From: Oscillospiraceae bacterium
GTDB lineage: Bacteria; Bacillota; Clostridia; Oscillospirales; Ruminococcaceae
Assembly: GCA_017472965.1 (NCBI GenBank)
Contig: JAFUNR010000007.1
Span: 1 to 64,000, forward strand
DNA length: 64,000 nucleotides
Direction: 5' to 3'
A program made the translations under genes and the position numbers. Positions 1 through 64,000 of the stretch are shown here, piece after piece. The stretch's first letter is position 1; each line of letters begins with the position of its first letter. The notes beneath the pieces are model-generated. The model was not told where the DNA came from. It did not search any database and saw nothing but the letters and a program-made list of their open reading frames with translations.

Positions 1-320
1 AGGGCGGCGACCCCACCGGCACCGGCATGGGCGGCCCCGGCTGGCAGATCAAGGGCGAATTTGCCGCGAACGGCGTGAAGAACGACCTGAAGCACACCCG
101 CGGCGTGCTTTCCATGGCCCGCAGCATGGCGCCGGATTCCGCCGGCAGCCAGTTCTTCATCATGCACCAGAACGCCCCCCATCTGGACGGCCAGTACGCC
201 GCTTTCGGCAAGCTGGTGGAGGGCATTGAGGTGGTGGATGAGATCGCCAATACCCCCACCGATTTCCGCGATAAGCCCCGCACCCCCGTTGTTATCAAAA
301 GCATGACGGTGGTGGAGTAA
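1..320 (+). CDS. Peptidyl-prolyl cis-trans isomerase, cyclophilin type (3' part)
   Basis: The reading frame is open from the first full codon at base 3, so the gene starts before the window. Cyclophilins catalyse cis-trans isomerisation of X-Pro bonds to assist folding. The visible part carries the cyclophilin core: GDPTGTGMGGPGW, then GVLSMARS, SAGSQFFI, HLDGQYAAFGKLVEG and a C-terminal MTVVE. The catalytic Arg lies upstream of the window. The next gene starts 3 bp after the stop, so the two are probably co-transcribed. The N-terminus is missing, so export cannot be judged. Confidence 0.93.
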   Translation, partial: GGDPTGTGMGGPGWQIKGEFAANGVKNDLKHTRGVLSMARSMAPDSAGSQFFIMHQNAPHLDGQYAAFGKLVEGIEVVDEIANTPTDFRDKPRTPVVIKSMTVVE

Positions 321-323
321 GCC

Positions 324-884
324 ATGAAAGGCAACAAACGCACCCTGCTGGTGCTGCTGGCCATTGTGGCGCTGCTGGGGGTATCGCTGTTCGGGCTGCT
401 GCAGCTGCTGGACTGGCTGATGCTGCGCAACGCCGACCCCGCCGCGGATGATCCCGCCGCCGCCGGCGTAGCCGCAAACGGCCCGGCAGATAAGCTGGAT
501 GCCTCCAACCGGTGGGATGTGGTTTTCCCCGCCTATCAGGATGGCCGCACCGCCGCCAATGCCGCAGCCTATGACTATGAGCCATTCATCGTCACATTCT
601 GCCTGCCGGAGGGCTGGCTGACCGTGCTGCCTCCCGTTGAAGAACGCACCGGCACCGCCCCCTACACCCCGGTACAGCTGGTGGATGAGACCGGCGCAGT
701 GATGGGCACGCTGGGCTTTGAACCGGCTGGCGGTGAAGCAGGGCTTTCCCTTGAGGACTTTTGCGCCGTGCTGCAGACGGAAGTTCCCGCCGTGCGCATC
801 ACCTTAAACCTGAGCGAAGAGGTGATCACGCCGGACTGCTTTGCCGGTGTGGCAAACAGCCTTACCGTTTCGCCCGCGGCGTAA
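324..884 (+). CDS. Membrane-anchored hypothetical protein
   Basis: A 186-aa protein with one N-terminal hydrophobic segment (about residues 7-32, rich in Leu/Val) after a basic MKGNKR start. This suggests a signal anchor with the rest outside the membrane. An Ala/Asp/Pro-rich linker (about 35-60) follows, then a globular part with FIVTFCLPEGWLTVLP. I recognise no family. It starts 3 bp after the cyclophilin gene, with its ribosome site (GGTGGTGGAG) inside that gene's end, which points to translational coupling. A terminator follows at 917-957. Confidence 0.75.
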   Translation: MKGNKRTLLVLLAIVALLGVSLFGLLQLLDWLMLRNADPAADDPAAAGVAANGPADKLDASNRWDVVFPAYQDGRTAANAAAYDYEPFIVTFCLPEGWLTVLPPVEERTGTAPYTPVQLVDETGAVMGTLGFEPAGGEAGLSLEDFCAVLQTEVPAVRITLNLSEEVITPDCFAGVANSLTVSPAA

Positions 885-916
885 CGCTGCCGGCAGCACA
901 GAACCGCACGCTTTGA

Positions 917-957
917 CCGCTGCTGTCCCCAAAAAGGACGGCGGCGGTTTTCTTTTG
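917..957 (+). terminator. Intrinsic terminator
   Basis: CCGCTGCTGTCC and GGACGGCGGCGG form a 12-bp stem with two G-U pairs and a short A-rich loop, followed by TTTTCTTTT. It ends the cyclophilin/membrane-protein unit. Confidence 0.85.
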
Positions 958-1064
958 CCTTTACCTTGTCGGATCAGGTGCATCCTCCGTTTAGAAAAGA
1001 CTGCACCGGGTCACTCCCGTGGGAAAAATGTCACAATTTGATGCTTTTGCAGGCGGCGGCACGC

Positions 1065-1093
1065 TTGTCACAGGGCGTGCGGGATGGTATAAT
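1065..1093 (+). promoter_or_regulatory. Sigma-A promoter of the nucleosidase gene
   Basis: TTGTCA at 1065-1070 and TATAAT at 1088-1093 are 17 bp apart. The start codon at 1148 is preceded by AAAGGAG. The rest of the 885-1147 gap holds only the upstream terminator. Confidence 0.85.
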
Positions 1094-1147
1094 AAAAACC
1101 AAATGTACAACACAGCCTGTTTTGGGCCAGAATAAAGGAGAACCACC

Positions 1148-1831
1148 ATGATCTATGGCATTATGGGCGCCATGCCCGAGGAGATCCGCCTGATGAGCAG
1201 CGAGCTGACCGATACCGTCACCCGCCGCGTGGCGGATGTGGATTTCATCACCGGCAGCTATGCAGGACACACCGTCACGCTGTGCTGCGCCGGCATGGGC
1301 AAAACCAACGCCGCCGCCGCCACCCAGATCCTGATCTCGGTGTTCGGGGCCGAGCGCATCGTGTTCAGCGGCATTGCGGGCAACTGCTCACCGCTGCTGC
1401 GCGTGGGCGATGTGGCCGTGGGAAGCGAGCTGATCCACCACGATATCGACAACCTGACATTGGAGAACACCGGTCTGAAGGCCGAGCTTTACCGTGCCGA
1501 CCCCGCGCTGGTGGCTGCCGCCGAGGCTGCCTGTGCCGCACAGGGGGTGCACGCCGTCACCGGACGCATCGCCACCGGCGAGCAGTTCATCTGCGAAAGC
1601 AGCGTCAAAAACGCCATCATCGAACGCTGCAGCCCGCTCTGCGTGGAGATGGAGGGCGCCGCCGTGGCACAGGTCTCCGTCAAAAACAGCGTGCCCTTTG
1701 TGGTGGTGCGCGCCATGAGCGACGATGCCGACGAGGCCGCTTTTGAAAAGCTGGTGGTCAGGCAGTTTGACATCAGCGAATACTGCAACACCGCCGCAGC
1801 CATCGTGCTGGATATCATCCGCAGCGCGTAA
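1148..1831 (+). CDS. mtnN: 5'-methylthioadenosine/S-adenosylhomocysteine nucleosidase
   Basis: A 227-aa protein, the usual length for MTA/SAH nucleosidase. The enzyme hydrolyses MTA and SAH to adenine and the thioribose product in cytosolic methionine salvage. Visible signatures are the N-terminal MGAMPEE (the Glu pair includes the catalytic acid region), the phosphate-nucleoside loop VFSGIAGN, the substrate-binding VEMEGAAVAQ and the catalytic Asp region MSDDADE. It has its own promoter and a good ribosome site. The next gene begins about 100 bp downstream with no clear terminator between. Confidence 0.95.
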   Translation: MIYGIMGAMPEEIRLMSSELTDTVTRRVADVDFITGSYAGHTVTLCCAGMGKTNAAAATQILISVFGAERIVFSGIAGNCSPLLRVGDVAVGSELIHHDIDNLTLENTGLKAELYRADPALVAAAEAACAAQGVHAVTGRIATGEQFICESSVKNAIIERCSPLCVEMEGAAVAQVSVKNSVPFVVVRAMSDDADEAAFEKLVVRQFDISEYCNTAAAIVLDIIRSA

Positions 1832-1933
1832 AACCGCCGCAGGAAAAGTTCGTCTTTTCACAAAAACGCCGCAGACAGGGCATATGCCTGCGCCACGCCC
1901 GGTTCATCTGTTTCAGAAAAAGAGGAAAGACAC

Positions 1934-3193
1934 ATGAAAACACCCGTCATCCGTACCGCCGTATGGGGGCTGATCTGCGTGCTGCTGCTGGCACTGACCG
2001 GCTGCGCCCCGGCTTCTTCGCCGTCCTCCGCCGTTTTGCCCGAAAGCAGCGCCGTCCACGATACCACCGCAGCCGAAACACCTGACAGCACCGCCCCGAC
2101 CGCCGATGCTGCTCCGGAGGATACAGCCGCAAGCGAGGCCGAAGACCCCAGCGTACTGCCGCTGTCCCGGCAGCACTATGACAAGCTGGACGATACGCAG
2201 CGTCAGCTTTACAGTGAAATGTACGCCATCGTTTCCGCCTTTGCCGAGACCGGCCCGCTGAGCCCCGCACCAAAAGAAGCGCTGGATGCGGCTTTTCTGG
2301 CTCTGTGTGAAGATCACCCCGAGCTTTTCTGGCTGACCAGCTACAGCGGCAGCTACACCAGCCTTGATGACGTGGTCACCTCCGTGGAGTTCCGACCCGG
2401 CTACAGCATCACGGCGGCGGAAAAGCCGGCGCTGACCGCTGCGCTGGAAAGCCGCCGCGATGAGCTTCTGAACGCCATGAATGCCGAACTGCCCGCCGAT
2501 GCCAGCGATGCCGACCGCGCCTATTATCTTTTCAACGCCATCATACAGAACACCTTCTATGACCAGTTCACGCCCGCGGATCAGCTGGCGGACCAGTCGG
2601 CAGTCTCCTGCCTTGTGGATGGATGGGCCGTGTGCGCCGGATACGCCCGGGCCCTGCAGTACCTGCTGATGAGTGCGGATATCCCCTGCAGCACCGTCAG
2701 CGGCACAGCAAACGGTATGCCGCACTCATGGGTACTGGCACAGCTGGACGGCGAATGGTACCATATGGACCCCACATGGGCCGATTCGGACGAGCTCTTC
2801 GGCGGCAGGGAATTGCTGCTCTGTGAATATTTCGTCATGACCACCGAACAGCTGCTGCTCTCTCACACGCCGCAGGCGGATGACCTGCCCCTGTGCACCG
2901 CCGAAGATGCCGATATTTTCGTGCGCCGCGGCACCAGACTGGCGCAGTGGGATACCATCGCACTGGAAAATCTGCTGCGCGAAGCCGCCGCCGCCGGGGA
3001 ACACGCGCTGAGTCTGGAGCTGACCGACCCCGCCGCATGGAGCAGCGCCCGCGCCGCTCTGGATAACGGCGAGATGCTCCGGCTGCTGCGCAGCGTTGCC
3101 GACACGGTTCCGGCACTGGACACACGGTCACTGCAATATTACCCCAACGACACCCGTCAGGTTCTGCATCTGATCCTGACCTATACGCAGTAA
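1934..3193 (+). CDS. Transglutaminase-like lipoprotein
   Basis: A 419-aa exported lipoprotein. A basic N-terminus and hydrophobic stretch lead to lipobox LTGC (Cys24), then a Ser/Ala/Thr/Pro-rich linker to about residue 70. The C-terminal half carries the transglutaminase-like triad: Cys234 in WAVCAGYA, His264 in MPHSWVLA and Asp279 in HMDPTWAD. This spacing is typical of the family, which includes peptidases and crosslinking enzymes on the cell surface. The substrate is unknown. The start has ribosome site GAGGAAAG. A bidirectional terminator separates it from convergent ychF. Confidence 0.9.
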   Translation: MKTPVIRTAVWGLICVLLLALTGCAPASSPSSAVLPESSAVHDTTAAETPDSTAPTADAAPEDTAASEAEDPSVLPLSRQHYDKLDDTQRQLYSEMYAIVSAFAETGPLSPAPKEALDAAFLALCEDHPELFWLTSYSGSYTSLDDVVTSVEFRPGYSITAAEKPALTAALESRRDELLNAMNAELPADASDADRAYYLFNAIIQNTFYDQFTPADQLADQSAVSCLVDGWAVCAGYARALQYLLMSADIPCSTVSGTANGMPHSWVLAQLDGEWYHMDPTWADSDELFGGRELLLCEYFVMTTEQLLLSHTPQADDLPLCTAEDADIFVRRGTRLAQWDTIALENLLREAAAAGEHALSLELTDPAAWSSARAALDNGEMLRLLRSVADTVPALDTRSLQYYPNDTRQVLHLILTYTQ

Positions 3194-3222
3194 ACTGCCC
3201 CGCAAACGGATTTTGAGCAAAC

Positions 3223-3262
3223 AAAAACGGAAGACACCCTGCCGTGTCTTCCGTTTTTTTTT
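3223..3262. terminator. Bidirectional intrinsic terminator
   Basis: AAAAACGGAAGACAC and GTGTCTTCCGTTTTT pair across a short loop, with A and T tracts on both sides. It serves the plus-strand lipoprotein and the minus-strand ychF gene. Confidence 0.92.
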
Positions 3263-3289
3263 GCTCTTTTTCATTTTTTCGCCTGTGCA

Positions 3290-4414
3290 TCACACCTTGA
3301 ACAGGAATTCGATGATATCGCCGTCGGCAACGATGTATTCCTTGCCCTCGGTGCGCTGCAGGCCCTTCGCCTTGACGGCGGCCATATCATAGCCGCACTC
3401 GGCAAAGGTATCGTAGGCCACCACGCTGGCGCGGATGAAGCCGCGCTCGAAATCGGAGTGGATCTTGCCGGCGGCCTGCGGGGCGCGGGTGCCCTTTTTG
3501 ATGGTCCATGCGCGGCATTCCTTTTTGCCGTCGGTGAGGAAGCTGATCAGGCCCAGCAGCGCGTAGCTCTTCTGGATCAGCTTATCCAGACCGCAGCCGT
3601 CGGTGATGCCGAACTCGGCCAGCAGCTCGGCCTTTTCCTCCGGCTCCATACCGGCCACATCCTCTTCGATCTTGGCACAGATGGGCAGACAGGCGCTGCC
3701 CTCCTTGCCGGCGATGGCCTCCACGATCCTGACATATTCGTTATTCTCCACGCCGTCGATCAGATCGTCCTCGCTGACATTGGCAGCGTAGATGATGGGC
3801 TTGGCGGACAGCAGATGCATATCCTCAAACACGGCCTTTTCGCCGTCGGTTTCCACCGGCATGCTGCGGGCGTTTTTGCCGTCGGACAGATGCTCGATGA
3901 GCGCCATGAGGAATTTTTCCTCGGCGGCGAGGGTCTTGTCGCCCTTCATGGCCTTGCGGGTGCGGTCCAGACGGCGCTCCACCAGCTCCAGATCGGAGAG
4001 GATCAGCTCCAGATCGATGGCCTCGATATCGCCGGCGGGATCCACGCCCACGGGCTTGTTCACATCCTCCACCACGTGGATGATGTTGTCATCGTCAAAG
4101 CAGCGCACCACATGCACGATGGCATCCACCTCGCGGATGTTGCCAAGGAACTTGTTGCCAAGGCCCGCGCCCTTGGAAGCGCCCTTGACCAGACCGGCGA
4201 TATCCACGAATTCGATGATGGCGGGGGTCTTTTTGTCGGTATCCCAGATCTCGGCCAGCTTGTCCAGCCGGGCATCCGGCACGGGCACGATGCCCACATT
4301 GGGCTCGATGGTGCAGAACGGATAGTTCTGGGCTTCGGCGTTCTGGGTGTTGGTGATGGCATTGAACAGGGTGGACTTGCCCACATTGGGCAGACCGACG
4401 ATACCAAGCTTCAT
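3290..4414 (-). CDS. ychF: Ribosome-binding GTPase/ATPase YchF (OLA1 family)
   Basis: A 374-aa cytosolic P-loop NTPase of the Obg/OLA1 group, which binds ribosomes and hydrolyses ATP in preference to GTP. The start at MKLGIVGLPNVGKST is chosen because the G1 loop (GLPNVGKS) is at the extreme N-terminus in this family. G3 DIAGLVKGA, the middle coiled-coil insertion, and the C-terminal TGS-like domain (ending DGDIIEFLFKV) are all visible. Upstream in-frame codons would overlap the promoter. It is a single-gene unit between a terminator and its own promoter. Confidence 0.97.
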   Translation of the reverse strand: MKLGIVGLPNVGKSTLFNAITNTQNAEAQNYPFCTIEPNVGIVPVPDARLDKLAEIWDTDKKTPAIIEFVDIAGLVKGASKGAGLGNKFLGNIREVDAIVHVVRCFDDDNIIHVVEDVNKPVGVDPAGDIEAIDLELILSDLELVERRLDRTRKAMKGDKTLAAEEKFLMALIEHLSDGKNARSMPVETDGEKAVFEDMHLLSAKPIIYAANVSEDDLIDGVENNEYVRIVEAIAGKEGSACLPICAKIEEDVAGMEPEEKAELLAEFGITDGCGLDKLIQKSYALLGLISFLTDGKKECRAWTIKKGTRAPQAAGKIHSDFERGFIRASVVAYDTFAECGYDMAAVKAKGLQRTEGKEYIVADGDIIEFLFKV

Positions 4415-4478
4415 AGTTTTATCTCCCTTGCGGTGTGCCGCGGCTTTCATTCGGCACGGCATATTTTTTCAATTTTAT

Positions 4479-4507
4479 ATTATATAACACACCCCCGGAA
4501 AACGCAA
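4479..4507 (-). promoter_or_regulatory. Promoter of ychF
   Basis: On the minus strand, TTGCGT (4502-4507) and TATAAT (4479-4484) are 17 bp apart, about 65 bp before the ychF start. The -35 overlaps the terminator-like hairpin at the end of the upstream AraC gene. Confidence 0.75.
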
Positions 4508-4528
4508 GCGGTTCTTTTGCAAACCGCT
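4497..4528 (-). terminator. Probable terminator of the AraC-type gene
   Basis: On the minus strand, AGCGGTT and AACCGCT (4507-4513 and 4522-4528) pair across an 8-nt loop and are followed by a short T tract (GCGTTTTCC). The stem is modest, so termination may be partial. Confidence 0.45.
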
Positions 4529-4624
4529 GCTGTGCATCAGCGGCCGCGGGGAGATCCCGCCCTGCGGCTGCGGACAGACGCACGCAGCCCGCGTTTACCG
4601 CTGCGCCCGGGCGCACCCTGCACA

Positions 4625-5350
4625 TCAGGGCATATTCCGGTATTCGCGGGGGGATACCCCGACCGCTTTTCTGAAACAGCGGGAAAAGTACAAAGGGTCG
4701 GGAAAACCGCATTGATCGGCTATCGTGCCGATGGAATACTGCGGAACGCTTCGAAGCAGCTTTTTTGCCTGATTGATTTTGAGATCCGTCAGGTATTCCA
4801 TCGGCGTAATGCCGAAATCTTTTTTGAAGCAGCGGCGGATGTAATCGGGATGATAGCGGAATCTGCCCGAAAGAGTCTCCATATCAAGGTTGGGATTTGA
4901 AAAATTCCGGATCAGATGATCCCGGATCGCATAAGACAGCGTACCGGATTTGTTTTCCTGCCGGGTATCCAGAATCAGCTGGATCATAAACCGAAGCAGC
5001 TCCTCCAGAGAGGTCCGGTAGCCCTGCTCTCTTTTTAAATACAGCTGAAAGAGCAGCTGGCCCAGCTCTGTCAGCGATTCCAGATGATTCAGCGCGTACA
5101 GGGAATCGCCCGAAAAAGGCAGATCGTCGCACAGAATATGGATATCCTGATAACAGGAATCGGACAGGATCTTATGCTTCATATTCGGCGGTGTGATATA
5201 CACCGAACCACCGGAAAAGACAAATTCCTGATCGGGAACGATCACCGTGCCGGTTCCGTACAGCGGAATTACGATCTCCCAGTGCGGATGCGAATGCTCC
5301 TTGCAGCCGGTAATGTTTTCGGGGCTTTTTGCAACAAGATACGTTTTCAT
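4625..5350 (-). CDS. AraC-family transcriptional regulator with cupin sensor
   Basis: A 241-aa protein. The N-terminal half is a cupin-like sensor (SHPHWEIVIPLYG; PPNMKHKI), the usual place for a small-molecule ligand such as a sugar. The C-terminal part (about 145-240) holds two helix-turn-helix motifs of the AraC family: LDMETLSGRFRYHPDYIRRCFKK, split by GITPMEYL, then IGTIADQCGFPDPLYFSRCFRK with GVSPREYR. It is divergent from the gene at 5562, which it may regulate. The ligand is unknown. Confidence 0.92.
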   Translation of the reverse strand: MKTYLVAKSPENITGCKEHSHPHWEIVIPLYGTGTVIVPDQEFVFSGGSVYITPPNMKHKILSDSCYQDIHILCDDLPFSGDSLYALNHLESLTELGQLLFQLYLKREQGYRTSLEELLRFMIQLILDTRQENKSGTLSYAIRDHLIRNFSNPNLDMETLSGRFRYHPDYIRRCFKKDFGITPMEYLTDLKINQAKKLLRSVPQYSIGTIADQCGFPDPLYFSRCFRKAVGVSPREYRNMP

Positions 5351-5454
5351 GAATCCTACCTTTGAAAGATCAGTCTGACCGGATCGAACAGCTTTTGCAA
5401 CTGGATTTTACCACAAAAAGTCTGAAATGTCCATATTTATATCGCCGTGCGTCC

Positions 5455-5483
5455 TGTTGCGGAGCAAGCTGCTCTTATATAAT
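5455..5483 (+). promoter_or_regulatory. Promoter with weak -35
   Basis: The -10 is TATAAT at 5478-5483. The -35 is poor (TGTTGC at 17 bp spacing, or TTGCGG at 15 bp), as expected for an activator-dependent promoter next to a divergent AraC-type gene. It drives the gene at 5562. Confidence 0.6.
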
Positions 5484-5561
5484 GAAACCGGAAAGAGGCG
5501 GTCTTCAGTCCGGCGGATAAAAAACGATGCTGTACAGGCAGCGGAAAGAGAGGCTACACCT

Positions 5562-6419
5562 ATGATGCAGTTTCCAAGAACAGAAGTAGAGGGACTTTCC
5601 TTATCCCGAATGATCATCGGCTCCAACTGGATGGCAGGCTACAGCCACAGAAGTCCGTCGGCAGACAGAATGATCGTCGAGCGGCATTCCACCACAAAAA
5701 ATCTGGTGCCCATGCTGGAAACCTTTCAGGAGTACGGAGTCGACACCATTATGGCGCTTTTTTCCCAGCATCCCGTTATCGTGCAGGCGATCAGGGAAGC
5801 CAGTGAAAAAACAGGAAAAGAGTTTATTCTGGTGGATACGCCCATTATCAATGTGGACGATTCCGCGACAGCCAGAGCCGAGGCAAAGGCGATCATTCAG
5901 AAGAGCAGGGAGATCGGCTCCAAAATCTGTCTGATCCATCACTCCAGCGCGGAACAGCTGGTAAATAAAAACAAACGCACGATGGACCGTCTGGACGATT
6001 ACACCTATATGATCCGTGAGGCCGGTATGATCCCCGGTCTTTCTGCGCATATGCCGGAGCTGATCGTATACAGCGATCTGAACGGGTATGATGTACAGAC
6101 CTATATTCAGATCTACAACTGCATGGGCTTCCTGATGCAGGTGGAGGTGGAGACCGTCAATCAGATCATCCACGATGCCAAGAAACCTGTGATGACGATC
6201 AAGCCCATGGCAGCCGGAAGAACGACCCCTTTCGTGGGCCTGAACTTTAACTGGGCAACCCTGCGCGACTGCGATATGGTCACCGTCGGCTGTTTTAACG
6301 AGCACGAGGCAAGAGAGGATATCGAGATCTCGCTGGCCGCGCTGGAACGCAGACGCGTGAACATCGAAAAGCGCAGCAGCCCGAACCAAAAGCAGGATGC
6401 CTTCGGCGGGAATCAATAA
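5562..6419 (+). CDS. Uncharacterised protein, TIM-barrel-like
   Basis: A 285-aa protein that I cannot assign to a named family. The start at 5562 is chosen for ribosome site GAAAGAGAGG; the frame stays open upstream but has no better site. Alternating strand and helix segments, HPVIVQAIREAS, LIHHSSAEQL and a late MTIKPMAAGRT with DMVTVGCFNEHEA, resemble the C-terminal half of aldo/keto-reductase-like or amidohydrolase-like barrels. That is only a pattern resemblance. It has no signal peptide. The divergent AraC gene suggests a catabolic enzyme. Confidence 0.8.
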   Translation: MMQFPRTEVEGLSLSRMIIGSNWMAGYSHRSPSADRMIVERHSTTKNLVPMLETFQEYGVDTIMALFSQHPVIVQAIREASEKTGKEFILVDTPIINVDDSATARAEAKAIIQKSREIGSKICLIHHSSAEQLVNKNKRTMDRLDDYTYMIREAGMIPGLSAHMPELIVYSDLNGYDVQTYIQIYNCMGFLMQVEVETVNQIIHDAKKPVMTIKPMAAGRTTPFVGLNFNWATLRDCDMVTVGCFNEHEAREDIEISLAALERRRVNIEKRSSPNQKQDAFGGNQ

Positions 6420-6460
6420 AAGCCGATGGCGGGCCGGTGCGCCTGCGGAAAAATTCGCTG

Positions 6461-6489
6461 TTGTTCTGCGGCGGCAGATGTGCTATAGT
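6461..6489 (+). promoter_or_regulatory. Promoter of the esterase gene
   Basis: TTGTTC (6461-6466) and TATAGT (6484-6489) are 17 bp apart, 48 bp upstream of the start at 6537, which has ribosome site AAAGGAC. Confidence 0.7.
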
Positions 6490-6536
6490 AAAGAAAAAGC
6501 GGTCTGTGCGGCCGCACTGAAAGGACGGAACGGATT

Positions 6537-7340
6537 ATGGCACTGATGCATGTGGATTTCTTCTCGCGCACACTGGGGATGTGCATGAATATGGATGTGA
6601 TCCTGCCGGAGAACACCGAAGGGCTGATCGGCATGGGCGGCAAGGCGCAGGCCGGCTTTCCCACGCTGTACCTGCTGCACGGCATGAGCGACGACCACAC
6701 CATCTGGCAGCGCCGCACCAACATCGAGCGGTATGTGGCGGATAAAAATCTGGCGGTGGTGATGCCCAGCACCCATCTGGCATGGTACACCGACACCGCC
6801 TACGGGCTGAATTACCTGACCTATATCAGCGAGGAGCTGCCCGCCGTGTGCCGCGGCTTTTTCCGCGGCATGAGCGAAAAGCGGGAGGATACCTTCATCG
6901 CCGGGCTCTCCATGGGCGGCTACGGCGCATGGAAGGCAGCGCTGACCCATCCGGAGACCTTCTCCCACGCGGCCAGCCTTTCCGGTGCGGTGGATATGCC
7001 CGTGCGCATGAGCAGGCGCGCCACGCTGGGCACCAAGGCTTCGGAGGCCTACTGGCAGGGCATTTTCGGCGATCTGGACAAGATGGAAAACGGTCCTCAC
7101 GACCTGCTGTATCTGGCGAAGAACTGCAAGGCGGCGGGCACGCTGCCAAAGCTTTTCCAGTGCTGCGGCACCGAGGATGCGCTGTATCCCATGAATGCGG
7201 AGATGCGCCAAAAGCTGCTGGATGCCGGTATTTCCCCCACATGGGAGGAGGGCCCCGGCGACCACAACTGGGCCTACTGGGATGAAACGATCCAGCGCGT
7301 GCTGGCATGGCTGCCGCTGGAAAAACCGGCAGAGAAGTAA
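6537..7340 (+). CDS. Esterase D / tributyrin-esterase family hydrolase
   Basis: A 267-aa cytosolic alpha/beta hydrolase of the putative-esterase family, which cleaves short-chain acyl esters. The nucleophile elbow is GLSMGGYGAWKAAL; the oxyanion-hole region is YLLHGMSDDHTIW. The acid is probably Asp in CGTEDALYP and the base His in GDHNWAYWDE. Length and N-terminal MHVDFFSRTLG match the EstA-type proteins of lactic acid bacteria and clostridia. It is a single-gene unit with its own promoter and a strong terminator. The natural substrate cannot be read from sequence. Confidence 0.92.
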   Translation: MALMHVDFFSRTLGMCMNMDVILPENTEGLIGMGGKAQAGFPTLYLLHGMSDDHTIWQRRTNIERYVADKNLAVVMPSTHLAWYTDTAYGLNYLTYISEELPAVCRGFFRGMSEKREDTFIAGLSMGGYGAWKAALTHPETFSHAASLSGAVDMPVRMSRRATLGTKASEAYWQGIFGDLDKMENGPHDLLYLAKNCKAAGTLPKLFQCCGTEDALYPMNAEMRQKLLDAGISPTWEEGPGDHNWAYWDETIQRVLAWLPLEKPAEK

Positions 7341-7397
7341 AAAGAACCGGAGCCGCTGCGGGGAGACAATATCCCGCAGCGGCTCCGGTTCTTTTTA
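7340..7397. terminator. Strong bidirectional terminator
   Basis: A stem of more than 20 bp (AAAAGAACCGGAGCCGCTGC with its complement) surrounds a short loop and is flanked by A and T tracts. It lies between the convergent esterase gene and the small gene ending at 7409. Confidence 0.95.
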
Positions 7398-7408
7398 CTT
7401 TTGAATGC

Positions 7409-7555
7409 TCAATCCTGCTTTTCGGTATCGAACCCGATCACGATATCCATCAGGGTCAGGTTGGAGGTGGCACTGCACAGCGGCTGCAGGAACAGCTCGA
7501 TTTTGGATCCGTCGGGCAGCAGCGGGCGGGAAAGCACGGAATATGCCAGATTCAT
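7409..7555 (-). CDS. Small hypothetical protein (48 aa)
   Basis: A 48-aa protein starting MNLAYSVLSRPLLPDGSKIE, of no recognised family. The start is chosen because AAAAAGGAG sits just before this ATG, and because the promoter -10 at 7611-7616 overlaps the only earlier ATG, which therefore cannot be used. It ends directly at the bidirectional terminator. A dedicated promoter, ribosome site and terminator argue that it is real despite its size. Confidence 0.6.
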   Translation of the reverse strand: MNLAYSVLSRPLLPDGSKIELFLQPLCSATSNLTLMDIVIGFDTEKQD

Positions 7556-7610
7556 ACGCTCCTTTTTGATCGACTCTTTCTTTTTGTACACCGCGGCAGC
7601 TTTTGTTTCC

Positions 7611-7639
7611 ATTGTATCGGCGCTGTCCGGTGCGGTCAA
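7611..7639 (-). promoter_or_regulatory. Near-consensus promoter of the 48-aa gene
   Basis: On the minus strand, TTGACC (7634-7639) and TACAAT (7611-7616) are 17 bp apart. The transcript would begin near 7604 and give a leader of about 50 nt. Confidence 0.75.
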
Positions 7640-7689
7640 GCACACAGCCTCCCGATTTATCGGCAAATCTTCCCGCCTGCTGAAACCGG

Positions 7690-7718
7690 TTGCAAAAAAA
7701 TCCGGTCTGTGTTAGCAT
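7690..7718 (+). promoter_or_regulatory. Promoter of the PocR-type regulator
   Basis: TTGCAA (7690-7695) and TAGCAT (7713-7718) are 17 bp apart. The spacer contains AAATCCGGTCT, which recurs in the promoter region of the sialic-acid unit at 18271-18281. Confidence 0.65.
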
Positions 7719-7763
7719 AAAGGCACAGGCAGCGCCGAATGCTGCACAAACGGAGGACAAGCC

Positions 7764-8591
7764 ATGCTGTCACAGAAAAAGCTGGAAAAGCTGCACACCA
7801 TTCTTCTGGATTTTTACAATGCGACCGGTGTTTCCATTTCGCTGCGCCGCCCGGATTTTTCCATTGTGGATCTGGACATGGAATATGCCTCGCACGATTT
7901 TTGCGTTCTGCTGCGGAGCGCGCAGAACAAGATAGACCGCTGCACGGAATTCGATTGCCGCCTTTTTGAAAAATGCCGCCAAAGCCGGAAAATGGAGATC
8001 GGCATCTGTCACGCCGGCCTTGTGGATGCAGCCGTGCCGCTGTTTCACGACGGGGTGCTGCTGGGGTATATTTCGCTGGGACAGATGAAGAAGGATGCCG
8101 CCTTTTCCTCCGTTTATGACAGGGTGCGGGATTACCCGCTGGATATGCTGCAGCTGGAGCAGCTTTACGATAAGCTGCCCCTGTTTGACAGCAAAAAAAT
8201 CGAGAGTGTGGCGCGTATCGCAGAGGTCATCGCCAGATTTATCCTGTTTGAAAATATGCTGCAGCCGTCCATCGATCCGGTGATCGAAAGGGCAGCCGCC
8301 TTTATCGACGAAAATCTGACACAGGAGCTGACGCTGGATAGGATCGTGCAGGAGATCCATGTATCCAAAAGCACCCTGTACCGCAGCTTCAGCGCAAACC
8401 TTCACTGCACGGTCGGCGAATATATCGCCGGAAAAAGGGTGGACAAAGCCATCGGGCTGCTGCGCGATACCGCTTTATCCGTGGAGGAGATCGCCCGGCA
8501 GACCGGCTTTGCCGACACCACCGGCTTTATCCGCACCTTCCGGAAGCTGGAGGGGACCACACCGCTGAAATTCCGCAGGCTGCAGAAATGA
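7764..8591 (+). CDS. AraC-family regulator with PocR sensory domain
   Basis: A 275-aa protein. The N-terminal 150 residues look like a PocR ligand-binding domain: ILLDFYNATGVSISL, the conserved cysteines in CTEFDCRLFEKC and CHAGLVDAAVPL, and LGYISLGQM. PocR domains bind small organic ligands in regulators of diol and sugar catabolism. Two C-terminal AraC helix-turn-helix motifs follow: LTLDRIVQEIHVSKSTLYRSF and VEEIARQTGFADTTGFIRTF. It is transcribed alone between its promoter and the terminator at 8635. The target genes are not evident. Confidence 0.93.
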   Translation: MLSQKKLEKLHTILLDFYNATGVSISLRRPDFSIVDLDMEYASHDFCVLLRSAQNKIDRCTEFDCRLFEKCRQSRKMEIGICHAGLVDAAVPLFHDGVLLGYISLGQMKKDAAFSSVYDRVRDYPLDMLQLEQLYDKLPLFDSKKIESVARIAEVIARFILFENMLQPSIDPVIERAAAFIDENLTQELTLDRIVQEIHVSKSTLYRSFSANLHCTVGEYIAGKRVDKAIGLLRDTALSVEEIARQTGFADTTGFIRTFRKLEGTTPLKFRRLQK

Positions 8592-8634
8592 TCTTACGGC
8601 AGCTCTCCCAAGGGGGGGCTCCGGATAAAAACGG

Positions 8635-8678
8635 CGGGAGCCGCGCAGAGTGTTTTCTGCGCGGCTCCCGGTTTTTAT
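8635..8678. terminator. Bidirectional intrinsic terminator
   Basis: CGGGAGCCGCGCAGA (8635-8649) pairs perfectly with 8656-8670 across a 6-nt loop, with a T tract on the plus strand and an A-rich flank for the reverse direction. It overlaps the stop codon of the HD-domain gene. Confidence 0.93.
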
Positions 8679-9304
8679 TCTTTTTCGTTGCTTTGTTCAA
8701 AAAGCGCCAGCCGCCCGCGCAGGTAGCATTCGGCGGCGGCATCCGCTTCGGGGCGGGCGGGCAGACGGCCGTTCCGGTCAGCGGCGGCCAGCAGCACCAG
8801 ATCGGCAGGACAGCAGCTTTTCCGGAAAAGCCGGTTTGTGGCGCTGATACCAGAGCTCTGCGCCGCCAGCAGATTGGGGCGCATATGCAGTGTGATCATA
8901 TTGCACACCTGCTCTGTCAGCGCAGCCGGCACCCCGTGCCGCCCCAGCAGGGCGCGGGCGGGGGCAAGGCCGGCGGCCTCGTGCCCAAGGGCGCGGATGC
9001 GGCCATCGATGACGGCGGTGACGGCGGGCTTGCCCAGATCGTGACACAGCGCCGAAAGCATAAAGACAAAGGGCTGCTGCGCCTGCGGGCGAAGCGCGGC
9101 GGCGGCATCCAGCACCAGCATGGTGTGATTCCACACATCGCCCTCGGCGTGATGGGCGGGCGGCTGCGGCACACCGATGAGGGCGGCAAGCTCGGCAAAG
9201 GCGGGGCGCAGTGCGTTTTCACCGCGCAGCCGCTGAAAGTATTCCGAAGGGCGCTGTTCGGTGCACAGCACAGCCTCCAGCGCACAGCAGCGGGTATTTT
9301 CCAC
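8675..9304 (-). CDS. HD-domain phosphohydrolase-like protein
   Basis: A 209-aa protein with an HD domain like the C-terminal part of CCA-adding enzymes. Visible metal-binding pattern: H in DVWNHTMLVLD, the HD pair in ALCHDLGKPAV, then GHEAAG and a later His in MITLHMRPN. No nucleotidyltransferase domain is present, so it is a stand-alone HD protein probably acting on nucleotides or phosphoesters. Translation starts at GTG (9302-9304), set by the ribosome site AGGAGGG. The substrate is unknown. Confidence 0.85.
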   Translation of the reverse strand: MENTRCCALEAVLCTEQRPSEYFQRLRGENALRPAFAELAALIGVPQPPAHHAEGDVWNHTMLVLDAAAALRPQAQQPFVFMLSALCHDLGKPAVTAVIDGRIRALGHEAAGLAPARALLGRHGVPAALTEQVCNMITLHMRPNLLAAQSSGISATNRLFRKSCCPADLVLLAAADRNGRLPARPEADAAAECYLRGRLALFEQSNEKE

Positions 9305-9367
9305 GGTGCAGCCCTCCTTTTTTCAGCCGGATGGATCCGTCCGGTTTTTTGGCCGTATATATATGTA

Positions 9368-9396
9368 ATTTTATCACTGCATGCTGTGGAATACAA
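9368..9396 (-). promoter_or_regulatory. Promoter of the HD-domain gene
   Basis: On the minus strand, TTGTAT (9391-9396) and TAAAAT (9368-9373) are 17 bp apart. Confidence 0.65.
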
Positions 9397-9431
9397 TCTT
9401 TCGAACAAAAATATTTTGTTGTTTCCCCCGA

Positions 9432-9461
9432 TTGACAAGTGCATTTCGCTGATTGTATAAT
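9432..9461 (+). promoter_or_regulatory. Strong promoter of the first MFS-type unit
   Basis: TTGACA (9432-9437) and TATAAT (9456-9461) are 18 bp apart, both perfect hexamers. Confidence 0.92.
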
Positions 9462-9545
9462 AAGTGCAGAAGCATGGAAACAGGGCCTGTTTTCAAGTGA
9501 ATATTCCAAAACGGGCCACTGTTCGGCAGGGGAGAACTGCCAGAC

Positions 9546-9574
9546 CGCCGCCCGTTTTGCAGGCGGCTTTTCTT
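9546..9574 (+). terminator. Terminator-like hairpin in the leader (possible attenuator)
   Basis: GCCGCC (9547-9552) and GGCGGC (9562-9567) pair across a 9-nt loop and run into TTTTCTT. It stands between the promoter and the start at 9613, so it could attenuate transcription. Confidence 0.5.
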
Positions 9575-9612
9575 ATGCTCCAAAGCACATTTTCCCGCAC
9601 GGAGGTTTTACT

Positions 9613-10959
9613 ATGAGGCTGCGTCTGCCCAAGCTGCGCAATACATTATTCGGCTTTCTTTTCAATTATCAGGATGACCTTTCCACCGGACGCATGAGCC
9701 TGCTTTGGAGCAGCTTCCTCGGCAATGTCTGCGGCATTTTTACCTCCGGTGCGTTTTACACCGCCTTTCTGATGGAAAACGGCATCGACATCGTACAGGT
9801 GGGCATCATCGGTTTTATCCCGTACATCAGCTCGTTTCTGAACCTGTTCACCCCCAAGCTGTATTCCCGCATCAAAAAACGCCGGGGACTGCTGCTTTTT
9901 TCCAACCTGTTCTATTACACCTGCGTGGTATTCGCCACCACGCTGATGCCCCGCTTTGTGCAGGGCGGCAGCGCACGCACCGTATGCTTTGCCGCGCTGC
10001 TGCTGCTGGGCAACTGTGTCAACGCGCTGCTGGGCGGCGGCGCCAGCGCATGGCATCTGAAATTTCTGCCCAAGCAGGATGACCACCGCAGCTTTTATCT
10101 TTCCATCACCAATCTGGTGGCCAATTCCAGCACCGCTCTCACCGCACTGGTGGCCAGCCTTGCCGCACAGGCACTGGAGGGCTCGCCCATGCAGGCGCAG
10201 ATCATCGTCATTCTGCGTTATGTCAGCTTCGGGCTGGCGGTGCTCAATGCGCTGCAGCTGTACCTGATCCCCAAAGAGTACCCCTACGAGATCACCCCGG
10301 GACAGAAGCTGCGGGATGTTTTCACCAGACCGCTGCGCAACCACAAATTCGTGTGCACCGGCCTGATCGCCATTGCGTGGCAGACCATCACCAGTCTGAA
10401 CTGGAACACCTTCAGCTACCATCTGCTGGATACCGTCAAGCTGGATTACGCCTGGACCTACACCAACACCATCGTCTGCGTGGCCTGCAGCTTTTTCCTT
10501 GTGCCGCTGTGGCGGCGGATCGTGCGGCAGTTCGGCTGGTTCAAGGTGATGGCCTCCAACTGCTTCCTCAACATTCTGGTGGAATTCTGCTGGGGCAGCG
10601 CCACCGAGCACAGCGTATGGCTGTATGTACTGGGGGGCGTGATCTCCGGCATCAATCTGTGCGGCGCACAGCAGGCGCTGTCGCAGATGTTCTATCTGAA
10701 TCTGCCCCGAAAAGATATCGATCTTTACAACACCTGCAACGGCTTCTGCAACAGCATGTTCTTTATGGTGGGCAGCATGATCGGCACATGGATGCTGACC
10801 GCCTTTGCGGGCGAGGGCGGCATGACCCATCTGCTGGGGCTGGAGCTGTATCCTTCCCAGACCATCTGCTACATCAAGGTGCTGCTGTTTGCCGCGCTGG
10901 GCGTTTACACACTGCTGGCCGAGCCCCATCTGCAGCCGGATGCCGAGACCACGGCGTGA
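9613..10959 (+). CDS. MFS-type membrane transporter, tandem paralogue 1
   Basis: A 448-aa polytopic protein with about 12 hydrophobic segments, the length of a major facilitator. The start at 9613 follows GGAGG; upstream in-frame sequence is leader RNA. Landmarks shared with the next four genes are an N-terminal FNYQDDLSTGR, GAFYTAFLMENGIDIVQVGI, a basic loop KKRRGLLLF between early membrane segments (where MFS motif A lies), KEYPYE in the centre, and GGVISGINLCGAQQ. The substrate cannot be inferred. It shares a transcript with paralogue 2, which begins 45 bp downstream. Confidence 0.85.
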   Translation: MRLRLPKLRNTLFGFLFNYQDDLSTGRMSLLWSSFLGNVCGIFTSGAFYTAFLMENGIDIVQVGIIGFIPYISSFLNLFTPKLYSRIKKRRGLLLFSNLFYYTCVVFATTLMPRFVQGGSARTVCFAALLLLGNCVNALLGGGASAWHLKFLPKQDDHRSFYLSITNLVANSSTALTALVASLAAQALEGSPMQAQIIVILRYVSFGLAVLNALQLYLIPKEYPYEITPGQKLRDVFTRPLRNHKFVCTGLIAIAWQTITSLNWNTFSYHLLDTVKLDYAWTYTNTIVCVACSFFLVPLWRRIVRQFGWFKVMASNCFLNILVEFCWGSATEHSVWLYVLGGVISGINLCGAQQALSQMFYLNLPRKDIDLYNTCNGFCNSMFFMVGSMIGTWMLTAFAGEGGMTHLLGLELYPSQTICYIKVLLFAALGVYTLLAEPHLQPDAETTA

Positions 10960-11004
10960 CCGGCAGCTTTCTCCCTATTTATTCTTTTACAGGAGGCCGC
11001 TTCC

Positions 11005-12354
11005 ATGAAACTGCACCTGCCCCGCTTCCGCGACAGTATGTTCGCACAGCTGTATAATTTCAAGGACGATTATTCCGCCGGCCGCACGCTGGCCGTGATC
11101 AACCAGCTGCTGAGCTCCATCGGCAACATCTTTGTCACCGGTACCTTCTACACCGCCTTTCTGATGGAGAGCAGCATCGACATCGTGCAGGTGAGCATTC
11201 TTTCCTTCATTCCGCACATCTGCTGGATCTTCGGTCTGCTTTCTCCCAAAGTCTTTTCCAAATTCAAAAAGCGGCGGGGCATCCTGCTGTTCAACAGCAT
11301 TTTTTACAACCTGTGTCTGGTGCTGCTGCCCACGCTGATCCCGTATTTTGTGCAGGATCCGGGTGCGCGCACCCTGTGGTTTGCCGTGCTGCTGGTGGCC
11401 GGCAACATCGTAACGGCTGTGCTGGGCAGCGGCTCCTCGGCTTGGTTCATCCGCTTTCTGCCGGAGGATGACACCCGCCGCAGCTACTATTTTTCCATCC
11501 AGTACATGATCCCCAATGTGGTGGGCACCCTGACCGCCGTGGGCGCATCCCTGTTCACCGATGCGCTGGGCGGCACCGATGCGCTGGGCCCCATCATCAA
11601 TACGCTGCGTTACATAGGCTTTTTCCTGCTCATGACCGGCAGCATCGTGCAGCTGAGCTTCAGCAAGGAGTACCCCTACGAGCGCAGCACCGGCAGCACC
11701 GTGCGGCTGACGGATGTGCTGACCATCCCCCTGCGCAACAAAAAATATATGCAGACCATGGTGCCGGTGTTTCTGTGGAACTTCATCGGCAGTCTGACCG
11801 GCGGCTTCTGGACCTACTATCTGCTGGATACCATAAAGATCAGCTATTTCATGACCTATATCAGCAGTATCACAGCCTGCATCGTCAGCCTGTTTTTCAT
11901 GCGGTTCTGGCGCATGGCCATCCGGCACTTCGGCTGGGTGAAGGTGATGGGCTTTAATCTGGTGCTGGTGGGGCTTTCCTGCGCGCTGGATGTTTTCCTG
12001 ACACCGCAGACCACATGGATCGTGCCCATCGCCGCCATCATCAGCGGCATCAACCTGTGCGGCGCACAGCTGACCACCGACAACCTGTTCTATCTGAATA
12101 TGCCGAAGAACACCGATGTGGATGTGTACATGACCTTCGGCAACGCACTGACATATATTTTCATCTTCGTGAGCTCGGCGCTGGGCACATGGCTGCTGGC
12201 GGCGCTGGAAAGACCGGACGGCAGCCCCTATGTTTTCCTCGGGCTGGATTTCTATGTGCCCCAGATCATCACCGCCATCAAGGTGGTGCTCTATATCGGC
12301 GCCATCGTCTACACCTGGAAAATGGCCCCGAAGCTGGAACCGGTCAAGCGGTAA
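11005..12354 (+). CDS. MFS-type membrane transporter, tandem paralogue 2
   Basis: A 449-aa polytopic protein homologous along its whole length to paralogue 1: FKDDYSAGRTL, GTFYTAFLMESSIDIVQV, KKRRGILLFNSIFYN, KEYPYERSTG, TYYLLDTIKISYFMTYISS and AIISGINLCGAQL. The ribosome site is ACAGGAGG. It ends the first transcription unit at the terminator 12360-12395. Substitutions are spread over the protein rather than concentrated, so the copies diverged some time ago and probably differ in substrate. Confidence 0.85.
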   Translation: MKLHLPRFRDSMFAQLYNFKDDYSAGRTLAVINQLLSSIGNIFVTGTFYTAFLMESSIDIVQVSILSFIPHICWIFGLLSPKVFSKFKKRRGILLFNSIFYNLCLVLLPTLIPYFVQDPGARTLWFAVLLVAGNIVTAVLGSGSSAWFIRFLPEDDTRRSYYFSIQYMIPNVVGTLTAVGASLFTDALGGTDALGPIINTLRYIGFFLLMTGSIVQLSFSKEYPYERSTGSTVRLTDVLTIPLRNKKYMQTMVPVFLWNFIGSLTGGFWTYYLLDTIKISYFMTYISSITACIVSLFFMRFWRMAIRHFGWVKVMGFNLVLVGLSCALDVFLTPQTTWIVPIAAIISGINLCGAQLTTDNLFYLNMPKNTDVDVYMTFGNALTYIFIFVSSALGTWLLAALERPDGSPYVFLGLDFYVPQIITAIKVVLYIGAIVYTWKMAPKLEPVKR

Positions 12355-12359
12355 ACATA

Positions 12360-12395
12360 AAGAAAAACGGTTCCCGGCGCGGAGCCGTTTTTCTT
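12360..12395 (+). terminator. Intrinsic terminator after paralogue 2
   Basis: AAAAACGGTTCC and GGAGCCGTTTTT pair with one G-U across a short loop and are followed by TCTTATT. The next promoter begins at once. Confidence 0.85.
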
Positions 12396-12396
12396 A

Positions 12397-12425
12397 TTGA
12401 CTTCCAAAGGAAGCGGGGCTATAAT
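12397..12425 (+). promoter_or_regulatory. Promoter of paralogues 3 and 4
   Basis: TTGACT (12397-12402) and TATAAT (12420-12425) are 17 bp apart, directly after the terminator of paralogue 2. Confidence 0.88.
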
Positions 12426-12500
12426 ACGCTTGAAAGCAGCTTTTTTCGTTCCGTCAGCAGGAAAAGGCCGCCGCAGTACGACCCACGGAGGATGCACGCC

Positions 12501-13853
12501 ATGTTCAGTCTGCGCTATCGTACCCGCTTCCGCGATACGGATTTTTACCGGCTTTACAACATGAAGGATGAGAAAAGCCGGGGCCGCGCCATGATCCTTG
12601 CCAACACGCTGATGTGCAGCATCGGCAATATTTTCATCAGCGGCACCTTCCACACGGCATTCCTTGCCGCCAACGGCATCGACATCGTGCGGGTGGGCAT
12701 CATTGCATTCGTGCCTTATATCTGCTCGCTGCTCAACCTGCTGACCCCTCAGATCATGAGCAAGCTGGAAAAGCGGCGGGGCGTGCTGCTGTTTACCCAT
12801 TTCATCTATTACGGCTGCAATGTGCTTGCCACCACCGTGATGCCGCTTTTTGTCAAAGACCCGGCCATGCGCACGGTGTGGTTCGCCGTGTTCCTGCTCA
12901 TCGGCAACGGCGTCAACTCGCTGCTGGGCACCGGCGTATCCGCGTGGAGCGTCAAATTCCTGCCGGAGGGCCGCGACCGCAACTTCTATTTCTCGGTCTC
13001 CAACCTTGTGACCAACGTGCTGGGCACGGTGACAGCCATCGGCGCGGCACTGGCGGCGGATGCACTGGCCGGCTCGCCCCGTCAGACCGAGATCCTGTTC
13101 GCGCTGCGTCTGGCGGCCTTTGTGGTGCTGCTCATCGGCGGCCTGCTGCAGATCCTTGTGCCGAAAGAATACCCCTACGAGCGCAGCACCGCCGGCAAGG
13201 TAAAGCTGCGCCATGTGGTGACCATCCCCACGCGCAACCGCAAATTCCTGCTGACTGCCGCCGTGTCTTACATCTGGACCTTTATCTGCAACACCAACGC
13301 CTCCACCTGGACCTACTACCTGCTGGATACGGTGGGCATCCCTTATACCACGACCTACATCTCCTCGGTGGTGACGGCCATCGGCAGCCTGCTGCTGCTG
13401 CCGGTCTGCCGCCGCATCTACAACCGGGTGGGCTGGCACAAGCTGATATTCATCAACATTCTGACGGTGCTGGCGCTGGATTCCACCGCCGTATTCATCA
13501 CGGCAAAAACGCTGTGGCTGTATGTGCTTTACAGCATTCTGGGCGGTCTGAATCTGGTGTGTCTGCAGCTGGTCACCTCCAATACCTTCTATCTCAACCT
13601 GCCCAGACAGGATGCCGACCACTACTTCACCTTCAACGGTGTGGTCAGCAGCGTGGCCGCGCTGCTGGGCGGCATATACGGCACCTGGTTCCTTTCGCTG
13701 CTGGAACGCCCCGACGGCGGCTGCCTGTTTGAATTTATCGGGCTGGAATTCTACCCCTCCCAGCTGCTGGCGGCCAGCAAGCTGCTGATGCTTGCCGCAA
13801 TGGCACTGTACATCCGGTGGATCACCCCGCGCACAAAGCCGGATACCGTCTGA
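12501..13853 (+). CDS. MFS-type membrane transporter, tandem paralogue 3
   Basis: A 450-aa polytopic protein. The start at 12501 (MFSLRYRTRFRDTDF) is set by GGAGG at suitable spacing and by alignment with paralogue 4, which begins the same way; an ATG 9 bp earlier is too near the ribosome site. Family landmarks: MKDEKSRGR, GTFHTAFLAANGIDIVRVGI, KRRGVLLFTH, KEYPYERSTA, TWTYYLLDTVGIPYTTTY, SILGGLNLVCLQL. It is the closest visible relative of paralogue 4 and is co-transcribed with it. Confidence 0.85.
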   Translation: MFSLRYRTRFRDTDFYRLYNMKDEKSRGRAMILANTLMCSIGNIFISGTFHTAFLAANGIDIVRVGIIAFVPYICSLLNLLTPQIMSKLEKRRGVLLFTHFIYYGCNVLATTVMPLFVKDPAMRTVWFAVFLLIGNGVNSLLGTGVSAWSVKFLPEGRDRNFYFSVSNLVTNVLGTVTAIGAALAADALAGSPRQTEILFALRLAAFVVLLIGGLLQILVPKEYPYERSTAGKVKLRHVVTIPTRNRKFLLTAAVSYIWTFICNTNASTWTYYLLDTVGIPYTTTYISSVVTAIGSLLLLPVCRRIYNRVGWHKLIFINILTVLALDSTAVFITAKTLWLYVLYSILGGLNLVCLQLVTSNTFYLNLPRQDADHYFTFNGVVSSVAALLGGIYGTWFLSLLERPDGGCLFEFIGLEFYPSQLLAASKLLMLAAMALYIRWITPRTKPDTV

Positions 13854-13877
13854 TACACCGGAAAGGAGAAATAGACC

Positions 13878-15227
13878 ATGTTCAGTCTGCGTTACCGAAC
13901 CCGCCTGCGCGATACGGATTTTTACCGGCTTTACAATCTGAAGGATGAAAAAAGCTGCGGCCGTGCCATGATCCTTGCCAATGCGGTATTTTACAGCATC
14001 GGCAGCATCTTTATTTCCGGCACGTTCCAGACGGCATTCCTTGCCAACCACGGCATCGATATCGTGCGGGTGGGCATCATCACCTTTCTGCCGTATTTCT
14101 GCTCGCTGATCAGTCTGCTGGCGCCCAAATTTTTGAGCAGATTCCCCCGGCGGCGCTGGCTGCTGCTGCTGAATCTGTTCTTCTATTTCGGCTGCACCGT
14201 GCTTGCCACCACCATCATGCCGCTGTTTGTGCAGGATCCCGGCGCACGCACCTTCTGGTTCGGCTTTTTCCTGGTGCTGGGCAACATTTCCCATGCACTG
14301 ATCGGCAGCTGCACCAATGCATGGAATGTGAAATTTCTGCCGGAGGGCCGCGACCGCAACATCTATTTTTCCGTTTCCAACATCGTGACCAATGTGCTGA
14401 GCACCGCGGCAGCCATCGGCGCGGCGCTGGCGGCGGATGCGCTGGCCGGCTCGTCCCGTCAGAATACGATCCTTTTCTGGCTGCGCATTGCGGCCTTTGT
14501 GATGATCATCATCGGCGGCTGTCTGCAGATCCTTGTGCCGAAGGAGTATCCCTATGAGCGCTCCTCCGAAAGTGCGGTGCGGCTGCGGGATGTTTTCGTC
14601 GTTCCGCTGCGCAACAAAAAATTCCTGCAGACGGTTTTTATCAGCTACCTGTGGGGCTTTATCGGCGCAGTCAATGCCTCCACATGGATCTACTACCTGC
14701 TGAACACGGTGAAAATGCCCTATGTGATGACCTACATCGCCTCCATCGTCACCGCCATCGGCAGCATCTTTCTGCTGCCGGTCTGCCGCCGGCTGTACAA
14801 CCACACCGGCTGGCACAAAATGATGCTCATCAATGTATCCACCGTGCTTGTTCTGGATTGCTTCGCCGTATTCATCACGGCAAAGACCCTGTGGATCTTT
14901 GTGATCTACAGCATTCTGAGCGGACTGAATCAGGTGTGTATGCAGCTGACCACCTCCAACACCTTCTATCTGCATCTGCCCGACAGGGACACCGACCACT
15001 ACATCATTTTCAACAATCTGCTTGCCAACATCGCCGCTTTGCTGGGCAGCGTTTTCGGCACATGGTTCCTTTCGCTACTGGAAAAGCCGGACGGCAGCCG
15101 CCTTTTTACCGCCGCGGGGCTGGATTTCTACCCCTCGCAGCTGCTGGTGGCGGTCAAGCTGGTGATGATGGCCGCGCTGGTGGTCTACCTGCGCCGGCTC
15201 GACAGCAAAAACCGGCAGGCAGGCTGA
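13878..15227 (+). CDS. MFS-type membrane transporter, tandem paralogue 4
   Basis: A 449-aa polytopic protein beginning MFSLRYRTRLRDTDFYRLYN, nearly identical at the N-terminus to paralogue 3, so these two are the most recent duplicates. It keeps KEYPYERSSE, STWIYYLLNTVKMPYVMTY and SILSGLNQVCMQL. The basic loop reads FPRRRWLLLLN instead of KKRRG. It follows paralogue 3 by 24 bp with ribosome site GAAAGGAG. No clear terminator follows before the next promoter. Confidence 0.85.
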   Translation: MFSLRYRTRLRDTDFYRLYNLKDEKSCGRAMILANAVFYSIGSIFISGTFQTAFLANHGIDIVRVGIITFLPYFCSLISLLAPKFLSRFPRRRWLLLLNLFFYFGCTVLATTIMPLFVQDPGARTFWFGFFLVLGNISHALIGSCTNAWNVKFLPEGRDRNIYFSVSNIVTNVLSTAAAIGAALAADALAGSSRQNTILFWLRIAAFVMIIIGGCLQILVPKEYPYERSSESAVRLRDVFVVPLRNKKFLQTVFISYLWGFIGAVNASTWIYYLLNTVKMPYVMTYIASIVTAIGSIFLLPVCRRLYNHTGWHKMMLINVSTVLVLDCFAVFITAKTLWIFVIYSILSGLNQVCMQLTTSNTFYLHLPDRDTDHYIIFNNLLANIAALLGSVFGTWFLSLLEKPDGSRLFTAAGLDFYPSQLLVAVKLVMMAALVVYLRRLDSKNRQAG

Positions 15228-15275
15228 CGGCGCCGCAGTCCTGCCGGCAATGCGCCCCGTTTGGTGAAATTCCGA

Positions 15276-15305
15276 TTGACAAAGCCCCTGTACTGCCTGT
15301 ATAAT
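15276..15305 (+). promoter_or_regulatory. Promoter of paralogue 5 and lipoprotein
   Basis: TTGACA (15276-15281) and TATAAT (15300-15305) are 18 bp apart. A leader of about 140 nt rich in T and A runs to the start at 15450; I see no clear riboswitch in it. Confidence 0.92.
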
Positions 15306-15449
15306 AGCAGCAGAGGGGCTTTTCTTTTTGGCTGTGTCCGGAATGATCTCGGTTTTGCGCAAAACATCATTTTCCGTGCCAGAAGAAAACGCCCGTTTTT
15401 CATTTTACAGGCCATTCCATTCTTTTCAGAGAGAGGATGATCGATCTCT

Positions 15450-16811
15450 ATGCTGCTGCGACTTCGCCTGATGCTTCGCCGGTTCCGTTTTTCGGATACC
15501 GATTTCGGCCGCCTTTACAATTTTAAGGAAGAACACTGCACCGGACGGGCCCTGCTGCTGCTGAACACCTTTTTCTGCGGCATCGGCAATGTCTTTATCA
15601 CCGGTACCTTCTACACCGCCTTTCTGACGGAAAACGGCATCGATATCGTCAAGGTGGGCATCATCACCTTTATCCCGTATTTCTGCTGGGTCTTCGGTCT
15701 GTTTGCGCCCAAGATCCTCAGCCGTTTCAAAAAGCGGCGGGCGCTGATCCTTTTCAACCACATCTTCTACTATGTCTGTGTGGTTCTGGGCACCACCGTC
15801 ATGCCCATTTTTGTCAAGGATCCCGATGCCCGCACGGTCTGGTTCGCCGTATTCCTTGTGCTGGGCAACCTGTGCAACGCCCTGATCGGCAGCGGCGCAA
15901 GCGCATGGCACATCCATTTTCTGCCTGAAGGCAAAGACCGCAACTTCCATTTTGCCATCTCCAATCTGGTGGCCAACCTGATCGGCACCGCCACCGCCAT
16001 CGGCGCTTCCTTTGCGGCGGATGCACTGGCAGGCTCGCCCCGGCAGGGCGTGATCATCACCACGCTGCGTTTCGTCAGCTTCGGGCTGTTCATCCTCAGC
16101 GGTCTGCTGCTTTATCTGATCCCCAAGGAATACCCCTATGAAAAGGCGGCGCAGGTAAAGCTGCAGGATGTGTTCGTCATTCCCATCCGGGATAAAAAGT
16201 TCATTCTGACGCTGATCATCACCATCGTCTGGAACTTTGTCTGCAACCTGAACGCCAACACCTGGACCTATTACATTCTGAACACGGTGGGCATGAACTA
16301 CCTGATGACCTACGTGGGCAGCATCGTCATCGCCATCGGCGGCATTTTCCTGATGAACAGCTGGCGCAGCGCCATCAGCCAGCACAGCTGGTTCAAGGTG
16401 ATCGCCTTCAATGTATTCATCGCCGCCATCAACGAGCTGCTGATGGGCTTTGTCACCGAAAACACCCTGTATATCTTCATCATCGGCTCGGTGATCAGCG
16501 GCCTGAACATGATCGGCGCACAGATCACCTTCTCCAACGTATTCTACATCAATCTGCCCCGCGACAAAACCTATTTTGACGTGTACATCACCTTCAACAA
16601 CTTCGCCGCCAACATCGCGGTATTCCTGGGCAGTATGTTCGGCACATGGGCGCTGAGCATGCTGGAGACCGCCGACGGCAGCGCACGCATCCTGTTCGGG
16701 CTGCCGTTCTACGGTTCGCAGTTCCTTGTGTGGATCAAATGCGTGCTGTTCCTGCTTCTGGCGCTGTACATCAAGCTGGTGACCCCGAAGATCCAGCCGG
16801 ACCATCTGTAA
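15450..16811 (+). CDS. MFS-type membrane transporter, tandem paralogue 5
   Basis: A 453-aa polytopic protein of the same family: FKEEHCTGRALL, GTFYTAFLTENGIDIVKVGI, FKKRRALILFNHIFYY, KEYPYEKAAQ, NTWTYYILNTVGMNYLMTY, SVISGLNMIGAQ. The start codon is not firmly set. GAGAGAGG lies about 12 bp before ATG 15450, and an internal ATG at 15471 would align better with paralogues 3 and 4. A small lipoprotein gene follows by 33 bp, which suggests a lipoprotein partner for this copy. Confidence 0.83.
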   Translation: MLLRLRLMLRRFRFSDTDFGRLYNFKEEHCTGRALLLLNTFFCGIGNVFITGTFYTAFLTENGIDIVKVGIITFIPYFCWVFGLFAPKILSRFKKRRALILFNHIFYYVCVVLGTTVMPIFVKDPDARTVWFAVFLVLGNLCNALIGSGASAWHIHFLPEGKDRNFHFAISNLVANLIGTATAIGASFAADALAGSPRQGVIITTLRFVSFGLFILSGLLLYLIPKEYPYEKAAQVKLQDVFVIPIRDKKFILTLIITIVWNFVCNLNANTWTYYILNTVGMNYLMTYVGSIVIAIGGIFLMNSWRSAISQHSWFKVIAFNVFIAAINELLMGFVTENTLYIFIIGSVISGLNMIGAQITFSNVFYINLPRDKTYFDVYITFNNFAANIAVFLGSMFGTWALSMLETADGSARILFGLPFYGSQFLVWIKCVLFLLLALYIKLVTPKIQPDHL

Positions 16812-16844
16812 ATAAAAAAACCGTTTGCAAAAGGAAAAAGAGAG

Positions 16845-17342
16845 TTGAAAAAGATCCTTACCATACTGCTGTGCGGCGTGCTGTGCCTGACGGCGCTGTG
16901 CGGCTGCCGCGCCGGCAAGACCGAAACCGTGAATCCCATCAGCGAAAGCACGCTGGAGGAGCTTGCCGCCGAGCTGGGCTGCACGCTGCTGCTGGACAAG
17001 GTGGAGCTTTCCGACCCGCAGGTGCTGCGCTATAACACCGACCCGGTGCTGTATCAGCTGAGCTTTCTGGCGGCGGACGGCTGCAGCTACACCCTGCGGC
17101 TGCAGAAAAACGCACCGGAGGAGGATATCTCCGGCATGCACTACACATGGACGCAAAGCGCCGAGTACACCGATCCCGCCTGCAGCATTCAGCTGAACGG
17201 CGAGGGGCAGGGCATCTGCCTGTGGCAGGAGGAGGACTTCTGCTTCAGCCTTGCCGTGCAGGAAAACGCAGAGGAACGGGCCCTGCGCTCGCTGCAGAAA
17301 ACGCTGCACGCCGCCGCAAGGCTGCCGGAGCCGGAGCAATAA
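16845..17342 (+). CDS. Small lipoprotein of unknown function
   Basis: A 165-aa protein starting at TTG, supported by AAAAGGAAAAAGAGAG just upstream. The hydrophobic N-terminus ends in a lipobox-like ALCGC (Cys21), so it is probably an exported lipoprotein. The mature part is acidic and mixed alpha/beta with no family I recognise. It shares the transcript of MFS paralogue 5 and ends at the terminator 17373-17407. Confidence 0.75.
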   Translation: MKKILTILLCGVLCLTALCGCRAGKTETVNPISESTLEELAAELGCTLLLDKVELSDPQVLRYNTDPVLYQLSFLAADGCSYTLRLQKNAPEEDISGMHYTWTQSAEYTDPACSIQLNGEGQGICLWQEEDFCFSLAVQENAEERALRSLQKTLHAAARLPEPEQ

Positions 17343-17372
17343 GCGCCGGGACGGGACGCCCCCGAATCAAAC

Positions 17373-17407
17373 AAAAAGGAACGGATCGCTGTGTCCGTTC
17401 CTTTTTT
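17373..17407. terminator. Bidirectional intrinsic terminator
   Basis: AAAAAGGAACGGA and TCCGTTCCTTTTTT pair across an 8-nt loop. It lies between the lipoprotein gene and the convergent AraC-type gene ending at 17406. Confidence 0.92.
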
Positions 17408-18182
17408 ATTCCCGCCGGTATTTTCCCGGGGAAAGACCGGTGTGGCGGCGGAATACGCTGCAGAACCATGCGGTATCGCCGAAGCCGCAGCGCTCGGCCA
17501 CGGCGGCGATGCTCAGCTGTGGGCAGCTGCGCAGCAGCTGGGCGGCAAGCTCCAGCCGGGTGCGGCGGATATACTCCGTCAGAGTCATGCCCATCTGCCG
17601 GCGAAAGCGGTGGCAAAGCCCCGAGCGGCTGGTGCCGGTGACGGCGCACAGCTCGTCCAGCGTCAGCGGGCTTTCCAGATGGCTGTTGATATACGCTGCC
17701 GCACCGGCCACCGGATCCCGCGGGGCATCGACGGCATCGGTCGCCGCGGCGCACAGGATCGCCAGCAGCTGCACCAGCGCCCCCAGTGCAAGTGCTCCGG
17801 CAAAGGGCTGTGCGGGCTGCTGCCGCAGCAGCTGGTCGAAAAGCTGCTGCACCTGACGGCGCTGCGCGGCATCCGGCACGGCGCACACCGCGCCCCGCCC
17901 GGCTAAAAACGCCTTTATCTGCACATCGGCCTGCAGGGCTTCGTCCGTAAAAAACAGCTTGCTGCGGCTGTATTCGCAGCCGTCGCCGGGCAGGGTGTAA
18001 TGCAGCACCCCCGCGCCGATATAGTACAGGCGCCCCGTTCGCAGCGGGTACACGCCGCTTTGAAATACAATGCTGCCCTCGCCGCTGTGCACCCACAGCA
18101 GTTCGGCTGTATCGCCGCAGTGCCACACATTATACATGGCATCCCGTCCTGTCTGTCTTTCATAGCTGCGCACCACCGGCAT
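17406..18182 (-). CDS. AraC-family regulator, probably of the sialic-acid genes
   Basis: A 258-aa protein. The start at 18182 (MPVVRSYERQTG) is set by the ribosome site GGGGTGAAGG; the longer open frame runs through the promoter. The N-terminus is cupin-like (GEGSIVFQSGVYPL, LYYIGAGVLHYTL). The C-terminus has both AraC helix-turn-helix motifs: LTLDELCAVTGTSRSGLCHRF with MTLTEYIRR, and IAAVAERCGFGDTAWFCSVF with GLSPGKYRR. It is divergent from the lyase/sialidase unit, so control of that unit is the simplest reading. Confidence 0.92.
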   Translation of the reverse strand: MPVVRSYERQTGRDAMYNVWHCGDTAELLWVHSGEGSIVFQSGVYPLRTGRLYYIGAGVLHYTLPGDGCEYSRSKLFFTDEALQADVQIKAFLAGRGAVCAVPDAAQRRQVQQLFDQLLRQQPAQPFAGALALGALVQLLAILCAAATDAVDAPRDPVAGAAAYINSHLESPLTLDELCAVTGTSRSGLCHRFRRQMGMTLTEYIRRTRLELAAQLLRSCPQLSIAAVAERCGFGDTAWFCSVFRRHTGLSPGKYRRE

Positions 18183-18209
18183 ACCTTCACCCCGCTTTGC
18201 ATTTTCTTC

Positions 18210-18237
18210 ATTATACCGCATTTTCCCCCAAAAGCAA
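18210..18237 (-). promoter_or_regulatory. Promoter of the AraC-type gene
   Basis: On the minus strand, TTGCTT (18232-18237) and TATAAT (18210-18215) are 16 bp apart. Confidence 0.65.
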
Positions 18238-18267
18238 TACAGCAATATTTCTTTGCAAAATTCCCCC

Positions 18268-18296
18268 TTAAAATCCGGTCTTTCTTTTGTTAGAAT
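18268..18296 (+). promoter_or_regulatory. Putative promoter of the sialic-acid unit
   Basis: TTAAAA (18268-18273) and TAGAAT (18291-18296) are 17 bp apart. The weak -35 fits activator dependence. AAATCCGGTCT at 18271-18281 is shared with the promoter at 7690. Confidence 0.5.
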
Positions 18297-18344
18297 GTAA
18301 ATTGCAGGCAGAGTTTTTTCTTTCACGGGAAAGGAGCGCAACTT

Positions 18345-18500
18345 TTGCAGGCCATTGAAAAATTCATCATCAGCCGCAGCGATGAAATGCACGGGGGCTG
18401 GCCGGGAAAGAGGATTTCTGCAGCTGCGGGCGGCTTTCGCCGCTGCCGGACAGCACCGTTCATCCGCAATACCGCTCAACCGACAGGAGGTATACCATGA
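18345..18500 (+). pseudogene. Remnant of a sialidase-family (BNR) gene, or leader peptide
   Basis: An open frame of 51 codons starts at TTG 18345 behind a good ribosome site (AAAGGAG at 18330-18336). Its first residues, FIISRSDEMHGGWPG, match the N-terminal SRSDxxHEGWP pattern of sialidase-family BNR-repeat proteins. After about residue 23 the resemblance ends and the frame runs on to a TGA overlapping the next ATG. I read it as the 5' end of a gene whose body was lost by deletion. A translated leader coupled to the lyase gene is the alternative. Confidence 0.5.
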
Positions 18501-19420
18501 GCTTTACACTGAAGGATTTCACCGGCGTGATCCCCGCATACATCACCCCCTTTGATAAAAACGAAAAATACGATCCCGCCGCCGCAAGGGAAACCGTCGA
18601 ATGGCTGCTGGCGCAGGGCGTCGGCGGTCTTTACCTGACCGGCAGCACCGGCTTCGGCGCGGTGATGGACACCGACGAGCGCAAACGGGTGGTGGAATCC
18701 GTCTGCGAGCTGGTCAACGGCCGCGTGCCGCTGGTGGCGCATATTGCGGCGGTATCCTCCAAAGCCAGTGCCGACCTTGCCCGCCACGCAAAGGCCGCCG
18801 GCTGTACCGGTGTTTCGGCGGTGCCCTCTTACTATTACAAGCTGAACGAGGAGCAGATGGTGCGTTATTACAGCGAGATCGCCGAAGCCACCGACCTGCC
18901 GCTGGTGATCTATGCCCAGTGCAGCGTGTACACCCCCTCGGTGCCGTTATTTGAAAGGCTGGGTGCCATCCCCAATGTCAAAGGACTGAAATACACCGGC
19001 CCCGATCACTACACCATGGGCCGCATCAAAAAGGCGCTGGGCGAGGATTTCATGGTGTACTCCGGCATGGACGAGATGTTTCTTTCCGGGCTTATTTTCG
19101 GCGCGGATGCGGTGATCGGCAGCACCTACAATGTGATCCCCGATCTGGTGAAGCAGGGTATGGAGCTTTATTACGCAGGCGATATCTTTGCCGCACGCAC
19201 CAAGCTGCTGCTGGCAAACGACATCGTGCAGTGCCTGCTGAAATACGATCTGTGGGGCAGCATGAAGGTGTGTCAGCAGCAGATGGGTCTGAATGCGGGA
19301 TACGATCCCGCGCCCTTCGGCGTGATGAGCGAGGATGCCAAAGCCGCTTTCCTTGCCGAGCTGCGCGCCATCAAGACCTCTGCCCCCGAAACCGACATCG
19401 CCCTGTTCCGCGCGCTGTAA
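18497..19420 (+). CDS. N-acetylneuraminate lyase / DapA-family aldolase
   Basis: A 307-aa class I aldolase of the DHDPS/NAL family. N-acetylneuraminate lyase cleaves sialic acid to N-acetylmannosamine and pyruvate. The start follows ACAGGAGG. Visible: VIPAYITPFD, the substrate loop YLTGSTGFGAV, a Tyr in VIYAQCSVY at the catalytic-Tyr position, and the Schiff-base Lys in VKGLKYTGPDHYTM. The usual GSTGE is GSTGF here, so substrate range may differ. The sialidase gene 30 bp downstream supports a sialic-acid role. Confidence 0.88.
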   Translation: MSFTLKDFTGVIPAYITPFDKNEKYDPAAARETVEWLLAQGVGGLYLTGSTGFGAVMDTDERKRVVESVCELVNGRVPLVAHIAAVSSKASADLARHAKAAGCTGVSAVPSYYYKLNEEQMVRYYSEIAEATDLPLVIYAQCSVYTPSVPLFERLGAIPNVKGLKYTGPDHYTMGRIKKALGEDFMVYSGMDEMFLSGLIFGADAVIGSTYNVIPDLVKQGMELYYAGDIFAARTKLLLANDIVQCLLKYDLWGSMKVCQQQMGLNAGYDPAPFGVMSEDAKAAFLAELRAIKTSAPETDIALFRAL

Positions 19421-19450
19421 GAGCCGCCCGTACCACAAACAAAAAAAGAG

Positions 19451-20647
19451 GTGGACAGAATGTTTTACAGTGAATACCATCTGTTCCGTTCCGGGGAGCG
19501 CAGCAATTACCGCATCCCCACCATCGCCGTTACAAAGCACGGCACAGTGCTGGCCTTTTGCAGCGACCGCAAGGATACGCTTGCCGACCATGCGGATGAA
19601 AAGACCGTGGTGCTGCGCCGCCGCGAGGCCGGCGCACAGTGGGAGCCGGAGCGCACCCTGCTGGCGTACCCCGGCTGGGACTGCAACATCGGCGCAGCGG
19701 TGTACGATGCGCTGACCGACACCGTTTTTCTGGAGGTGATGCGCCAGCCTGTCGCTCTGGATGAATTCGGCGATTACACGCCGGAACAGCTGGAAAAGGC
19801 CCGCTGCGATGCCGAAGCCCTTGCCGCTGCTGCCGGCATTTTGACCGGCACCTTCTTTCTGTGCAGCGATGATGACGGCCGTACATGGCGCGAAACGCCC
19901 AAAAATGTGGCTTCGCAGACGGTTATGACCGCACCGGACGGCAGCAGGGCCGCTTTTACCGGCTGGACCCACGGCAGCGCGCCCGGCATTCAGAAAAAGC
20001 GCGGCCCCCACGCCGGCCGTCTGGTGATGCCAAGCCGCTTTACCACCCGCCGCTACACCACCCTGCAGGAGCTGACGGAATGCGGCTTCAACAATGCGCT
20101 GTACAGCGATGATCACGGTGTGACCTGGCACAGCGGCGGCCCGGTGCAGACAGGCACCGGCGAAGGCGCCCTGTTTGAGGACGCCGACGGCGTGATCCGC
20201 TACAACTCCCGCGCTTTCTTCTTTGACCGCAAACGCTATCTGGCCGACAGCCACGACGGCGGCGAAAGCTTCGGTGATTTCCGTGCCGATGATTTTCTGC
20301 TGGAGGTGCCGCACAGCGGCTGCAACGCCAGCCTGCTGCGGGTGGAAAAGACCGCGCTTTGCGCCGCAGATGCCGCACTGCTGCCGCCGCAGGCACAGGG
20401 CGTGGTGGTTTTCGTCAACCCCCGCGATCCCAAGACCCGCAAGGATCTGACCGCCTGCATCAGCTTTGACGACGGCCGCACATGGCGCGAGGGCCGGCAC
20501 ATCCGCGAAAGCTTCGCGGCGTACTCGGCCCTCGCCTACAGCGAAACGGACAGACATTTTTACCTGCTCTACGAGCTGGGGGAAAACGACCCCTACGACC
20601 TTGGTTTAAGCTGCGCGGAATGCGATCTTGCATGGCTTTTGGGCTGA
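19451..20647 (+). CDS. Exo-sialidase (BNR/Asp-box), no signal peptide
   Basis: A 398-aa six-bladed propeller sialidase, which releases terminal sialic acid. The RIP motif is present (SNYRIPTIAV, with the first Arg of the triad). Three Asp boxes are visible: SDDDGRTW, SDDHGVTW and SFDDGRTW. No signal peptide or anchor is visible at MFYSEYHLFRSGE, so the enzyme appears cytosolic, unlike most host-glycan sialidases. It would then act on imported small sialosides, feeding the adjacent lyase. The ribosome site is AAAGAGGTG. The gene ends near the convergent RyR-domain gene. Confidence 0.92.
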   Translation: MDRMFYSEYHLFRSGERSNYRIPTIAVTKHGTVLAFCSDRKDTLADHADEKTVVLRRREAGAQWEPERTLLAYPGWDCNIGAAVYDALTDTVFLEVMRQPVALDEFGDYTPEQLEKARCDAEALAAAAGILTGTFFLCSDDDGRTWRETPKNVASQTVMTAPDGSRAAFTGWTHGSAPGIQKKRGPHAGRLVMPSRFTTRRYTTLQELTECGFNNALYSDDHGVTWHSGGPVQTGTGEGALFEDADGVIRYNSRAFFFDRKRYLADSHDGGESFGDFRADDFLLEVPHSGCNASLLRVEKTALCAADAALLPPQAQGVVVFVNPRDPKTRKDLTACISFDDGRTWREGRHIRESFAAYSALAYSETDRHFYLLYELGENDPYDLGLSCAECDLAWLLG

Positions 20648-20683
20648 GTGGCTGAAACCGGCGCAGCGGCCTGTATCCTGCGG

Positions 20684-20980
20684 TTACTGCGCCGGGATAA
20701 TACGGCAGCCGCTGGCAAGCAGAAAGCGGATGGCTTCGGCAGAGGTGCGGCGGTCGTATTCCTTTTCCGCATCGCTCAGCGCCTCGTAAGGCACAAGACA
20801 GGGATGCAGCTTTCGGGCATCATCCCGCACCGGGCCGAAGCGCCAGCCCTCCTTGATACGGGCGGCGGCCCACACCTCGTGGGTATTTTTTGCCATTGCC
20901 TCGGCAAGGGCGGCGGCGGCAGCGGGCAGCTCGATGCCGGAGGTGTCCAGCGGGCAGGGGGTATAGGTGCTGTATTCCAT
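20684..20980 (-). CDS. Stand-alone RyR-domain protein
   Basis: A 98-aa protein made of a single RyR (ryanodine-receptor) domain: YTPCPLDTSGIELP, then ALAEAMAKNTHEVWAAARI, the hallmark GWRFGPVRDDARKLHPCLVP, and SDAEKEYDRRTS. The start is set by GGAGAAG before ATG 20980. In bacteria and phages such domains are thought to bind ligands in signalling or conflict systems; the ligand is unknown. It is the last gene on the secretion-island strand, behind a terminator. A larger protein at 41314 carries a related domain. Confidence 0.88.
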   Translation of the reverse strand: MEYSTYTPCPLDTSGIELPAAAAALAEAMAKNTHEVWAAARIKEGWRFGPVRDDARKLHPCLVPYEALSDAEKEYDRRTSAEAIRFLLASGCRIIPAQ

Positions 20981-21020
20981 GTTTCTTCTCCTTTTCATGA
21001 TCTTGTCTTTCAAAGAAAGC

Positions 21021-21059
21021 CGGCCGCAGGCGAGCTTCTCAGCCTGCGGCCGCTTTTTT
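21021..21059. terminator. Terminator between the YbjN-like and RyR genes
   Basis: GGCCGCAGGC and GCCTGCGGCC form an 11-bp GC stem (21021-21031 with 21042-21052). A T tract on the plus strand and CTTTCTTT on the minus strand let it work in both directions. It may reduce minus-strand read-through into the RyR gene. Confidence 0.8.
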
Positions 21060-21074
21060 ATGCGAAAACGGGGG

Positions 21075-21617
21075 TCAGGGCAGCGGTTCGGGATTTCCGG
21101 AAGGGGCAAAGAGGTTTTTCAGCTCCTCATCGGTCTCCTCCTCATCCCAATCCTCCGCTTCCTCCTCACCCACGCTGCCGCGTTCGGCAAGGACCGTCTT
21201 CATGATGGCGGGAAATACCTTATCGCAGAGATCGTAGAAAAGCAGGAACGCCGTCACGGCATGTTGGCCGATATCCTGCGGGGTTCCGAACAGTGCGAAA
21301 TCGTACGCTGCCAGCAGGTCGCCGTCACCATCCAGGCTCAGGCAGATGAAGCGGTACTCGTTGTTCAGCTCGTTCAGCTTCTGCACCAGCGCCGGTCGGG
21401 CAGCCTCAGCCACATCGGTGAGCAGGTAACTGCGCAGGCGGCTGTCGCCGGTGCTTTCATCCACGACCAGTTTGATGAGCAGCTGCGGGCCGTTTTTCAT
21501 GGGCATATAAAGGCGGAAAATATTGTCGCCGTCATCACGGCGCTTTTCGGTATACTCCAGTTCGAGAGAATCCAGCTCGCTGCGCACAGCGCCGATGTAA
21601 TCGATATCATGCTTCAT
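21075..21617 (-). CDS. YbjN-like protein of the type VII island
   Basis: A 180-aa protein resembling the YbjN family, which is related to type III secretion chaperones and is common in ESX loci. The pattern is an N-terminal domain with LYMPMKNGPQLLIKLVV, then ALVQKLNELNNEYRFICLSLDGDGDLLAAYDF, and a helical C-terminus. The last 35 residues are strongly acidic (EEEAEDWDEEETDEE). The ribosome site is GAAAGGAG. It lies downstream of three small WXG100-like genes on the same strand, so a chaperone-like role for them is plausible. Confidence 0.75.
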   Translation of the reverse strand: MKHDIDYIGAVRSELDSLELEYTEKRRDDGDNIFRLYMPMKNGPQLLIKLVVDESTGDSRLRSYLLTDVAEAARPALVQKLNELNNEYRFICLSLDGDGDLLAAYDFALFGTPQDIGQHAVTAFLLFYDLCDKVFPAIMKTVLAERGSVGEEEAEDWDEEETDEELKNLFAPSGNPEPLP

Positions 21618-21699
21618 AATGTGCTCCTTTCTTTGCTCCGGCGTGTACAGCCGGAGCGGTATGCTGTTTCTTTATGCCGCAGCCCGAAAACGGGCCTGA

Positions 21700-21739
21700 C
21701 CGGCGCTGCGGCCCTGTACGGATCCGACCGCAGCGCCGG
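21700..21739. repeat. 12-bp inverted repeat between the WXG-like and YbjN-like genes
   Basis: CCGGCGCTGCGG (21700-21711) pairs perfectly with 21728-21739 across 16 nt. No T tract follows, so mRNA processing or stability is more likely than termination. A second small hairpin (CTCCGGC/GCCGGAG) lies nearer the YbjN-like start. Confidence 0.7.
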
Positions 21740-21749
21740 CGGCTGTGCA

Positions 21750-22058
21750 TCAGATCGCCTGCCGGTTGGCTTGGCCAAGGCGGTGATCGGCCTCGCCCAG
21801 CAGCTCGCGGATATCGGCCACGGTGGCACACAGCAGCGCCACCGTCTCGCCGATGTCCGTCATGCCCTGCCGCACCACGGCGGCATCTGCGGCAAAAGCA
21901 TCGGCGCCTTCGCCCTGCCAGCCGTCCAGCAGGGCGCCGACTGCTTCATCAAAGCGGCCGGTCAGCCGGTCATACCGTTTGGGAAGGGCATCCTTCTGTG
22001 CAAGGAACGCCTCAAAGCAGGCGGTGTCGATCAGCCTGCATTCCGCGGGTGCTGCCAT
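21750..22058 (-). CDS. WXG100-like protein A
   Basis: A 102-aa all-helical protein with the WXG turn as LLDGWQGEGADAF in the middle, the hallmark of small helical-hairpin substrates of type VII secretion. The second helix has AVVRQGMTDIGETVALLCATV. It starts 2 bp after the stop of WXG100-like protein B, with a G-rich ribosome site inside that gene's end, so the two are translationally coupled and may form a heterodimer. Confidence 0.85.
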   Translation of the reverse strand: MAAPAECRLIDTACFEAFLAQKDALPKRYDRLTGRFDEAVGALLDGWQGEGADAFAADAAVVRQGMTDIGETVALLCATVADIRELLGEADHRLGQANRQAI

Positions 22059-22060
22059 GA

Positions 22061-22378
22061 TCAGCCCCCCTGCGCCGCGCCGGCGATCTGCTGTGCGATG
22101 GAGGCATCCACCTCGCTCATGGCGGTGATGTTCTCCTTGAGCACATCGGCCATGGCCGTCACCATAGCCGGCACGCTCTGCGCCAGATGGGGATAAACCG
22201 TATTGACAAGCAGCGCGGTGAACTGATCTTTGGATTCACCCTTCCACCCGGCGATGGCGGCATCCATCGAGCTTTTAAAGGACTGCGCCGCGGCGGTGTA
22301 AGCCTGTGCATGGGTATTGCGGATGCTGTTCTCCACAGCGGACATCTGGGTATAATCAAAGGTTACCTTTTCTGCCAT
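22061..22378 (-). CDS. WXG100 protein B
   Basis: A 105-aa helical-hairpin protein with a clear WXG motif (AAIAGWKGESKDQF) midway, and helix 2 ending SIAQQIAGAAQGG. Length and motif position fit the WXG100/EsxA family exactly. These proteins dimerise and are exported by the EssC-type ATPase without a signal peptide. The ribosome site is AAGGAGG. It sits between two further small helical proteins. Confidence 0.9.
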   Translation of the reverse strand: MAEKVTFDYTQMSAVENSIRNTHAQAYTAAAQSFKSSMDAAIAGWKGESKDQFTALLVNTVYPHLAQSVPAMVTAMADVLKENITAMSEVDASIAQQIAGAAQGG

Positions 22379-22407
22379 AGTATTGTTTCCTCCTTATTCT
22401 TTACCGG

Positions 22408-22788
22408 TCAGTTGGCGGCGGTCTGGGTGTGCACGGCATCGGATTCGGCAACGAAATCACGGTTGGCCTTGCCAAGGGCGGGGTCCTGCTGTTCCATGAT
22501 GATGGAACGCACGCTGGTCAGGATATTCATGACTACGCGGATCACCGAGCCTTCGTTGCCGGTATCCGTCAGGTCGGTGGTGAGCATGGGGGTCAGCTCG
22601 GCAAAGGCTTCGTCAAAGCCATCCGAGGCTTCGCCGATGAAGGCGCCGGTGCCCTTGAGGGAGGCAACCTCTCCCTTGAAGGCCGCAAAGGCCTGATCGG
22701 CGGCACTGATATACTGATTGCAGGCGGCGATGGCGCTGTCGATGATCTCGACAGAGATGTTGGTGGTCTGAGCTGCGGTGTTTGCCAT
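22408..22788 (-). CDS. WXG100-like protein C (no Trp at the turn)
   Basis: A 126-aa helical protein, first gene of its unit. It resembles a WXG100 hairpin in size and context, but the turn has FIGEASDGFDEAF with no Trp. The C-terminus reads QDPALGKANRDFVAESDAV, similar to the LGQANRQ end of protein A. A 125-nt leader separates it from the boxed promoter at 22919-22956. It is probably a secreted substrate or a chaperone of proteins A and B. Confidence 0.75.
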   Translation of the reverse strand: MANTAAQTTNISVEIIDSAIAACNQYISAADQAFAAFKGEVASLKGTGAFIGEASDGFDEAFAELTPMLTTDLTDTGNEGSVIRVVMNILTSVRSIIMEQQDPALGKANRDFVAESDAVHTQTAAN

Positions 22789-22918
22789 GAGTGGTTCATC
22801 CTTTCTTTTATCATATCCGATGGTTTCGGGCGGTCGGGTCGGTGCAGAGAGCGCTTCTCTTGTGCTACATGGGGCAGCCTCCTTTCGGTTTTTCGGGTGT
22901 TTTTGTTTGCCTGAGATA

Positions 22919-22956
22919 ACTATAAGGGGGCGTGACGGCGAAAAAAGAGGGGGGAG
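22919..22956 (-). promoter_or_regulatory. Boxed promoter, unit of WXG-like genes
   Basis: On the minus strand, the pyrimidine box CTCCCCCCT lies 23 nt upstream of -10 TATAGT (22919-22924). This is the most divergent of five such elements in the island. Confidence 0.6.
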
Positions 22957-22988
22957 GGGGAATTTGCGGCTGCACTGCCGGAGGGACG

Positions 22989-24362
22989 TTACCCGGCACT
23001 GGCGGAAAGCAGGGCTTCCAGCTCGGCGGCCTGTTCGCTGCCGGAGGGGATCAGCACCACCTGACGGTTGTGCTCACGGGCAGCGGCATTCGGGGTGCCG
23101 TCCGCATGGAAATCCGCTTCGGGGGCGCTCCAGCTGCCGCGGCGGGTGCCGGTATCCACGATGACCAGACGGCTGCCATCCACATCGGCTGCGGTCAGCA
23201 GCCTGGCGACAGCCTCAGCGCGGGCAAGGCTCACATCGCTTTCCGTCATCTGCACACCGGCAGAGGGCTGTGCAATGCTGCCCGCCACATACACGGTGCT
23301 GTTTTCATCGGCAGCGAAAAGCGCCTTCAGCCAGACGGCGGCCTCATCGATCACACGGGCGGCCAGCTCTTCCTCGCGGAATTCGGCGCTGTCGGGCAGA
23401 AAGCCCACGGCGGCGGAGGAAATGCTGTACACTTCACGCACGGGGCTGCCGGTATTCACTGCAAAGACGGCAGGCGCCACCCAGGGCAGACCGGCGGGAT
23501 CGCCCTCGCAGTAAAGCTGGTCGGTGCCGGCGGCGGCAGCGAACACAATGGGCCCGGTCAGCGCCGCGCCGCAGCGACCGGTGATCACCTCGGTCCACAG
23601 CTGCTCCAGACGGGCGCGGTATTCATTGGAATTGCGGCAGGTATCATCCTGTGTGCCGCAGACATTGCCCAGATTGAGCATCGTCACCTGAAAATCCTGC
23701 AGCGCGGGGTAGGCGGCGGCATCCACACAGGCGAGAACCTCCTCCAGCGTGCCGGCGGTGATATCGTTGACAGCCATATTCAGATGACCGCTGACCGTCA
23801 CACCGCTGTCGATGATCACGATCCTTTTTACCGCAAAGCCGGAAAGCGCGGCGCGGGCCTCGCTGAGGGCTGCCAGCAGGTCGGCGCCCTCGTCATCCGC
23901 AGCGCATTCGGCGCTTTGCAGGTATGTCAGCACCTGCTGCACGGCATTTTCGATCTGCAGCTGCAGATTGGCCGAGGTGTTGGCATACAGCTCGTATTCC
24001 AGAAAACGGGCGGTGGGGCGGCTGTCGCTGACAATGACAGGAATGCGTGCTCTGGCGCAGTAACGGCCGTAATCGGTCTGGTATTCCACGCCGAAAGCGC
24101 TGACGATCTGCTGTGTCAGGTCATCGGGAAGGCTCTGCGGCCAGCGGGTGTTTGCCCGCTTTGCCGCAATGATACACAGACCCTCGGCGGTCTGGGGGGT
24201 AAAGCCGCTCTCGACAGCGGCGGGATCCAGCAGGGCGGTCAGCACGCCGGCCATGGGTGCGGCGGCGCTGCAGCCGGTCAGACCGAAAAGACAAAGCACG
24301 GCAAGCACCAGCGCGGCGGCGCGGTGCAGGCTGCGGGCGGGACGGCGAAAAGCTTTTTTCAT
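22989..24362 (-). CDS. OmpA-like lipoprotein of the type VII island
   Basis: A 457-aa protein. The start at MKKAFRRPARSLH follows AAAGGAG; a longer open frame covers the promoter. The lipobox is LTGC (Cys31), so the protein is anchored outside the membrane. The middle includes VKRIVIIDSGVTVSGHLNM, a possible vWA-like strand. The C-terminal third is OmpA-like (TVYVAGSIAQ, LARAEAVARLL, REHNRQVVLIP), a fold that binds peptidoglycan. It may tie the secretion machine to the wall. It is transcribed from its own boxed promoter. Confidence 0.82.
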   Translation of the reverse strand: MKKAFRRPARSLHRAAALVLAVLCLFGLTGCSAAAPMAGVLTALLDPAAVESGFTPQTAEGLCIIAAKRANTRWPQSLPDDLTQQIVSAFGVEYQTDYGRYCARARIPVIVSDSRPTARFLEYELYANTSANLQLQIENAVQQVLTYLQSAECAADDEGADLLAALSEARAALSGFAVKRIVIIDSGVTVSGHLNMAVNDITAGTLEEVLACVDAAAYPALQDFQVTMLNLGNVCGTQDDTCRNSNEYRARLEQLWTEVITGRCGAALTGPIVFAAAAGTDQLYCEGDPAGLPWVAPAVFAVNTGSPVREVYSISSAAVGFLPDSAEFREEELAARVIDEAAVWLKALFAADENSTVYVAGSIAQPSAGVQMTESDVSLARAEAVARLLTAADVDGSRLVIVDTGTRRGSWSAPEADFHADGTPNAAAREHNRQVVLIPSGSEQAAELEALLSASAG

Positions 24363-24396
24363 GGGGAAAAGCTCCTTTCTTTTTTGTTGCAGCTTC

Positions 24397-24434
24397 ATTG
24401 TAGAGGGGCTTTTACGGGTGAAAACGGGAGGGAG
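24397..24434 (-). promoter_or_regulatory. Boxed promoter, OmpA-like lipoprotein gene
   Basis: On the minus strand, CTCCCTCCC (24426-24434) lies exactly 23 nt upstream of -10 TACAAT (24397-24402). There is no -35 like TTGACA. Confidence 0.7.
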
Positions 24435-24501
24435 CGGGGAAATGGATGCATCCCCGCGGGATGCGATGCGCAAAAAACCGCAGGAGATGGCATTCTTCCG
24501 C

Positions 24502-25479
24502 TTATCCTCTGACCGGGCCGCTGTGGGCAACGACAACGGCGTTGTCGATGCTGTATTTCAGCGCTTCGGCCAACGCCTTTTCGGAGCACTGCTCTGCCCA
24601 GACCATGCTGCCGCAGGTCTGGTTTGCATCGTACTGCGCCAGCGCCTGCTGCAGATCGATGGCTTCGATGGCAAGCGGTGTGCTGGAATGCATCGCCATG
24701 GTTTGGATCGCCTGCTGCAGATGGGTCTCCAGCCGCTTATCCAGCGTGGTCAGCAGCAGCGGGAAAGCGGCGATCACGCTTTCCACCGTCAGATTGCGGA
24801 TGCGCAGGCAGACCTGTGTGCGGAAGGCCTCCAGCGTTGCGGGCATTTTCTCTGTGCCGGAAACGCTGACCCACAGCCGGATGCGGGCACATTCCAGCTG
24901 TTCAACGGTTTCGTCAAGGCGCTGCTGTGCCGCAGCCGCCGCCGCAAAGGCCTGACGGGTCTGGCGTTCCAGTTCGGTTTTGGACTCAGCGGAAAAATAC
25001 GACCAGCTGATGACGAAGGCCATCATGGAGGTGATGATGGGCAGCACGCGCAGCAGCTGCTGCACCATGTAGCCGGGAAAAGCACCGGCAAGAAAAGCCT
25101 CGCTGCCGCCCTGCTGCCGGATCTCGGCGGTTTTGACCGTCCAGAAAATGTAAAATACCAGCAGCATGGCCGCACCGCTGACCGCCGTGCCGATGATGGC
25201 GCCGGTCTTATCGTTGGCGCGGTGACGAGTCTTGTCCGTCAGTCTGGAAAGGTTGAAGCCAAGGATGGTGGGGAAGCCCTCCAATGCAAAGCACAGGCTG
25301 AATGCATACCAGCGCACGCTGCTCAGAGGGATATCCGCAGCGGGCTGTGCCAGCGTGGCGAGCACATTGTAAAAATCCACCAGCGCCAGAAAGCCGATGG
25401 CGCTCCATGCCAGCAGGGTGCGCAGCCGGAAGCTGCCGGCTGCTTTCTTCTTTTGCAGGATCCCGGTATTTTTACGCAT
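24502..25479 (-). CDS. Polytopic membrane protein of the type VII island
   Basis: A 325-aa protein. The start at ATG 25479 overlaps the stop of the upstream gene by 8 bp; the frame stays open further upstream only inside that gene. About four hydrophobic segments lie in the first 180 residues (LLAWSAIGFLALVDFY, GAIIGTAVSGAAMLLVFYIF, VLPIITSMMAFVISW and an amphipathic FALEG region). A long helical domain follows (ELERQTRQAFAAAAAAQQRL). I recognise no family. It could take the place of the missing EssB or EsaA membrane components, but that is only position-based. Confidence 0.72.
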   Translation of the reverse strand: MRKNTGILQKKKAAGSFRLRTLLAWSAIGFLALVDFYNVLATLAQPAADIPLSSVRWYAFSLCFALEGFPTILGFNLSRLTDKTRHRANDKTGAIIGTAVSGAAMLLVFYIFWTVKTAEIRQQGGSEAFLAGAFPGYMVQQLLRVLPIITSMMAFVISWSYFSAESKTELERQTRQAFAAAAAAQQRLDETVEQLECARIRLWVSVSGTEKMPATLEAFRTQVCLRIRNLTVESVIAAFPLLLTTLDKRLETHLQQAIQTMAMHSSTPLAIEAIDLQQALAQYDANQTCGSMVWAEQCSEKALAEALKYSIDNAVVVAHSGPVRG

Positions 25480-25981
25480 GGACGATCTCCTTTTCTGCCG
25501 GTGCGGCAAGCGCATCCCAGCGGTCGGTGTTTTCTTCGGCGGCAAGCTCCTCATCGGTGGGCTGCACGGCGGCATCGTAGGCGTTGGCACGCACACGGCT
25601 GTAGACGGCGGCAAGATAACGGTATTCCTCCTGCGCACGGTCGGCAGCGGCGGCAGCGGTTTCCATCTGCACACTCAGACGGCACACCTCGTCCAGCTGC
25701 TTATAGCGATCGGCAAAGGCGGGCAGACGGTCGTTTTCCACCGCCTGCTGCAGCAGACCGGGCAGCAGGGCGCGGCCCGCCGCCGCGGTGCGGATCAGCG
25801 CCTGCAGGATCGTTTCGGCCTCGGCCTTGCCAAGCGGGTGTTCATCGGAACTGCGGCCGCGCAGGCTCTGCTCCAGCTGAGCATCCAGACGGGCGGTGAT
25901 CTTTGCGGCAAGCTTTTCCACAACGGCGGCCAGCGGATCGCCGCGCTGCGGCAGAAGCCGTGCAAGCATTTTTTTCTTCAT
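25472..25981 (-). CDS. Helical hypothetical protein of the type VII island
   Basis: A 169-aa mostly helical, Ala-rich protein with no signal peptide or membrane segment, of no recognised family. Amphipathic stretches (VEKLAAKITARLDAQLEQ, RAQEEYRYLAAVYSRVRA) suggest coiled-coil contacts. It begins 17 bp after its upstream neighbour and overlaps the membrane-protein gene, so all three are made together. Confidence 0.72.
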   Translation of the reverse strand: MKKKMLARLLPQRGDPLAAVVEKLAAKITARLDAQLEQSLRGRSSDEHPLGKAEAETILQALIRTAAAGRALLPGLLQQAVENDRLPAFADRYKQLDEVCRLSVQMETAAAAADRAQEEYRYLAAVYSRVRANAYDAAVQPTDEELAAEENTDRWDALAAPAEKEIVHA

Positions 25982-25998
25982 GGTATCTCCTCCTTTTT

Positions 25999-26712
25999 TC
26001 AGCTGCCGGCAGACTGCAGGTGAATGACCTCGCCTGCCGCCCGACCGGGATACAGTCGGTTTACGGACTTCCTTTCGGACAGGGGTTGGGCTTCTGCGGC
26101 CAGCTGCAGCAGCAGCTGCTGCCCCGGCACGGGGAGCTGCGCGGGGATCTCCACACCGCCGCCGCCGCGCAGCAGCGCCGCCTTATAATAGTGCAGCGCC
26201 AGATCCAGACGGTGCCGGGACAGCTGCAGGCGAACGACCTGTCTGCCCAGCAGCTGCTCCCGGTGGCGCAGCAGCCGGGCCGCCGCGTCCTCCAGTGTCT
26301 TTTCGGTTTCGGCCTGCTGCTTCTGCAGCGCCGCCAGACGCTTTGCATACATGGCTTCGATATGGGGTGCTGTCAGACCCTCCGCAGCCCGCGCCGCCTC
26401 GCTTTGCAGCAGCCGCCGCTCCTGTTCGTGCAGAAGCTTCTGCCGCTGCAGCTGCTCCGTCAGCTGCCGGGAATTTTCCAAAAGGCGGCTGACCGCTGCC
26501 GCAAAGGTGCCTGTGCGCAGACGCATTTTGCCCTGCGGCGTACCGTACACATACAGCACGGGCGCACGGGCCAATGCGTTTGCGGCGGCAAGCTGCGCCT
26601 CCTGACAAAGCAGTTCGATCCTTGCGCCGCAGCTTTCCTTTGTTTTTTTCGCATCGGTGCGGGCATATGCCAGCAGCCGAAGCTTCTGCCAGACCGTCAG
26701 TTTTCCAAACAT
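25999..26712 (-). CDS. Coiled-coil hypothetical protein of the type VII island
   Basis: A 237-aa protein. The start MFGKLTVWQKLRLL follows AAAGGAGG; the upstream frame covers the promoter. A short beta-like segment (APVLYVYGTPQGKMRL) is followed by a long charged coiled coil (about 85-190: LTEQLQRQKLLHEQERRLL, AALQKQQAETEKTLEDAA). There are no membrane segments. I recognise no family. It is the first gene of a three-gene unit with the helical and membrane proteins, driven by a boxed promoter. Confidence 0.75.
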   Translation of the reverse strand: MFGKLTVWQKLRLLAYARTDAKKTKESCGARIELLCQEAQLAAANALARAPVLYVYGTPQGKMRLRTGTFAAAVSRLLENSRQLTEQLQRQKLLHEQERRLLQSEAARAAEGLTAPHIEAMYAKRLAALQKQQAETEKTLEDAAARLLRHREQLLGRQVVRLQLSRHRLDLALHYYKAALLRGGGGVEIPAQLPVPGQQLLLQLAAEAQPLSERKSVNRLYPGRAAGEVIHLQSAGS

Positions 26713-26757
26713 ACCGTTTTCCTCCTTTTTTCTGCGTTTTTCAATGGGTCCACTATC

Positions 26758-26795
26758 ACTGTATATGCCCGCAAAAGCGGTTTTCGGGGAGGGAA
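26758..26795 (-). promoter_or_regulatory. Boxed promoter, coiled-coil/membrane-protein unit
   Basis: On the minus strand, TTCCCTCCC (26787-26795) lies exactly 23 nt upstream of TACAGT (26758-26763). The box sits in the loop of a GCGGTTTT/AAAACCGC inverted repeat, which may also terminate the upstream unit. Confidence 0.65.
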
Positions 26796-26910
26796 CGGAA
26801 AAAACCGCCGCATCCGGACGAAAAATGCCGGAGGCGGCGGTCTGGAAGGGAAGCATTCCTGCGGGATATGAAGTGTGGCTGCGCCGCACGATGCGCAGCG
26901 GGAGCACTGC

Positions 26911-28683
26911 TCACGGTGTATCCGGCTGCAGCAGGGCTTTGAAGCGGGTAAGCTCGTCGCCGTCCACATCGTAAAGGAAACCCTCGCCGGTAAAAAATGC
27001 CGCCGTACCGAACTGCTCCTTCAGCCAGGAAAGATCCATCTCGCTGAAGCATCCACGGCTGTTCTGGGCAAAGTGCACCACGTTATCCAGCACAAAAATA
27101 TACGGCACACGGCCCCCCAGCAGCAGCGGAGCCGCAGGCGAATGGGGGCGTACCTCCGCAAAGATCAGCAGCAGATCGTTTTCGGCGGCGGTCTGTGCCA
27201 GCGGCAGCAGCTGCGCGGCGGCCTCGGGATCCATACGGTCGGTCTGGATCACCGCCACGGTGAAGGGAGCGCGGTGCGGCTTTGCCGCACCGGGACCGGA
27301 CGGTGTTTGTGCCGCAGACTGCGCAAAGGGCTCCTGATCGAAAACCGGGGGCTCCTGCTGCACAAGGGACGCTGCACTCTGTCCGATAACGCCGGGGGCA
27401 GGCACCTCCGCTGTGAGCAGCGCCCCGAAATCAAAGCGGGGCAGCGCAGGGGCGGCAAAGCTCTGCAGCCGCGGTGCGGCAGGCGGTGCGGCAGACTGCG
27501 CGCCGTCGGGATCAAGCAGCTGCAGCAGCGCACCGAAATCCCGCACGCGGCGCGGCGCGGCAGTATTCTCAAACAGGGGCAAAAGCTCCTGCAGACCGGC
27601 ACGGCCGGTCTCGTAGAGGATGAATTCTGCGCCTTCGATGCCCAGCGCCCCATGCAGGATGCCGCGCAAAAGGTTGCTTTTGCCGGAGGACCGCTTGCCG
27701 GTGAGGGCGATCGCTCCCGCGCGGCGCAGGTCGATGCGCACCGGCTGCACCTTTTCATAATCCAGACCGGCGGTGAATGCCCCGGGGACATAAGACGCTT
27801 CGCTGCAGAAGGCCGGCCAGCTTTGCTGCGTCAGCTCGCCGGAGAGCACCTTCAGCTTCTGTACCGGATAGCGGATGCGGGCGGCAAGCTGCCCGCTCAG
27901 CCGCCGGAGAAATTCTTCCCGCTGCTGCGCCGGCGGCCACGGCTGATAGGCCTGAAACTCCACCGCCTGCCGCCCCAGCAGGGCAAGGCCGCGGCCGGGC
28001 AGGGGCAGCGGCTCGCGCACACGGTGCCCGAACAGATCCAGATATCCCTCTGCCGCGGTGAGGGAAAACGCGATGACACGGCGAAAGCCATGCCCCAGCA
28101 GCCGCTGCACGCCGCCTGCGGGGGAATCGGCGCTGACGATCAGGCTGATACCGGCGGCAATGCCCTCGCGGGCGATGCGGGTAAGCTCCTCGCGGTGTTT
28201 TTCGCTCTGGGGGTCATCGGCGGCATACAGTTTTTCCACACCCTCGATAACAAAGGTGATGTGTGCCGGCGCACCGGCTGCCGAAGCCCCCTGTTCTGCG
28301 GCGGGGCGGAATGTATCGGTCTCCTCACAATCGGCAAAGCGCCGGCCTGCCAGCTGCTTTCTGCCACTCTCCAGCTTGCGGATCAGCAGCCGGAAGATAC
28401 GGCGCACATTTTCCGTATCCGCGCCGTCGGTATAGGAGGCCACCAGCGGCAGCTGCGCCAGCGCGGCAAGCCGGCTGCCGAAGCTGAGGATATGGATCTC
28501 CTCGCGCCGGTCGGCCTGGCACAGGTGCAGCTGCAGCACCGCCTGCTCCAGCAGGGTGCGCTTGCCCTTGCCGAATTCGCCGAATACCGCAAGATGGGTG
28601 GTGTACAGATCGGCGGTGTATTCCGGCTGACGCTGGCGTGCGGTGTCGTCATACAGACCAAGACGAAGCTCACAGGTTTTCAT
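26911..28683 (-). CDS. EssC-type ATPase, C-terminal subunit (degenerate FtsK domains)
   Basis: A 590-aa protein whose start overlaps the end of the EssC-like gene by 14 bp. It corresponds to the second and third FtsK/SpoIIIE domains of EssC. Domain one has a degenerate Walker A, FGEFGKGKRTLLEQ (about 33-45). Domain two has LTGKRSSGKSNLLRG (about 323-336). A Pro/Ala/Gln-rich insertion follows (about 375-465). I see no good Walker B acid in either domain, so these may bind substrate rather than hydrolyse ATP, as proposed for the distal EssC domains. The genes are separate here, whereas Firmicute EssC is normally one chain. Confidence 0.8.
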   Translation of the reverse strand: MKTCELRLGLYDDTARQRQPEYTADLYTTHLAVFGEFGKGKRTLLEQAVLQLHLCQADRREEIHILSFGSRLAALAQLPLVASYTDGADTENVRRIFRLLIRKLESGRKQLAGRRFADCEETDTFRPAAEQGASAAGAPAHITFVIEGVEKLYAADDPQSEKHREELTRIAREGIAAGISLIVSADSPAGGVQRLLGHGFRRVIAFSLTAAEGYLDLFGHRVREPLPLPGRGLALLGRQAVEFQAYQPWPPAQQREEFLRRLSGQLAARIRYPVQKLKVLSGELTQQSWPAFCSEASYVPGAFTAGLDYEKVQPVRIDLRRAGAIALTGKRSSGKSNLLRGILHGALGIEGAEFILYETGRAGLQELLPLFENTAAPRRVRDFGALLQLLDPDGAQSAAPPAAPRLQSFAAPALPRFDFGALLTAEVPAPGVIGQSAASLVQQEPPVFDQEPFAQSAAQTPSGPGAAKPHRAPFTVAVIQTDRMDPEAAAQLLPLAQTAAENDLLLIFAEVRPHSPAAPLLLGGRVPYIFVLDNVVHFAQNSRGCFSEMDLSWLKEQFGTAAFFTGEGFLYDVDGDELTRFKALLQPDTP

Positions 28684-31600
28684 GCTCAGGTTCTCCTTTC
28701 ATCTCCGGGATACACATATCATACGGGAACAAAAGCTCTGCCGGCAGGGGGGGAAGGCAGACGGGCCGCGGCGGTGCGATGCGTTTTTCGCTCAGCGCCT
28801 GCTCATAGCAGCGGGTGATCTGCTGCACCGCCAGCTGCAGCTGGGTGGTATCGTCCGCAGCGGCGCAGCCCTCGGTACGGGAATCGTAAAAGGGCTCATG
28901 GGCCCCGGCGCGGCGCAGCCGGCTCAGGCGCACCGGCTCCTGCGAATTGGGCAGCCAGCTGCCGCCGGTATACGCCGACTGGAAGGCATCGAACCGGCCG
29001 TTGACCGTGCGCAGAAAGCAGCGTCCGCGGCCGGGCATGGCCGGAGATGCGGCGGCCTCTGTGCCCACCATGGCTCTGGAAACGGATGCATCCGTCATCT
29101 TCAGCGCCAGATAGATGTGAGTATTGGTTTTGGTCTCCTCGCTCATGGCAGCGGTCACGTTCTGGCTGACCATGACCATACGGATGCCCAGGCTGCGGGC
29201 GGTGCGGGCCAGCGCATCGATCAGGCCCTTGAAATTTATATCCGTTTCCGAAGTGAGCTTCAGAAGCTCGGTGAACTCATCGATGACCAGCACCAGATAG
29301 GGCATCCGCTGCCCGGCATCCACCGCGGCATTGTATTCGATGATATCCTTGACCCCTGCCCGCTTGAAGGCTTCCTCGCGGCGGGAGATCTCGGCGGTGA
29401 CCGCCTGTTCAAAGCGGGAGAGCAGGTAAAGGGGATTTTCACCGCCCGCGCCGGAAAGATTATCGATGCTGCCCACACAGTGCGGCAGGCCGCGCAGCCG
29501 CTCGGAGAAGCCGCCGCCCTTCAGATCCAGAATGACAAGATTCAGCTGCGAAGGGTCGTACAGCAGACAAAGGCACAGCAGCCATGCAAGCATCAATTCA
29601 CTCTTGCCGCTGCCTGTGGTGCCTGCACAGGCGGTATGTACACCATCCGTATGCAGATCCAGAAAAACGGCGGCGGCCTCATCCAGCGGGCCCTTTGCCG
29701 CCTGCCGCAGACCGACGGGAGCGCGCAGCGAGACATCCGGATCGTGGCGGCCCCAGTTCTCCCTGATGAAGGCGCAGAGCTTTTCCTCCATCAGGCAGCG
29801 CAGCTGCGCGGCATCCCTGCCGGCGAGCTCCTGCTCCCCGGGCTGCAGACCAAGCACATCGTAAAGCGAAACGGTTTTGGGGATGGAGCCGCTTTGCGCC
29901 ACACGGTAGTAATACAGCGCCGAGAGCATCCGGAAGCCCGCCGCAAGCTGCTCTTTTTGCGCGGCACGGTCGGGACGGAAAGCATAACGCTCCTGCGCGG
30001 CTTCCAGCGTATAGGGCTGCACCTGCGGCTGGTAGCCCACCGGCGCATTCGTGCCCAGCGTACGGGTGTGGGGGACCAGATAAAACCGGTAACCGGCAGG
30101 ATCGCTGCCGGGGTCGGCTGCTGCAGGCTGTGCCAGCAGGGTGCGCTGGCAGAAGGCCGGCAGGTGATCGGCATGCCGCTTGAAGAAAACAAAGCTGACG
30201 CCGCCGTTTTCAGGCTGCTTTCCGTCTGCGGACGGGGCGGGCAGCCGGCGGGAAAGCGGATGGTTATCAAAATTGAAGGCTTCCTCCACAAGCACCACCA
30301 CATGGGGCAGCGCGGCGGCCTTTGCCCGGCTGCGTTCCTCCAGCAGCTTGTCCAGACGATCCATCACGGCAGCGGCCTCCTCGGCGCTGAATGCATTTTG
30401 AGCAAGGCCCTCAAACAGTTCGTGGAAATGGGGCAGATGCTTGAACAGCTCCATGCGCCGCTGCTGCTGCACATAGTCGCCGGAAGGCAGCAGACAGATA
30501 AGCTGCAGCTGCTCGGGGCTGTGCCAGAACGCCAGCTGAAAGATCATATCGGTAAGAAACGGCTCAAAGGTGAGCGGCTCGGGCAGCACCACGCCGAAGC
30601 AGCTGTCCTTTGCCAGCTCCACATGCACGGGGGCGTTGTCCAGCCAGCGGAAGCGGGCGGCGATATCGGCGGGCAGATCGGTGAGATACCCGTCGCGGCT
30701 GCCCTTTTGCTCCGGCATCACGATGCGGAAGGGGGCGTTCTTTTTGCATTCAAGATTCTTGTAGCCCACGGCGGCAAAGACCGGATTGCTCTTTGCACCT
30801 TCGATGGGCAGCGTGTTTTCCACCAGCTGCGAGCCGGGCACCGTGGTGCCGATACGCACCGAAAGAAACTGGGGGTGAGAAGCGCTGCGGCTGAAGATCT
30901 CGCCGCTGACAGCGGCTGCCTTTTCCAGCAGGCTGCCGGGGCAGGACTGCTCATCCTCTTTTTTGCGCCATACTTTTTTGGCAGCGGGGGAGGCACTGCA
31001 CACCGGCGGAAACAGCCGGTTCAGCAGCTGTTCATCCTGCTCCTTGCGGCCGCGGATATAGGTCACGGTACGCTCGATATATGCCTCGTACCGCTGCTTC
31101 CATTCCGCCAGCTGTTTTTTGAAAGCCGCGGCGCGCACGAACATATTGATGACGGCAGTCACCAGCGTGACGGCGCCCATCAGACCATAGCTGAGGAAGG
31201 AGCCGCTGCCGCCGGTACTCACGCGCACAGCCAGCATCATCACCAGCATCAGCAGCGGGGAAAGCAGCCCCAGCAGCGAACCGGTACTTTTTTTGGGCGG
31301 ATCACCGGCAGGATTGACGGTGAATTTATCCTGTGCAAAGACATAGACGGGGGTCTCGCTGATCTTATAAAGAGGGAATTGCCCGGCAAAGGCAGGATTC
31401 AGCGCATCGGAAGCGACGATATGGGGTTCTTCGCCGTTTTTGCCGCAGTAAAAATGGATGCTGCTGCCGCCCACCAGCCCAAGCTGGCGCAGAGTTTTTT
31501 CGCCGTGACCGGCGTGCAGCCACAGCTGCAGGCCATCGGCAAGGCAAACCGGCGCAGCAGGATCGGTCAGCCCGCCCTGACGGACAAAGCCGGCATCGAT

Positions 31601-32089
31601 GTGGGGCTGCTGCGGTCTGCCGAAAGCAGAGGAGCACAGCTCCTGTTCACGCCCGGCGGGAAGCGGCTGCGCATAAAAGCCGCGCAGAGTCTCCAGCATG
31701 ACAGCAAGGCTGGCGGTCACGGCTTCCTGCTCGGAGGCCGGACGGACGGGGGTGCACTGCAGCGGGGTCTCGGCAGCAGGCTCGCGGCTGTCGGTGCGCT
31801 GCACGGTCAGACCGTCCAGAAACGCCTGCATCTGCTGTGCATCCAGCTGCACGGCAGCGGACAGAGAAAGCTGCTTTTCGGCGGGGATGCCGGCGGCGCT
31901 CTGCAGACCCTTGAGCGCGCCGTGCAGCAGCTGCTCCAGCGTGATATCCCATTCGGCCAGCAGATCCAGCGCGTAGTGGGCACGGTCATGCTCGCCGGCG
32001 GCGGTGGTGGTTTCCTCCAGCATGAAATTCAGCGAAAGGGAAATGGTGCCGCTGTCGATGACGGAGAGAAGCTGATCCTGTTTTGCCAT
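28670..32089 (-). CDS. essC: EssC-type FtsK/SpoIIIE ATPase of type VII secretion
   Basis: A 1139-aa membrane ATPase, the motor of type VII secretion. The N-terminal 260 residues include a possible ubiquitin-like segment (LQLWLHAGHGEKTLRQLGL); I see no clear FHA domain. Two membrane segments lie at about 268-320 (LLGLLSPLLMLVMMLAV; GLMGAVTLVTAVINMFV). The FtsK domain has Walker A GTTGSGKSELML (about 822-833), LNLVILDLKGGGFSERL, Walker B YLVLVIDEFTEL, and VSQNVTAAM. About 340 residues shorter than one-chain EssC; the remaining domains are in the overlapping downstream gene. Confidence 0.9.
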   Translation of the reverse strand: MAKQDQLLSVIDSGTISLSLNFMLEETTTAAGEHDRAHYALDLLAEWDITLEQLLHGALKGLQSAAGIPAEKQLSLSAAVQLDAQQMQAFLDGLTVQRTDSREPAAETPLQCTPVRPASEQEAVTASLAVMLETLRGFYAQPLPAGREQELCSSAFGRPQQPHIDAGFVRQGGLTDPAAPVCLADGLQLWLHAGHGEKTLRQLGLVGGSSIHFYCGKNGEEPHIVASDALNPAFAGQFPLYKISETPVYVFAQDKFTVNPAGDPPKKSTGSLLGLLSPLLMLVMMLAVRVSTGGSGSFLSYGLMGAVTLVTAVINMFVRAAAFKKQLAEWKQRYEAYIERTVTYIRGRKEQDEQLLNRLFPPVCSASPAAKKVWRKKEDEQSCPGSLLEKAAAVSGEIFSRSASHPQFLSVRIGTTVPGSQLVENTLPIEGAKSNPVFAAVGYKNLECKKNAPFRIVMPEQKGSRDGYLTDLPADIAARFRWLDNAPVHVELAKDSCFGVVLPEPLTFEPFLTDMIFQLAFWHSPEQLQLICLLPSGDYVQQQRRMELFKHLPHFHELFEGLAQNAFSAEEAAAVMDRLDKLLEERSRAKAAALPHVVVLVEEAFNFDNHPLSRRLPAPSADGKQPENGGVSFVFFKRHADHLPAFCQRTLLAQPAAADPGSDPAGYRFYLVPHTRTLGTNAPVGYQPQVQPYTLEAAQERYAFRPDRAAQKEQLAAGFRMLSALYYYRVAQSGSIPKTVSLYDVLGLQPGEQELAGRDAAQLRCLMEEKLCAFIRENWGRHDPDVSLRAPVGLRQAAKGPLDEAAAVFLDLHTDGVHTACAGTTGSGKSELMLAWLLCLCLLYDPSQLNLVILDLKGGGFSERLRGLPHCVGSIDNLSGAGGENPLYLLSRFEQAVTAEISRREEAFKRAGVKDIIEYNAAVDAGQRMPYLVLVIDEFTELLKLTSETDINFKGLIDALARTARSLGIRMVMVSQNVTAAMSEETKTNTHIYLALKMTDASVSRAMVGTEAAASPAMPGRGRCFLRTVNGRFDAFQSAYTGGSWLPNSQEPVRLSRLRRAGAHEPFYDSRTEGCAAADDTTQLQLAVQQITRCYEQALSEKRIAPPRPVCLPPLPAELLFPYDMCIPEMKGEPEHENL

Positions 32090-32158
32090 GGCGGTGTACT
32101 CCTTTATCTATCGATCGTTCCCGTGCGGCAGAACCGTGGCAGGAAAGCTGCTGACGGC

Positions 32159-32926
32159 CTACCGGCGGATATTTACGGTAAAAAGAGGCGGTTTTTTCAC
32201 ACAGCGTACCGCCTGCAAACGGATGGGCGCGGCGAGGTGCGGTGCGGCAATGTACGGCGGTGCGGTATGCCGCAAAGCCGCGGCGGACGGCAGAGCCACG
32301 GCGGGCGGCTGTACGCAGACAGCGCCATTCATGTGCAGCGGTGCAGCGGACGGCTGTGTGCGGGCAGGGCGGAGCACCGGGACGGCGGCGCTGTTTTTCA
32401 TATGCAGGGCGGCGGGCCTGTGCGCCGGGGCGGCCGGTGTGCGGACAGGCTGCGGCAAAGGAGCGCGGCCCATCCGCAGCGCGGCTGGTGCGGCGGACGC
32501 CGTCACCGTCTGCGGCAGCGGCGGAGATGCAGCCTGCAGCCGCATCGCAGGCAGTGCGGGCTGCGGCAGACCGTGAGCAGCCGTGCCGCCGTACTTTACC
32601 TGCACAGGCACAGGCACAGCCGGCAGTGCGGGCAGACACACGGCACTGTGCGCCGGGACGGCTGGCTCCACCGGCCGGAAAACGGGCGGGGCGGCAAGCC
32701 GGACACCGGCGGACAGCGCCTTTCCCTGTATGCGGGACTGCACCGCACAGGGCTGCAACTCGCAGGGCTGCAGCCCGCATTTCTGTGCCGCGCCGGGGCG
32801 GTTTTCGGCGGGACGGGCGCGGAGCTCCTCCAGCACAAGCAGCCGCACCAGCGTCATGGCCTGTCCGAATTCTTCGGGCGCAGCGCTCTGCAGCTGGTCC
32901 GGTACGGATCTTTTCTTTTCAGACAC
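32159..32926 (-). CDS. Pro/Ala-rich protein of the type VII island
   Basis: A 255-aa protein from GTG 32926, supported by AAGGAGG. After a short helical start (DQLQSAAPEEFGQAMTLVRLLVLEEL) it is almost wholly Pro, Ala, Val, Leu and Gln with scattered His, Arg and Cys, so it is low-complexity and probably disordered. The helical N-terminus may dock on a partner, with the tail as a flexible linker or secreted stalk. It ends in TAG, rare as a stop here. An overlapping frame on the other strand is equally long, so the call relies on the ribosome site and operon position. Confidence 0.6.
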   Translation of the reverse strand: MSEKKRSVPDQLQSAAPEEFGQAMTLVRLLVLEELRARPAENRPGAAQKCGLQPCELQPCAVQSRIQGKALSAGVRLAAPPVFRPVEPAVPAHSAVCLPALPAVPVPVQVKYGGTAAHGLPQPALPAMRLQAASPPLPQTVTASAAPAALRMGRAPLPQPVRTPAAPAHRPAALHMKNSAAVPVLRPARTQPSAAPLHMNGAVCVQPPAVALPSAAALRHTAPPYIAAPHLAAPIRLQAVRCVKKPPLFTVNIRR

Positions 32927-32960
32927 GGGGATCCCTCCTTCTTCTGTGCCGGCCGGGGCA

Positions 32961-33266
32961 TCAGACCCTGATGCGGCTGTTGAGCCTTCTGTATTCATCA
33001 AACACAGGGACATAGGCATTTTTGGCGCTGCGCAGGGTCTGTGCAATATGGCCCAGCAGCAGAGCCATATCGTTCATCGGGCCAAGCAGCAGCTCCTCGG
33101 TGCTGCTGACCAGCTTACGGCCGGCGGGGGTATCAAAGCCGGCGGAAAGCTGCTGCAGCAGCGCATCGATCTCCGTTTTCATTGCAGCGGCATCGGCAGA
33201 GATCTCATCCAGCGTTTTGCCGGCTTTGTTCAGGTTCTCATCGCTGAGAAAAATATCTTTCTTCAT
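32961..33266 (-). CDS. WXG100-like protein D
   Basis: A 101-aa helical-hairpin protein between the TPR gene (3 bp upstream) and the Pro/Ala-rich gene. Helix 1 is LDEISADAAAMKTEIDALLQQL, the turn GFDTPAGRKLV stands where WXG would be, and helix 2 is NDMALLLGHIAQTLRSAK. Size, position and turn fit the WXG100/ESAT-6 superfamily with Trp replaced by Phe or lost. It is probably a structural partner or substrate of the EssC motor encoded in the same transcript. Confidence 0.8.
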   Translation of the reverse strand: MKKDIFLSDENLNKAGKTLDEISADAAAMKTEIDALLQQLSAGFDTPAGRKLVSSTEELLLGPMNDMALLLGHIAQTLRSAKNAYVPVFDEYRRLNSRIRV

Positions 33267-33269
33267 TCC

Positions 33270-34556
33270 TTACTCCTCCTCACAGCGGGTGATGTATTCC
33301 TCCAGCTCGGCGGCAAGCGCCGGAGAAACGCTTTTGAGCAAACGGCGGGCACGGGTGAAATCCTTTGCCTCGGCGGCCAGCTTGATGCGGTAGATCATGG
33401 CGGTGGGATCGTGCTCTGCCGCAGCCTTGCGCAGCTGCGCTTCCGCCAGCTGATAAGCCCTCTGTTTTTCGGCTGCGCTTTCAGCCAGACGCCACGCAAG
33501 GTACATACCGTGGTTTTTGTACTGGCCGGCGGCAGCAGCTTTGAGCAGCGGCACACAGGCGGCGGCTTCGGCTTCGCGCCCCAGTGCGAACAAAAGCTCG
33601 GCGGCAAGGAAAGCGGCATGGGCACGCACCTCGGCGGGCAGGGTATCTCTGTGCGCGACGGCGACGGCACAGGCCAGCGCCTGTTCCTTTTGCTCCTGCC
33701 GGAGCATCAGTTCGGCGGCGGCAAGCTCATGCCCGGCGCGCACAGCCGCATCGGTACCGGGCACGGCGGCGGCACGCTGCAGCAGACGGATGGCTTCTTC
33801 AAAGCGGGCGGCGGCAGCCGGATCCTGCTCCTGCTCGGCGAGGGCGCTTTCCAGCAGGGCGGCATCGGCAAGATGCTCCTGCTGCAGGGCAGGTGCGGTG
33901 CAGAGCACTTCTGCCTTTTTCAGCGCATCGGCGGCATCGGCCAGCGCCTGCGGAGTGCCGCTCTGGATCAGCAGGTTGATTTTGATGTGGTGATAGAGCC
34001 AGTCCTCCGGATGCAGCACCAGCAGCTGTCCGATACACAGCAGCGCGGCCTGGGTCTCGCCGGCGGCGGCGTGGATGGAGAGCATGTGGCCAAGCGATTC
34101 GCTCATATGCGCGTTGGGCACGGGAACAGTTTCCTCCTTGCCGAACCAGCGCAGCGCGGCGGCAAAATCGCCCAGCTGGATATGCAGCAGCGCCAGCTGG
34201 TGGTAGATCTCCAGCCGCAGTTCCTCGGTGCAGCCGCTCTGCCCCAGCGCCAGCGTGTACTGCTTGACGGCGGCGCTGTAATAGCCGTTTACGCTCTGTG
34301 CCGCACCAAGGCCGAAATAGCAGGCGGCAGGGGTGAAGCCCAGTTCGATGGATTTTTTGTAGGCGCGCTCTGCGGCGGAGAAATTCTTTGCCGAAAGATG
34401 GGCCTGTCCGTTGATGAAATGGGCGCGGCCGTTTTTGGGATCGGCGGCAATGGCCATGGCGCTGTGCTCCACAGCGCTTTCAAAAGCGCCGCTGCGCAGG
34501 GCGGCTTCCGCCTCCTGCAGCAGGGCGGCGGCCTCGGGTCTTGTCAGTGTCAGCAT
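33270..34556 (-). CDS. Tetratricopeptide-repeat protein of the type VII island
   Basis: A 428-aa cytosolic helical-repeat protein. The start MLTLTRPEAAALL follows AAAGGAGG; upstream in-frame codons overlap the promoter. Tandem TPR units are visible, for example AFESAVEHSAMAIAADPKN and FSAAERAYKKSIELGF, then YYSAAVKQYTLALGQ and FAAALRWFGKEE, with later weaker repeats. TPR proteins act as chaperones or scaffolds. It is first in the transcript with the WXG-like protein, the Pro/Ala-rich protein and the split EssC, so it may deliver substrates to the ATPase. Confidence 0.85.
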   Translation of the reverse strand: MLTLTRPEAAALLQEAEAALRSGAFESAVEHSAMAIAADPKNGRAHFINGQAHLSAKNFSAAERAYKKSIELGFTPAACYFGLGAAQSVNGYYSAAVKQYTLALGQSGCTEELRLEIYHQLALLHIQLGDFAAALRWFGKEETVPVPNAHMSESLGHMLSIHAAAGETQAALLCIGQLLVLHPEDWLYHHIKINLLIQSGTPQALADAADALKKAEVLCTAPALQQEHLADAALLESALAEQEQDPAAAARFEEAIRLLQRAAAVPGTDAAVRAGHELAAAELMLRQEQKEQALACAVAVAHRDTLPAEVRAHAAFLAAELLFALGREAEAAACVPLLKAAAAGQYKNHGMYLAWRLAESAAEKQRAYQLAEAQLRKAAAEHDPTAMIYRIKLAAEAKDFTRARRLLKSVSPALAAELEEYITRCEEE

Positions 34557-34619
34557 GAGTGTGTTCCTCCTTTGGCTGTTTTGTATTTCCGGGCAGGCGG
34601 AGCCTGTCCCTTTATTCAC

Positions 34620-34657
34620 ATTAAAATACCCGCCGCACACGGTTTTGGGGGAGGGAG
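34620..34657 (-). promoter_or_regulatory. Boxed promoter, TPR/EssC unit
   Basis: On the minus strand, CTCCCTCCC (34649-34657) lies exactly 23 nt upstream of TTTAAT (34620-34625). The element sits inside a long inverted repeat (TACCCGCCGCACA near 34626 with TGTGCTGCGGGTA near 34673), which also looks like the terminator of the toxin unit. Terminator and promoter therefore overlap. Confidence 0.6.
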
Positions 34658-34703
34658 TCCCTTTTTGCCCTGTGCTGCGGGTATTTTTTCGGTTATTTTC
34701 CGG

Positions 34704-35057
34704 TCAGTTCAGGTCTGCGGCCTCTTCAAAGGCATTGCAGATATCCACAAATTCCCCGCGGGGCAGCTCGCAGGCGGGTACAACGGACGGCTCCCAGCAA
34801 TCGGGATTCCAGCCCTCATCCCCGGCGCAGGCCAGTACCCCATAGGGAAAGATACGCACCGTATCCCCCACCTGCAGGCGGGTCTCCTCCACATACAGAT
34901 ACAGCGGTTCGGCATCGGTTGCCGTTTCCAGCGCGTACTGCAGCCAGCTTTGCACCGCTCCGGAATAATCAAACTGCAGAAACAGCGCCATCAGACAGCG
35001 GTTTTTCGCGGTGCATTCCGCCAGTGCCTGCCGCGCAGCGCTTTCGAAATCGTTCAT
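34704..35057 (-). CDS. Putative immunity protein to the EndoU toxin
   Basis: A 117-aa acidic soluble protein directly after the toxin gene. The start MNDFESAARQAL at 35057 is set by AGGAGGAG; it begins 14 bp after the toxin stop. I recognise no family. Features are an N-terminal helix pair (MALFLQFDYSGAVQSWLQYAL), ETRLQVGDTVRIFPYGVLA, and many Asp/Glu. Position, size, acidity and coupling to a nuclease toxin are the classic signs of an immunity protein; the function is inferred from these alone. Confidence 0.7.
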   Translation of the reverse strand: MNDFESAARQALAECTAKNRCLMALFLQFDYSGAVQSWLQYALETATDAEPLYLYVEETRLQVGDTVRIFPYGVLACAGDEGWNPDCWEPSVVPACELPRGEFVDICNAFEEAADLN

Positions 35058-35071
35058 AGAGCTCCTCCTGT

Positions 35072-36394
35072 TCACTTTTTCAGCGTGTTGACCAGACCGC
35101 GCAGCATTCCCTCGGGGAAGCAGGTGATCAGCTCGCCCGTATTGGTATCGATGGCGATGCGGGTGAAAATTTTATCCTTCAGCTGCACGCGATAGCTGAT
35201 GCGGCTGCCTGCGGTGTGCAGCACCTCGCCCTTACCGGAAACAGCCAGCCGGTACGCCTCGTCCATATTCTGCATGATTCTGGAGGGGCTGTAGGAATTG
35301 GGCCAGACCGTTTTGATCTGAAGCTTGCCGTCCGGCCGCAGAAAGCCGGCATTGTACACGCCCTTCGGCTGGCCCGCCGCCTGCTCCAGCGAAACGGCGT
35401 TTTGCAGCGAACGGCCGGTGCCATCGATATTCAGCGCGTGACCGCCGCCGGTTTTATCGCCGAAAAATTCATGGGTGATGCGTTTTTCCGGCAGCACATC
35501 CGGATTTTTCAGCATACCGGGCCGGGCGGTGGTGTAAACCTCCTGCGAGGGATAGCTGCGCCAGCTGAAGTTTTTGAAGGTGAGTGTTCCGCCCCTGGAA
35601 ACAAATGCCGAAGCCGCTGCCCAGCCGGCCTTGAATGCGGAAATACCGGCGCCGAAAACACCGCCGGCAAAGCCGCCGATGGCGCCCTCCTTTGCGCCCT
35701 GCCATGCGCCGGAAAGGGCGCCCTCCCAGCTTTTTGTGGTCAGGCCGCCCACCGCACCGCCCACGGCGCCGCCGAAGGCCGCGCCGATCAGGGCGTATTT
35801 GATGCCCGCAAGCCCCACCTTGAGCAGGATCGCACCGATGCCCGCCAGCGTACCGCCCGAAAGCGCCGTGATCACCACTGCCGCCACGGTGGCGGCCACA
35901 CCCACTGCCAGCAGGCAGCCGTTCACCACATTGACGATGGTATCCAGATTGGTGACGATGAAATCCACTGCGGCGTGAAAACCATCCGCCACCGCGCCGC
36001 AGAAATTTCTGCAGGCTTTGCCGATGGCATCCAGCGCCTTTTTATACCAGGGCTGCTCCGGTGCGGGGCGCAGCCACGGATGGGCGCGCAGAAAGCTTTC
36101 GGTGCTCTGCATCACTGTACCCGCCACAGCACAATCCACCCCGCGGGCATATTCCACAAAGGCGGCGATATCCTTCCCGGCCGCGATGACGGCCTCGTAC
36201 TTTGCATTGTCGCTGCGCAGCCGCTGCTGCAGCTGCTGCCTTGCCGCCGCGGTGTAGCTGCTGTCGCCGCCCACCACATCCAGCCCCTTGATGGCGGCGC
36301 CCAGCGCCGTGCGGCTGGCGGCAAGGCGCGCCCTGAGCCTGTCCAGAGAACCGCTCAGGTTATCCAGACCGTTTTTATGAATGGCTATCTCCAT
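35072..36394 (-). CDS. Type VII-secreted toxin with C-terminal EndoU nuclease domain
   Basis: A 440-aa polymorphic-toxin-like protein. Residues 1-130 are helical (LSGSLDRLRARLAASRTAL), like an LXG/WXG targeting region. Residues 155-260 are hydrophobic and Gly-rich (GAAFGGAVGGAVGGL), typical of toxin translocation regions. From about 300 it matches EndoU RNases: ITHEFFGDKTGGGHALN with catalytic His, KTVWPNSYSPSRIMQNMDEA, and a C-terminal GELITCFPEG. EndoU cleaves RNA, often tRNA, in rival cells. The putative immunity gene follows and a coiled-coil partner gene precedes. Confidence 0.88.
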   Translation of the reverse strand: MEIAIHKNGLDNLSGSLDRLRARLAASRTALGAAIKGLDVVGGDSSYTAAARQQLQQRLRSDNAKYEAVIAAGKDIAAFVEYARGVDCAVAGTVMQSTESFLRAHPWLRPAPEQPWYKKALDAIGKACRNFCGAVADGFHAAVDFIVTNLDTIVNVVNGCLLAVGVAATVAAVVITALSGGTLAGIGAILLKVGLAGIKYALIGAAFGGAVGGAVGGLTTKSWEGALSGAWQGAKEGAIGGFAGGVFGAGISAFKAGWAAASAFVSRGGTLTFKNFSWRSYPSQEVYTTARPGMLKNPDVLPEKRITHEFFGDKTGGGHALNIDGTGRSLQNAVSLEQAAGQPKGVYNAGFLRPDGKLQIKTVWPNSYSPSRIMQNMDEAYRLAVSGKGEVLHTAGSRISYRVQLKDKIFTRIAIDTNTGELITCFPEGMLRGLVNTLKK

Positions 36395-36414
36395 GCTTTC
36401 GCCTCCCTTTCTTT

Positions 36415-37011
36415 TTATCCGCCGACCGCAGCCGAATACCGGCTGTAGCTTGAATAGATGCTGTAGGCATCCATGGTGGCCGCGCAGCGGCGCATATTGG
36501 CCCGGCAGCTTTCCATGGCGCTGTTCATCCCGCGGATCGCCCCCTGCAGCTGGCTGATAGCCTGCTGTGCGCTGCGGATGGCCGCCTGCACGGTGGCAAT
36601 ACCGTTTTCGATGCGTGCAAGCTCGCTTTTCACATTCTGCCTTGCGCCGCTGACAGCGGCATCCTTATCCACGCCGGGGCTGGCAAACACGCTGCCCAGC
36701 GGCGCAGCAGCCACCCCTTTCATGCAGACTGCGCCGCGGTAATCCCTTTCGCCGGCATCGGCGGCCTTCTGTGCATCCGAAAAACAGTCATCCAGCCCGG
36801 GAAAGGCCCTCAGCACCGCCTTCACCTCCTCGCGGCGCTTTTCCAGATCCAGCTCCGTTTTGCGCATATCGCCCAGCGATTCATTCTGGGCGTTCAGCGC
36901 CGCACGGTGATCGGCGATGCTCCTCTCGTATGCCGCTGCCTGTGCGCGGTTATCGCAATAGCCCTGCTGTGCCGAAGTGTAGGCCCGGTGTCCGGTGTCG
37001 TAATCCAGCAT
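36415..37011 (-). CDS. Coiled-coil partner protein of the EndoU toxin
   Basis: A 198-aa helical protein, first gene of the toxin unit, 20 bp before the toxin start. Two coiled-coil stretches are visible (NAQNESLGDMRKTELDLEKRR; LARIENGIATVQAAIRSAQQ) and the C-terminus is Tyr/Ser-rich. I recognise no family, but small helical proteins before LXG-type toxins act as targeting partners that pair with the toxin N-terminus. The ribosome site is AAAGGAGG. It has its own boxed promoter. Confidence 0.75.
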   Translation of the reverse strand: MLDYDTGHRAYTSAQQGYCDNRAQAAAYERSIADHRAALNAQNESLGDMRKTELDLEKRREEVKAVLRAFPGLDDCFSDAQKAADAGERDYRGAVCMKGVAAAPLGSVFASPGVDKDAAVSGARQNVKSELARIENGIATVQAAIRSAQQAISQLQGAIRGMNSAMESCRANMRRCAATMDAYSIYSSYSRYSAAVGG

Positions 37012-37074
37012 CCGATCTCCTCCTTTTTTGTTTTTTTGCGGCAGACACGGGCTTTTTTTCGTCTGCCTGCTGCA

Positions 37075-37112
37075 AATATAAAGGCTTCACCGGCAGCAAA
37101 AAGGGGAGGGAG
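37075..37112 (-). promoter_or_regulatory. Boxed promoter, EndoU toxin unit
   Basis: On the minus strand, CTCCCTCCC (37104-37112) lies exactly 23 nt upstream of TATATT (37075-37080). No gene on this strand lies upstream, so this copy cannot be explained as a terminator. Confidence 0.75.
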
Positions 37113-37144
37113 CGGGATTTTGCCGAAAAACATCGCACACCTAT

Positions 37145-37173
37145 TTACCAAACACCTTTTCCGGTGTTATAAT
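37145..37173 (+). promoter_or_regulatory. Promoter of the six-gene operon
   Basis: TTACCA (37145-37150) and TATAAT (37168-37173) are 17 bp apart. It is divergent from the boxed promoter of the toxin unit; the two -10 elements are about 90 bp apart. Confidence 0.75.
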
Positions 37174-37223
37174 TTTCTAAAAAGGTCGGAGTTCTTTTGA
37201 TTTTGTCGGACAGGAGGACACAC

Positions 37224-40200
37224 ATGGCAGCTCTGTTTGATAAGCTTTCCCTGCGGCGGGATATCCTGATCTATCTGGATGATTTCCTTACCGCCGACGA
37301 CAGCAACCGGCGCATCCGCCGCAGCCATCTGGCAAGCGCCTGCCGTGCAGCGGGAATCGACTGCGATGCGCTTTTGCAGGATCCCGCCGGTGCGCTTGCC
37401 GGCATTCCCGATAAAGCACAGCTGCTGCGCAGCATTCTGCCCGCACGCTTTTACGATTTGTACCGTGCTGCCGGCGGAGCGGCGGATCATATGAAGCGGC
37501 TGACGGCACGGCTTGCGCCGGAATACGCCGCCGACCCCACCCGCGTGGCCATTCTGAAAAAAGCGCTTACCGGCCTTGGAGAGAAAAACAGTACCCTTCC
37601 CACCCATACCGTCATCGCCTGGGCCAAAGCAAGGCTGAGCGCCGAAGAAAAAAAGGCGTTCGCGGCGGCTGACGGAGCTGCCCGCCTGCGGCTGCTGGCA
37701 GATAAACTGGATGACAGCATCTTTGCGCTGCTGGATGCCCCCGGCGGCATGGATGTGATGGACACGCTGCGGATCCTGGCAAAGAGAGTGGTCACCGACT
37801 GTGAAAACGGTCTTTTTGCCGATGACACCTTCGCCTGCGTGGATACCTCCTGTCTGGATGGGCTGCTTATCCGCTGCACCGCGCCGCAGCAGCTGCTGCG
37901 CAGCATCCCCCTCATCGAAAAGCTGCTGTGGATCGCCGCCGCACTGCAAAACGGCACACGGACAGCCGCAGCGCTCCGTGCCGTCCTTGATCCCGACGCG
38001 CTCGCCGCGCTGAAAACAGATCTTGCCGCCGCATTGCTGCAGGTGAGCGCCAACGGCCGCCCCGGTGCGCAGAACAGTCTGCTGCCCCGCTTTGAAAAGC
38101 TGCTGGCACTTACGGATGCGGCTGCTTTCCTGTGCGGCATGGCGCAGCACCTGCACGCCGAGCGCAAAGCCCTTGTACTGACCAACCGCGCCTTTCTGCA
38201 GACGGATACCGGCTGTCTGGATGCGCTGCTGCCGAAGGATGCCGCCGCGCTGGCCGCGCTGCTGCCGGCGGCGGAAAAATGCGCCCTTCTTCACGCCGCG
38301 CTGCAAAACGGGCAGCTGCCCGACGGTGCCGCACCGGATGCGGATGCCTTTTTCGCCATGGAGAACGCCTTTATCGAGGTATTCAAAACGGTGCCGAAGG
38401 ATGGACGGCTGGGCATCTGCCGTCCGCTGTATCTGCAGTATCAGGATGCCCTTGCCGCCCCCGGCGCAGAAAATTATTCCGCGCCCGATGCACTGGGCTG
38501 TATGCTGGAGCTGCTTTTGGAGGGTCAGGAGCAGGGTATTCTGGGCAGGGATGCCCTTGCCGGTATCGACATCCGTTTTCTGCTGCCGCTTTTTGAGCGC
38601 TGTGTTTTCAACGGCGATGTGAGCGCCGGCAATCCCGCGGTGGATCTGCTGCTGTCCGGACTCAGCTTTCCGGATAAGCTGAAGCTGCTGCAGCCCCACC
38701 TGACGGCGGAAAACATCCAAAGGATGAACGAGAGCCTGAACAGGGATTTTGTTGCGCGGCTGAAGGAGGCCTGCGCCGATGCGCTGGCGGTATGCGCTCC
38801 GCAGTACAGAGCTGCACTGGAGGAGTGTCTGCATCCGGAGGGCCGCCGCACGCTGCCTGCAGCCGGCGAAACGCTTTGTATTCTGACGGAGTTTTTCCTC
38901 TCAGAGCAGGTGTATCCGCTCATCCGGGAACACGCCTTTGCCGGCCGTCATTTTCAAAAGCTGAATGCCGCCGTTTTTCTGTGCGTGCCATGCAGGGAGC
39001 TTTTTGATCTGATCCCTGTTGCCGACCGGCTGGCGGCGCTGTGCCGGACCGTTTTCTGCCGCAGACCGCTGGAAAGCGAGCTCTGCGCACTGGTGGATGA
39101 GGAGGCGTGCATCCTTGTGCAGAATTCCCTTGCCCGCTGGATGCAGAGCCTGCCCACCCGCAAAACGGTGGTGAAGGAAAGCGTTTTCGCGCTTTACAAG
39201 ACCAATCTGCGGGATGCCCGCAAAAGCGCCGAGGGGCTGCGGCTGCTGGCCTTTGCCGATGAGCTTGCCGCCGGCGTGTTCCGCCCCAACGGCATCACAA
39301 AAACCTATCTGTATTACTATGCCTTTCTGTTCGGTCTGAGCTTTTCCCGGGAAGGGATATCCGTCAGTGGGGAATACGATCTGGAAAAGCAGCTGTTCCA
39401 CGGCTACTACGCGGAAAACACCCTTCAGACCATTCTGCGGGAGCAGGCCCTTGCGCCGCAGACCGCAAAGCGGCTTTCCACCGCGTTTGAGGATGCAAAC
39501 AAGGTGCTGAGCCGGGGCATCAACTATAAAAACTTTGCCGAAATGTGCTATTTATACTGCCTTGTCAATCCGCCGGCGGCGGGGGCAACGGCAGGCGAGG
39601 CTCTGGATGCGGCAGAAAACATGATCGAAAGCTGCTGCGATCTCGCCGCCTCCAGCAAAAAGCTTACACCGCGCACCACGCCCACCGATCACACCCGCAC
39701 CAGTACCTACCGGGACAAGGTATCCGCCTTTTTGAGCCGCACCCCGTGGGAAGCGAAAAAATATCTGGTGGAAAGCTATGTAATCCGTCAGGACCGGCGC
39801 GGCGCAGGCATTCTGGCAGCCGGAGACACCAATACCGCCTTTGAGCTTTGCGCCAATATGCGGGATATCACAAAAAAAGAGCGGCAGCTGATGGCCGCCG
39901 CCGCAGAGCTTATGGAACGGCTTTTGCTGCAGGAGCACAACGATGATCCCCTCTATTGCACGCTGGTACAGGCGCTGTGCAGCCGTTTTTCTCCCTCGGA
40001 GGGCTTCCTTGCCGGGTATCTTGAGCGGAATATCGATACGCACCGCATCACCCGAAGCGAATTTCTGATCCTGTGCGCCATGCATTTTCTGTATTCCGAC
40101 GAGGCCGAGATCACCCGGGGCACCACGCTCACCGACATTCTGGATAATTTCTGCTACAGTGCCGAGGAGCTTTTGCTGGAGGCCGGCTACCAGCCGCCGG

Positions 40201-40511
40201 ATACGGACAACCTGTTCGATGCCTGCGTGATGTTCTTTGTGCTGCTTTACACAGCCGCAGAGCTGCCCGCAGAGTACCGCATTCCGCTGCGCTACGATCT
40301 GCGCGGCGGCACAAACCCGCCGCAGAATCCCCAAAGCCGGAATGCCGAAGCCGAAACCGTCATTCTGCCGCCGGTGCGCAGCGGCTTTCGCTTTGCGGGC
40401 TGGCTCGTACAGGATGCGCAGCGGGAGCATACCGCCCCCGCCGGCAGCTTTATAATCCGGCCCTACGATTTTTCTCTTTATACGCTCACTGCGCTCTGGC
40501 AGAAAATTTAA
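37224..40511 (+). CDS. Large unknown protein with C-terminal InlB-like repeat
   Basis: A 1095-aa protein starting at ATG 37224 behind CAGGAGG. I recognise no family for the first 1000 residues, which are almost wholly helical, Leu/Ala-rich and free of membrane segments, like a helical-repeat scaffold. The last 70 residues resemble a Listeria-Bacteroides (InlB B-type) repeat: YDLRGGTNPP, VRSGFRFAGWL, then a closing YTLTALWQKI. That fold is normally found in surface proteins, yet no signal peptide is present. It is first in the six-gene operon and may be its scaffold or sensor. Confidence 0.8.
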   Translation: MAALFDKLSLRRDILIYLDDFLTADDSNRRIRRSHLASACRAAGIDCDALLQDPAGALAGIPDKAQLLRSILPARFYDLYRAAGGAADHMKRLTARLAPEYAADPTRVAILKKALTGLGEKNSTLPTHTVIAWAKARLSAEEKKAFAAADGAARLRLLADKLDDSIFALLDAPGGMDVMDTLRILAKRVVTDCENGLFADDTFACVDTSCLDGLLIRCTAPQQLLRSIPLIEKLLWIAAALQNGTRTAAALRAVLDPDALAALKTDLAAALLQVSANGRPGAQNSLLPRFEKLLALTDAAAFLCGMAQHLHAERKALVLTNRAFLQTDTGCLDALLPKDAAALAALLPAAEKCALLHAALQNGQLPDGAAPDADAFFAMENAFIEVFKTVPKDGRLGICRPLYLQYQDALAAPGAENYSAPDALGCMLELLLEGQEQGILGRDALAGIDIRFLLPLFERCVFNGDVSAGNPAVDLLLSGLSFPDKLKLLQPHLTAENIQRMNESLNRDFVARLKEACADALAVCAPQYRAALEECLHPEGRRTLPAAGETLCILTEFFLSEQVYPLIREHAFAGRHFQKLNAAVFLCVPCRELFDLIPVADRLAALCRTVFCRRPLESELCALVDEEACILVQNSLARWMQSLPTRKTVVKESVFALYKTNLRDARKSAEGLRLLAFADELAAGVFRPNGITKTYLYYYAFLFGLSFSREGISVSGEYDLEKQLFHGYYAENTLQTILREQALAPQTAKRLSTAFEDANKVLSRGINYKNFAEMCYLYCLVNPPAAGATAGEALDAAENMIESCCDLAASSKKLTPRTTPTDHTRTSTYRDKVSAFLSRTPWEAKKYLVESYVIRQDRRGAGILAAGDTNTAFELCANMRDITKKERQLMAAAAELMERLLLQEHNDDPLYCTLVQALCSRFSPSEGFLAGYLERNIDTHRITRSEFLILCAMHFLYSDEAEITRGTTLTDILDNFCYSAEELLLEAGYQPPDTDNLFDACVMFFVLLYTAAELPAEYRIPLRYDLRGGTNPPQNPQSRNAEAETVILPPVRSGFRFAGWLVQDAQREHTAPAGSFIIRPYDFSLYTLTALWQKI

Positions 40512-40610
40512 GCGCTCCCCCCTGTATTTTCGGCAAATACCGGTATTACAGTGAATACCGGAGAGATCCGAAGGATCCTTCAGAAGAAAACAGGGGGATA
40601 CACCGTCAAA

Positions 40611-41294
40611 ATGAGCATACTTTTCCATTCCTTCACCCTTACCGGAGAATGGCACCGGCAGCAGGGCGCAGCCAATCAGGACTGTGTCCGCTGTGTACAC
40701 ACGCCGGAATGCGCCGCCGCGGTGCTGAGCGACGGTGCCAGCGGCTGCCGCATGGGGCGCCGCGCGGCACAGCTGGTATGCGGGGCCGCTGTGCGGCTGG
40801 TGGAGGAACAGAGCAAAAACTTCTTTCATCTGCCCGAAAAAAAGCTGGCATGGCTGCTGGGCGAGCATCTGCTGTATACGCTGGAATGCGCCGCACGCGC
40901 CGACGGCATACCGCTTGACGAATACGGCTGCACCTTCAGCATGGTATATCTGGAGATCATGACCGGCCGCACTGTACTGATCAGTCTGGGCGACAGCGCT
41001 GTCTTTTCTGTGCGGGAAGGCACACTGCACACGGAGCTTGCGCCCCGCCGTGATGCACAGGACCAGCCAGTGCTGGCCTGCGACAGCGGGCTGCACAAAG
41101 CGCTGCACATCCGCACACTGCACACCGGCCCGGGCGCGTGCAGCTATATTCTTGCCACCGACGGTCTGTGGCAGCTGGAGGACCCGAAGATCACGCAGGC
41201 GCTGCGCCGGCAGGATCTGCCCGCGCTGGATGCTCTGCTTATCCGTGCACAGCCGCAGGATGACTGCAGCTATATCGCACTGACACAGACCTGA
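40611..41294 (+). CDS. PP2C-family protein phosphatase
   Basis: A 227-aa PPM/PP2C-like Ser/Thr phosphatase. Metal-binding motifs are visible: AANQDCV, VLSDGASGCRMG, YGCTFSMVYLE, VLISLGDSAVF, ILATDGLW and the C-terminal QDDCSYIAL. The start at 40611 is preferred for the G-rich ribosome site GGGGGA; a GTG 60 bp earlier is possible but lacks one. It lies 19 bp before the protein-kinase gene, the usual pairing in which it reverses the kinase's marks. It may also dephosphorylate other operon products. Confidence 0.9.
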   Translation: MSILFHSFTLTGEWHRQQGAANQDCVRCVHTPECAAAVLSDGASGCRMGRRAAQLVCGAAVRLVEEQSKNFFHLPEKKLAWLLGEHLLYTLECAARADGIPLDEYGCTFSMVYLEIMTGRTVLISLGDSAVFSVREGTLHTELAPRRDAQDQPVLACDSGLHKALHIRTLHTGPGACSYILATDGLWQLEDPKITQALRRQDLPALDALLIRAQPQDDCSYIALTQT

Positions 41295-41313
41295 CTGCAG
41301 AAAGGAGCACACC

Positions 41314-44300
41314 ATGGATACCGTATACCGGGAGCTGCTCGGCGAAAAAAAGAGCATACGGCTTTTCACCCGTCCAAACGGCGGGGGAGAGAGTTTTCTT
41401 TTTGAAATTCTTTCCGTTGCGGGCGAAGGCGGCTCCGTTGTCGCCTATCAGGCGGTGCGCAAGCCCGCCGGCGGAGCTGCATCCGGTCAGGATGGCACCG
41501 CAGTGCTCGGCATTCTGAAGGAATACTATCCCGTGGATGCGGACGGTCTGCTGTATTATTCGCTTCGCCGCAGCGGGGACGGCCAGCTGCTGGCCGATGT
41601 TGGCACCAGCCGCACCTTTGAAGCGGACTGCGAGCGTTATCTGAGCCGCCACCGGATGTTCGATCGCCTGATCGCCGCAGCCGACAGCCACAAGGTGCTG
41701 CGCAATTACATCGAGGCCGCCGATATTTACTACGGCTTTTCCGATGCTCCGGATACCCCTGCCACCGTGTACCTTTTTGCCCGCAGTCTGGAGGGGATTG
41801 GCTTTGATCAGGTGCTTGCCGGTATCCGCCGCGCCCCCGCCGTGCAGCCGGAAAAAAAGCTGCGGCAGATCCTGCAGGTGCTGCTGCGCCTGACCGATGC
41901 CGTCAAGGCCATGCACACCGCAGGGGTGCTGCATCTGGATCTCAAGCCCTCCAATTTTCTTGCGGCGAAGGATTCTGCCGGCGGCATCAACCCCGACCAG
42001 CTTTCGCTTTTCGATCTCAACACCTGCTGCAATGTGCTGGAGGAAGATCCCGCCGCAGGCCGCACCGGCTCGGCGGGCTTTGCCGCGCCGGAGACCCGCG
42101 GCGGCAAAAACAGCTGCCCCGATGACCGCAGCGATCTGTATTCGCTGGGCGGCATCCTTTTCAACAGCATCGTGCTTTGCCCCAAAGAGATCCCCGACGG
42201 CCTTTACCGGGACAGCTTTTACCCCGCACTGACCCGTCTTTTGCAGGAAAGTGCGCTCATCCGTGCAAGCAGCGTCAACGCCGATCCGCTTTTGTGCAGC
42301 ACGCTGGCACGCATTCTGGAAAAAACACTGGCGCCTGCTCCGCGGCAGCGCTACAATTCCACAGCGCAGCTTGCCGACGACCTTGCCTTCTGCATCCGCC
42401 GCATCGATGAGCTGCGGGTGCTGCCCACCGATGAGCTGGGCGCCACCGACCCGCTGACCATTTTTCAAAAGCTGTTGTATCGGTATCCGCTGTATGCAGG
42501 ACTGAACGGCGGTGACAGCATGGATGTGCTGCTGCTGGGTGCGGGCGCCTATGCGCAGGGCTTTCTGGATGCAGTGCTGCAGGCAGGTCAGAACGGCTTT
42601 ACCGTGCGGGTGACTGCCGTATCCGACCAGTGGAAATCCGACCGGGAAGCATATCTGCGCTTTCGTCCGGCACTTACCCGCTTTATTGCCGTGGAGGGCT
42701 ATACCGCACTGGCACAGCCCTACGGCTATGTACGCTTTACCGGCCCGGGTTGCGGTCAGCACAGTCGTTTTGACGCCGATGCACCCGAACACAACACCGC
42801 ACTGCTGCGCCGGCTGGCCGAGGACAACGACGGACGCCCCTTCGGCTACTGCTTTGTCAGTCTGGGTGCAGACCATCTGAACGAATCCGTTGCAAAGCAA
42901 TGCGCGGCGCTTTTCAAAGAACTTTACGGCAAAAGCACCCCGGTTTTCTATTCCTCCGGCAGCCGTACGCAGCGCACCGATGCCGATGCCTGTCCTGTAT
43001 GGATCCGCGAGCCGCTTTCCTCGGCGGCGCGCATCGCACCGGATCTGGAGGATATGGCCTTCAACACCCATCTTGTATGGATGGGCTCCAACTACGACCT
43101 CAATGCAGTGAAAAAGGATTTTCTCGATGAGAAAAACCATTATTATTACGCAAGCTCTCTGGCCTGTGCGCTTTCTGTGCCTTATAAGCTGCACGCGCTG
43201 GGTCTGATCCGGGCAGATGTCCCCTTTGATCCCGCTGCCGCCGCCGCTGCCTTTCAGCACCGCGTACTGGACCGGCGGGATACCGACCCCGAAGCGGCCG
43301 GACAGTTTGCGCTGCTGGTGTGGTATGAGCACCGCCGCTGGCTGCTGGAAAAGCTGTGCATGGGTTGGCAGGAGCCGCTGACCGCAGACGGAAAACCGGA
43401 TTACGAAAGCTGCCTTGCCAAAGGCACCGTCAAGGATGAGGAGGGGAAGCTGCACCCCTGCATGGTACACTCGGATACGGATGCCCCGCTTCTGGCAGCG
43501 CCCTGGCTCGATCACAGCCGCTGGGATTCCGATACCCCCACCGAAGGGCTGGATGATCTGGATGCCATGTCCGTCCGGCTGCACCGCGTTTTTCTGAAAG
43601 AGAAAAAGCGTCTGTTGGCGCAGACCAATCTGCTGCAGTGCGATGCACTGAATGAGCTGCGTGCCTTTGCCGCCCGCAGCCGCCGGGTTTTTCAGGCGTT
43701 TTCGGTGTATGAAGCCGCACTGAAGAGCATTCTTTCCGGCTCGAAAAATGCTTCAAAGCATCTTTCCGATCACGCTGCCGCGCTGGTGCAGGCTGTCCGG
43801 GAGGATCTTTCCGACGAGCAGGCCGGATACATCAAAAAACTGACCAAAGCCGCTGCCGCCGCATTCTTCCCTGTGATCGAAGCAAACCTGTACCGCGATT
43901 ACAAGGCAAACGATCAGGGCATCGTGCTTCATATTCCGTTCATTCTCACCAACCGCCCCGTCAGTGCGCTGGCACTGCCTTTTTCCACCGGCACGAACGC
44001 GCTGCACAATGTGGCGGCCGCCACCGTGCTGAATCCGGCACAGCTGCTCTATCTGTACCGGTTTACGCCGGAATGCAGTGTCGGGCTTCTTTGCCGCAAG
44101 CTGGAGCTGGCTGTACGCTATCTGTGCAAACGCAAAAATCACTGTGCCGTAAAGCCGGTGATCGGCTGCGCCGCCGGGCTGGAAAGCAGCGTGCTGCACA
44201 CCCTTTCGGATGCGTTGGATGCACTTTCACAGAAATACGCCGGCGAGGAAAACAACTGCCGCATCCGCAGACCCATGCTGTTTGAATATACCGGGCCGGA

Positions 44301-45603
44301 GGAATTCGTGCAGCTGGCGGCAGACTTCATGGCCGAAAACGGCGTACAGTTTTACGAGGGTTCCAACCCGATGCCCGGACAGGATGAGCTTTTCACGCAG
44401 GAGGAGCTCTTTGCCTGCCTGCGCAAGGCAGTGCCCGGCATCGGCTGCTTTATCTTTGATGCGGTACGCAAGCAGTTTATTGCCGCACCGCAGGATGCTG
44501 CCTGCGCCGCGCTTGCCTGCCGCAGCGATGATTCCTTCCTGCAGGTGCAGGATGCCCTTCTGCTCAACGACCTTCCCCTGTGCACGGATATTCCGGAATC
44601 CATCAGCGATATCAAGCCGCTGCGCAGGATCCTGTGCGGCAGTTATCTTACCGGAAATGCCGGTACCGGGCCTGCCCTGCGCAGCAAAACAGCCATGCTC
44701 ACACAGCAGACTCTTGCACAGCGGCTCTCCCGGCAGGAAAGCTTTATCACGCTGGCAAGGCTTGCGCCGGTGCCGCAGAGCGGACTTTGCGAAAGGGAAT
44801 GGTATCTTCCCGGCTTCGTTTTCCGGCCGCTGCGCACCCTTTTGCAGCAGCTGACGGAAAAACAGCTTGCCGGCGAGGGTTCCTGTGCCGTCAGCCATTC
44901 CAGCGATACCTGCCGCGTGCATATTCTGAGCAGCAGAGAAAATCTTTTTGCGCTGGATGAGGCCTTCCGGCAGCCGCATATGCTGCTGGATTATTACGCG
45001 CCCTGTCTGCGGCAGCAGACCGCAGAGGGCAGCCCGTATTATCTGCTTTGCAGCCGGCAGCTGCGGGTGGAGGGGCTTTCCCTTGCGGGAGAGCTTTCCT
45101 CCCCGCTGAACGCTCTGCTGCAGGCTCTGGCAGAGGCCGGCTTTGTGCTGCATCCGGAAAAAGACGGACAGACCGGCGCTGTCAGCTTCACCTTCGCCAG
45201 TCCCTTCATCCGGCGGCTGCTGTGCAGTCCGGCTGAACTGCTGCAGTGTCATATCTACTGCGAGACGCTGCGTACCGGCTTTTGGAACGATATCGCCATG
45301 ACGGATGCTGTCGGCGGCGGCCCCGGGCTTATTCTGAGCAAGGGCTTCAGCACGCTGGTTTGCCGCTGCACGGATACCCCCGCCGATGCCGAAGATCTGC
45401 GCGGTTTTCAGCAGGCGGCGGCGCAGCTGGACGGCTGCCGTATCTGCGTGACCGTATGTTTGACGCAGGCTGCAGAAAACCGCCCCGCACAGACTGTCGA
45501 AACAAAGATCTCCGGCACTCCTGTACACCATCTGCTGACCGGCGAAGCCGCAGTGGCCGATATCGGTGCACTTTTGCAGCAGCTGATGGAGCAAAGCTGC
45601 TGA
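41314..45603 (+). CDS. Protein kinase fused to NAD-binding-like and RyR-like domains
   Basis: A 1429-aa fusion. Residues 1-370 are a Hanks-type Ser/Thr kinase: Lys in LGILKEYYP, catalytic loop HLDLKPSNF (about 207), DLN in place of DFG, FAAPE, and DDRSDLYSLGG. Near 403 a dinucleotide-binding-like segment begins (MDVLLLGAGAYAQGF), resembling TrkA-N domains. About 670-770 is RyR-like (WYEHRRWLLEKLCMGW, LHPCMV, LDDLDAMSVR). The last 600 residues are unassigned. No membrane segment is visible. I infer that the ligand-sensing domains control kinase output. Confidence 0.85.
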   Translation: MDTVYRELLGEKKSIRLFTRPNGGGESFLFEILSVAGEGGSVVAYQAVRKPAGGAASGQDGTAVLGILKEYYPVDADGLLYYSLRRSGDGQLLADVGTSRTFEADCERYLSRHRMFDRLIAAADSHKVLRNYIEAADIYYGFSDAPDTPATVYLFARSLEGIGFDQVLAGIRRAPAVQPEKKLRQILQVLLRLTDAVKAMHTAGVLHLDLKPSNFLAAKDSAGGINPDQLSLFDLNTCCNVLEEDPAAGRTGSAGFAAPETRGGKNSCPDDRSDLYSLGGILFNSIVLCPKEIPDGLYRDSFYPALTRLLQESALIRASSVNADPLLCSTLARILEKTLAPAPRQRYNSTAQLADDLAFCIRRIDELRVLPTDELGATDPLTIFQKLLYRYPLYAGLNGGDSMDVLLLGAGAYAQGFLDAVLQAGQNGFTVRVTAVSDQWKSDREAYLRFRPALTRFIAVEGYTALAQPYGYVRFTGPGCGQHSRFDADAPEHNTALLRRLAEDNDGRPFGYCFVSLGADHLNESVAKQCAALFKELYGKSTPVFYSSGSRTQRTDADACPVWIREPLSSAARIAPDLEDMAFNTHLVWMGSNYDLNAVKKDFLDEKNHYYYASSLACALSVPYKLHALGLIRADVPFDPAAAAAAFQHRVLDRRDTDPEAAGQFALLVWYEHRRWLLEKLCMGWQEPLTADGKPDYESCLAKGTVKDEEGKLHPCMVHSDTDAPLLAAPWLDHSRWDSDTPTEGLDDLDAMSVRLHRVFLKEKKRLLAQTNLLQCDALNELRAFAARSRRVFQAFSVYEAALKSILSGSKNASKHLSDHAAALVQAVREDLSDEQAGYIKKLTKAAAAAFFPVIEANLYRDYKANDQGIVLHIPFILTNRPVSALALPFSTGTNALHNVAAATVLNPAQLLYLYRFTPECSVGLLCRKLELAVRYLCKRKNHCAVKPVIGCAAGLESSVLHTLSDALDALSQKYAGEENNCRIRRPMLFEYTGPEEFVQLAADFMAENGVQFYEGSNPMPGQDELFTQEELFACLRKAVPGIGCFIFDAVRKQFIAAPQDAACAALACRSDDSFLQVQDALLLNDLPLCTDIPESISDIKPLRRILCGSYLTGNAGTGPALRSKTAMLTQQTLAQRLSRQESFITLARLAPVPQSGLCEREWYLPGFVFRPLRTLLQQLTEKQLAGEGSCAVSHSSDTCRVHILSSRENLFALDEAFRQPHMLLDYYAPCLRQQTAEGSPYYLLCSRQLRVEGLSLAGELSSPLNALLQALAEAGFVLHPEKDGQTGAVSFTFASPFIRRLLCSPAELLQCHIYCETLRTGFWNDIAMTDAVGGGPGLILSKGFSTLVCRCTDTPADAEDLRGFQQAAAQLDGCRICVTVCLTQAAENRPAQTVETKISGTPVHHLLTGEAAVADIGALLQQLMEQSC

Positions 45604-45640
45604 TCTGCCATTCAACCTGCCGAAAAGGGAGAGGAACTTT

Positions 45641-48385
45641 ATGGATTACACCGATATGCTGGCACTGGCTCAATCGATGGGCTACCGCAAATTCACTCCT
45701 TTGCAGAGCAAAGCTTTTTCCCACCCGGCCGCATACGATCCCGCACAGGATCTGCTTGCAGTGGGGCCCACCTCCTCCGGCAAGACGCTGATCCCGCTGC
45801 TGCTGTTCGCCGCCGCTTACCGCAATGCGCTGCAGCAGGGTCTGCACCGGCCAAAGATGCTTTTCATTGTGCCCTACCGTGCACTGGCGGCCCAGAAATG
45901 TCTGGAGCTGCGCCAGAAGCTGAAGCAGGCGCTGGGTATGGATATGAGCGTCATGCAAAGCACCGGTGAATACCGCCAGTATGACGATGCCATTGTGCAC
46001 GGCGAGCCCGATGTGGCGGTGGTCATCAACGAAAAAGCCTTTCTGTTTGCCCAGAGCGAACGCCGCTTTTTGCAGTATTATGATTTTATCGTGCTGGACG
46101 AGATTGGTCTGCTGGCCGACCAGAACCGCGGCATCCGGCTGGATTTTCTGCTGGCATGGTGCAGCGAGCTGAAGCAGCAGGATGCCGCCCCCCGCCTGAT
46201 CGCGCTGGGTACACCCTTTTACGACTGGAGCACCTACGCGGAGAAATTTCATTTTACCCTGATCGCATCCGAGGGCCGTCCCACCCTGCTGGAATATCCC
46301 ATTTATGTCAGCGGTACATACGATACGCGTCATGTGGATACCGGCAGCTGGCCTGCGGAATGCGGCGGGCCGGAAAATTACGGCATTTACCGGCCGGTGA
46401 AAAGACTGCAGCAGGGGAAACAGTGCACACGCTGCCGTATCTCCGGCGAGCTTTGTCCTGTGAACCATCCCTGCCGCAGCGATGCGCAGCAGGCTTGCCC
46501 CGCCGCCGCCGGCCCCTGTCCGTACCCCATGGTCGTCAAGGAGAAATCCGTACCCTTCCGCTACCAGATCATCGCCGGTCTGTGTCGGTGGCATCTGGAA
46601 AAGCACCACCAGATCCTCATTTTCTGGAACAACCGCGAGGAGGTCCGCCAGCTTGCCGCATACCTTTTCCACGCTCTTTCGGATCTGCTGCCCACCGCGC
46701 CGCCGCTGGAGGAATGCAAACGCCGGGTGCTGGCTGCCTGTACCGCTATCGCCAACAGCGATTCGGATTTCCACCGTGCCGAAAACATCTCCGAGGATGA
46801 ATTTTTCGGCATTCTGGACGACGATCATTACCGCGCCCTGTGCAGCGGCGTGGGTTTTCATTCCAGCGCCGTTCCGCTGGAGGTGCGCAGCTATGTGGAA
46901 CAGCAATTTCTCGACAACGGCCGTCTGCGCATCGTGTGCTGCACCGAAACGCTTGCCTACGGCATCAACAGCGCCACCGATGCGGTGATCGTGGCGGATA
47001 TGACAAAAAATACCGCAGATTCCACCATCAAATATCTGGAAGCCAACGAATACCAGAATTACATCGGCCGCTGCGGACGGCTGCGCACCGACCGGGATAC
47101 CGATAAAATCGTGGGCTACGTGCATCCCATCCTCAGCTGCTTCGGTCCATCTTCGCCGGATTTTGATCCCAACCTTCCCGCGTACCGCAGCTGGATGCAG
47201 CTGAAGGAGCAAAGCAAGGTTCCGCTGCCCATCCACAGCTGCATCTTTGAAAAGGGCAACGACTTCATTCCGTTCTTTCTGCTGTGCCTGATCCCGGACG
47301 AGACCGAGCGCCCCCGCTCGGCGGCCGAGCTGCGCAGCTGGCTCGACCGGCTGCCCAAACCGGAGAACCGGGAGATATACGATCTGCAGCAGGCGCTGGA
47401 TTATCTGCTTGCCCGCGATCTGATCACAGATGTGCGCGATGATCCCTTTACCTTTCTGCTGCCGTTCCAGATGGATCAGCCACAGTACCGGGTGGTATAC
47501 GATAAAAAGAATCTGCGCGGTTTCACGCCGGGCGCGCATGATTACGATATCATCCTGCGGGCGCTGAAAAGCTCTTTTCTGCCGGATGGCAGCCTGTGCC
47601 ACGCACAGCTGATCTATCAGCTGCTGGAAACGGATTATCTGAAGAACGATCTTGCCAACTTCAACCTGAATCAATTCTACGATCACCCGGGCGAGTCGCT
47701 GGTACGGCCGACGGAAAACATACTGCAAAAAAGAGTGCTGCGTTTTCTTTCCAAACTGCCGGTTTACGATGCAATGGCCCCGCTGCTTGCACAGAACGGT
47801 CTGAGCCCCAAACGCAGCCTTGTTACCGCCATCGTGCTTTGCTGGGCGGAAAGCGCCAATCCCAGACAGCTGCACCAGTGGTTCGGCGTGGCGTATCCCC
47901 TGATCCAGGTACTGACGCGGGATCTGGAATATCTTTTGCAGATCGCCGCGGTGTGCACCTTTGCCATCCCTGTACGCGAGGGCGAATCGGACGAGGAATA
48001 CATTGCCCGTCAGGCGGCACTTCCCGCACAGCTGGGTACGCTGGAGCGTTCGGTAGCGCTGGGGTTGCAGCCCGACCTATACGGCAAAATGCTGGATTTC
48101 TTCCGCAGAGAATCCCAGACAAGCGAGGCTGCCGCCAGCATTTACAATATGCTCATCCGTCCTCAGCCGGGCACGGCACGCCAGCTGCGGCGTATCTTCA
48201 GCAGCTACGCCGTGCTCATCGATGCGATGAAAAACCAGAAGCACGGCCGCGGCGCGGATAACTACCCGCTGCTGCGCAGTGCCCTGCGGGAGCTTCGCAG
48301 TCTGGAAAAACGCAAAAACGAACAGTCTCTCTGGCCCAGATTTGCCGGCGAACTGAGAAACGAGGTACTCAACCATGATCAATAA
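45641..48385 (+). CDS. Ski2-like superfamily 2 helicase (DEIG box)
   Basis: A 914-aa helicase. Motifs in order: I AVGPTSSGKT (about 45), Ia FIVPYRALAAQK, II VLDEIGLL (DEIG rather than DExH), III ALGTPF, V CCTETLAYGINSATDAVI, and VI QNYIGRCGRLR. A Cys-rich insertion between the lobes (CTRCRISGELCPVNHPC with CPAAAGPC) could bind zinc or an iron-sulfur cluster. The C-terminal third is helical. Substrate polarity and RNA or DNA preference cannot be read. Its end overlaps the next helicase gene by 11 bp. Confidence 0.9.
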   Translation: MDYTDMLALAQSMGYRKFTPLQSKAFSHPAAYDPAQDLLAVGPTSSGKTLIPLLLFAAAYRNALQQGLHRPKMLFIVPYRALAAQKCLELRQKLKQALGMDMSVMQSTGEYRQYDDAIVHGEPDVAVVINEKAFLFAQSERRFLQYYDFIVLDEIGLLADQNRGIRLDFLLAWCSELKQQDAAPRLIALGTPFYDWSTYAEKFHFTLIASEGRPTLLEYPIYVSGTYDTRHVDTGSWPAECGGPENYGIYRPVKRLQQGKQCTRCRISGELCPVNHPCRSDAQQACPAAAGPCPYPMVVKEKSVPFRYQIIAGLCRWHLEKHHQILIFWNNREEVRQLAAYLFHALSDLLPTAPPLEECKRRVLAACTAIANSDSDFHRAENISEDEFFGILDDDHYRALCSGVGFHSSAVPLEVRSYVEQQFLDNGRLRIVCCTETLAYGINSATDAVIVADMTKNTADSTIKYLEANEYQNYIGRCGRLRTDRDTDKIVGYVHPILSCFGPSSPDFDPNLPAYRSWMQLKEQSKVPLPIHSCIFEKGNDFIPFFLLCLIPDETERPRSAAELRSWLDRLPKPENREIYDLQQALDYLLARDLITDVRDDPFTFLLPFQMDQPQYRVVYDKKNLRGFTPGAHDYDIILRALKSSFLPDGSLCHAQLIYQLLETDYLKNDLANFNLNQFYDHPGESLVRPTENILQKRVLRFLSKLPVYDAMAPLLAQNGLSPKRSLVTAIVLCWAESANPRQLHQWFGVAYPLIQVLTRDLEYLLQIAAVCTFAIPVREGESDEEYIARQAALPAQLGTLERSVALGLQPDLYGKMLDFFRRESQTSEAAASIYNMLIRPQPGTARQLRRIFSSYAVLIDAMKNQKHGRGADNYPLLRSALRELRSLEKRKNEQSLWPRFAGELRNEVLNHDQ

Positions 48386-51300
48386 TCTGCAGGATATTGT
48401 CCGCGAACGCCGATGGGACGGTGAATTCACCGACATAGCCGCAGCCATTGAAAAGCGTCTGTGCCGCCAGATGGAGCTTGCCTCAAACGGCGCTTCGGCA
48501 AAGGGTATCCGCTTTACCCGGCTGCAGCATACCGCTTTCAACCATCCGGATTTCTTCCGCAGCGAGGAAAGCGGACGCTTCCTTGGCAAAAATCTCATTG
48601 TTCAGGGTGCCACCTCTGCCGGCAAGACCCTCGTTTCCGAGATCGCCGTCCTGGACGCCCTGTGGCACAAAAAGAAGGTACTGATCCTTGTGCCGCTGAA
48701 ATCTATGGTGCGGGAGCGCTTTACCCGCTTCCGCGATGATTTCAGCGCCGTTTCCGATTTCCGGGTATATGCCAGCTCCAGCGATTATCTGGATTACGAT
48801 GAAGATCTGCTGTACGGCAAATTCGATGTGGCGGTCATGGTGTATGAAAAGCTCTTTGCCATGCTGTGCCAGCCCAACTGCAAAATTCTGGATGACTGCG
48901 GCCTGATCGTGGTGGATGAGCTCTCCATGCTGGAGGTGGAGGCCCGCGGCCCCAAGCTGGAGATCGCGCTGGAAAAGGCCAAATCTGCGGCAAATCCTGC
49001 GCGGATCCTCTGCCTTGCCACCACCGACTGCGATCCCCGCTATATCGGAAAATGGCTTTCCGTTTCCGTACCGGATGAAAACGGTGACCTTGAAAAAATC
49101 AATGCACAGGTCATCTGCGAGACCAGCCGCCCCGTGGGTTTGAATGAATATGTGGTGAAAAAGGACGGCAGCTACCGGATGCGCACCGTGCCCGGCGAAA
49201 ACGAGACCCTGTCCCCGCAGGAAACGGTGCAGGGAAAATTTCCCGTTGCCGCCGCCCAGCGTGACGAAGAACAGCGGCGCAATATGCTTACGGCAGTGCT
49301 CAATCACCTGTACGCTGCACCCTCGCCTGTCAAGCCCAAAACGCTGGTGTTTGTTCCCAGCCAGAACGGTGTGCGCCGCATTGCCGAATTCATCGCCGGC
49401 AAGCTGAATCTGCCGCTGGAGGATGAGCTGCCCCGCGATGCCGCCGCACGCGCCGCCGAGATCGCCCGCCGCAAGGCCATCCACAGCAGTTTTCAGGAGA
49501 GACTGCAGTTCTGCGATACCGATGACGATCTGAATCTTTTGCAGGATTCGCTTTTGAAGCAGGGCGTGGCTTTTCATCACGGTTCCATGAGCACCAACCT
49601 GCGCGAACTTCTGGAAGAACAGTTCGCACAGGATCCTTCCCTGAAGATCATTGTCGCCACCGAAACCCTGACCATCGGCGTCAACCTGCCCATCGATGCG
49701 GTGATCCTGTACGATACCCATGTGCCGGACGGCAGCGGCCGGGACAGCCGCCGCAGCCTGACCATGCAGCAATACCGCAACTACATCGGCCGTGCGGGCC
49801 GACTTGGTCTGGCACAGCGCCGGGGCGAAAGCTATCTGCTGGCGCTGGATCCCCGCGATGCCGCCTACTGGGAGGATCACGATGCGCGGCTTGAGCCCAT
49901 CACCTCGGCGCTGGTCAATCTGCCGGAGGACAAGCTGGCGCCCTACTATCTCAACCTGCTGCTGCGGGGAAAGAACAGTGTTTTCACCGCTTCCGATATC
50001 AAAAACATTCATGAATCCAGCCTTTCCCGCATCTGCGGCTCGAAAAAAATCGACCAGAACCGGATGATCAGCCTGATGGAGCAAATCGAACTGGTGCGTT
50101 CCTCCGACAGCGGAGATGACGCAGCCGGCAATTTTGCCGCGCCCATTTTCGGCGGCAGCATGCCCGTATTTGACGAGGAACAGTACATCCTGAATCAGTA
50201 CGGCAAAAGCCTTGCACCCTATGCTTTCTCGCTGGGTACCGCCTATGCGCTGATCAACTGCTTTATCCGCGGGCTGCAGCCTTTCAATCCGCGCAGCCAG
50301 CGGCCCTACGGCTTTACCGGCAGCATTCAGGCAAGCGATATCACCGGCGACCGCTACCTGATGGATATCCTGTTCACGATCTGCATGAACTACGAGCTGG
50401 TGCAGTCCAGCCCGCTGAATCTTTCCGAATCCACCGATCCCCAGAGAAATCTGGAGATCCGCAAGCAGCTGCGGCGGGAGCTGCTTCGGCTGGTGGATCC
50501 CCCGGCAGAAGATGCCAAAGAGCCCCGGTATCACTGCGAGCTGTGGCAGGGCTCCTACCTGAAACAGCTTTTCTGCGGCGAGACCGCCACGCCGGATATG
50601 TACAATTACAATCCTCTTTTCCGCGCGCTGCTGATGTTCTACTGGGTCAAGGGACACTCCGCCCGGGAGATCCGCCGCATCACCGGCATCGACTGCGGCA
50701 AATACTCCAACGGCGATCTGGAACGCTGCGCCGATGCCATCAGCTTCCAGCTGGATGCCGCCTACCAGCTGGTTTCCTTCCATAAAAAACTGAACAACAG
50801 CATCGGGGAAAACGATGCCGCTGATTCGCTGATCAACGCCGTGCTCAACCTGAGCAAACGGGTCAAATACGGTGTGCCCAGCGAACTGATCATCTTTGCC
50901 AACCGTCATGTGCACGGTCTGGATCGCAGCCGCATCATCGCCTTTGGCAAAGCGGCGGAAAAAGCCGGCAAAAAGCCTCTGGACTATCTGCGCAGCTCCA
51001 CCGATGACGAACTGCGGGATTTCTTCACGCCGCAGCAGCGCAGCATTCTGCTGCAGCGCCTGCGCAGCCGTTTCTCCGGCGATTTCGAGCTGCTGACCAA
51101 AAAGCTGGATGAACTGGCCGTGCTGCAAAGCTGGAAAACCGATCTGAACCGGCTGCACGGCTTCAACGAGGATGCGGACGGTTTCTTCCGGCTGCTGGGA
51201 AGCCTGCTTTCCAAAAATGTGCTGGAGGGGAAAGGGATATTCCGTTCCTGCCGCGATCTGGAGCCGGTGGAGGATGCCCGCGGCTTCGACTGTGCCGACA

Positions 51301-52586
51301 GCCGCCGCTGGGTATTTGACAGCCGGGACGGCAGCAGCCGCTGCATCTATCTGACCTACTGCCGGCTGCCGGAGAAGGATGACCGCAGCAGTACACCCAT
51401 TGAGCTCACACTGCCCGGGGATGTGAACGACGGAACCCTGAATCTGGTATTGCTCAACGGCAGCACCGGCTGGAGCTCTGCCGATGCAGAGAATGTCATC
51501 ATCCACGGCTGCGGCAGTCTGTTTTTGAATTGCGACAATCTCGCCGTGCTGCTGGCCTCCTCCATTCTGCTGGGCAACGAAGAGGATTCTCCCACAAAAA
51601 GCTGCGTGGATCTGCTGTATGAGATCCTCAACGATGCCCGCGGCCATTTCAGCCGACTGGCTTACTCGTGGCTGAACTACGATACCCCCCACGATGTACC
51701 GGATGCCGACTATCAGCTGCTGATGGATCTGGATTCCGATACCCGCGCGGCCGATCTGAAAAAGCTGCTGGAACACAGCAGCCCCGAACTGAAAAATTTC
51801 CGGATTCTGCCCTGGGGCAGCGCGCTGGAAACCGGTGCGCGCACCGATGTTCCCACTGTGGTGCTGCTGAACCGCAATACCATCACCCACCATCACTCGC
51901 TTATGATTTTCCTTAACCGGATGAAACAGGATAATCTGTTCCGCAACTGTCTTGTGCTGGTGAAAAATGATGCCGATGTGGACAACTGGACCGCTTCTGA
52001 CTGCAGCACGGACGGCATGCCGTGGATCGATGCCGACGGTCAGTGCACCGTGCGCTGGACAGGCTCTGCGGAAAGCTGCCGCGATGAGATCCGTCTGTTC
52101 CTTGAGCAGCGCAGAAATGCGGATTATCTCATCGGTCTTTCCTATCCGCACTATGACGAGATGGGCAATGTTCTGCCCATCACCGATGCGGCCTTTGCCA
52201 GCCAGAACACCGCCTTCTGCAGTCTGGCCACCCAGCTGAACCGTCTTTTCGGCGAGGATCTGATCCTGTGGGATCAGAATGCCCGTGCTTCCGGTCTTTT
52301 TCACGGTGAGCAGAGCACCTCGCTTGAAAAATATGCAAAATGTAAACTTGGCGTCATTCTTTACAATCAGTTGAGTCAGGACAATCACTGGTGCAAAAAT
52401 GAGCGCCGTGTGATGAGGGAAAACGGTATTCCGCTTGTCTGTGTCGGCTCGCGCTACCTGAATCAGCAGGATGCCGACAGCTTTACGCTGGACAGACTGC
52501 CAACCAGTCAGGAGGAATGCCGTGTACTTGCAGAGCGTATCCGCAGCAGACTGATGGACATTCTTTCGCAGAATGAAGAAAAGTGA
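48375..52586 (+). CDS. Superfamily 2 helicase fused to a C-terminal TIR domain
   Basis: A 1403-aa fusion. The helicase part has motif I QGATSAGKTLVSE (about 78), Ia LVPLKSMVRERF, II IVVDELSML, III LATTD, IV TLVFVPSQNGVRR, V VATETLTIGVNLP and VI YRNYIGRAGRLG, as in Ski2/Hel308-like enzymes. The last 155 residues look like a TIR domain: ADYLIGLSYPHYDE, LATQLNRLFGEDLILWDQN, KCKLGVILYNQ and HWCKNERRVM, where Glu (about 1343) occupies the NADase catalytic position. A sensor-effector design, nucleic acid in and NAD loss out, is inferred. Confidence 0.85.
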   Translation: MINNLQDIVRERRWDGEFTDIAAAIEKRLCRQMELASNGASAKGIRFTRLQHTAFNHPDFFRSEESGRFLGKNLIVQGATSAGKTLVSEIAVLDALWHKKKVLILVPLKSMVRERFTRFRDDFSAVSDFRVYASSSDYLDYDEDLLYGKFDVAVMVYEKLFAMLCQPNCKILDDCGLIVVDELSMLEVEARGPKLEIALEKAKSAANPARILCLATTDCDPRYIGKWLSVSVPDENGDLEKINAQVICETSRPVGLNEYVVKKDGSYRMRTVPGENETLSPQETVQGKFPVAAAQRDEEQRRNMLTAVLNHLYAAPSPVKPKTLVFVPSQNGVRRIAEFIAGKLNLPLEDELPRDAAARAAEIARRKAIHSSFQERLQFCDTDDDLNLLQDSLLKQGVAFHHGSMSTNLRELLEEQFAQDPSLKIIVATETLTIGVNLPIDAVILYDTHVPDGSGRDSRRSLTMQQYRNYIGRAGRLGLAQRRGESYLLALDPRDAAYWEDHDARLEPITSALVNLPEDKLAPYYLNLLLRGKNSVFTASDIKNIHESSLSRICGSKKIDQNRMISLMEQIELVRSSDSGDDAAGNFAAPIFGGSMPVFDEEQYILNQYGKSLAPYAFSLGTAYALINCFIRGLQPFNPRSQRPYGFTGSIQASDITGDRYLMDILFTICMNYELVQSSPLNLSESTDPQRNLEIRKQLRRELLRLVDPPAEDAKEPRYHCELWQGSYLKQLFCGETATPDMYNYNPLFRALLMFYWVKGHSAREIRRITGIDCGKYSNGDLERCADAISFQLDAAYQLVSFHKKLNNSIGENDAADSLINAVLNLSKRVKYGVPSELIIFANRHVHGLDRSRIIAFGKAAEKAGKKPLDYLRSSTDDELRDFFTPQQRSILLQRLRSRFSGDFELLTKKLDELAVLQSWKTDLNRLHGFNEDADGFFRLLGSLLSKNVLEGKGIFRSCRDLEPVEDARGFDCADSRRWVFDSRDGSSRCIYLTYCRLPEKDDRSSTPIELTLPGDVNDGTLNLVLLNGSTGWSSADAENVIIHGCGSLFLNCDNLAVLLASSILLGNEEDSPTKSCVDLLYEILNDARGHFSRLAYSWLNYDTPHDVPDADYQLLMDLDSDTRAADLKKLLEHSSPELKNFRILPWGSALETGARTDVPTVVLLNRNTITHHHSLMIFLNRMKQDNLFRNCLVLVKNDADVDNWTASDCSTDGMPWIDADGQCTVRWTGSAESCRDEIRLFLEQRRNADYLIGLSYPHYDEMGNVLPITDAAFASQNTAFCSLATQLNRLFGEDLILWDQNARASGLFHGEQSTSLEKYAKCKLGVILYNQLSQDNHWCKNERRVMRENGIPLVCVGSRYLNQQDADSFTLDRLPTSQEECRVLAERIRSRLMDILSQNEEK

Positions 52587-52597
52587 GGTGACCTCCT

Positions 52598-54112
52598 GTG
52601 GCAAAAAAAGAAAAACTGAAAAGCTTCGGTCAGCTGGATCTTTCGGATTTTGCAGCTATCCCCGAACAGGATAAGGAGAAAGCCGCACCGGCAGCTGCTG
52701 CTTCTGTACCGGAGCCTGCTGCAGAAACCGGCCGCAGTGTGCTGCAGACCTATAAGATGCAGCAGTATGCACCCACCCACAAGCTGTGTTCTTTGATGGG
52801 TTATCTGATCGGCGCACCCGCCGCACAATTTTTCGATGCCGATCACAGCTTTCTGGAAAAAGCGGAATATGACCGTCTGAATAAGCTGCGGGAGCTGCGC
52901 GCCATCCGTGCGCTGTGCCGGCTGCGCTGCCATGTGATGCAGAACTGCACCAGCTTCTTTGCAGCCTTCAGCGATAATACTCGCCTGATCAGTGAGCTGC
53001 TGCCAACGGATCTGCAGAACGAATGCACCCGTTACGGCTACAGCATTTATCCCGCCAAACGGGACGTGTACGAATACCTGATCCAGCTCAACGGCGAAGT
53101 GAACCGTGCACTGGACAGGGGCTACCGCATCTTCTGCAATCAGCTGCCCGAAAATGTGAATCCGAAATATCTGCGCAGCCTGCTGCTTTTCCCCGGCGGC
53201 ACCACGGTAAAAACCGTTTCGGCTATCAGCCTGTTCTTTTCTTCGAACCGCAACCGCTATCCGTGGCGGTGTTATATGAATCTTGGAGAACATCTGCCGG
53301 AATATATGGTGCTTTCGGGCGACGATTACCTGCTGGAAAATGCCTACCGTCTGGCGGGAGACAAGGCGGATATGCTGTGGCATTTCCGCACGCCCTACGA
53401 TCTGCCCGCCGCCAAAGAGCAGCTGCACCGGTTTCTGCGGCCGGAGGGGAATTACAGCTTCCATCTGCTTATTGACGGCATCAGCATGACGGTGGAGCAG
53501 ATCCTTGCCGTTCTGCGGGAAATTCAGCCCCGGGAATACCAGTACATTGAAAAAATCTATCTGTTCTGCTGCAGCGACACCTTCAAAAACTGGAAATTCT
53601 TCTTTGGCGAATATGCAGCAAAGATCCACGCCGTAGAGGTGAGCAGCCCTGTCATCAATGCCGACCGGCTGGAGGATATTGCCGCGAATATGTGTGCGTG
53701 TCTGTTTGGTGCACCCGCCAATATCGCCTATGTGCTTTTTACCAAAAACGCAAAGATCTTTGCAGATGTCAGCGGGGATATCATCTCCTCCCGCCATTCC
53801 ATGTGCCTGATCACCGGCAGGGATGCACCGGACAGTATTCTGGATTTTGTCAGCAGCCAAAAGCGTCCCTATTGCTTTGCCGAGGAATTTGATGTGCAGC
53901 TGCCGGTGGAGCGGCAGAAATATGCGCAGCAGATGGTGCAGAAAAAGTTTCCGCTGGTTCTGCGCGAAAATCTGCGCCGGCTGGTGGAAAATACATTGCT
54001 GGAGATCCCCACCGGTTTTACCGCCGCGGAAAGAGAAGAGCTTTACCGGCAGATCCTGCAAAAGGTACATCTTTCGGTGAAAGAGGACGGCTCGATGCAT
54101 ATCGAGCTGTAA
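52598..54112 (+). CDS. Unknown protein with possible PIN/NYN-like domain
   Basis: A 504-aa protein from GTG 52598, 11 bp after the helicase-TIR gene, with GAGGTGA as ribosome site. The first 50 residues are charged and Ala/Pro-rich. The middle is helical. From about 285, FHLLIDGIS, IEKIYLFCCSD, NADRLEDIAANMCACL and VLFTKNAKIFADVSGD follow the strand-and-Asp order of PIN/NYN ribonucleases, though the match is weak. If real, it would give the operon an RNase effector. It is the last gene before the terminator at 54155. Confidence 0.72.
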   Translation: MAKKEKLKSFGQLDLSDFAAIPEQDKEKAAPAAAASVPEPAAETGRSVLQTYKMQQYAPTHKLCSLMGYLIGAPAAQFFDADHSFLEKAEYDRLNKLRELRAIRALCRLRCHVMQNCTSFFAAFSDNTRLISELLPTDLQNECTRYGYSIYPAKRDVYEYLIQLNGEVNRALDRGYRIFCNQLPENVNPKYLRSLLLFPGGTTVKTVSAISLFFSSNRNRYPWRCYMNLGEHLPEYMVLSGDDYLLENAYRLAGDKADMLWHFRTPYDLPAAKEQLHRFLRPEGNYSFHLLIDGISMTVEQILAVLREIQPREYQYIEKIYLFCCSDTFKNWKFFFGEYAAKIHAVEVSSPVINADRLEDIAANMCACLFGAPANIAYVLFTKNAKIFADVSGDIISSRHSMCLITGRDAPDSILDFVSSQKRPYCFAEEFDVQLPVERQKYAQQMVQKKFPLVLRENLRRLVENTLLEIPTGFTAAEREELYRQILQKVHLSVKEDGSMHIEL

Positions 54113-54154
54113 AAAAAAAGGATACTGCTGCGGACGGTTTGACTGCAGCACAGG

Positions 54155-54183
54155 CGGGCGGCGGACAGCCGCCCGTTTATTTT
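54155..54183 (+). terminator. Terminator of the six-gene operon
   Basis: CGGGCGGC (54155-54162) and GCCGCCCG (54168-54175) pair across GGACA and run into TTTATTTT. Confidence 0.9.
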
Positions 54184-54203
54184 AAAAAAAATTAAATTAT
54201 ATA

Positions 54204-54261
54204 TTGACAAATTCAATAGGAATTAGTATAATACAGATGTAGGTTAGCCATAGCTAACTTA
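54204..54261 (+). promoter_or_regulatory. Near-perfect promoter with palindromic operator
   Basis: TTGACA (54204-54209) and TATAAT (54227-54232) are 17 bp apart, in AT-rich sequence unlike the surroundings. At the predicted start site is a dyad, TAGGTTAGC (54240-54248) and GCTAACTTA (54253-54261), with a 4-bp centre. The half-sites resemble DtxR/IdeR iron boxes (TTAGGTTAG), but the two halves are about 5 bp further apart than in the IdeR consensus, so the regulator is uncertain. A repressor there would block initiation. Confidence 0.85.
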
Positions 54262-54498
54262 TCACAGACACCATTGCTCTTGTGCCGGCCAGCCACCGGC
54301 GCAAGGGCTGCCTGCAGGCTGTACGGTTTGCAAAAACCGCATGACAGCCTGCGCACATACTACCGATTACATCTCTTCCTTTTCATTTTCTCCGTACACA
54401 TCTGTGCAGCATATCTGCTGCTGCATACGGCCAGCCACCGTGTGCAAAAGGAACAGCCCTTTCCGTTTTTCGTTTCGCGGAAAGGGCTGGTTCTTTTT
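54239..54498 (+). ncRNA. Structured noncoding RNA with twin CCAGCCA loops
   Basis: A region of about 260 nt between a strong promoter and a strong terminator, with no credible coding frame. Hairpin 1 (54279-54305) has a 10-bp stem and loop CCAGCCA. Hairpin 2 (54314-54352) has a perfect 9-bp outer stem and an inner CGGTTT/AAACCG stem with a GCAA tetraloop. Hairpin 3 (54422-54446) has a 9-bp stem and again loop CCAGCCA. A T/C-rich unpaired stretch lies at 54359-54400. I do not recognise it as a known family. A regulated small RNA is the best reading; an attenuated leader for the gene at 54617 is the alternative. Confidence 0.7.
54451..54498 (+). terminator. Terminator of the noncoding RNA
   Basis: GAACAGCCCTTTCCG (54451-54465) pairs with 54478-54493, one base bulged, followed by TTCTTTTT. 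GGCTGG in the 3' arm is complementary to CCAGCC in the loops of hairpins 1 and 3. Confidence 0.9.
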
Positions 54499-54530
54499 AC
54501 ATTCTTTTTTCCGGTATTTTCGCCGGGCGG

Positions 54531-54559
54531 TTGATTTCATCGCGGTTTTGTGCTACCAT
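54531..54559 (+). promoter_or_regulatory. Promoter of the oxidoreductase gene
   Basis: TTGATT (54531-54536) and TACCAT (54554-54559) are 17 bp apart, so the gene at 54617 need not depend on the upstream RNA promoter. Confidence 0.6.
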
Positions 54560-54616
54560 ACAGGCAGTTTGATCCGATTTGTACCGCGTATTTTCAAAAA
54601 AGGAGAGATGATCCGC

Positions 54617-55453
54617 ATGAAAAAGATCGGTTTCATTGATTATTTTCTGGATGAATGGCACGCCAACAATTACCCCGCATGGATCAAAGAGCAAAGCGGC
54701 GGCGAATACACCGCAGCGTATGCCTATGCAAAGATTGATTCCCCTCTGGGCGGCCTGACCAGCGCCGCATGGGCAGAAAAACAGGGGATCGCGCTGGTCT
54801 CCTCCATCGAGGAACTGATTGAAAAAAGCGACTGCATCGTTGTGCTTTCGCCGGATAACAGCGAGCTGCACTATGAGCTTTCGCACAGGGCGCTGGCCAG
54901 CGGCAAACCGGTTTACATCGACAAGACCTTTGCCGACAGCGCCGCCGAGGCCCGCCGCATTTTTGCCGTGGCCGAGGAGCACGGCACGCCCTGTTATTCC
55001 TCTTCGGCGCTGCGTTTTTCCACGGTGATCAACGCGATCGATCCTTCGGATATCCGCAGCGTCACCAGCTGGGGCGGCGGCAGCCCGAACAACTACATCA
55101 TTCATCAGCTGGAGCCGCTTGCCATGCTGATGGGCACGGATGCCGATAAGGTGATGTACACCGGCTGCGAGGGGTATCACAGCTGGTGCATCGGCTATGC
55201 AGACGGGCGCAGAGCCTGGTGCAATGTCTGTGCCGAGGAGCCCGGCTTCACCACCAGGATCGTCCATAAGGACCGGGTGGAAACCGTGGCGGTCAACGAT
55301 GCATTTTTCGATGCTTTCATCGCTTCGCTGGTGGAATTTTTCCGCACCGGAAAGCTACCGGTGGAGCATACCGAAACCGTGCGCATCATGCAGCTGCGCG
55401 AACGCTGCCTGCAGGCGATGCAAACGCCGGACGAATGGCTTGCAATGGATTGA
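54617..55453 (+). CDS. Gfo/Idh/MocA-family oxidoreductase
   Basis: A 278-aa protein of the NAD(P)-dependent sugar/inositol dehydrogenase family. The start at 54617 is chosen for spacing from AAAGGAG; an ATG 9 bp earlier is too close. SDCIVVLSPDNSELHYELSHRALASG, KPVYIDKTFADS (with the conserved Lys of the K-P pattern) and RRIFAVAEEHG are the family landmarks. The N-terminus MKKIGFIDYFLDEWHANNY lacks the usual GxGxxG, so cofactor binding may be altered. The C-terminal domain is shorter than usual. The substrate is unknown. An IS element lies just downstream. Confidence 0.82.
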   Translation: MKKIGFIDYFLDEWHANNYPAWIKEQSGGEYTAAYAYAKIDSPLGGLTSAAWAEKQGIALVSSIEELIEKSDCIVVLSPDNSELHYELSHRALASGKPVYIDKTFADSAAEARRIFAVAEEHGTPCYSSSALRFSTVINAIDPSDIRSVTSWGGGSPNNYIIHQLEPLAMLMGTDADKVMYTGCEGYHSWCIGYADGRRAWCNVCAEEPGFTTRIVHKDRVETVAVNDAFFDAFIASLVEFFRTGKLPVEHTETVRIMQLRERCLQAMQTPDEWLAMD

Positions 55454-55584
55454 TTTTTTGAGCAAGGCTTTCTGATTTTTACTTAATAAAAGAATGCGAC
55501 AAATAAAAACAGCGCCGGTCAACTTGGACCCTTCCCCTTGGAACAGACAAATAAATAAGCACCCAGACGTAGAAAATCGTAGAA

Positions 55585-56436
55585 TTACGCGGCCTTGCTC
55601 CGGATTTCGTTCGGAGTGAGGCCGTTATTCAATGTAATGCGCTCAAAATTGTAGAAATAGATGTACTCGTCAATCAATTGCTCCAACTCCTGTCTGGAAG
55701 AAAACCTAGTCCTGTAAAGACACTCCGTTTTCAATGTTCCGAAAAAATTTTCCATTGCAGCGTTGTCATAAGGGCAACCAGGACTGGACATTGACGGAGA
55801 AAAGTGGTATTCTTGAGACAGGTCAAAATACGCTTGTGACGTGTACTGAGACCCCTGGTCACTGTGGAGTGCGAGTCCATCAGTGACCTTTTCTTTTTGT
55901 AAGGCATCCCGGACGGTATCGGTAACCAGCGAAGCCGTCATATCATCACCGATGCGATATGCCAGTACCATTTTACCGCACAGATCCATGACAGTGCACA
56001 GATAAAACATTTTACCGGCAACAGGGATATATGTAATATCTGTTACCCAAAACCTGTTTTTGTCCGGTTGTAAAAATGCACGGTTCAACAGATTAGGATA
56101 TTTATGAATGGACTGCGTGTAGTTTGTATATGGCCGTCTCTGCCGGATTTGGGCAAGCAGATCCATTTTGCGCATGATTCGGATAATTGCTTTACGGTTT
56201 ACGTGAACTTTTTTACAACGCTCCAACCAAAGCTGAACACGACCGTATCCATATGTCTGTTTAGAGAGGTTTTGACACTCTGCAATCAGTTCAATGAGCC
56301 ATTGATCTTTTGCTGGCTTATTTACTCGGTTTCTCCAACAGTAGTACCCGCTGCGGGATACTTCCAGTATGCTGCACAGATTTGTAACACTGTATTTGCT
56401 GCGTAGTCTTTCGACTACCCGATATTTCAGTTTCAC
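55585..56436 (-). CDS. IS3-family transposase, OrfB (DDE integrase)
   Basis: A 283-aa DDE transposase subunit. An N-terminal HTH_21-type region (VTNLCSILEVSRSGYYCWR) is followed by the rve core with its acid triad: FWVTDITYIP, LHSDQGSQYTS and AAMENFFGTLK. It ends with NNGLTPNEIRSKAA, typical of the IS150/IS3 group. All catalytic acids are present, so the element may be active. The start overlaps the stop of OrfA as ATGA; separate coupled translation is possible, or a -1 frameshift OrfAB fusion as in other IS3 elements. Confidence 0.95.
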   Translation of the reverse strand: MKLKYRVVERLRSKYSVTNLCSILEVSRSGYYCWRNRVNKPAKDQWLIELIAECQNLSKQTYGYGRVQLWLERCKKVHVNRKAIIRIMRKMDLLAQIRQRRPYTNYTQSIHKYPNLLNRAFLQPDKNRFWVTDITYIPVAGKMFYLCTVMDLCGKMVLAYRIGDDMTASLVTDTVRDALQKEKVTDGLALHSDQGSQYTSQAYFDLSQEYHFSPSMSSPGCPYDNAAMENFFGTLKTECLYRTRFSSRQELEQLIDEYIYFYNFERITLNNGLTPNEIRSKAA

Positions 56437-56735
56437 CTCCTTCCAGCTTCGGACAGAAAATTTTGCAGAACCTCGACTTGCATCCGCAGCCTGACCAACT
56501 CGTTGTTCAGCTTCTCCTGTTGGCTTTCTTCGCTTTTTCTTGGGCGCCCTTTGGGTTGAGGAATGTAACCCGCTGCGATCAAGCGCGATTTTCTTCGCTG
56601 GCGCATGACCAAATTATGTATTTGTTCTCTGCTCAGACCGTAACTTTCACCTATCTGCCTGTCCGTTTCTCCTGCTGCTTTTCTTGCGAACACCGCTTCA
56701 CTTAATTCTTCTACCTTTGTGTATTGTCTTGCCAT
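56433..56735 (-). CDS. IS3-family transposase, OrfA (helix-turn-helix)
   Basis: A 100-aa DNA-binding subunit. A helix-turn-helix ETDRQIGESYGLSREQIHNL is followed by basic RQRRKSRL, KGRPRKSEES and a C-terminal leucine-zipper-like helix (LNNELVRLRMQVEVLQNFL). The ribosome site AGGAGGTG lies inside one arm of an 18-bp inverted repeat, so translation is probably blocked by RNA structure on transcripts entering from outside. Confidence 0.93.
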   Translation of the reverse strand: MARQYTKVEELSEAVFARKAAGETDRQIGESYGLSREQIHNLVMRQRRKSRLIAAGYIPQPKGRPRKSEESQQEKLNNELVRLRMQVEVLQNFLSEAGRR

Positions 56736-56738
56736 ACG

Positions 56739-56784
56739 AAAACACCTCCTGATGTACTTTCTATTCTACATCAGGAGGTGTTTT
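56739..56784 (-). repeat. 18-bp inverted repeat covering the OrfA ribosome site
   Basis: AAAACACCTCCTGATGTA (56739-56756) pairs perfectly with 56767-56784 across 10 nt. In minus-strand RNA it hides the AGGAGG just before the OrfA start at 56735. Confidence 0.93.
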
Positions 56785-56885
56785 ATTTCACTGTCTGTTT
56801 TTCGGGGAATAGTCCAACTGACACGGCGCCGTTTTTTTGCTGTAAATGACCGGCAGAATCTGCCTTTGCGGGGGAGGGGGAGCGC

Positions 56886-59465
56886 TTATTCTTCGGCAGG
56901 CTCTTCCTCTTCCGGTTCTTCGGCCTCGGCGGCGGCTTCGGCAGCTTCGGCGGCGGCCAGCGCGGCCTCGTCGATGACTTCCTCCTCGCCCTCGTCCTCC
57001 GGCTTAGCGGCTTCGGCCTCGTCGTCGCGCTCGGTACGGGCCACGGTGACCACACGGTCGCCCTCGCCCACACGCATCACGCGCACGCCGCTGCCGTAGC
57101 GGCTCTGGGTGTTGATATCGCTGACATGCATACGGATGATGATGCCCTCCAGCGAGATGAGGATGATATCGTTATCCTCGTCCACCATGCGGATACCGGC
57201 GACCTTATCCGCATTGGAGTAGTTGCGGATGCCCTTGCCGCCGCGGTTCTGGGTACGGTAGGCATCCACCGCGGTGCGGCGGCCCTTGCCATGCTCGGTG
57301 ACGGTGAACAGGGTAGCGCCCTCACGCACGATGGCGGCACCCACCACATGATCGTCACCCACCAGACGGATGGCACGCACGCCGCGGGCGGTACGGCCCA
57401 CACTGCGGCCATCCTTTTCGCAGAAGCGGATGGCGCTGCCGTTGGCGGTGGCCACGATGATATCATTGGTACCGTCGGTGATGCCGGTCCATGCCAGACA
57501 GTCATCCTCATCCAGACCGATGGCGATCAGGCCGGAGCGGCGGATATTTTCGTACTGATCCAGCGGGGTGCGCTTGACGATGCCCTTGCGGGTGACCATA
57601 GTCAGGTAGCCGCTGCGGTCATCCGGCAGACGCAGCATGGTGGTGATCTTTTCCTCCGGCGCAAGCTGCAGCAGGTTGACGATATTGGTGCCCTTGCCGG
57701 TACGGCTGGCCTCCGGTACCTGATAGCCCTTCATGCGGAATACACGGCCGGTATCCGTGATGAACAGGATGAAATCGTGGGTGGAGGAAATAAACAGCTC
57801 CTCCACAAAATCCTCATCCCGGCGGGTCAGACCGGTGATTCCCTTGCCGCCGCGCTTCTGGGCGGCATAGGTATCCAGCGGCAGGCGCTTGATGTAGCCG
57901 AAGTGGGTCAGGGTATAGACGCAGTCCTCGCGGGGGATCAGATCTTCGATATCGATCTCATCCGCCACATCCTGGATCTCGGTCTTGCGGTCGTCACCGA
58001 ATTTGTCGGCAATGGCCTGCAGCTCCTCCTTCAGGATGCCCTTGACCATGTTGATATCGGAGAGCACCTGCTTGTAGTAGGCGATCTTTTCCTCCAGCGC
58101 CTCGTATTCCTCACGCAGCTTGTCGCGGTCAAGGCCCTGCAGCGCCTTCAGGCGCATATCCAGAATGGCCTGTGCCTGCACATCGTCCAGCCCGAACCGG
58201 TTCATCAGGTTTTCCTTGGCATCGTCGTAACTGGTACGGATGATGTGGATAACCTCATCGATATTATCCTGCGCGATGAGCAGGCCCTCCAGCAGATGGG
58301 CACGCTCCTGCGCTTTTTTCAGATCGTATTTGGTGCGGCGGATGATGATATCCTGCTGGAAGGTCAGATATTCATCGATGATGTGCCGCAGCTAGAGGAT
58401 CTTCGGCTGCTTCTGGTCATCCACCAGCGCCAGCATATTGATGGCAAAGGTGGACTGCAGCGCGGTCTGGGCAAACAGACGGTTGAGCACCACCTGCGGG
58501 TTGGCATCCTTTTTCAGCTCGATGACCATGCGCATACCGTTGCGGTCGGTCTCATCGCGCAGATCGCTGATGCCGTCGATGCGCTTATCCTTGACCTGAT
58601 CGGCGATATCGCGGATCAGCTGGCGCTTGTTGACCTGATAGGGCAGCTCGGTGATGATGATACGGGTGCGGTCATGGCCGAACTCCTCAAATTCATGCCG
58701 GGCACGCATGACCACACGGCCGCGGCCGGTGGCATAGGCGGCGCGGATGCCGCTGCGTCCCATGATGATGGCGCGGGTGGGGAAATCCGGGCCTTTGATG
58801 TGCTCCATCAGGTCGGGCAGCTCGGCCTCGGGATTATCCAGCACACAGATGCATGCGCCGATGACCTCCCGCAGGTTGTGGGGAGGAATATTGGTGGCCA
58901 TGCCGACGGCAATACCGGAAGAGCCGTTGACCAGCAGGTTGGGAAAGCGGGAGGGCAGAACGCGTGGCTCCTTGCGGCTCTCGTCAAAGTTGGGATCCCA
59001 ATCCACGGTATCCTTATCGATATCGCGGAGCATCTCGTCGGAGATCCGGGAAAGACGGGCCTCGGTGTATCGGTAGGCCGCAGGGGGGTCGCCATCCACG
59101 GAACCGAAGTTGCCGTGGCCGTCCACCAGCATATAGCGCATGGAGAAATTCTGTGCCAGACGCACCATGGCATCGTAGACAGAGGCATCGCCGTGGGGAT
59201 GGTACCGGCCCAGCACGTCACCCACACAGGTGGCGGATTTTTTAAAGGGACGGTCGCTGGTCAGATTATCCTCATACATGGCGTACAGGATACGGCGGTG
59301 CACCGGCTTGAGGCCATCGCGCACATCCGGCAGCGCACGGCCGACGATGACGCTCATGGCGTACTCAATATAGCTTTTCTCCATCTCGTCGATCAGCTCG
59401 TTTTCGGTGATGACCTGATTGGGGAAAAGGATGTCCTCGGGCTTGTAATCGCGGTTATGAGCCAT
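56886..59465 (-). pseudogene. gyrA: DNA gyrase subunit A, interrupted by an amber codon
   Basis: A full-length 860-codon gyrA reading frame broken by one TAG (58392-58394, codon 358). Before it: [35 protein letters not shown] and the active-site Tyr in [10 protein letters not shown]. After it the same frame continues with LRHIIDEYLTFQQDIIIRRT, the GyrA box QKRGGKG and the C-terminal propeller, ending in an acidic tail. gyrA is essential, so the TAG is a sequencing or assembly error, a suppressed stop, or a recent mutation in a strain with another solution. The residue matching E. coli Ser83 is Ala. The start is 14 bp after gyrB. Confidence 0.9.
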
Positions 59466-59479
59466 TTTGCGTCACCTCC

Positions 59480-61498
59480 TTAAATATCGATATTGACGGC
59501 ATACTGGGCGTTCTTTTCGATCCATTCCTTGCGCGGCTCCACCTGTTCGCCCATCAGCACGGAGAAGATCTGGTCGGCGCGGGAGGCGTCGTCCAGCGTG
59601 ATACGGCGCAGGCTGCGCTTTTCGGGATCCATGGTGGTCTCCCACAGCTCATGGGGGTCCATCTCGCCCAGACCTTTAAATCGGTTGATCTCCACCCTGA
59701 CATTGGGGTTGCCGCCGCGCATCTCTGCCGAGATGCGGTCGCGCTCCTCGTCGGAATAGGCCACACGCTGGGTCTTGCCGCGGGTCAGCTTATATAGCGG
59801 CGGCACGGCGGAATACACATAGCCGTGGTCGATCAGCGGGCGCATATAGCGGAAGAAGAAGGTGAGCAGCAGGGTACGGATATGAGCGCCGTCCACATCG
59901 GCATCGGCCATGATGATGATCTTGTGGTAGCGCAGCTTTTCGATATCGAATTCGGTGCCGATGCCGGCGCCCAGCGCCACGATCAGCGGATACAGCTTAT
60001 CATTGCCGTAGATCTTGTCGGCGCGGGCCTTTTCCACATTGAGCATTTTACCCCACATGGCAAGGATGGCCTGAAAACGGCTGTCGCGGCCCTGAATGGC
60101 CGAGCCTGCAGCCGAATCGCCCTCGACGATGTAAATTTCGCACAGGGACGGATCGCGCTCGTTGCAGTCCTGCAGCTTGTCGGGCATCTGGCCGCCCTCA
60201 AGACCCGTTTTGCGGCGCACGCTCTCGCGGGCCTTCTTGGCGGCCTCGCGGGCACGGGCAGCGGTCAGAGCCTTATCCAGCACGGTTTTGCCCACGCCGG
60301 GGTTTTCCTCCAGATAGGTATCCAGCTTATCCATGATGATGCTGGAAACCAGTGTACGGATCTCGGCATTGCCCAGCTTTGCCTTGGTCTGGCCCTCGAA
60401 CTGGGCATCGGTCAGCTTGACGGAGATGATGCAGGTCAGACCCTCGCGGCAGTCGTCGCCGGAGATCTTGTCATTCTCATCCTTGAGCATCTTGATCTTG
60501 CGGCCGTAGGCGTTGAGCACGGCGGTCAGGGCGCGCTTGAAGCCCTCCTCGTGCATGCCGCCTTCAGGGGTATGAACATTGTTTGCAAAGGAGATGATAT
60601 TCTCGTTATAGCTGTCGTTGTACTGCAGGGCGATCTCGGCCATAGCGTCGCCGCGCTTGCCGGACATATAGATGACCTCATTATGCAGCGGGGTCTTTCC
60701 CTTGTTCTGATAGGTGACAAATTCGCGGATACCGCCGGCATAGCACATGGCTTCGGATTTTTCCTTGCCGGGGCGGGCATCGGAGATGGTGATGGAAAGA
60801 CCGGCATTGAGGAAGGCTTCCTCCCGCAGGCGGGTGTGCAGCGTTTCGTAGTTGTAAACGGTATCGTCAAACATGACGGGATCCGGCTTGAAGGTAACCT
60901 CGGTACCGGTGTGATCCGTTTCGCCCACGACAGTCATATCCTGAACCACATGGCCGCGGGCAAATTTCATCTCATAGATATTGCCGTTGCGGTGCACGCG
61001 CACCTGCAGCCATTCGGAAAGGGCATTCACCACGCTGGCGCCCACGCCGTGCAGACCGCCGGAAACCTTGTAGCCGCCGCCGCCGAATTTGCCGCCGGCG
61101 TGCAGAACGGTGTAAACAACTTCCAGTGCCGGCTTGCCGGTCTGTGCCTGAACATCCACAGGAATGCCGCGGCCATTGTCGGTGACGGTGATGGTATCGC
61201 CCTCATTGATGGTGACGGTGATGGCGGTGCAGTAGCCGGCAAGCGCTTCATCGATGGCGTTATCCACGATCTCGTATACCAGATGGTGCAGACCGGAGGT
61301 GGAGGTGGAGCCGATATACATACCGGGACGCTTGCGCACGGCCTCCAGACCTTCCAGCACCTGGATCTGGCTGCCGTCATAGGCGGTATCCACCTTTTCT
61401 TCCAGATGGGCATCCGCATCCAGCGCAGCGGTCTCCACCTCGGGGATGATCACCTCGTCGGCTTCCTCCGTCATGAGGGTCTTGTTTTCTTCTTGCAT
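59480..61498 (-). CDS. gyrB: DNA gyrase subunit B
   Basis: A 672-aa subunit; gyrase introduces negative supercoils using ATP. The start at 61498 follows AAAGGAG and gives an acidic extension of about 35 residues before the GHKL ATPase: YEIVDNAIDEALAG, DNGRGIPVD and GGLHGVGASVVN. The TOPRIM part has EGDSAAGSA, MADADVDGAHIRTLLL and RFKGLGEMDPHELW. It is co-transcribed with gyrA, and the order recF-remB-gyrB-gyrA is the classical origin-region arrangement. Confidence 0.97.
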   Translation of the reverse strand: MQEENKTLMTEEADEVIIPEVETAALDADAHLEEKVDTAYDGSQIQVLEGLEAVRKRPGMYIGSTSTSGLHHLVYEIVDNAIDEALAGYCTAITVTINEGDTITVTDNGRGIPVDVQAQTGKPALEVVYTVLHAGGKFGGGGYKVSGGLHGVGASVVNALSEWLQVRVHRNGNIYEMKFARGHVVQDMTVVGETDHTGTEVTFKPDPVMFDDTVYNYETLHTRLREEAFLNAGLSITISDARPGKEKSEAMCYAGGIREFVTYQNKGKTPLHNEVIYMSGKRGDAMAEIALQYNDSYNENIISFANNVHTPEGGMHEEGFKRALTAVLNAYGRKIKMLKDENDKISGDDCREGLTCIISVKLTDAQFEGQTKAKLGNAEIRTLVSSIIMDKLDTYLEENPGVGKTVLDKALTAARAREAAKKARESVRRKTGLEGGQMPDKLQDCNERDPSLCEIYIVEGDSAAGSAIQGRDSRFQAILAMWGKMLNVEKARADKIYGNDKLYPLIVALGAGIGTEFDIEKLRYHKIIIMADADVDGAHIRTLLLTFFFRYMRPLIDHGYVYSAVPPLYKLTRGKTQRVAYSDEERDRISAEMRGGNPNVRVEINRFKGLGEMDPHELWETTMDPEKRSLRRITLDDASRADQIFSVLMGEQVEPRKEWIEKNAQYAVNIDI

Positions 61499-61634
61499 GA
61501 ATTTCTCCTTTGAAACAGTTGCGGGTAAAAGGGTATCGACATACCGAAGGGCACACCGCGCAGACCAAAAATCCGTATGCACGGGTAATTTTATATCCCT
61601 TCTGTATTAAAAGTGATATTTATTACAAAATGAA

Positions 61635-61904
61635 TTATAAATTCAGCTTTGTTTCATCCAGAAAGCCGCTGCGTTTCTTCAGCGTGGCGGCCGAGATCTG
61701 GCAGATGTAAACAGTGTATGGCGCACTGCCGCACACCAGAAAGCTTTTGGGCAGATCGGGGCTGACATTGACCACCCGGCCCTCCTGTTCGGCACGGCGC
61801 AGAAATTCGCGGGTATCGCGGGAGGTGGAGGTATTATCCAGATCGAAAATGCCCAGAATATCGCGGGTACGCACCGTGTGCTCGCCGCCGATATGCAGAT
61901 ACAT
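61635..61904 (-). CDS. remB: RemB-like DUF370 regulatory protein
   Basis: An 89-aa protein of the DUF370 family. B. subtilis RemB (YaaB) occupies the same place between recF and gyrB and is an extracellular-matrix regulator related to the DNA-binding protein RemA. Conserved parts are MYLHIGGEHTVRTRDILGIFDLDNTSTSRDTREFL and KSFLVCG. The start at 61904 is set by CGGAGG; an open frame upstream overlaps recF. About 135 bp separate it from gyrB. Confidence 0.92.
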   Translation of the reverse strand: MYLHIGGEHTVRTRDILGIFDLDNTSTSRDTREFLRRAEQEGRVVNVSPDLPKSFLVCGSAPYTVYICQISAATLKKRSGFLDETKLNL

Positions 61905-61938
61905 AAGCAGCCTCCGTTGGTATATGAAAAGCAGCGGT

Positions 61939-63051
61939 TCAATCCAGCAGGCGGCCGTTCTCCATAGTGACGATCCTGCCGCCGGTCTTTTTGAAAAGTT
62001 CGGGGTTGCAGCTGGTGATGAACACCTGCTTGCCTTCGATGCGGTTGAGCAGATAATCCTGACGGGCATCATCCAGCTCGCTGAGCACATCATCCAGCAG
62101 CAGCACGGGGGTGATGCCGGTGATCCTGCTGATCAGCTCCAGCTCGGCGATCTTGACGGAAAGCACCACGCTGCGCCGCTGACCCTGACTGGCATAGGTA
62201 CGGGCATCGGCATCGTCCAGGATCATTTCGATATCATCCCGGTGAACACCCACGATGGAAAAGCCGGCGCGGATATCCGCTGCACGGCCTGCACGCAGCG
62301 CTTCGGCAAAGGCATCCTCGCACCACAGCTGCGGTGCGCTGGGCTGGTAGGCAAGCTTGAGCACCTCACGCCCGTCGGAAATGCCGGCATACTGTGCGCC
62401 GGCGGCTTCGGCCAGCGCCAGACAGTATTCCTGCCTGCGGGCGGCGATGGCGGCGCCGTAGTGCGCCAGCTGCGCATCGTAGGTATCCAGCAGATCATCG
62501 GCGGGATACATTCCGCCGCCGGTGCGGCAATCCTTCAGAAAGGTATTTTTCTGCAGCAGTGCACGGGTGTAGCGGCGCAGATTTTCCAGATACCCGGGGT
62601 ATAGCTGGCAGAGCGCCGCATCCAGAAAGCGGCGGCGGCCCTCCGGCGCACCGGAGACCATGCTGATATGCCCCGGTGCAAAAACCACACAGGGAAATTC
62701 CCCCGCCAGATTGCCGGCGCGGCCGTAATCCACCCCGTTTTTGCGGGCGGTGCGGGTGGCCCGCTTTCCGCTTTCATCCAGCCGCAGCGAAATCTCCAGC
62801 GTCATGGGCTGCTGTTCGCCGTCCGGCAGGATGGTGCCGGTGATACGGCTCCAGCCCTCGCCCCGCTGCACCACCTCCGCCTCTTTGGAGGCGCGGAAGC
62901 TTTTTGCACCGGAGAGCATCCACACGCTTTCCAGCAGATTGGTCTTGCCCTGTCCGTTCTGGCCGGCGATCACCGTCAGCGCGGGGTGGGGCTCCAGCTC
63001 CAGACTGCGCAGATTGCGGTACTGCTCGATTTTTAAGTGACGGACGATCAT
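61939..63051 (-). CDS. recF: DNA replication and repair protein RecF
   Basis: A 370-aa SMC-like ATPase that helps load RecA on gapped DNA. Walker A is [12 protein letters not shown] near the N-terminus, the signature motif is [11 protein letters not shown], and Walker B/D-loop is [11 protein letters not shown]. The length is normal. Its ATG overlaps the stop of the S4 gene as ATGA, so the two are translationally coupled. Confidence 0.97.
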
Positions 63052-63266
63052 TGCGCCGTCACGCGGTAGATGCGCTCATCGATCTCCACGGTATCACCGT
63101 CGCGCAGCTTTTTGCCGCGCATGGTGCACACCTCGCCGTTGACCAGCACATATCCCTCCTGCACGGAGAGCTTGGCCTCGCCGCCGGTCTCACAGGCGCC
63201 GCAGTATTTCAGAAACGCATCCAGCTTGATGAATTCGGTACGGATGATGGTCTTGATCTCGTTCAT
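63048..63266 (-). CDS. S4-domain RNA-binding protein (YaaA/RlbA-like)
   Basis: A 72-aa protein consisting of one S4 RNA-binding domain: [32 protein letters not shown] and [12 protein letters not shown]. In many Firmicutes this small gene lies between dnaN and recF, as here. It overlaps the recF start by 4 bp. It may bind rRNA or tRNA. Confidence 0.92.
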
Positions 63267-63282
63267 ATTGTTTCCTTGTCTG

Positions 63283-63516
63283 TCAGAAAAGACGGAATTG
63301 ATCGGCGCCGTGCAGCTTTTTCTGCACCCTTTTGGAAAGGGGCTGCAGCACGGTCATAAAGAAGGCGGCGCCGAAGCTTGCCAGCGGCAGCACCCAGAGA
63401 AAACGCCGGGGCGCGGGCACCTTTTTCAGCGCATCCTCCACGCTTTCCTGCGCCTGCAGAAAATGGCGCAGACGGATGATGGCATCAAAGTACCGCTGCA
63501 GCATCTGTTTTTGCAT
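63283..63516 (-). CDS. Small membrane-associated hypothetical protein
   Basis: A 77-aa protein starting at ATG 63516 behind GGAGG. A charged N-terminal helix ([19 protein letters not shown]) is followed by one hydrophobic segment ([18 protein letters not shown]) and a basic C-terminus. I recognise no family. It is an extra gene between dnaN and the S4 gene in the origin operon. Confidence 0.72.
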
Positions 63517-63573
63517 GGGGCCGCCTCCGTTTCTCTGATGGTTTTCTTTCAGTTTTGGCAAAAGGGCAGGGAA

Positions 63574-64000
63574 TTACTCATTTTTGAAACGGACCGGCAG
63601 CACCAGGAACAGGAAATCATTGCCTTCGGTGGGGACGATCTTGACCGGAGCCAGCGGGCCGGAGATCTGGAAAACCACCTCATCCTTGCCGGAGTAACGC
63701 AGCGCATCCAGCAGGTAGCGGTTGTTGAAGCCGACCTCCACGGCCTGACCCTCCACTCTGGCGGAGATCTCATCCATCACACTGCCCAGAGAGGTCTGGC
63801 AGCGCACGGTGACGCCGTCATCAAACTTGACACGCAGCGGATTCTTCAGCCGCTCGGTGATGATCAGGCTGGCACGCTCCACACAGCTGATGAAATCGCG
63901 GGTGGGCACGGTGACGGTGGTGGTGCAGGATACCGGCACAACGCGGGTATAATCCAGAAAATCACCGTCGATCAGGCGGCTGATGATCACATAGTCGCCG
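63574..64000 (-). CDS. dnaN: DNA polymerase III beta subunit (C-terminal part)
   Basis: The frame is open to the window edge, so the N-terminal two thirds are missing. The visible part is the third domain of the sliding clamp: DYVIISRLIDGDFLDYTRVVP, then VERASLIITERLKNPLRV, VGFNNRYLLDAL and a C-terminal FLVLPVRFKNE. The beta clamp tethers polymerase III to DNA. By gene order dnaA and the replication origin should lie just beyond base 64000. Confidence 0.95.
   Translation of the reverse strand, partial: GDYVIISRLIDGDFLDYTRVVPVSCTTTVTVPTRDFISCVERASLIITERLKNPLRVKFDDGVTVRCQTSLGSVMDEISARVEGQAVEVGFNNRYLLDALRYSGKDEVVFQISGPLAPVKIVPTEGNDFLFLVLPVRFKNE

Follow-up and report, generated by a model that had tools for sequence, protein, structure and literature searches.

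A kinase-RyR-CARF fusion in a six-gene operon of an Oscillospiraceae bacterium, a probable switch for immunity or stress

Results

Architecture of the locus

The window, as we call the whole stretch of 64,000 nucleotides that was analysed, lies on a contig of 70,158 bases from an Oscillospiraceae genome of 2.9 Mb that is 85% complete. It contains an operon of six plus-strand genes, running from 37224 to 54112 with intergenic gaps of 39, 19, 37, -11 and 11 nt, which bears out the six closely spaced, co-directional reading frames called at these positions by a first-pass annotation made from the sequence alone. The features of the operon are as follows.

37144..37173, plus strand: promoter-like site, -35 and -10 elements with a 17-18 nt spacer and a TG
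37224..40511, plus strand: gene 1 (P0001, 1095 aa), putative scaffold or adaptor, from phmmer matches to relatives
40551..41294, plus strand: gene 2 (P0002), PP2C phosphatase, from Pfam PP2C_2 (3.5e-18) and alignment
41314..45603, plus strand: gene 3 (P0003, 1429 aa), in the order kinase, RCK/TrkA-N-like Rossmann domain, RyR repeat, CARF, degenerate PD-(D/E)XK
41491..42408, plus strand: Ser/Thr kinase domain of gene 3, which retains the Lys and the catalytic Asp
42517..43032, plus strand: RCK/TrkA-N-like nucleotide-binding Rossmann domain of gene 3
43087..43641, plus strand: RyR (R12-like) repeat of gene 3 with H..W, H and D positions, residues compared with PMC13232231
43954..45600, plus strand: CARF and nuclease fold of gene 3, Card1/Can2/VC1899-like, nuclease motif lost
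45641..48385, plus strand: gene 4 (P0004), Ski2/Hel308-like helicase, from Pfam, PADLOC and NCBIfam
48375..52586, plus strand: gene 5 (P0005), Ski2/Hel308-like helicase with a long C-terminus lacking a domain assignment
52122..52583, plus strand: candidate TIR-like motif region of gene 5, motif found by eye
52598..54112, plus strand: gene 6 (P0006), NYN/PIN-fold protein that has lost its catalytic acids
54160..54177, plus strand: terminator-like hairpin

The promoter and terminator that had been proposed to enclose the six genes are both present as promoter-like and terminator-like sites. Since the region holds fewer promoter-like sites than shuffled sequences do (3 versus a mean of 7.1) and more terminator-like ones (42 versus 20.8), the two signals are supported by their position and not by their number. 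The downstream gene at 54341 is preceded by a consensus promoter (12/12) at 54204-54232, so the operon probably ends where it was first said to end. Directly upstream, on the minus strand and divergent from the operon, lies a T7SS-like cluster comprising a T7SS-like EssC, a WXG100-like protein, a membrane protein with four apparent transmembrane stretches (by eye), an OmpA lipoprotein and an EndoU protein. This cluster was absent from the first account of the locus, as were the CARF-nuclease half of gene 3 and its lost active site; that account of the operon's content was correct for only part of what is found.

Genes 1-3 form a conserved unit

Genes 1-3 are a conserved unit. Within the order, 325 of 394 genomes match gene 3 (E 0.001); among the matches listed, most fall in the kinase domain, the longer relatives are those of G641 (on two contigs), G586 and G331, and the matches in G235 and G312 comprise the RCK-RyR part only. 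A profile of the Rossmann-RyR part of four aligned proteins, the window's included, was scanned against 84,980 species and matched eight loci, three of which (L123, L125 and L126) are G641, G586 and G331 again. The whole core is found in four of the eight, L120, L121, L122 and L124, always in the order scaffold-PP2C-kinase. Two are cut short: the stretch of L119 begins inside the kinase and ends just past it, at the contig end, and L123 has the PP2C and part of the kinase. The remaining two differ: no PP2C was found with the scaffold and kinase of L125, nor with L126, which has a kinase relative and a 552 aa neighbour not matched by P0001.

Pfam assigns no significant family to gene 1. Its phmmer relatives measure 571-599 aa in the four complete loci and 821 aa in L125; the C-terminal part of gene 1 corresponds to the conserved core protein, and the N-terminal part is extra. 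The predicted PP2C and Ser/Thr kinase are both confirmed, the former (3.5e-18) with its metal-binding acids kept, as read from the alignment, and the latter at 1.3e-12 in Pfam. A plasmid search with full-length gene 3 returned 37 records with partial matches only, mostly to the kinase region and, among the matches listed, covering 14-19% of the query. No relatives of the 522 aa RCK-RyR stretch of L122 were found in plasmids or phages, nor any of the Rossmann-RyR region in viral contigs.

One further candidate, G061 (L117), was left out of the core count. It has a PP2C and a kinase of related type, but its 769 aa gene shows no similarity to P0001 and its kinase carries STAND and Sel1 parts, a different architecture; the coiled-coil and 169 aa genes of the window likewise have no real similarity to their L117 counterparts. 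As to surroundings, the cores of L122 and L124 sit, by eye, among genes of housekeeping look with no visible defence island, and a CRISPR-associated CARF gene (Cas_APE2256, 2.7e-26) is located about 1.1 kb from the core of L120.

The RyR repeat of gene 3

The region at 43087-43641 contains, in order, EHRRW, KLHPC and LDDLD. A profile was built from 11 such regions, the window's and those of ten relatives, two of them RCK-RyR proteins without a kinase. Against the PDB, 23 of its 25 matches (E up to 10) are RyR, with ryanodine receptor domains first; the best, at E 2.1e-4, is a two-repeat chain (its single repeats score 0.76 and 1.7), and the next is at 0.011. The RyR-like region proposed in the first-pass annotation is supported by this profile, though Pfam model PF02026 gives no match to gene 3 even at E 10.

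According to a 2026 preprint (PMC13232231), 2'/3'cADPR is bound or cleaved by RyR proteins of phages, which use an Asp, two His and a Trp that stands three residues from the first His; signals made by TIR proteins are thus ligands of phage RyR domains, and RyDEP is a viral evasion protein. By comparison with PMC13232231, the ligand residues H, W, H and D are all present in gene 3, the second H and the D being our own assignment. The H..W pair is kept in eight of nine family members and the H and D in all nine. The H..W spacing is the same as in phage RyDEP, but the distances to the second His and the Asp are wider; moreover gene 3, unlike RyDEP, is cell-encoded and fused to a kinase, and its ligand binding is predicted. 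Canonical RyR (PF02026) also occurs as a stand-alone gene in two core operons, following the kinase gene at 3 nt in L120 and at 13 nt in L121 (E 3e-32 and 1.6e-36), which makes RyR part of the system in two of the four complete loci; no RyR reading frame follows the kinase in L122 or L124. On the G331 contig, four TIR places score over cut-off within about 13 kb of the gene 3 relative, which, for this one locus, fits a link between TIR and RyR. The window's genome has a single TIR_2 match, on another contig.

A CARF-nuclease fold with a lost active site

Structure comparison of the predicted model of gene 3 from the window indicates a full CARF-nuclease fold resembling Card1/Can2. Foldseek with the whole model gave mainly unspecific enzymes and nothing at E < 0.001, a closer look at the model revealed resemblance to Card1 and KtrA, and a viral structure library yielded nothing useful. 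Among the relatives, the Card1_endonuc model is at or over cut-off in L120, L121, L122 and L124 and just below it in G331, and PADLOC CARF_PDDEXK models match in both kinase relatives submitted, L120 and L122. The catalytic nuclease residues are kept in six of nine family members, counting L112, in which the first acid is changed; the motif is lost in the window, L119 and L125. A pattern of nuclease lost and helicases gained has one case behind it, as no helicase relative is seen downstream of L125 and L119 ends at a contig edge.

Gene 3 thus shares with Card1/Can2 (DUF1887, CARF-PD-(D/E)XK) the CARF and PD-(D/E)XK folds. It differs in that these are fused behind a kinase, an RCK-like domain and RyR, with PP2C and scaffold partners, and in that the nuclease motif of the window's protein is lost. 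Csm1 scores over cut-off in one of ten genomes, and that one is not the window's, where a single weak partial match lies below cut-off; judged by Csm1, this genome (85% complete) therefore has no known type III CRISPR system to supply cyclic oligoadenylate.

Genes 4 and 5: two helicases and a candidate TIR

Both genes 4 and 5 contain the Pfam domains DEAD and Helicase_C, and the best NCBIfam models for both are of the Hel308 type, far below their cut-offs, in agreement with the two helicases originally described. The nearest PADLOC models are HamB and PDC-M23B, with HamB at 1.9e-23 and 1.2e-26. In the stretches seen beside other core loci, no phmmer matches to genes 4-6 occur. For gene 4, which was also sought in these core neighbourhoods, 24 plasmid records were returned, none covering 80%.

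Gene 5 has no full-length relative in any of nine genomes that hold either the core or a related kinase, where two partial helicase matches are all that appears. Across 297 genomes of the family (E 0.001), 30 were matched, full length only in the gene's own genome, the others covering parts of the helicase region; across 391 genomes of the class (E 1e-8), the gene itself and one partial match in G926 were returned. Plasmids gave 23 records, none covering 80%; phages gave none, and neither did viral contigs in a search limited to close relatives. For most entries of the family and class scans only the best two candidates per genome were scored, so that relatives of the C-terminus could be hidden; for this reason the C-terminal 254 aa were searched alone in 294 genomes. 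Seven weak matches besides its own were obtained, which we read as chance. Five were inspected (L144 and L145 were left out): L141-L143 are one protein family, presumably glycosidase-like, L146 is another protein, and L147 has no clear gene.

The last 150 residues of gene 5, with a W-C-x-x-E motif, are what we take by eye to resemble a TIR domain. The TIR assigned to gene 5 in the first-pass annotation was not confirmed by Pfam or by PDB sequences, nor by TIR_2 at E 1; profile comparison (hhalign) of the C-terminus with the four TIRs of G331 gave a probability of 0.4, and a single-sequence fold of the C-terminus, at pLDDT 43.7, is too poor to interpret. Depletion of NAD by a TIR would depend on this unconfirmed domain, and any NAD or cADPR step in the operon is one that we infer.

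Gene 6: a NYN-type protein without its catalytic acids

Pfam assigns no significant family to gene 6, and P0006 itself does not match the NYN model PF01936. Two of its relatives, both of those tested, match PF01936 over cut-off (2.9e-6 and 1.1e-6), and P0006 aligns with both over about 450 residues. Of 39 relatives, 38 retain the acidic SDSD motif (all 19 aligned from the family, all 17 from viral contigs and two of the three from core genomes), a count in which several relatives are near-copies and which excludes three weak domain matches and seven unread places; the motif is lost in P0006. The PIN-like call for gene 6 is accordingly upheld as to fold, through its relatives, but the cutting of RNA attributed to it is contradicted by the lost catalytic acids. 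A role in binding or sensing would be in keeping with a dead nuclease.

Gene 6 relatives occur in 27 of 297 family genomes, its own included, at 28 places. Twenty of the 27 neighbourhoods outside the window were inspected, and genes 1, 2, 4 and 5 are absent from all of them; in one, L076, a kinase matches gene 3 weakly (E 2.4e-4). Nineteen of these 20 relatives were aligned, L067 being dropped for an interrupted frame. The five typed neighbourhoods have BREX genes (G145), HsdR with a DinG-type helicase (G140), HsdM (G169), chemotaxis and regulator genes (G193), and glycosidases (G001), which places BREX or type I restriction genes beside the family in three of five. In the nine draft genomes that hold either the core or a related kinase, the family is present at full length in three and as a weak domain match in three more, never on the core contig.

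Discussion

Conservation of all six genes as a set, on which the first-pass annotation had made its proposal depend, is not what we find. Only genes 1-3 were found together; gene 5 has no full-length relative in the nine genomes examined for it, and the relatives of gene 6 are located elsewhere. The helicase genes look like a local add-on to a conserved core. The defence role under kinase-phosphatase control that was proposed for the operon is nevertheless plausible, and the presence of CARF-nuclease and RyR parts strengthens it.

The operon is probably an immune or stress switch. From sequence comparison, and with roughly even confidence, we favour the reading that it derives from a three-gene nucleotide-signal switch and most likely serves in defence against phages or other nucleic-acid stress. 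In gene 3, a kinase of intact appearance is fused to a Rossmann domain of the RCK type, a RyR repeat and a CARF-nuclease fold. Nucleotide signals are the ligands of CARF and RyR domains and NAD or ATP those of RCK domains, and PP2C phosphatases reverse the action of Ser/Thr kinases. The RyR (ADP-ribose-type signals), RCK (NAD or ATP) and CARF (cyclic oligonucleotides) parts may therefore read the nucleotide state of the cell. Signal binding would control the kinase, and kinase and PP2C would set a threshold through gene 1, which may be a scaffold or a target. A Card1-type nuclease would be the output in most relatives; in the window, because the nuclease motif is lost, the CARF-nuclease half may instead be a sensor or docking domain. 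The two helicases and the dead NYN protein would have been appended in the window as new input and output, gene 5 perhaps with a TIR making an ADPR signal.

A serious rival, which we nonetheless consider unlikely, is that scaffold, PP2C and kinase regulate the adjacent envelope or secretion apparatus and that the helicases are bystanders. Ser/Thr kinase-PP2C pairs regulate other secretion systems, and the T7SS-like cluster is adjacent and divergent in the window. Relatives of its membrane protein are rare (three of 237 family genomes, its own included), and relatives of the membrane and OmpA proteins are found near both the gene 3 relative of G331 and the kinase/PP2C pair of G061, the end of an OmpA-type gene lies upstream of the L121 core, and FtsK/TraG-type ATPases are near the genes of the window, G586 and G331. 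Against this, L122 and L124 hold the complete core with no match to the cluster genes in the stretches seen; the G061 pair belongs to the different STAND/Sel1 architecture, with no detectably P0001-like neighbour; G011, the third family genome with the membrane protein, has no kinase on its 8.8 kb contig; and secretion control gives no role to CARF, nuclease or RyR.

Alternatively, two independent cassettes might share one transcript, genes 1-3 being a complete nucleotide-sensing switch and genes 4-6, a pair of helicases and a dead NYN protein, having no relation to it, both brought together by drift within a defence island. Conserved togetherness is indeed found for genes 1-3 only, and GC drops from 0.60-0.62 in these to 0.58, 0.57 and 0.535 in genes 4, 5 and 6; GC3, however, is similar across the operon save for gene 6, the tight spacing (-11 to 39 nt) and single terminator-like site at the end suggest co-expression, and the loss of both nuclease sites in one operon suggests mutual adjustment. 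We regard such a chance assembly as quite unlikely. The original scheme, in which helicases sense, kinase and PP2C set the threshold, a TIR depletes NAD and a PIN protein cuts RNA, is very improbable: kinase, PP2C and helicases are all present and a W-C-x-x-E motif is readable in gene 5, but the acids of gene 6 are gone, the TIR escapes Pfam, PDB sequences, profile comparison and fold alike, and the six genes are not conserved as a set.

Relation to known systems

Kinase-phosphatase pairs, CARF effectors and RyR domains have each been linked to prokaryotic conflict, and we class the operon as a variant within nucleotide-signal conflict systems. In the open-access literature, judged from titles and abstract openings, we found no description of a kinase-RyR-CARF fusion, which is weak evidence as subscription papers are mostly missing from this coverage. 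Hachiman (HamA/HamB) is approached by the helicases, which resemble HamB models. However, no HamA appears among the PADLOC matches for the six genes (the best 25 each for P0003-P0005), Hachiman has one helicase and the operon two, and the NCBIfam Hel308 models fit the operon helicases better. Thoeris, with a signal-producing TIR and a nucleotide-reading partner, would be similar only if gene 5 has a TIR, which is unconfirmed; the six proteins have no SIR2, SLOG or macro domain in Pfam or in the listed PADLOC matches (again the best 25 each for P0003-P0005). Kinase-PP2C-vWA conflict systems of the GAP1-N2 type also link kinase and PP2C genes but, according to PMC7159879, have GTPase and vWA genes, whereas the window operon has RCK, RyR and CARF-nuclease.

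Significance

Two nuclease folds are retained in one operon with their active-site motifs lost, which suggests reuse as sensors. The gene 3 family is a cell-side candidate for the reading of signals by RyR, with defined residues to mutate. A bolder and rather improbable extension of the nucleotide-signal switch is that the family is a new class of bacterial immune receptor, a single polypeptide in which RyR would read ADP-ribose isomers and CARF cyclic oligonucleotides and both would be converted to phosphorylation reversible by a dedicated PP2C, with nuclease output in most members; the window's version would be rewired, its nuclease serving only as a sensor and a helicase-TIR protein making the signal on the spot. 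If so, sensor, messenger and receptor would be united in one operon, and the RyR domains of cellular bacteria would gain an immune role.

Genes flanking the operon

On the minus strand of the window lies a type VII secretion system (T7SS)-like cluster (21075-37011), and an integrase gene with the gyrase genes lies downstream of the operon.

Features of the T7SS-like cluster and of the downstream region
26911-28683, minus: FtsK/SpoIIIE-type ATPase
28670-32089, minus: FtsK/SpoIIIE-type ATPase
32961-33266, minus: WXG100-like protein (E-value 0.0064, under the cut-off)
35072-36394, minus: EndoU-domain protein (match under the cut-off)
within 21075-37011, minus: TPR protein
within 21075-37011, minus: membrane protein (four transmembrane stretches, read by eye)
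within 21075-37011, minus: OmpA-domain protein (lipoprotein-like start, by eye)
within 21075-37011, minus: YbjN protein
55585-56436, minus: transposase-type integrase
56886-58205, minus: gyrA-region ORF with GyrA C-terminal repeats
58392-59465, minus: gyrA-region ORF, untyped

The integrase gene is accompanied by a small HTH-like gene (weak match; the pair spans 55585-56735, minus strand), and this pair, IS3-like by eye, separates the operon region from the gyrase genes. There the gyrA region, adjoining gyrB, is split into two ORFs (56886-59465, minus strand), possibly through an assembly fault. Within the operon itself, the 3' end of the putative scaffold gene 1 gives weak matches to the Listeria-Bacteroides repeat (40290-40505; Flg_new, E-value 0.015; TIGR02543, E-value 0.0088), which is common in surface proteins.

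Neighbourhoods of gene 3 relatives and other RCK/RyR-like proteins

The gene 3 relative on contig C12 of genome G331 (loci L113/L114) is surrounded by TIR matches at four places, by a gene for a ClpP-like protease and by two TraG/VirD4-type ATPase genes, one typed and one recognized by eye; the genes of G586 are likewise preceded by ClpP and a TraG-type ATPase. In L120, a Cas_APE2256 CARF-type gene (2994-3791, minus strand; 2.7e-26) is separated by about 1.1 kb from the core genes (scaffold, PP2C and kinase). Coiled-coil, membrane and OmpA-type genes form a rare module that occurs in L113, in L117 (a locus with a different, STAND/Sel1 kinase architecture) and in L151, in each case close to genes of kinase or STAND/NACHT-like type (in L151 the STAND/NACHT-like ones were recognized by eye), and in part in L121, another locus with the complete core. 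By membrane-protein profile search, the module is found in three of the 237 family genomes, that of the window included. In L115 (8514-19998) and L116 (9982-16443), proteins that combine RCK and RyR-like parts with apparent membrane stretches are adjoined, in L115 by a large protein whose glycine motif resembles that of tubulins and in L116 by an AAA ATPase-like gene, identified by eye.

NYN relatives of gene 6

All 17 viral-contig NYN relatives of gene 6 (L168-L184) retain the acidic motif. Among neighbourhoods of other relatives, L062 (13938-17407) has an NYN protein gene followed by a DinG-type helicase (PADLOC typeIV_DinG, 1.6e-89), the pair adjoining a type I restriction gene, and L061 has an NYN gene followed by an untyped gene of 684 amino acids, with BREX genes adjoining. 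The NYN gene and the gene after it may constitute a two-gene defence cassette.
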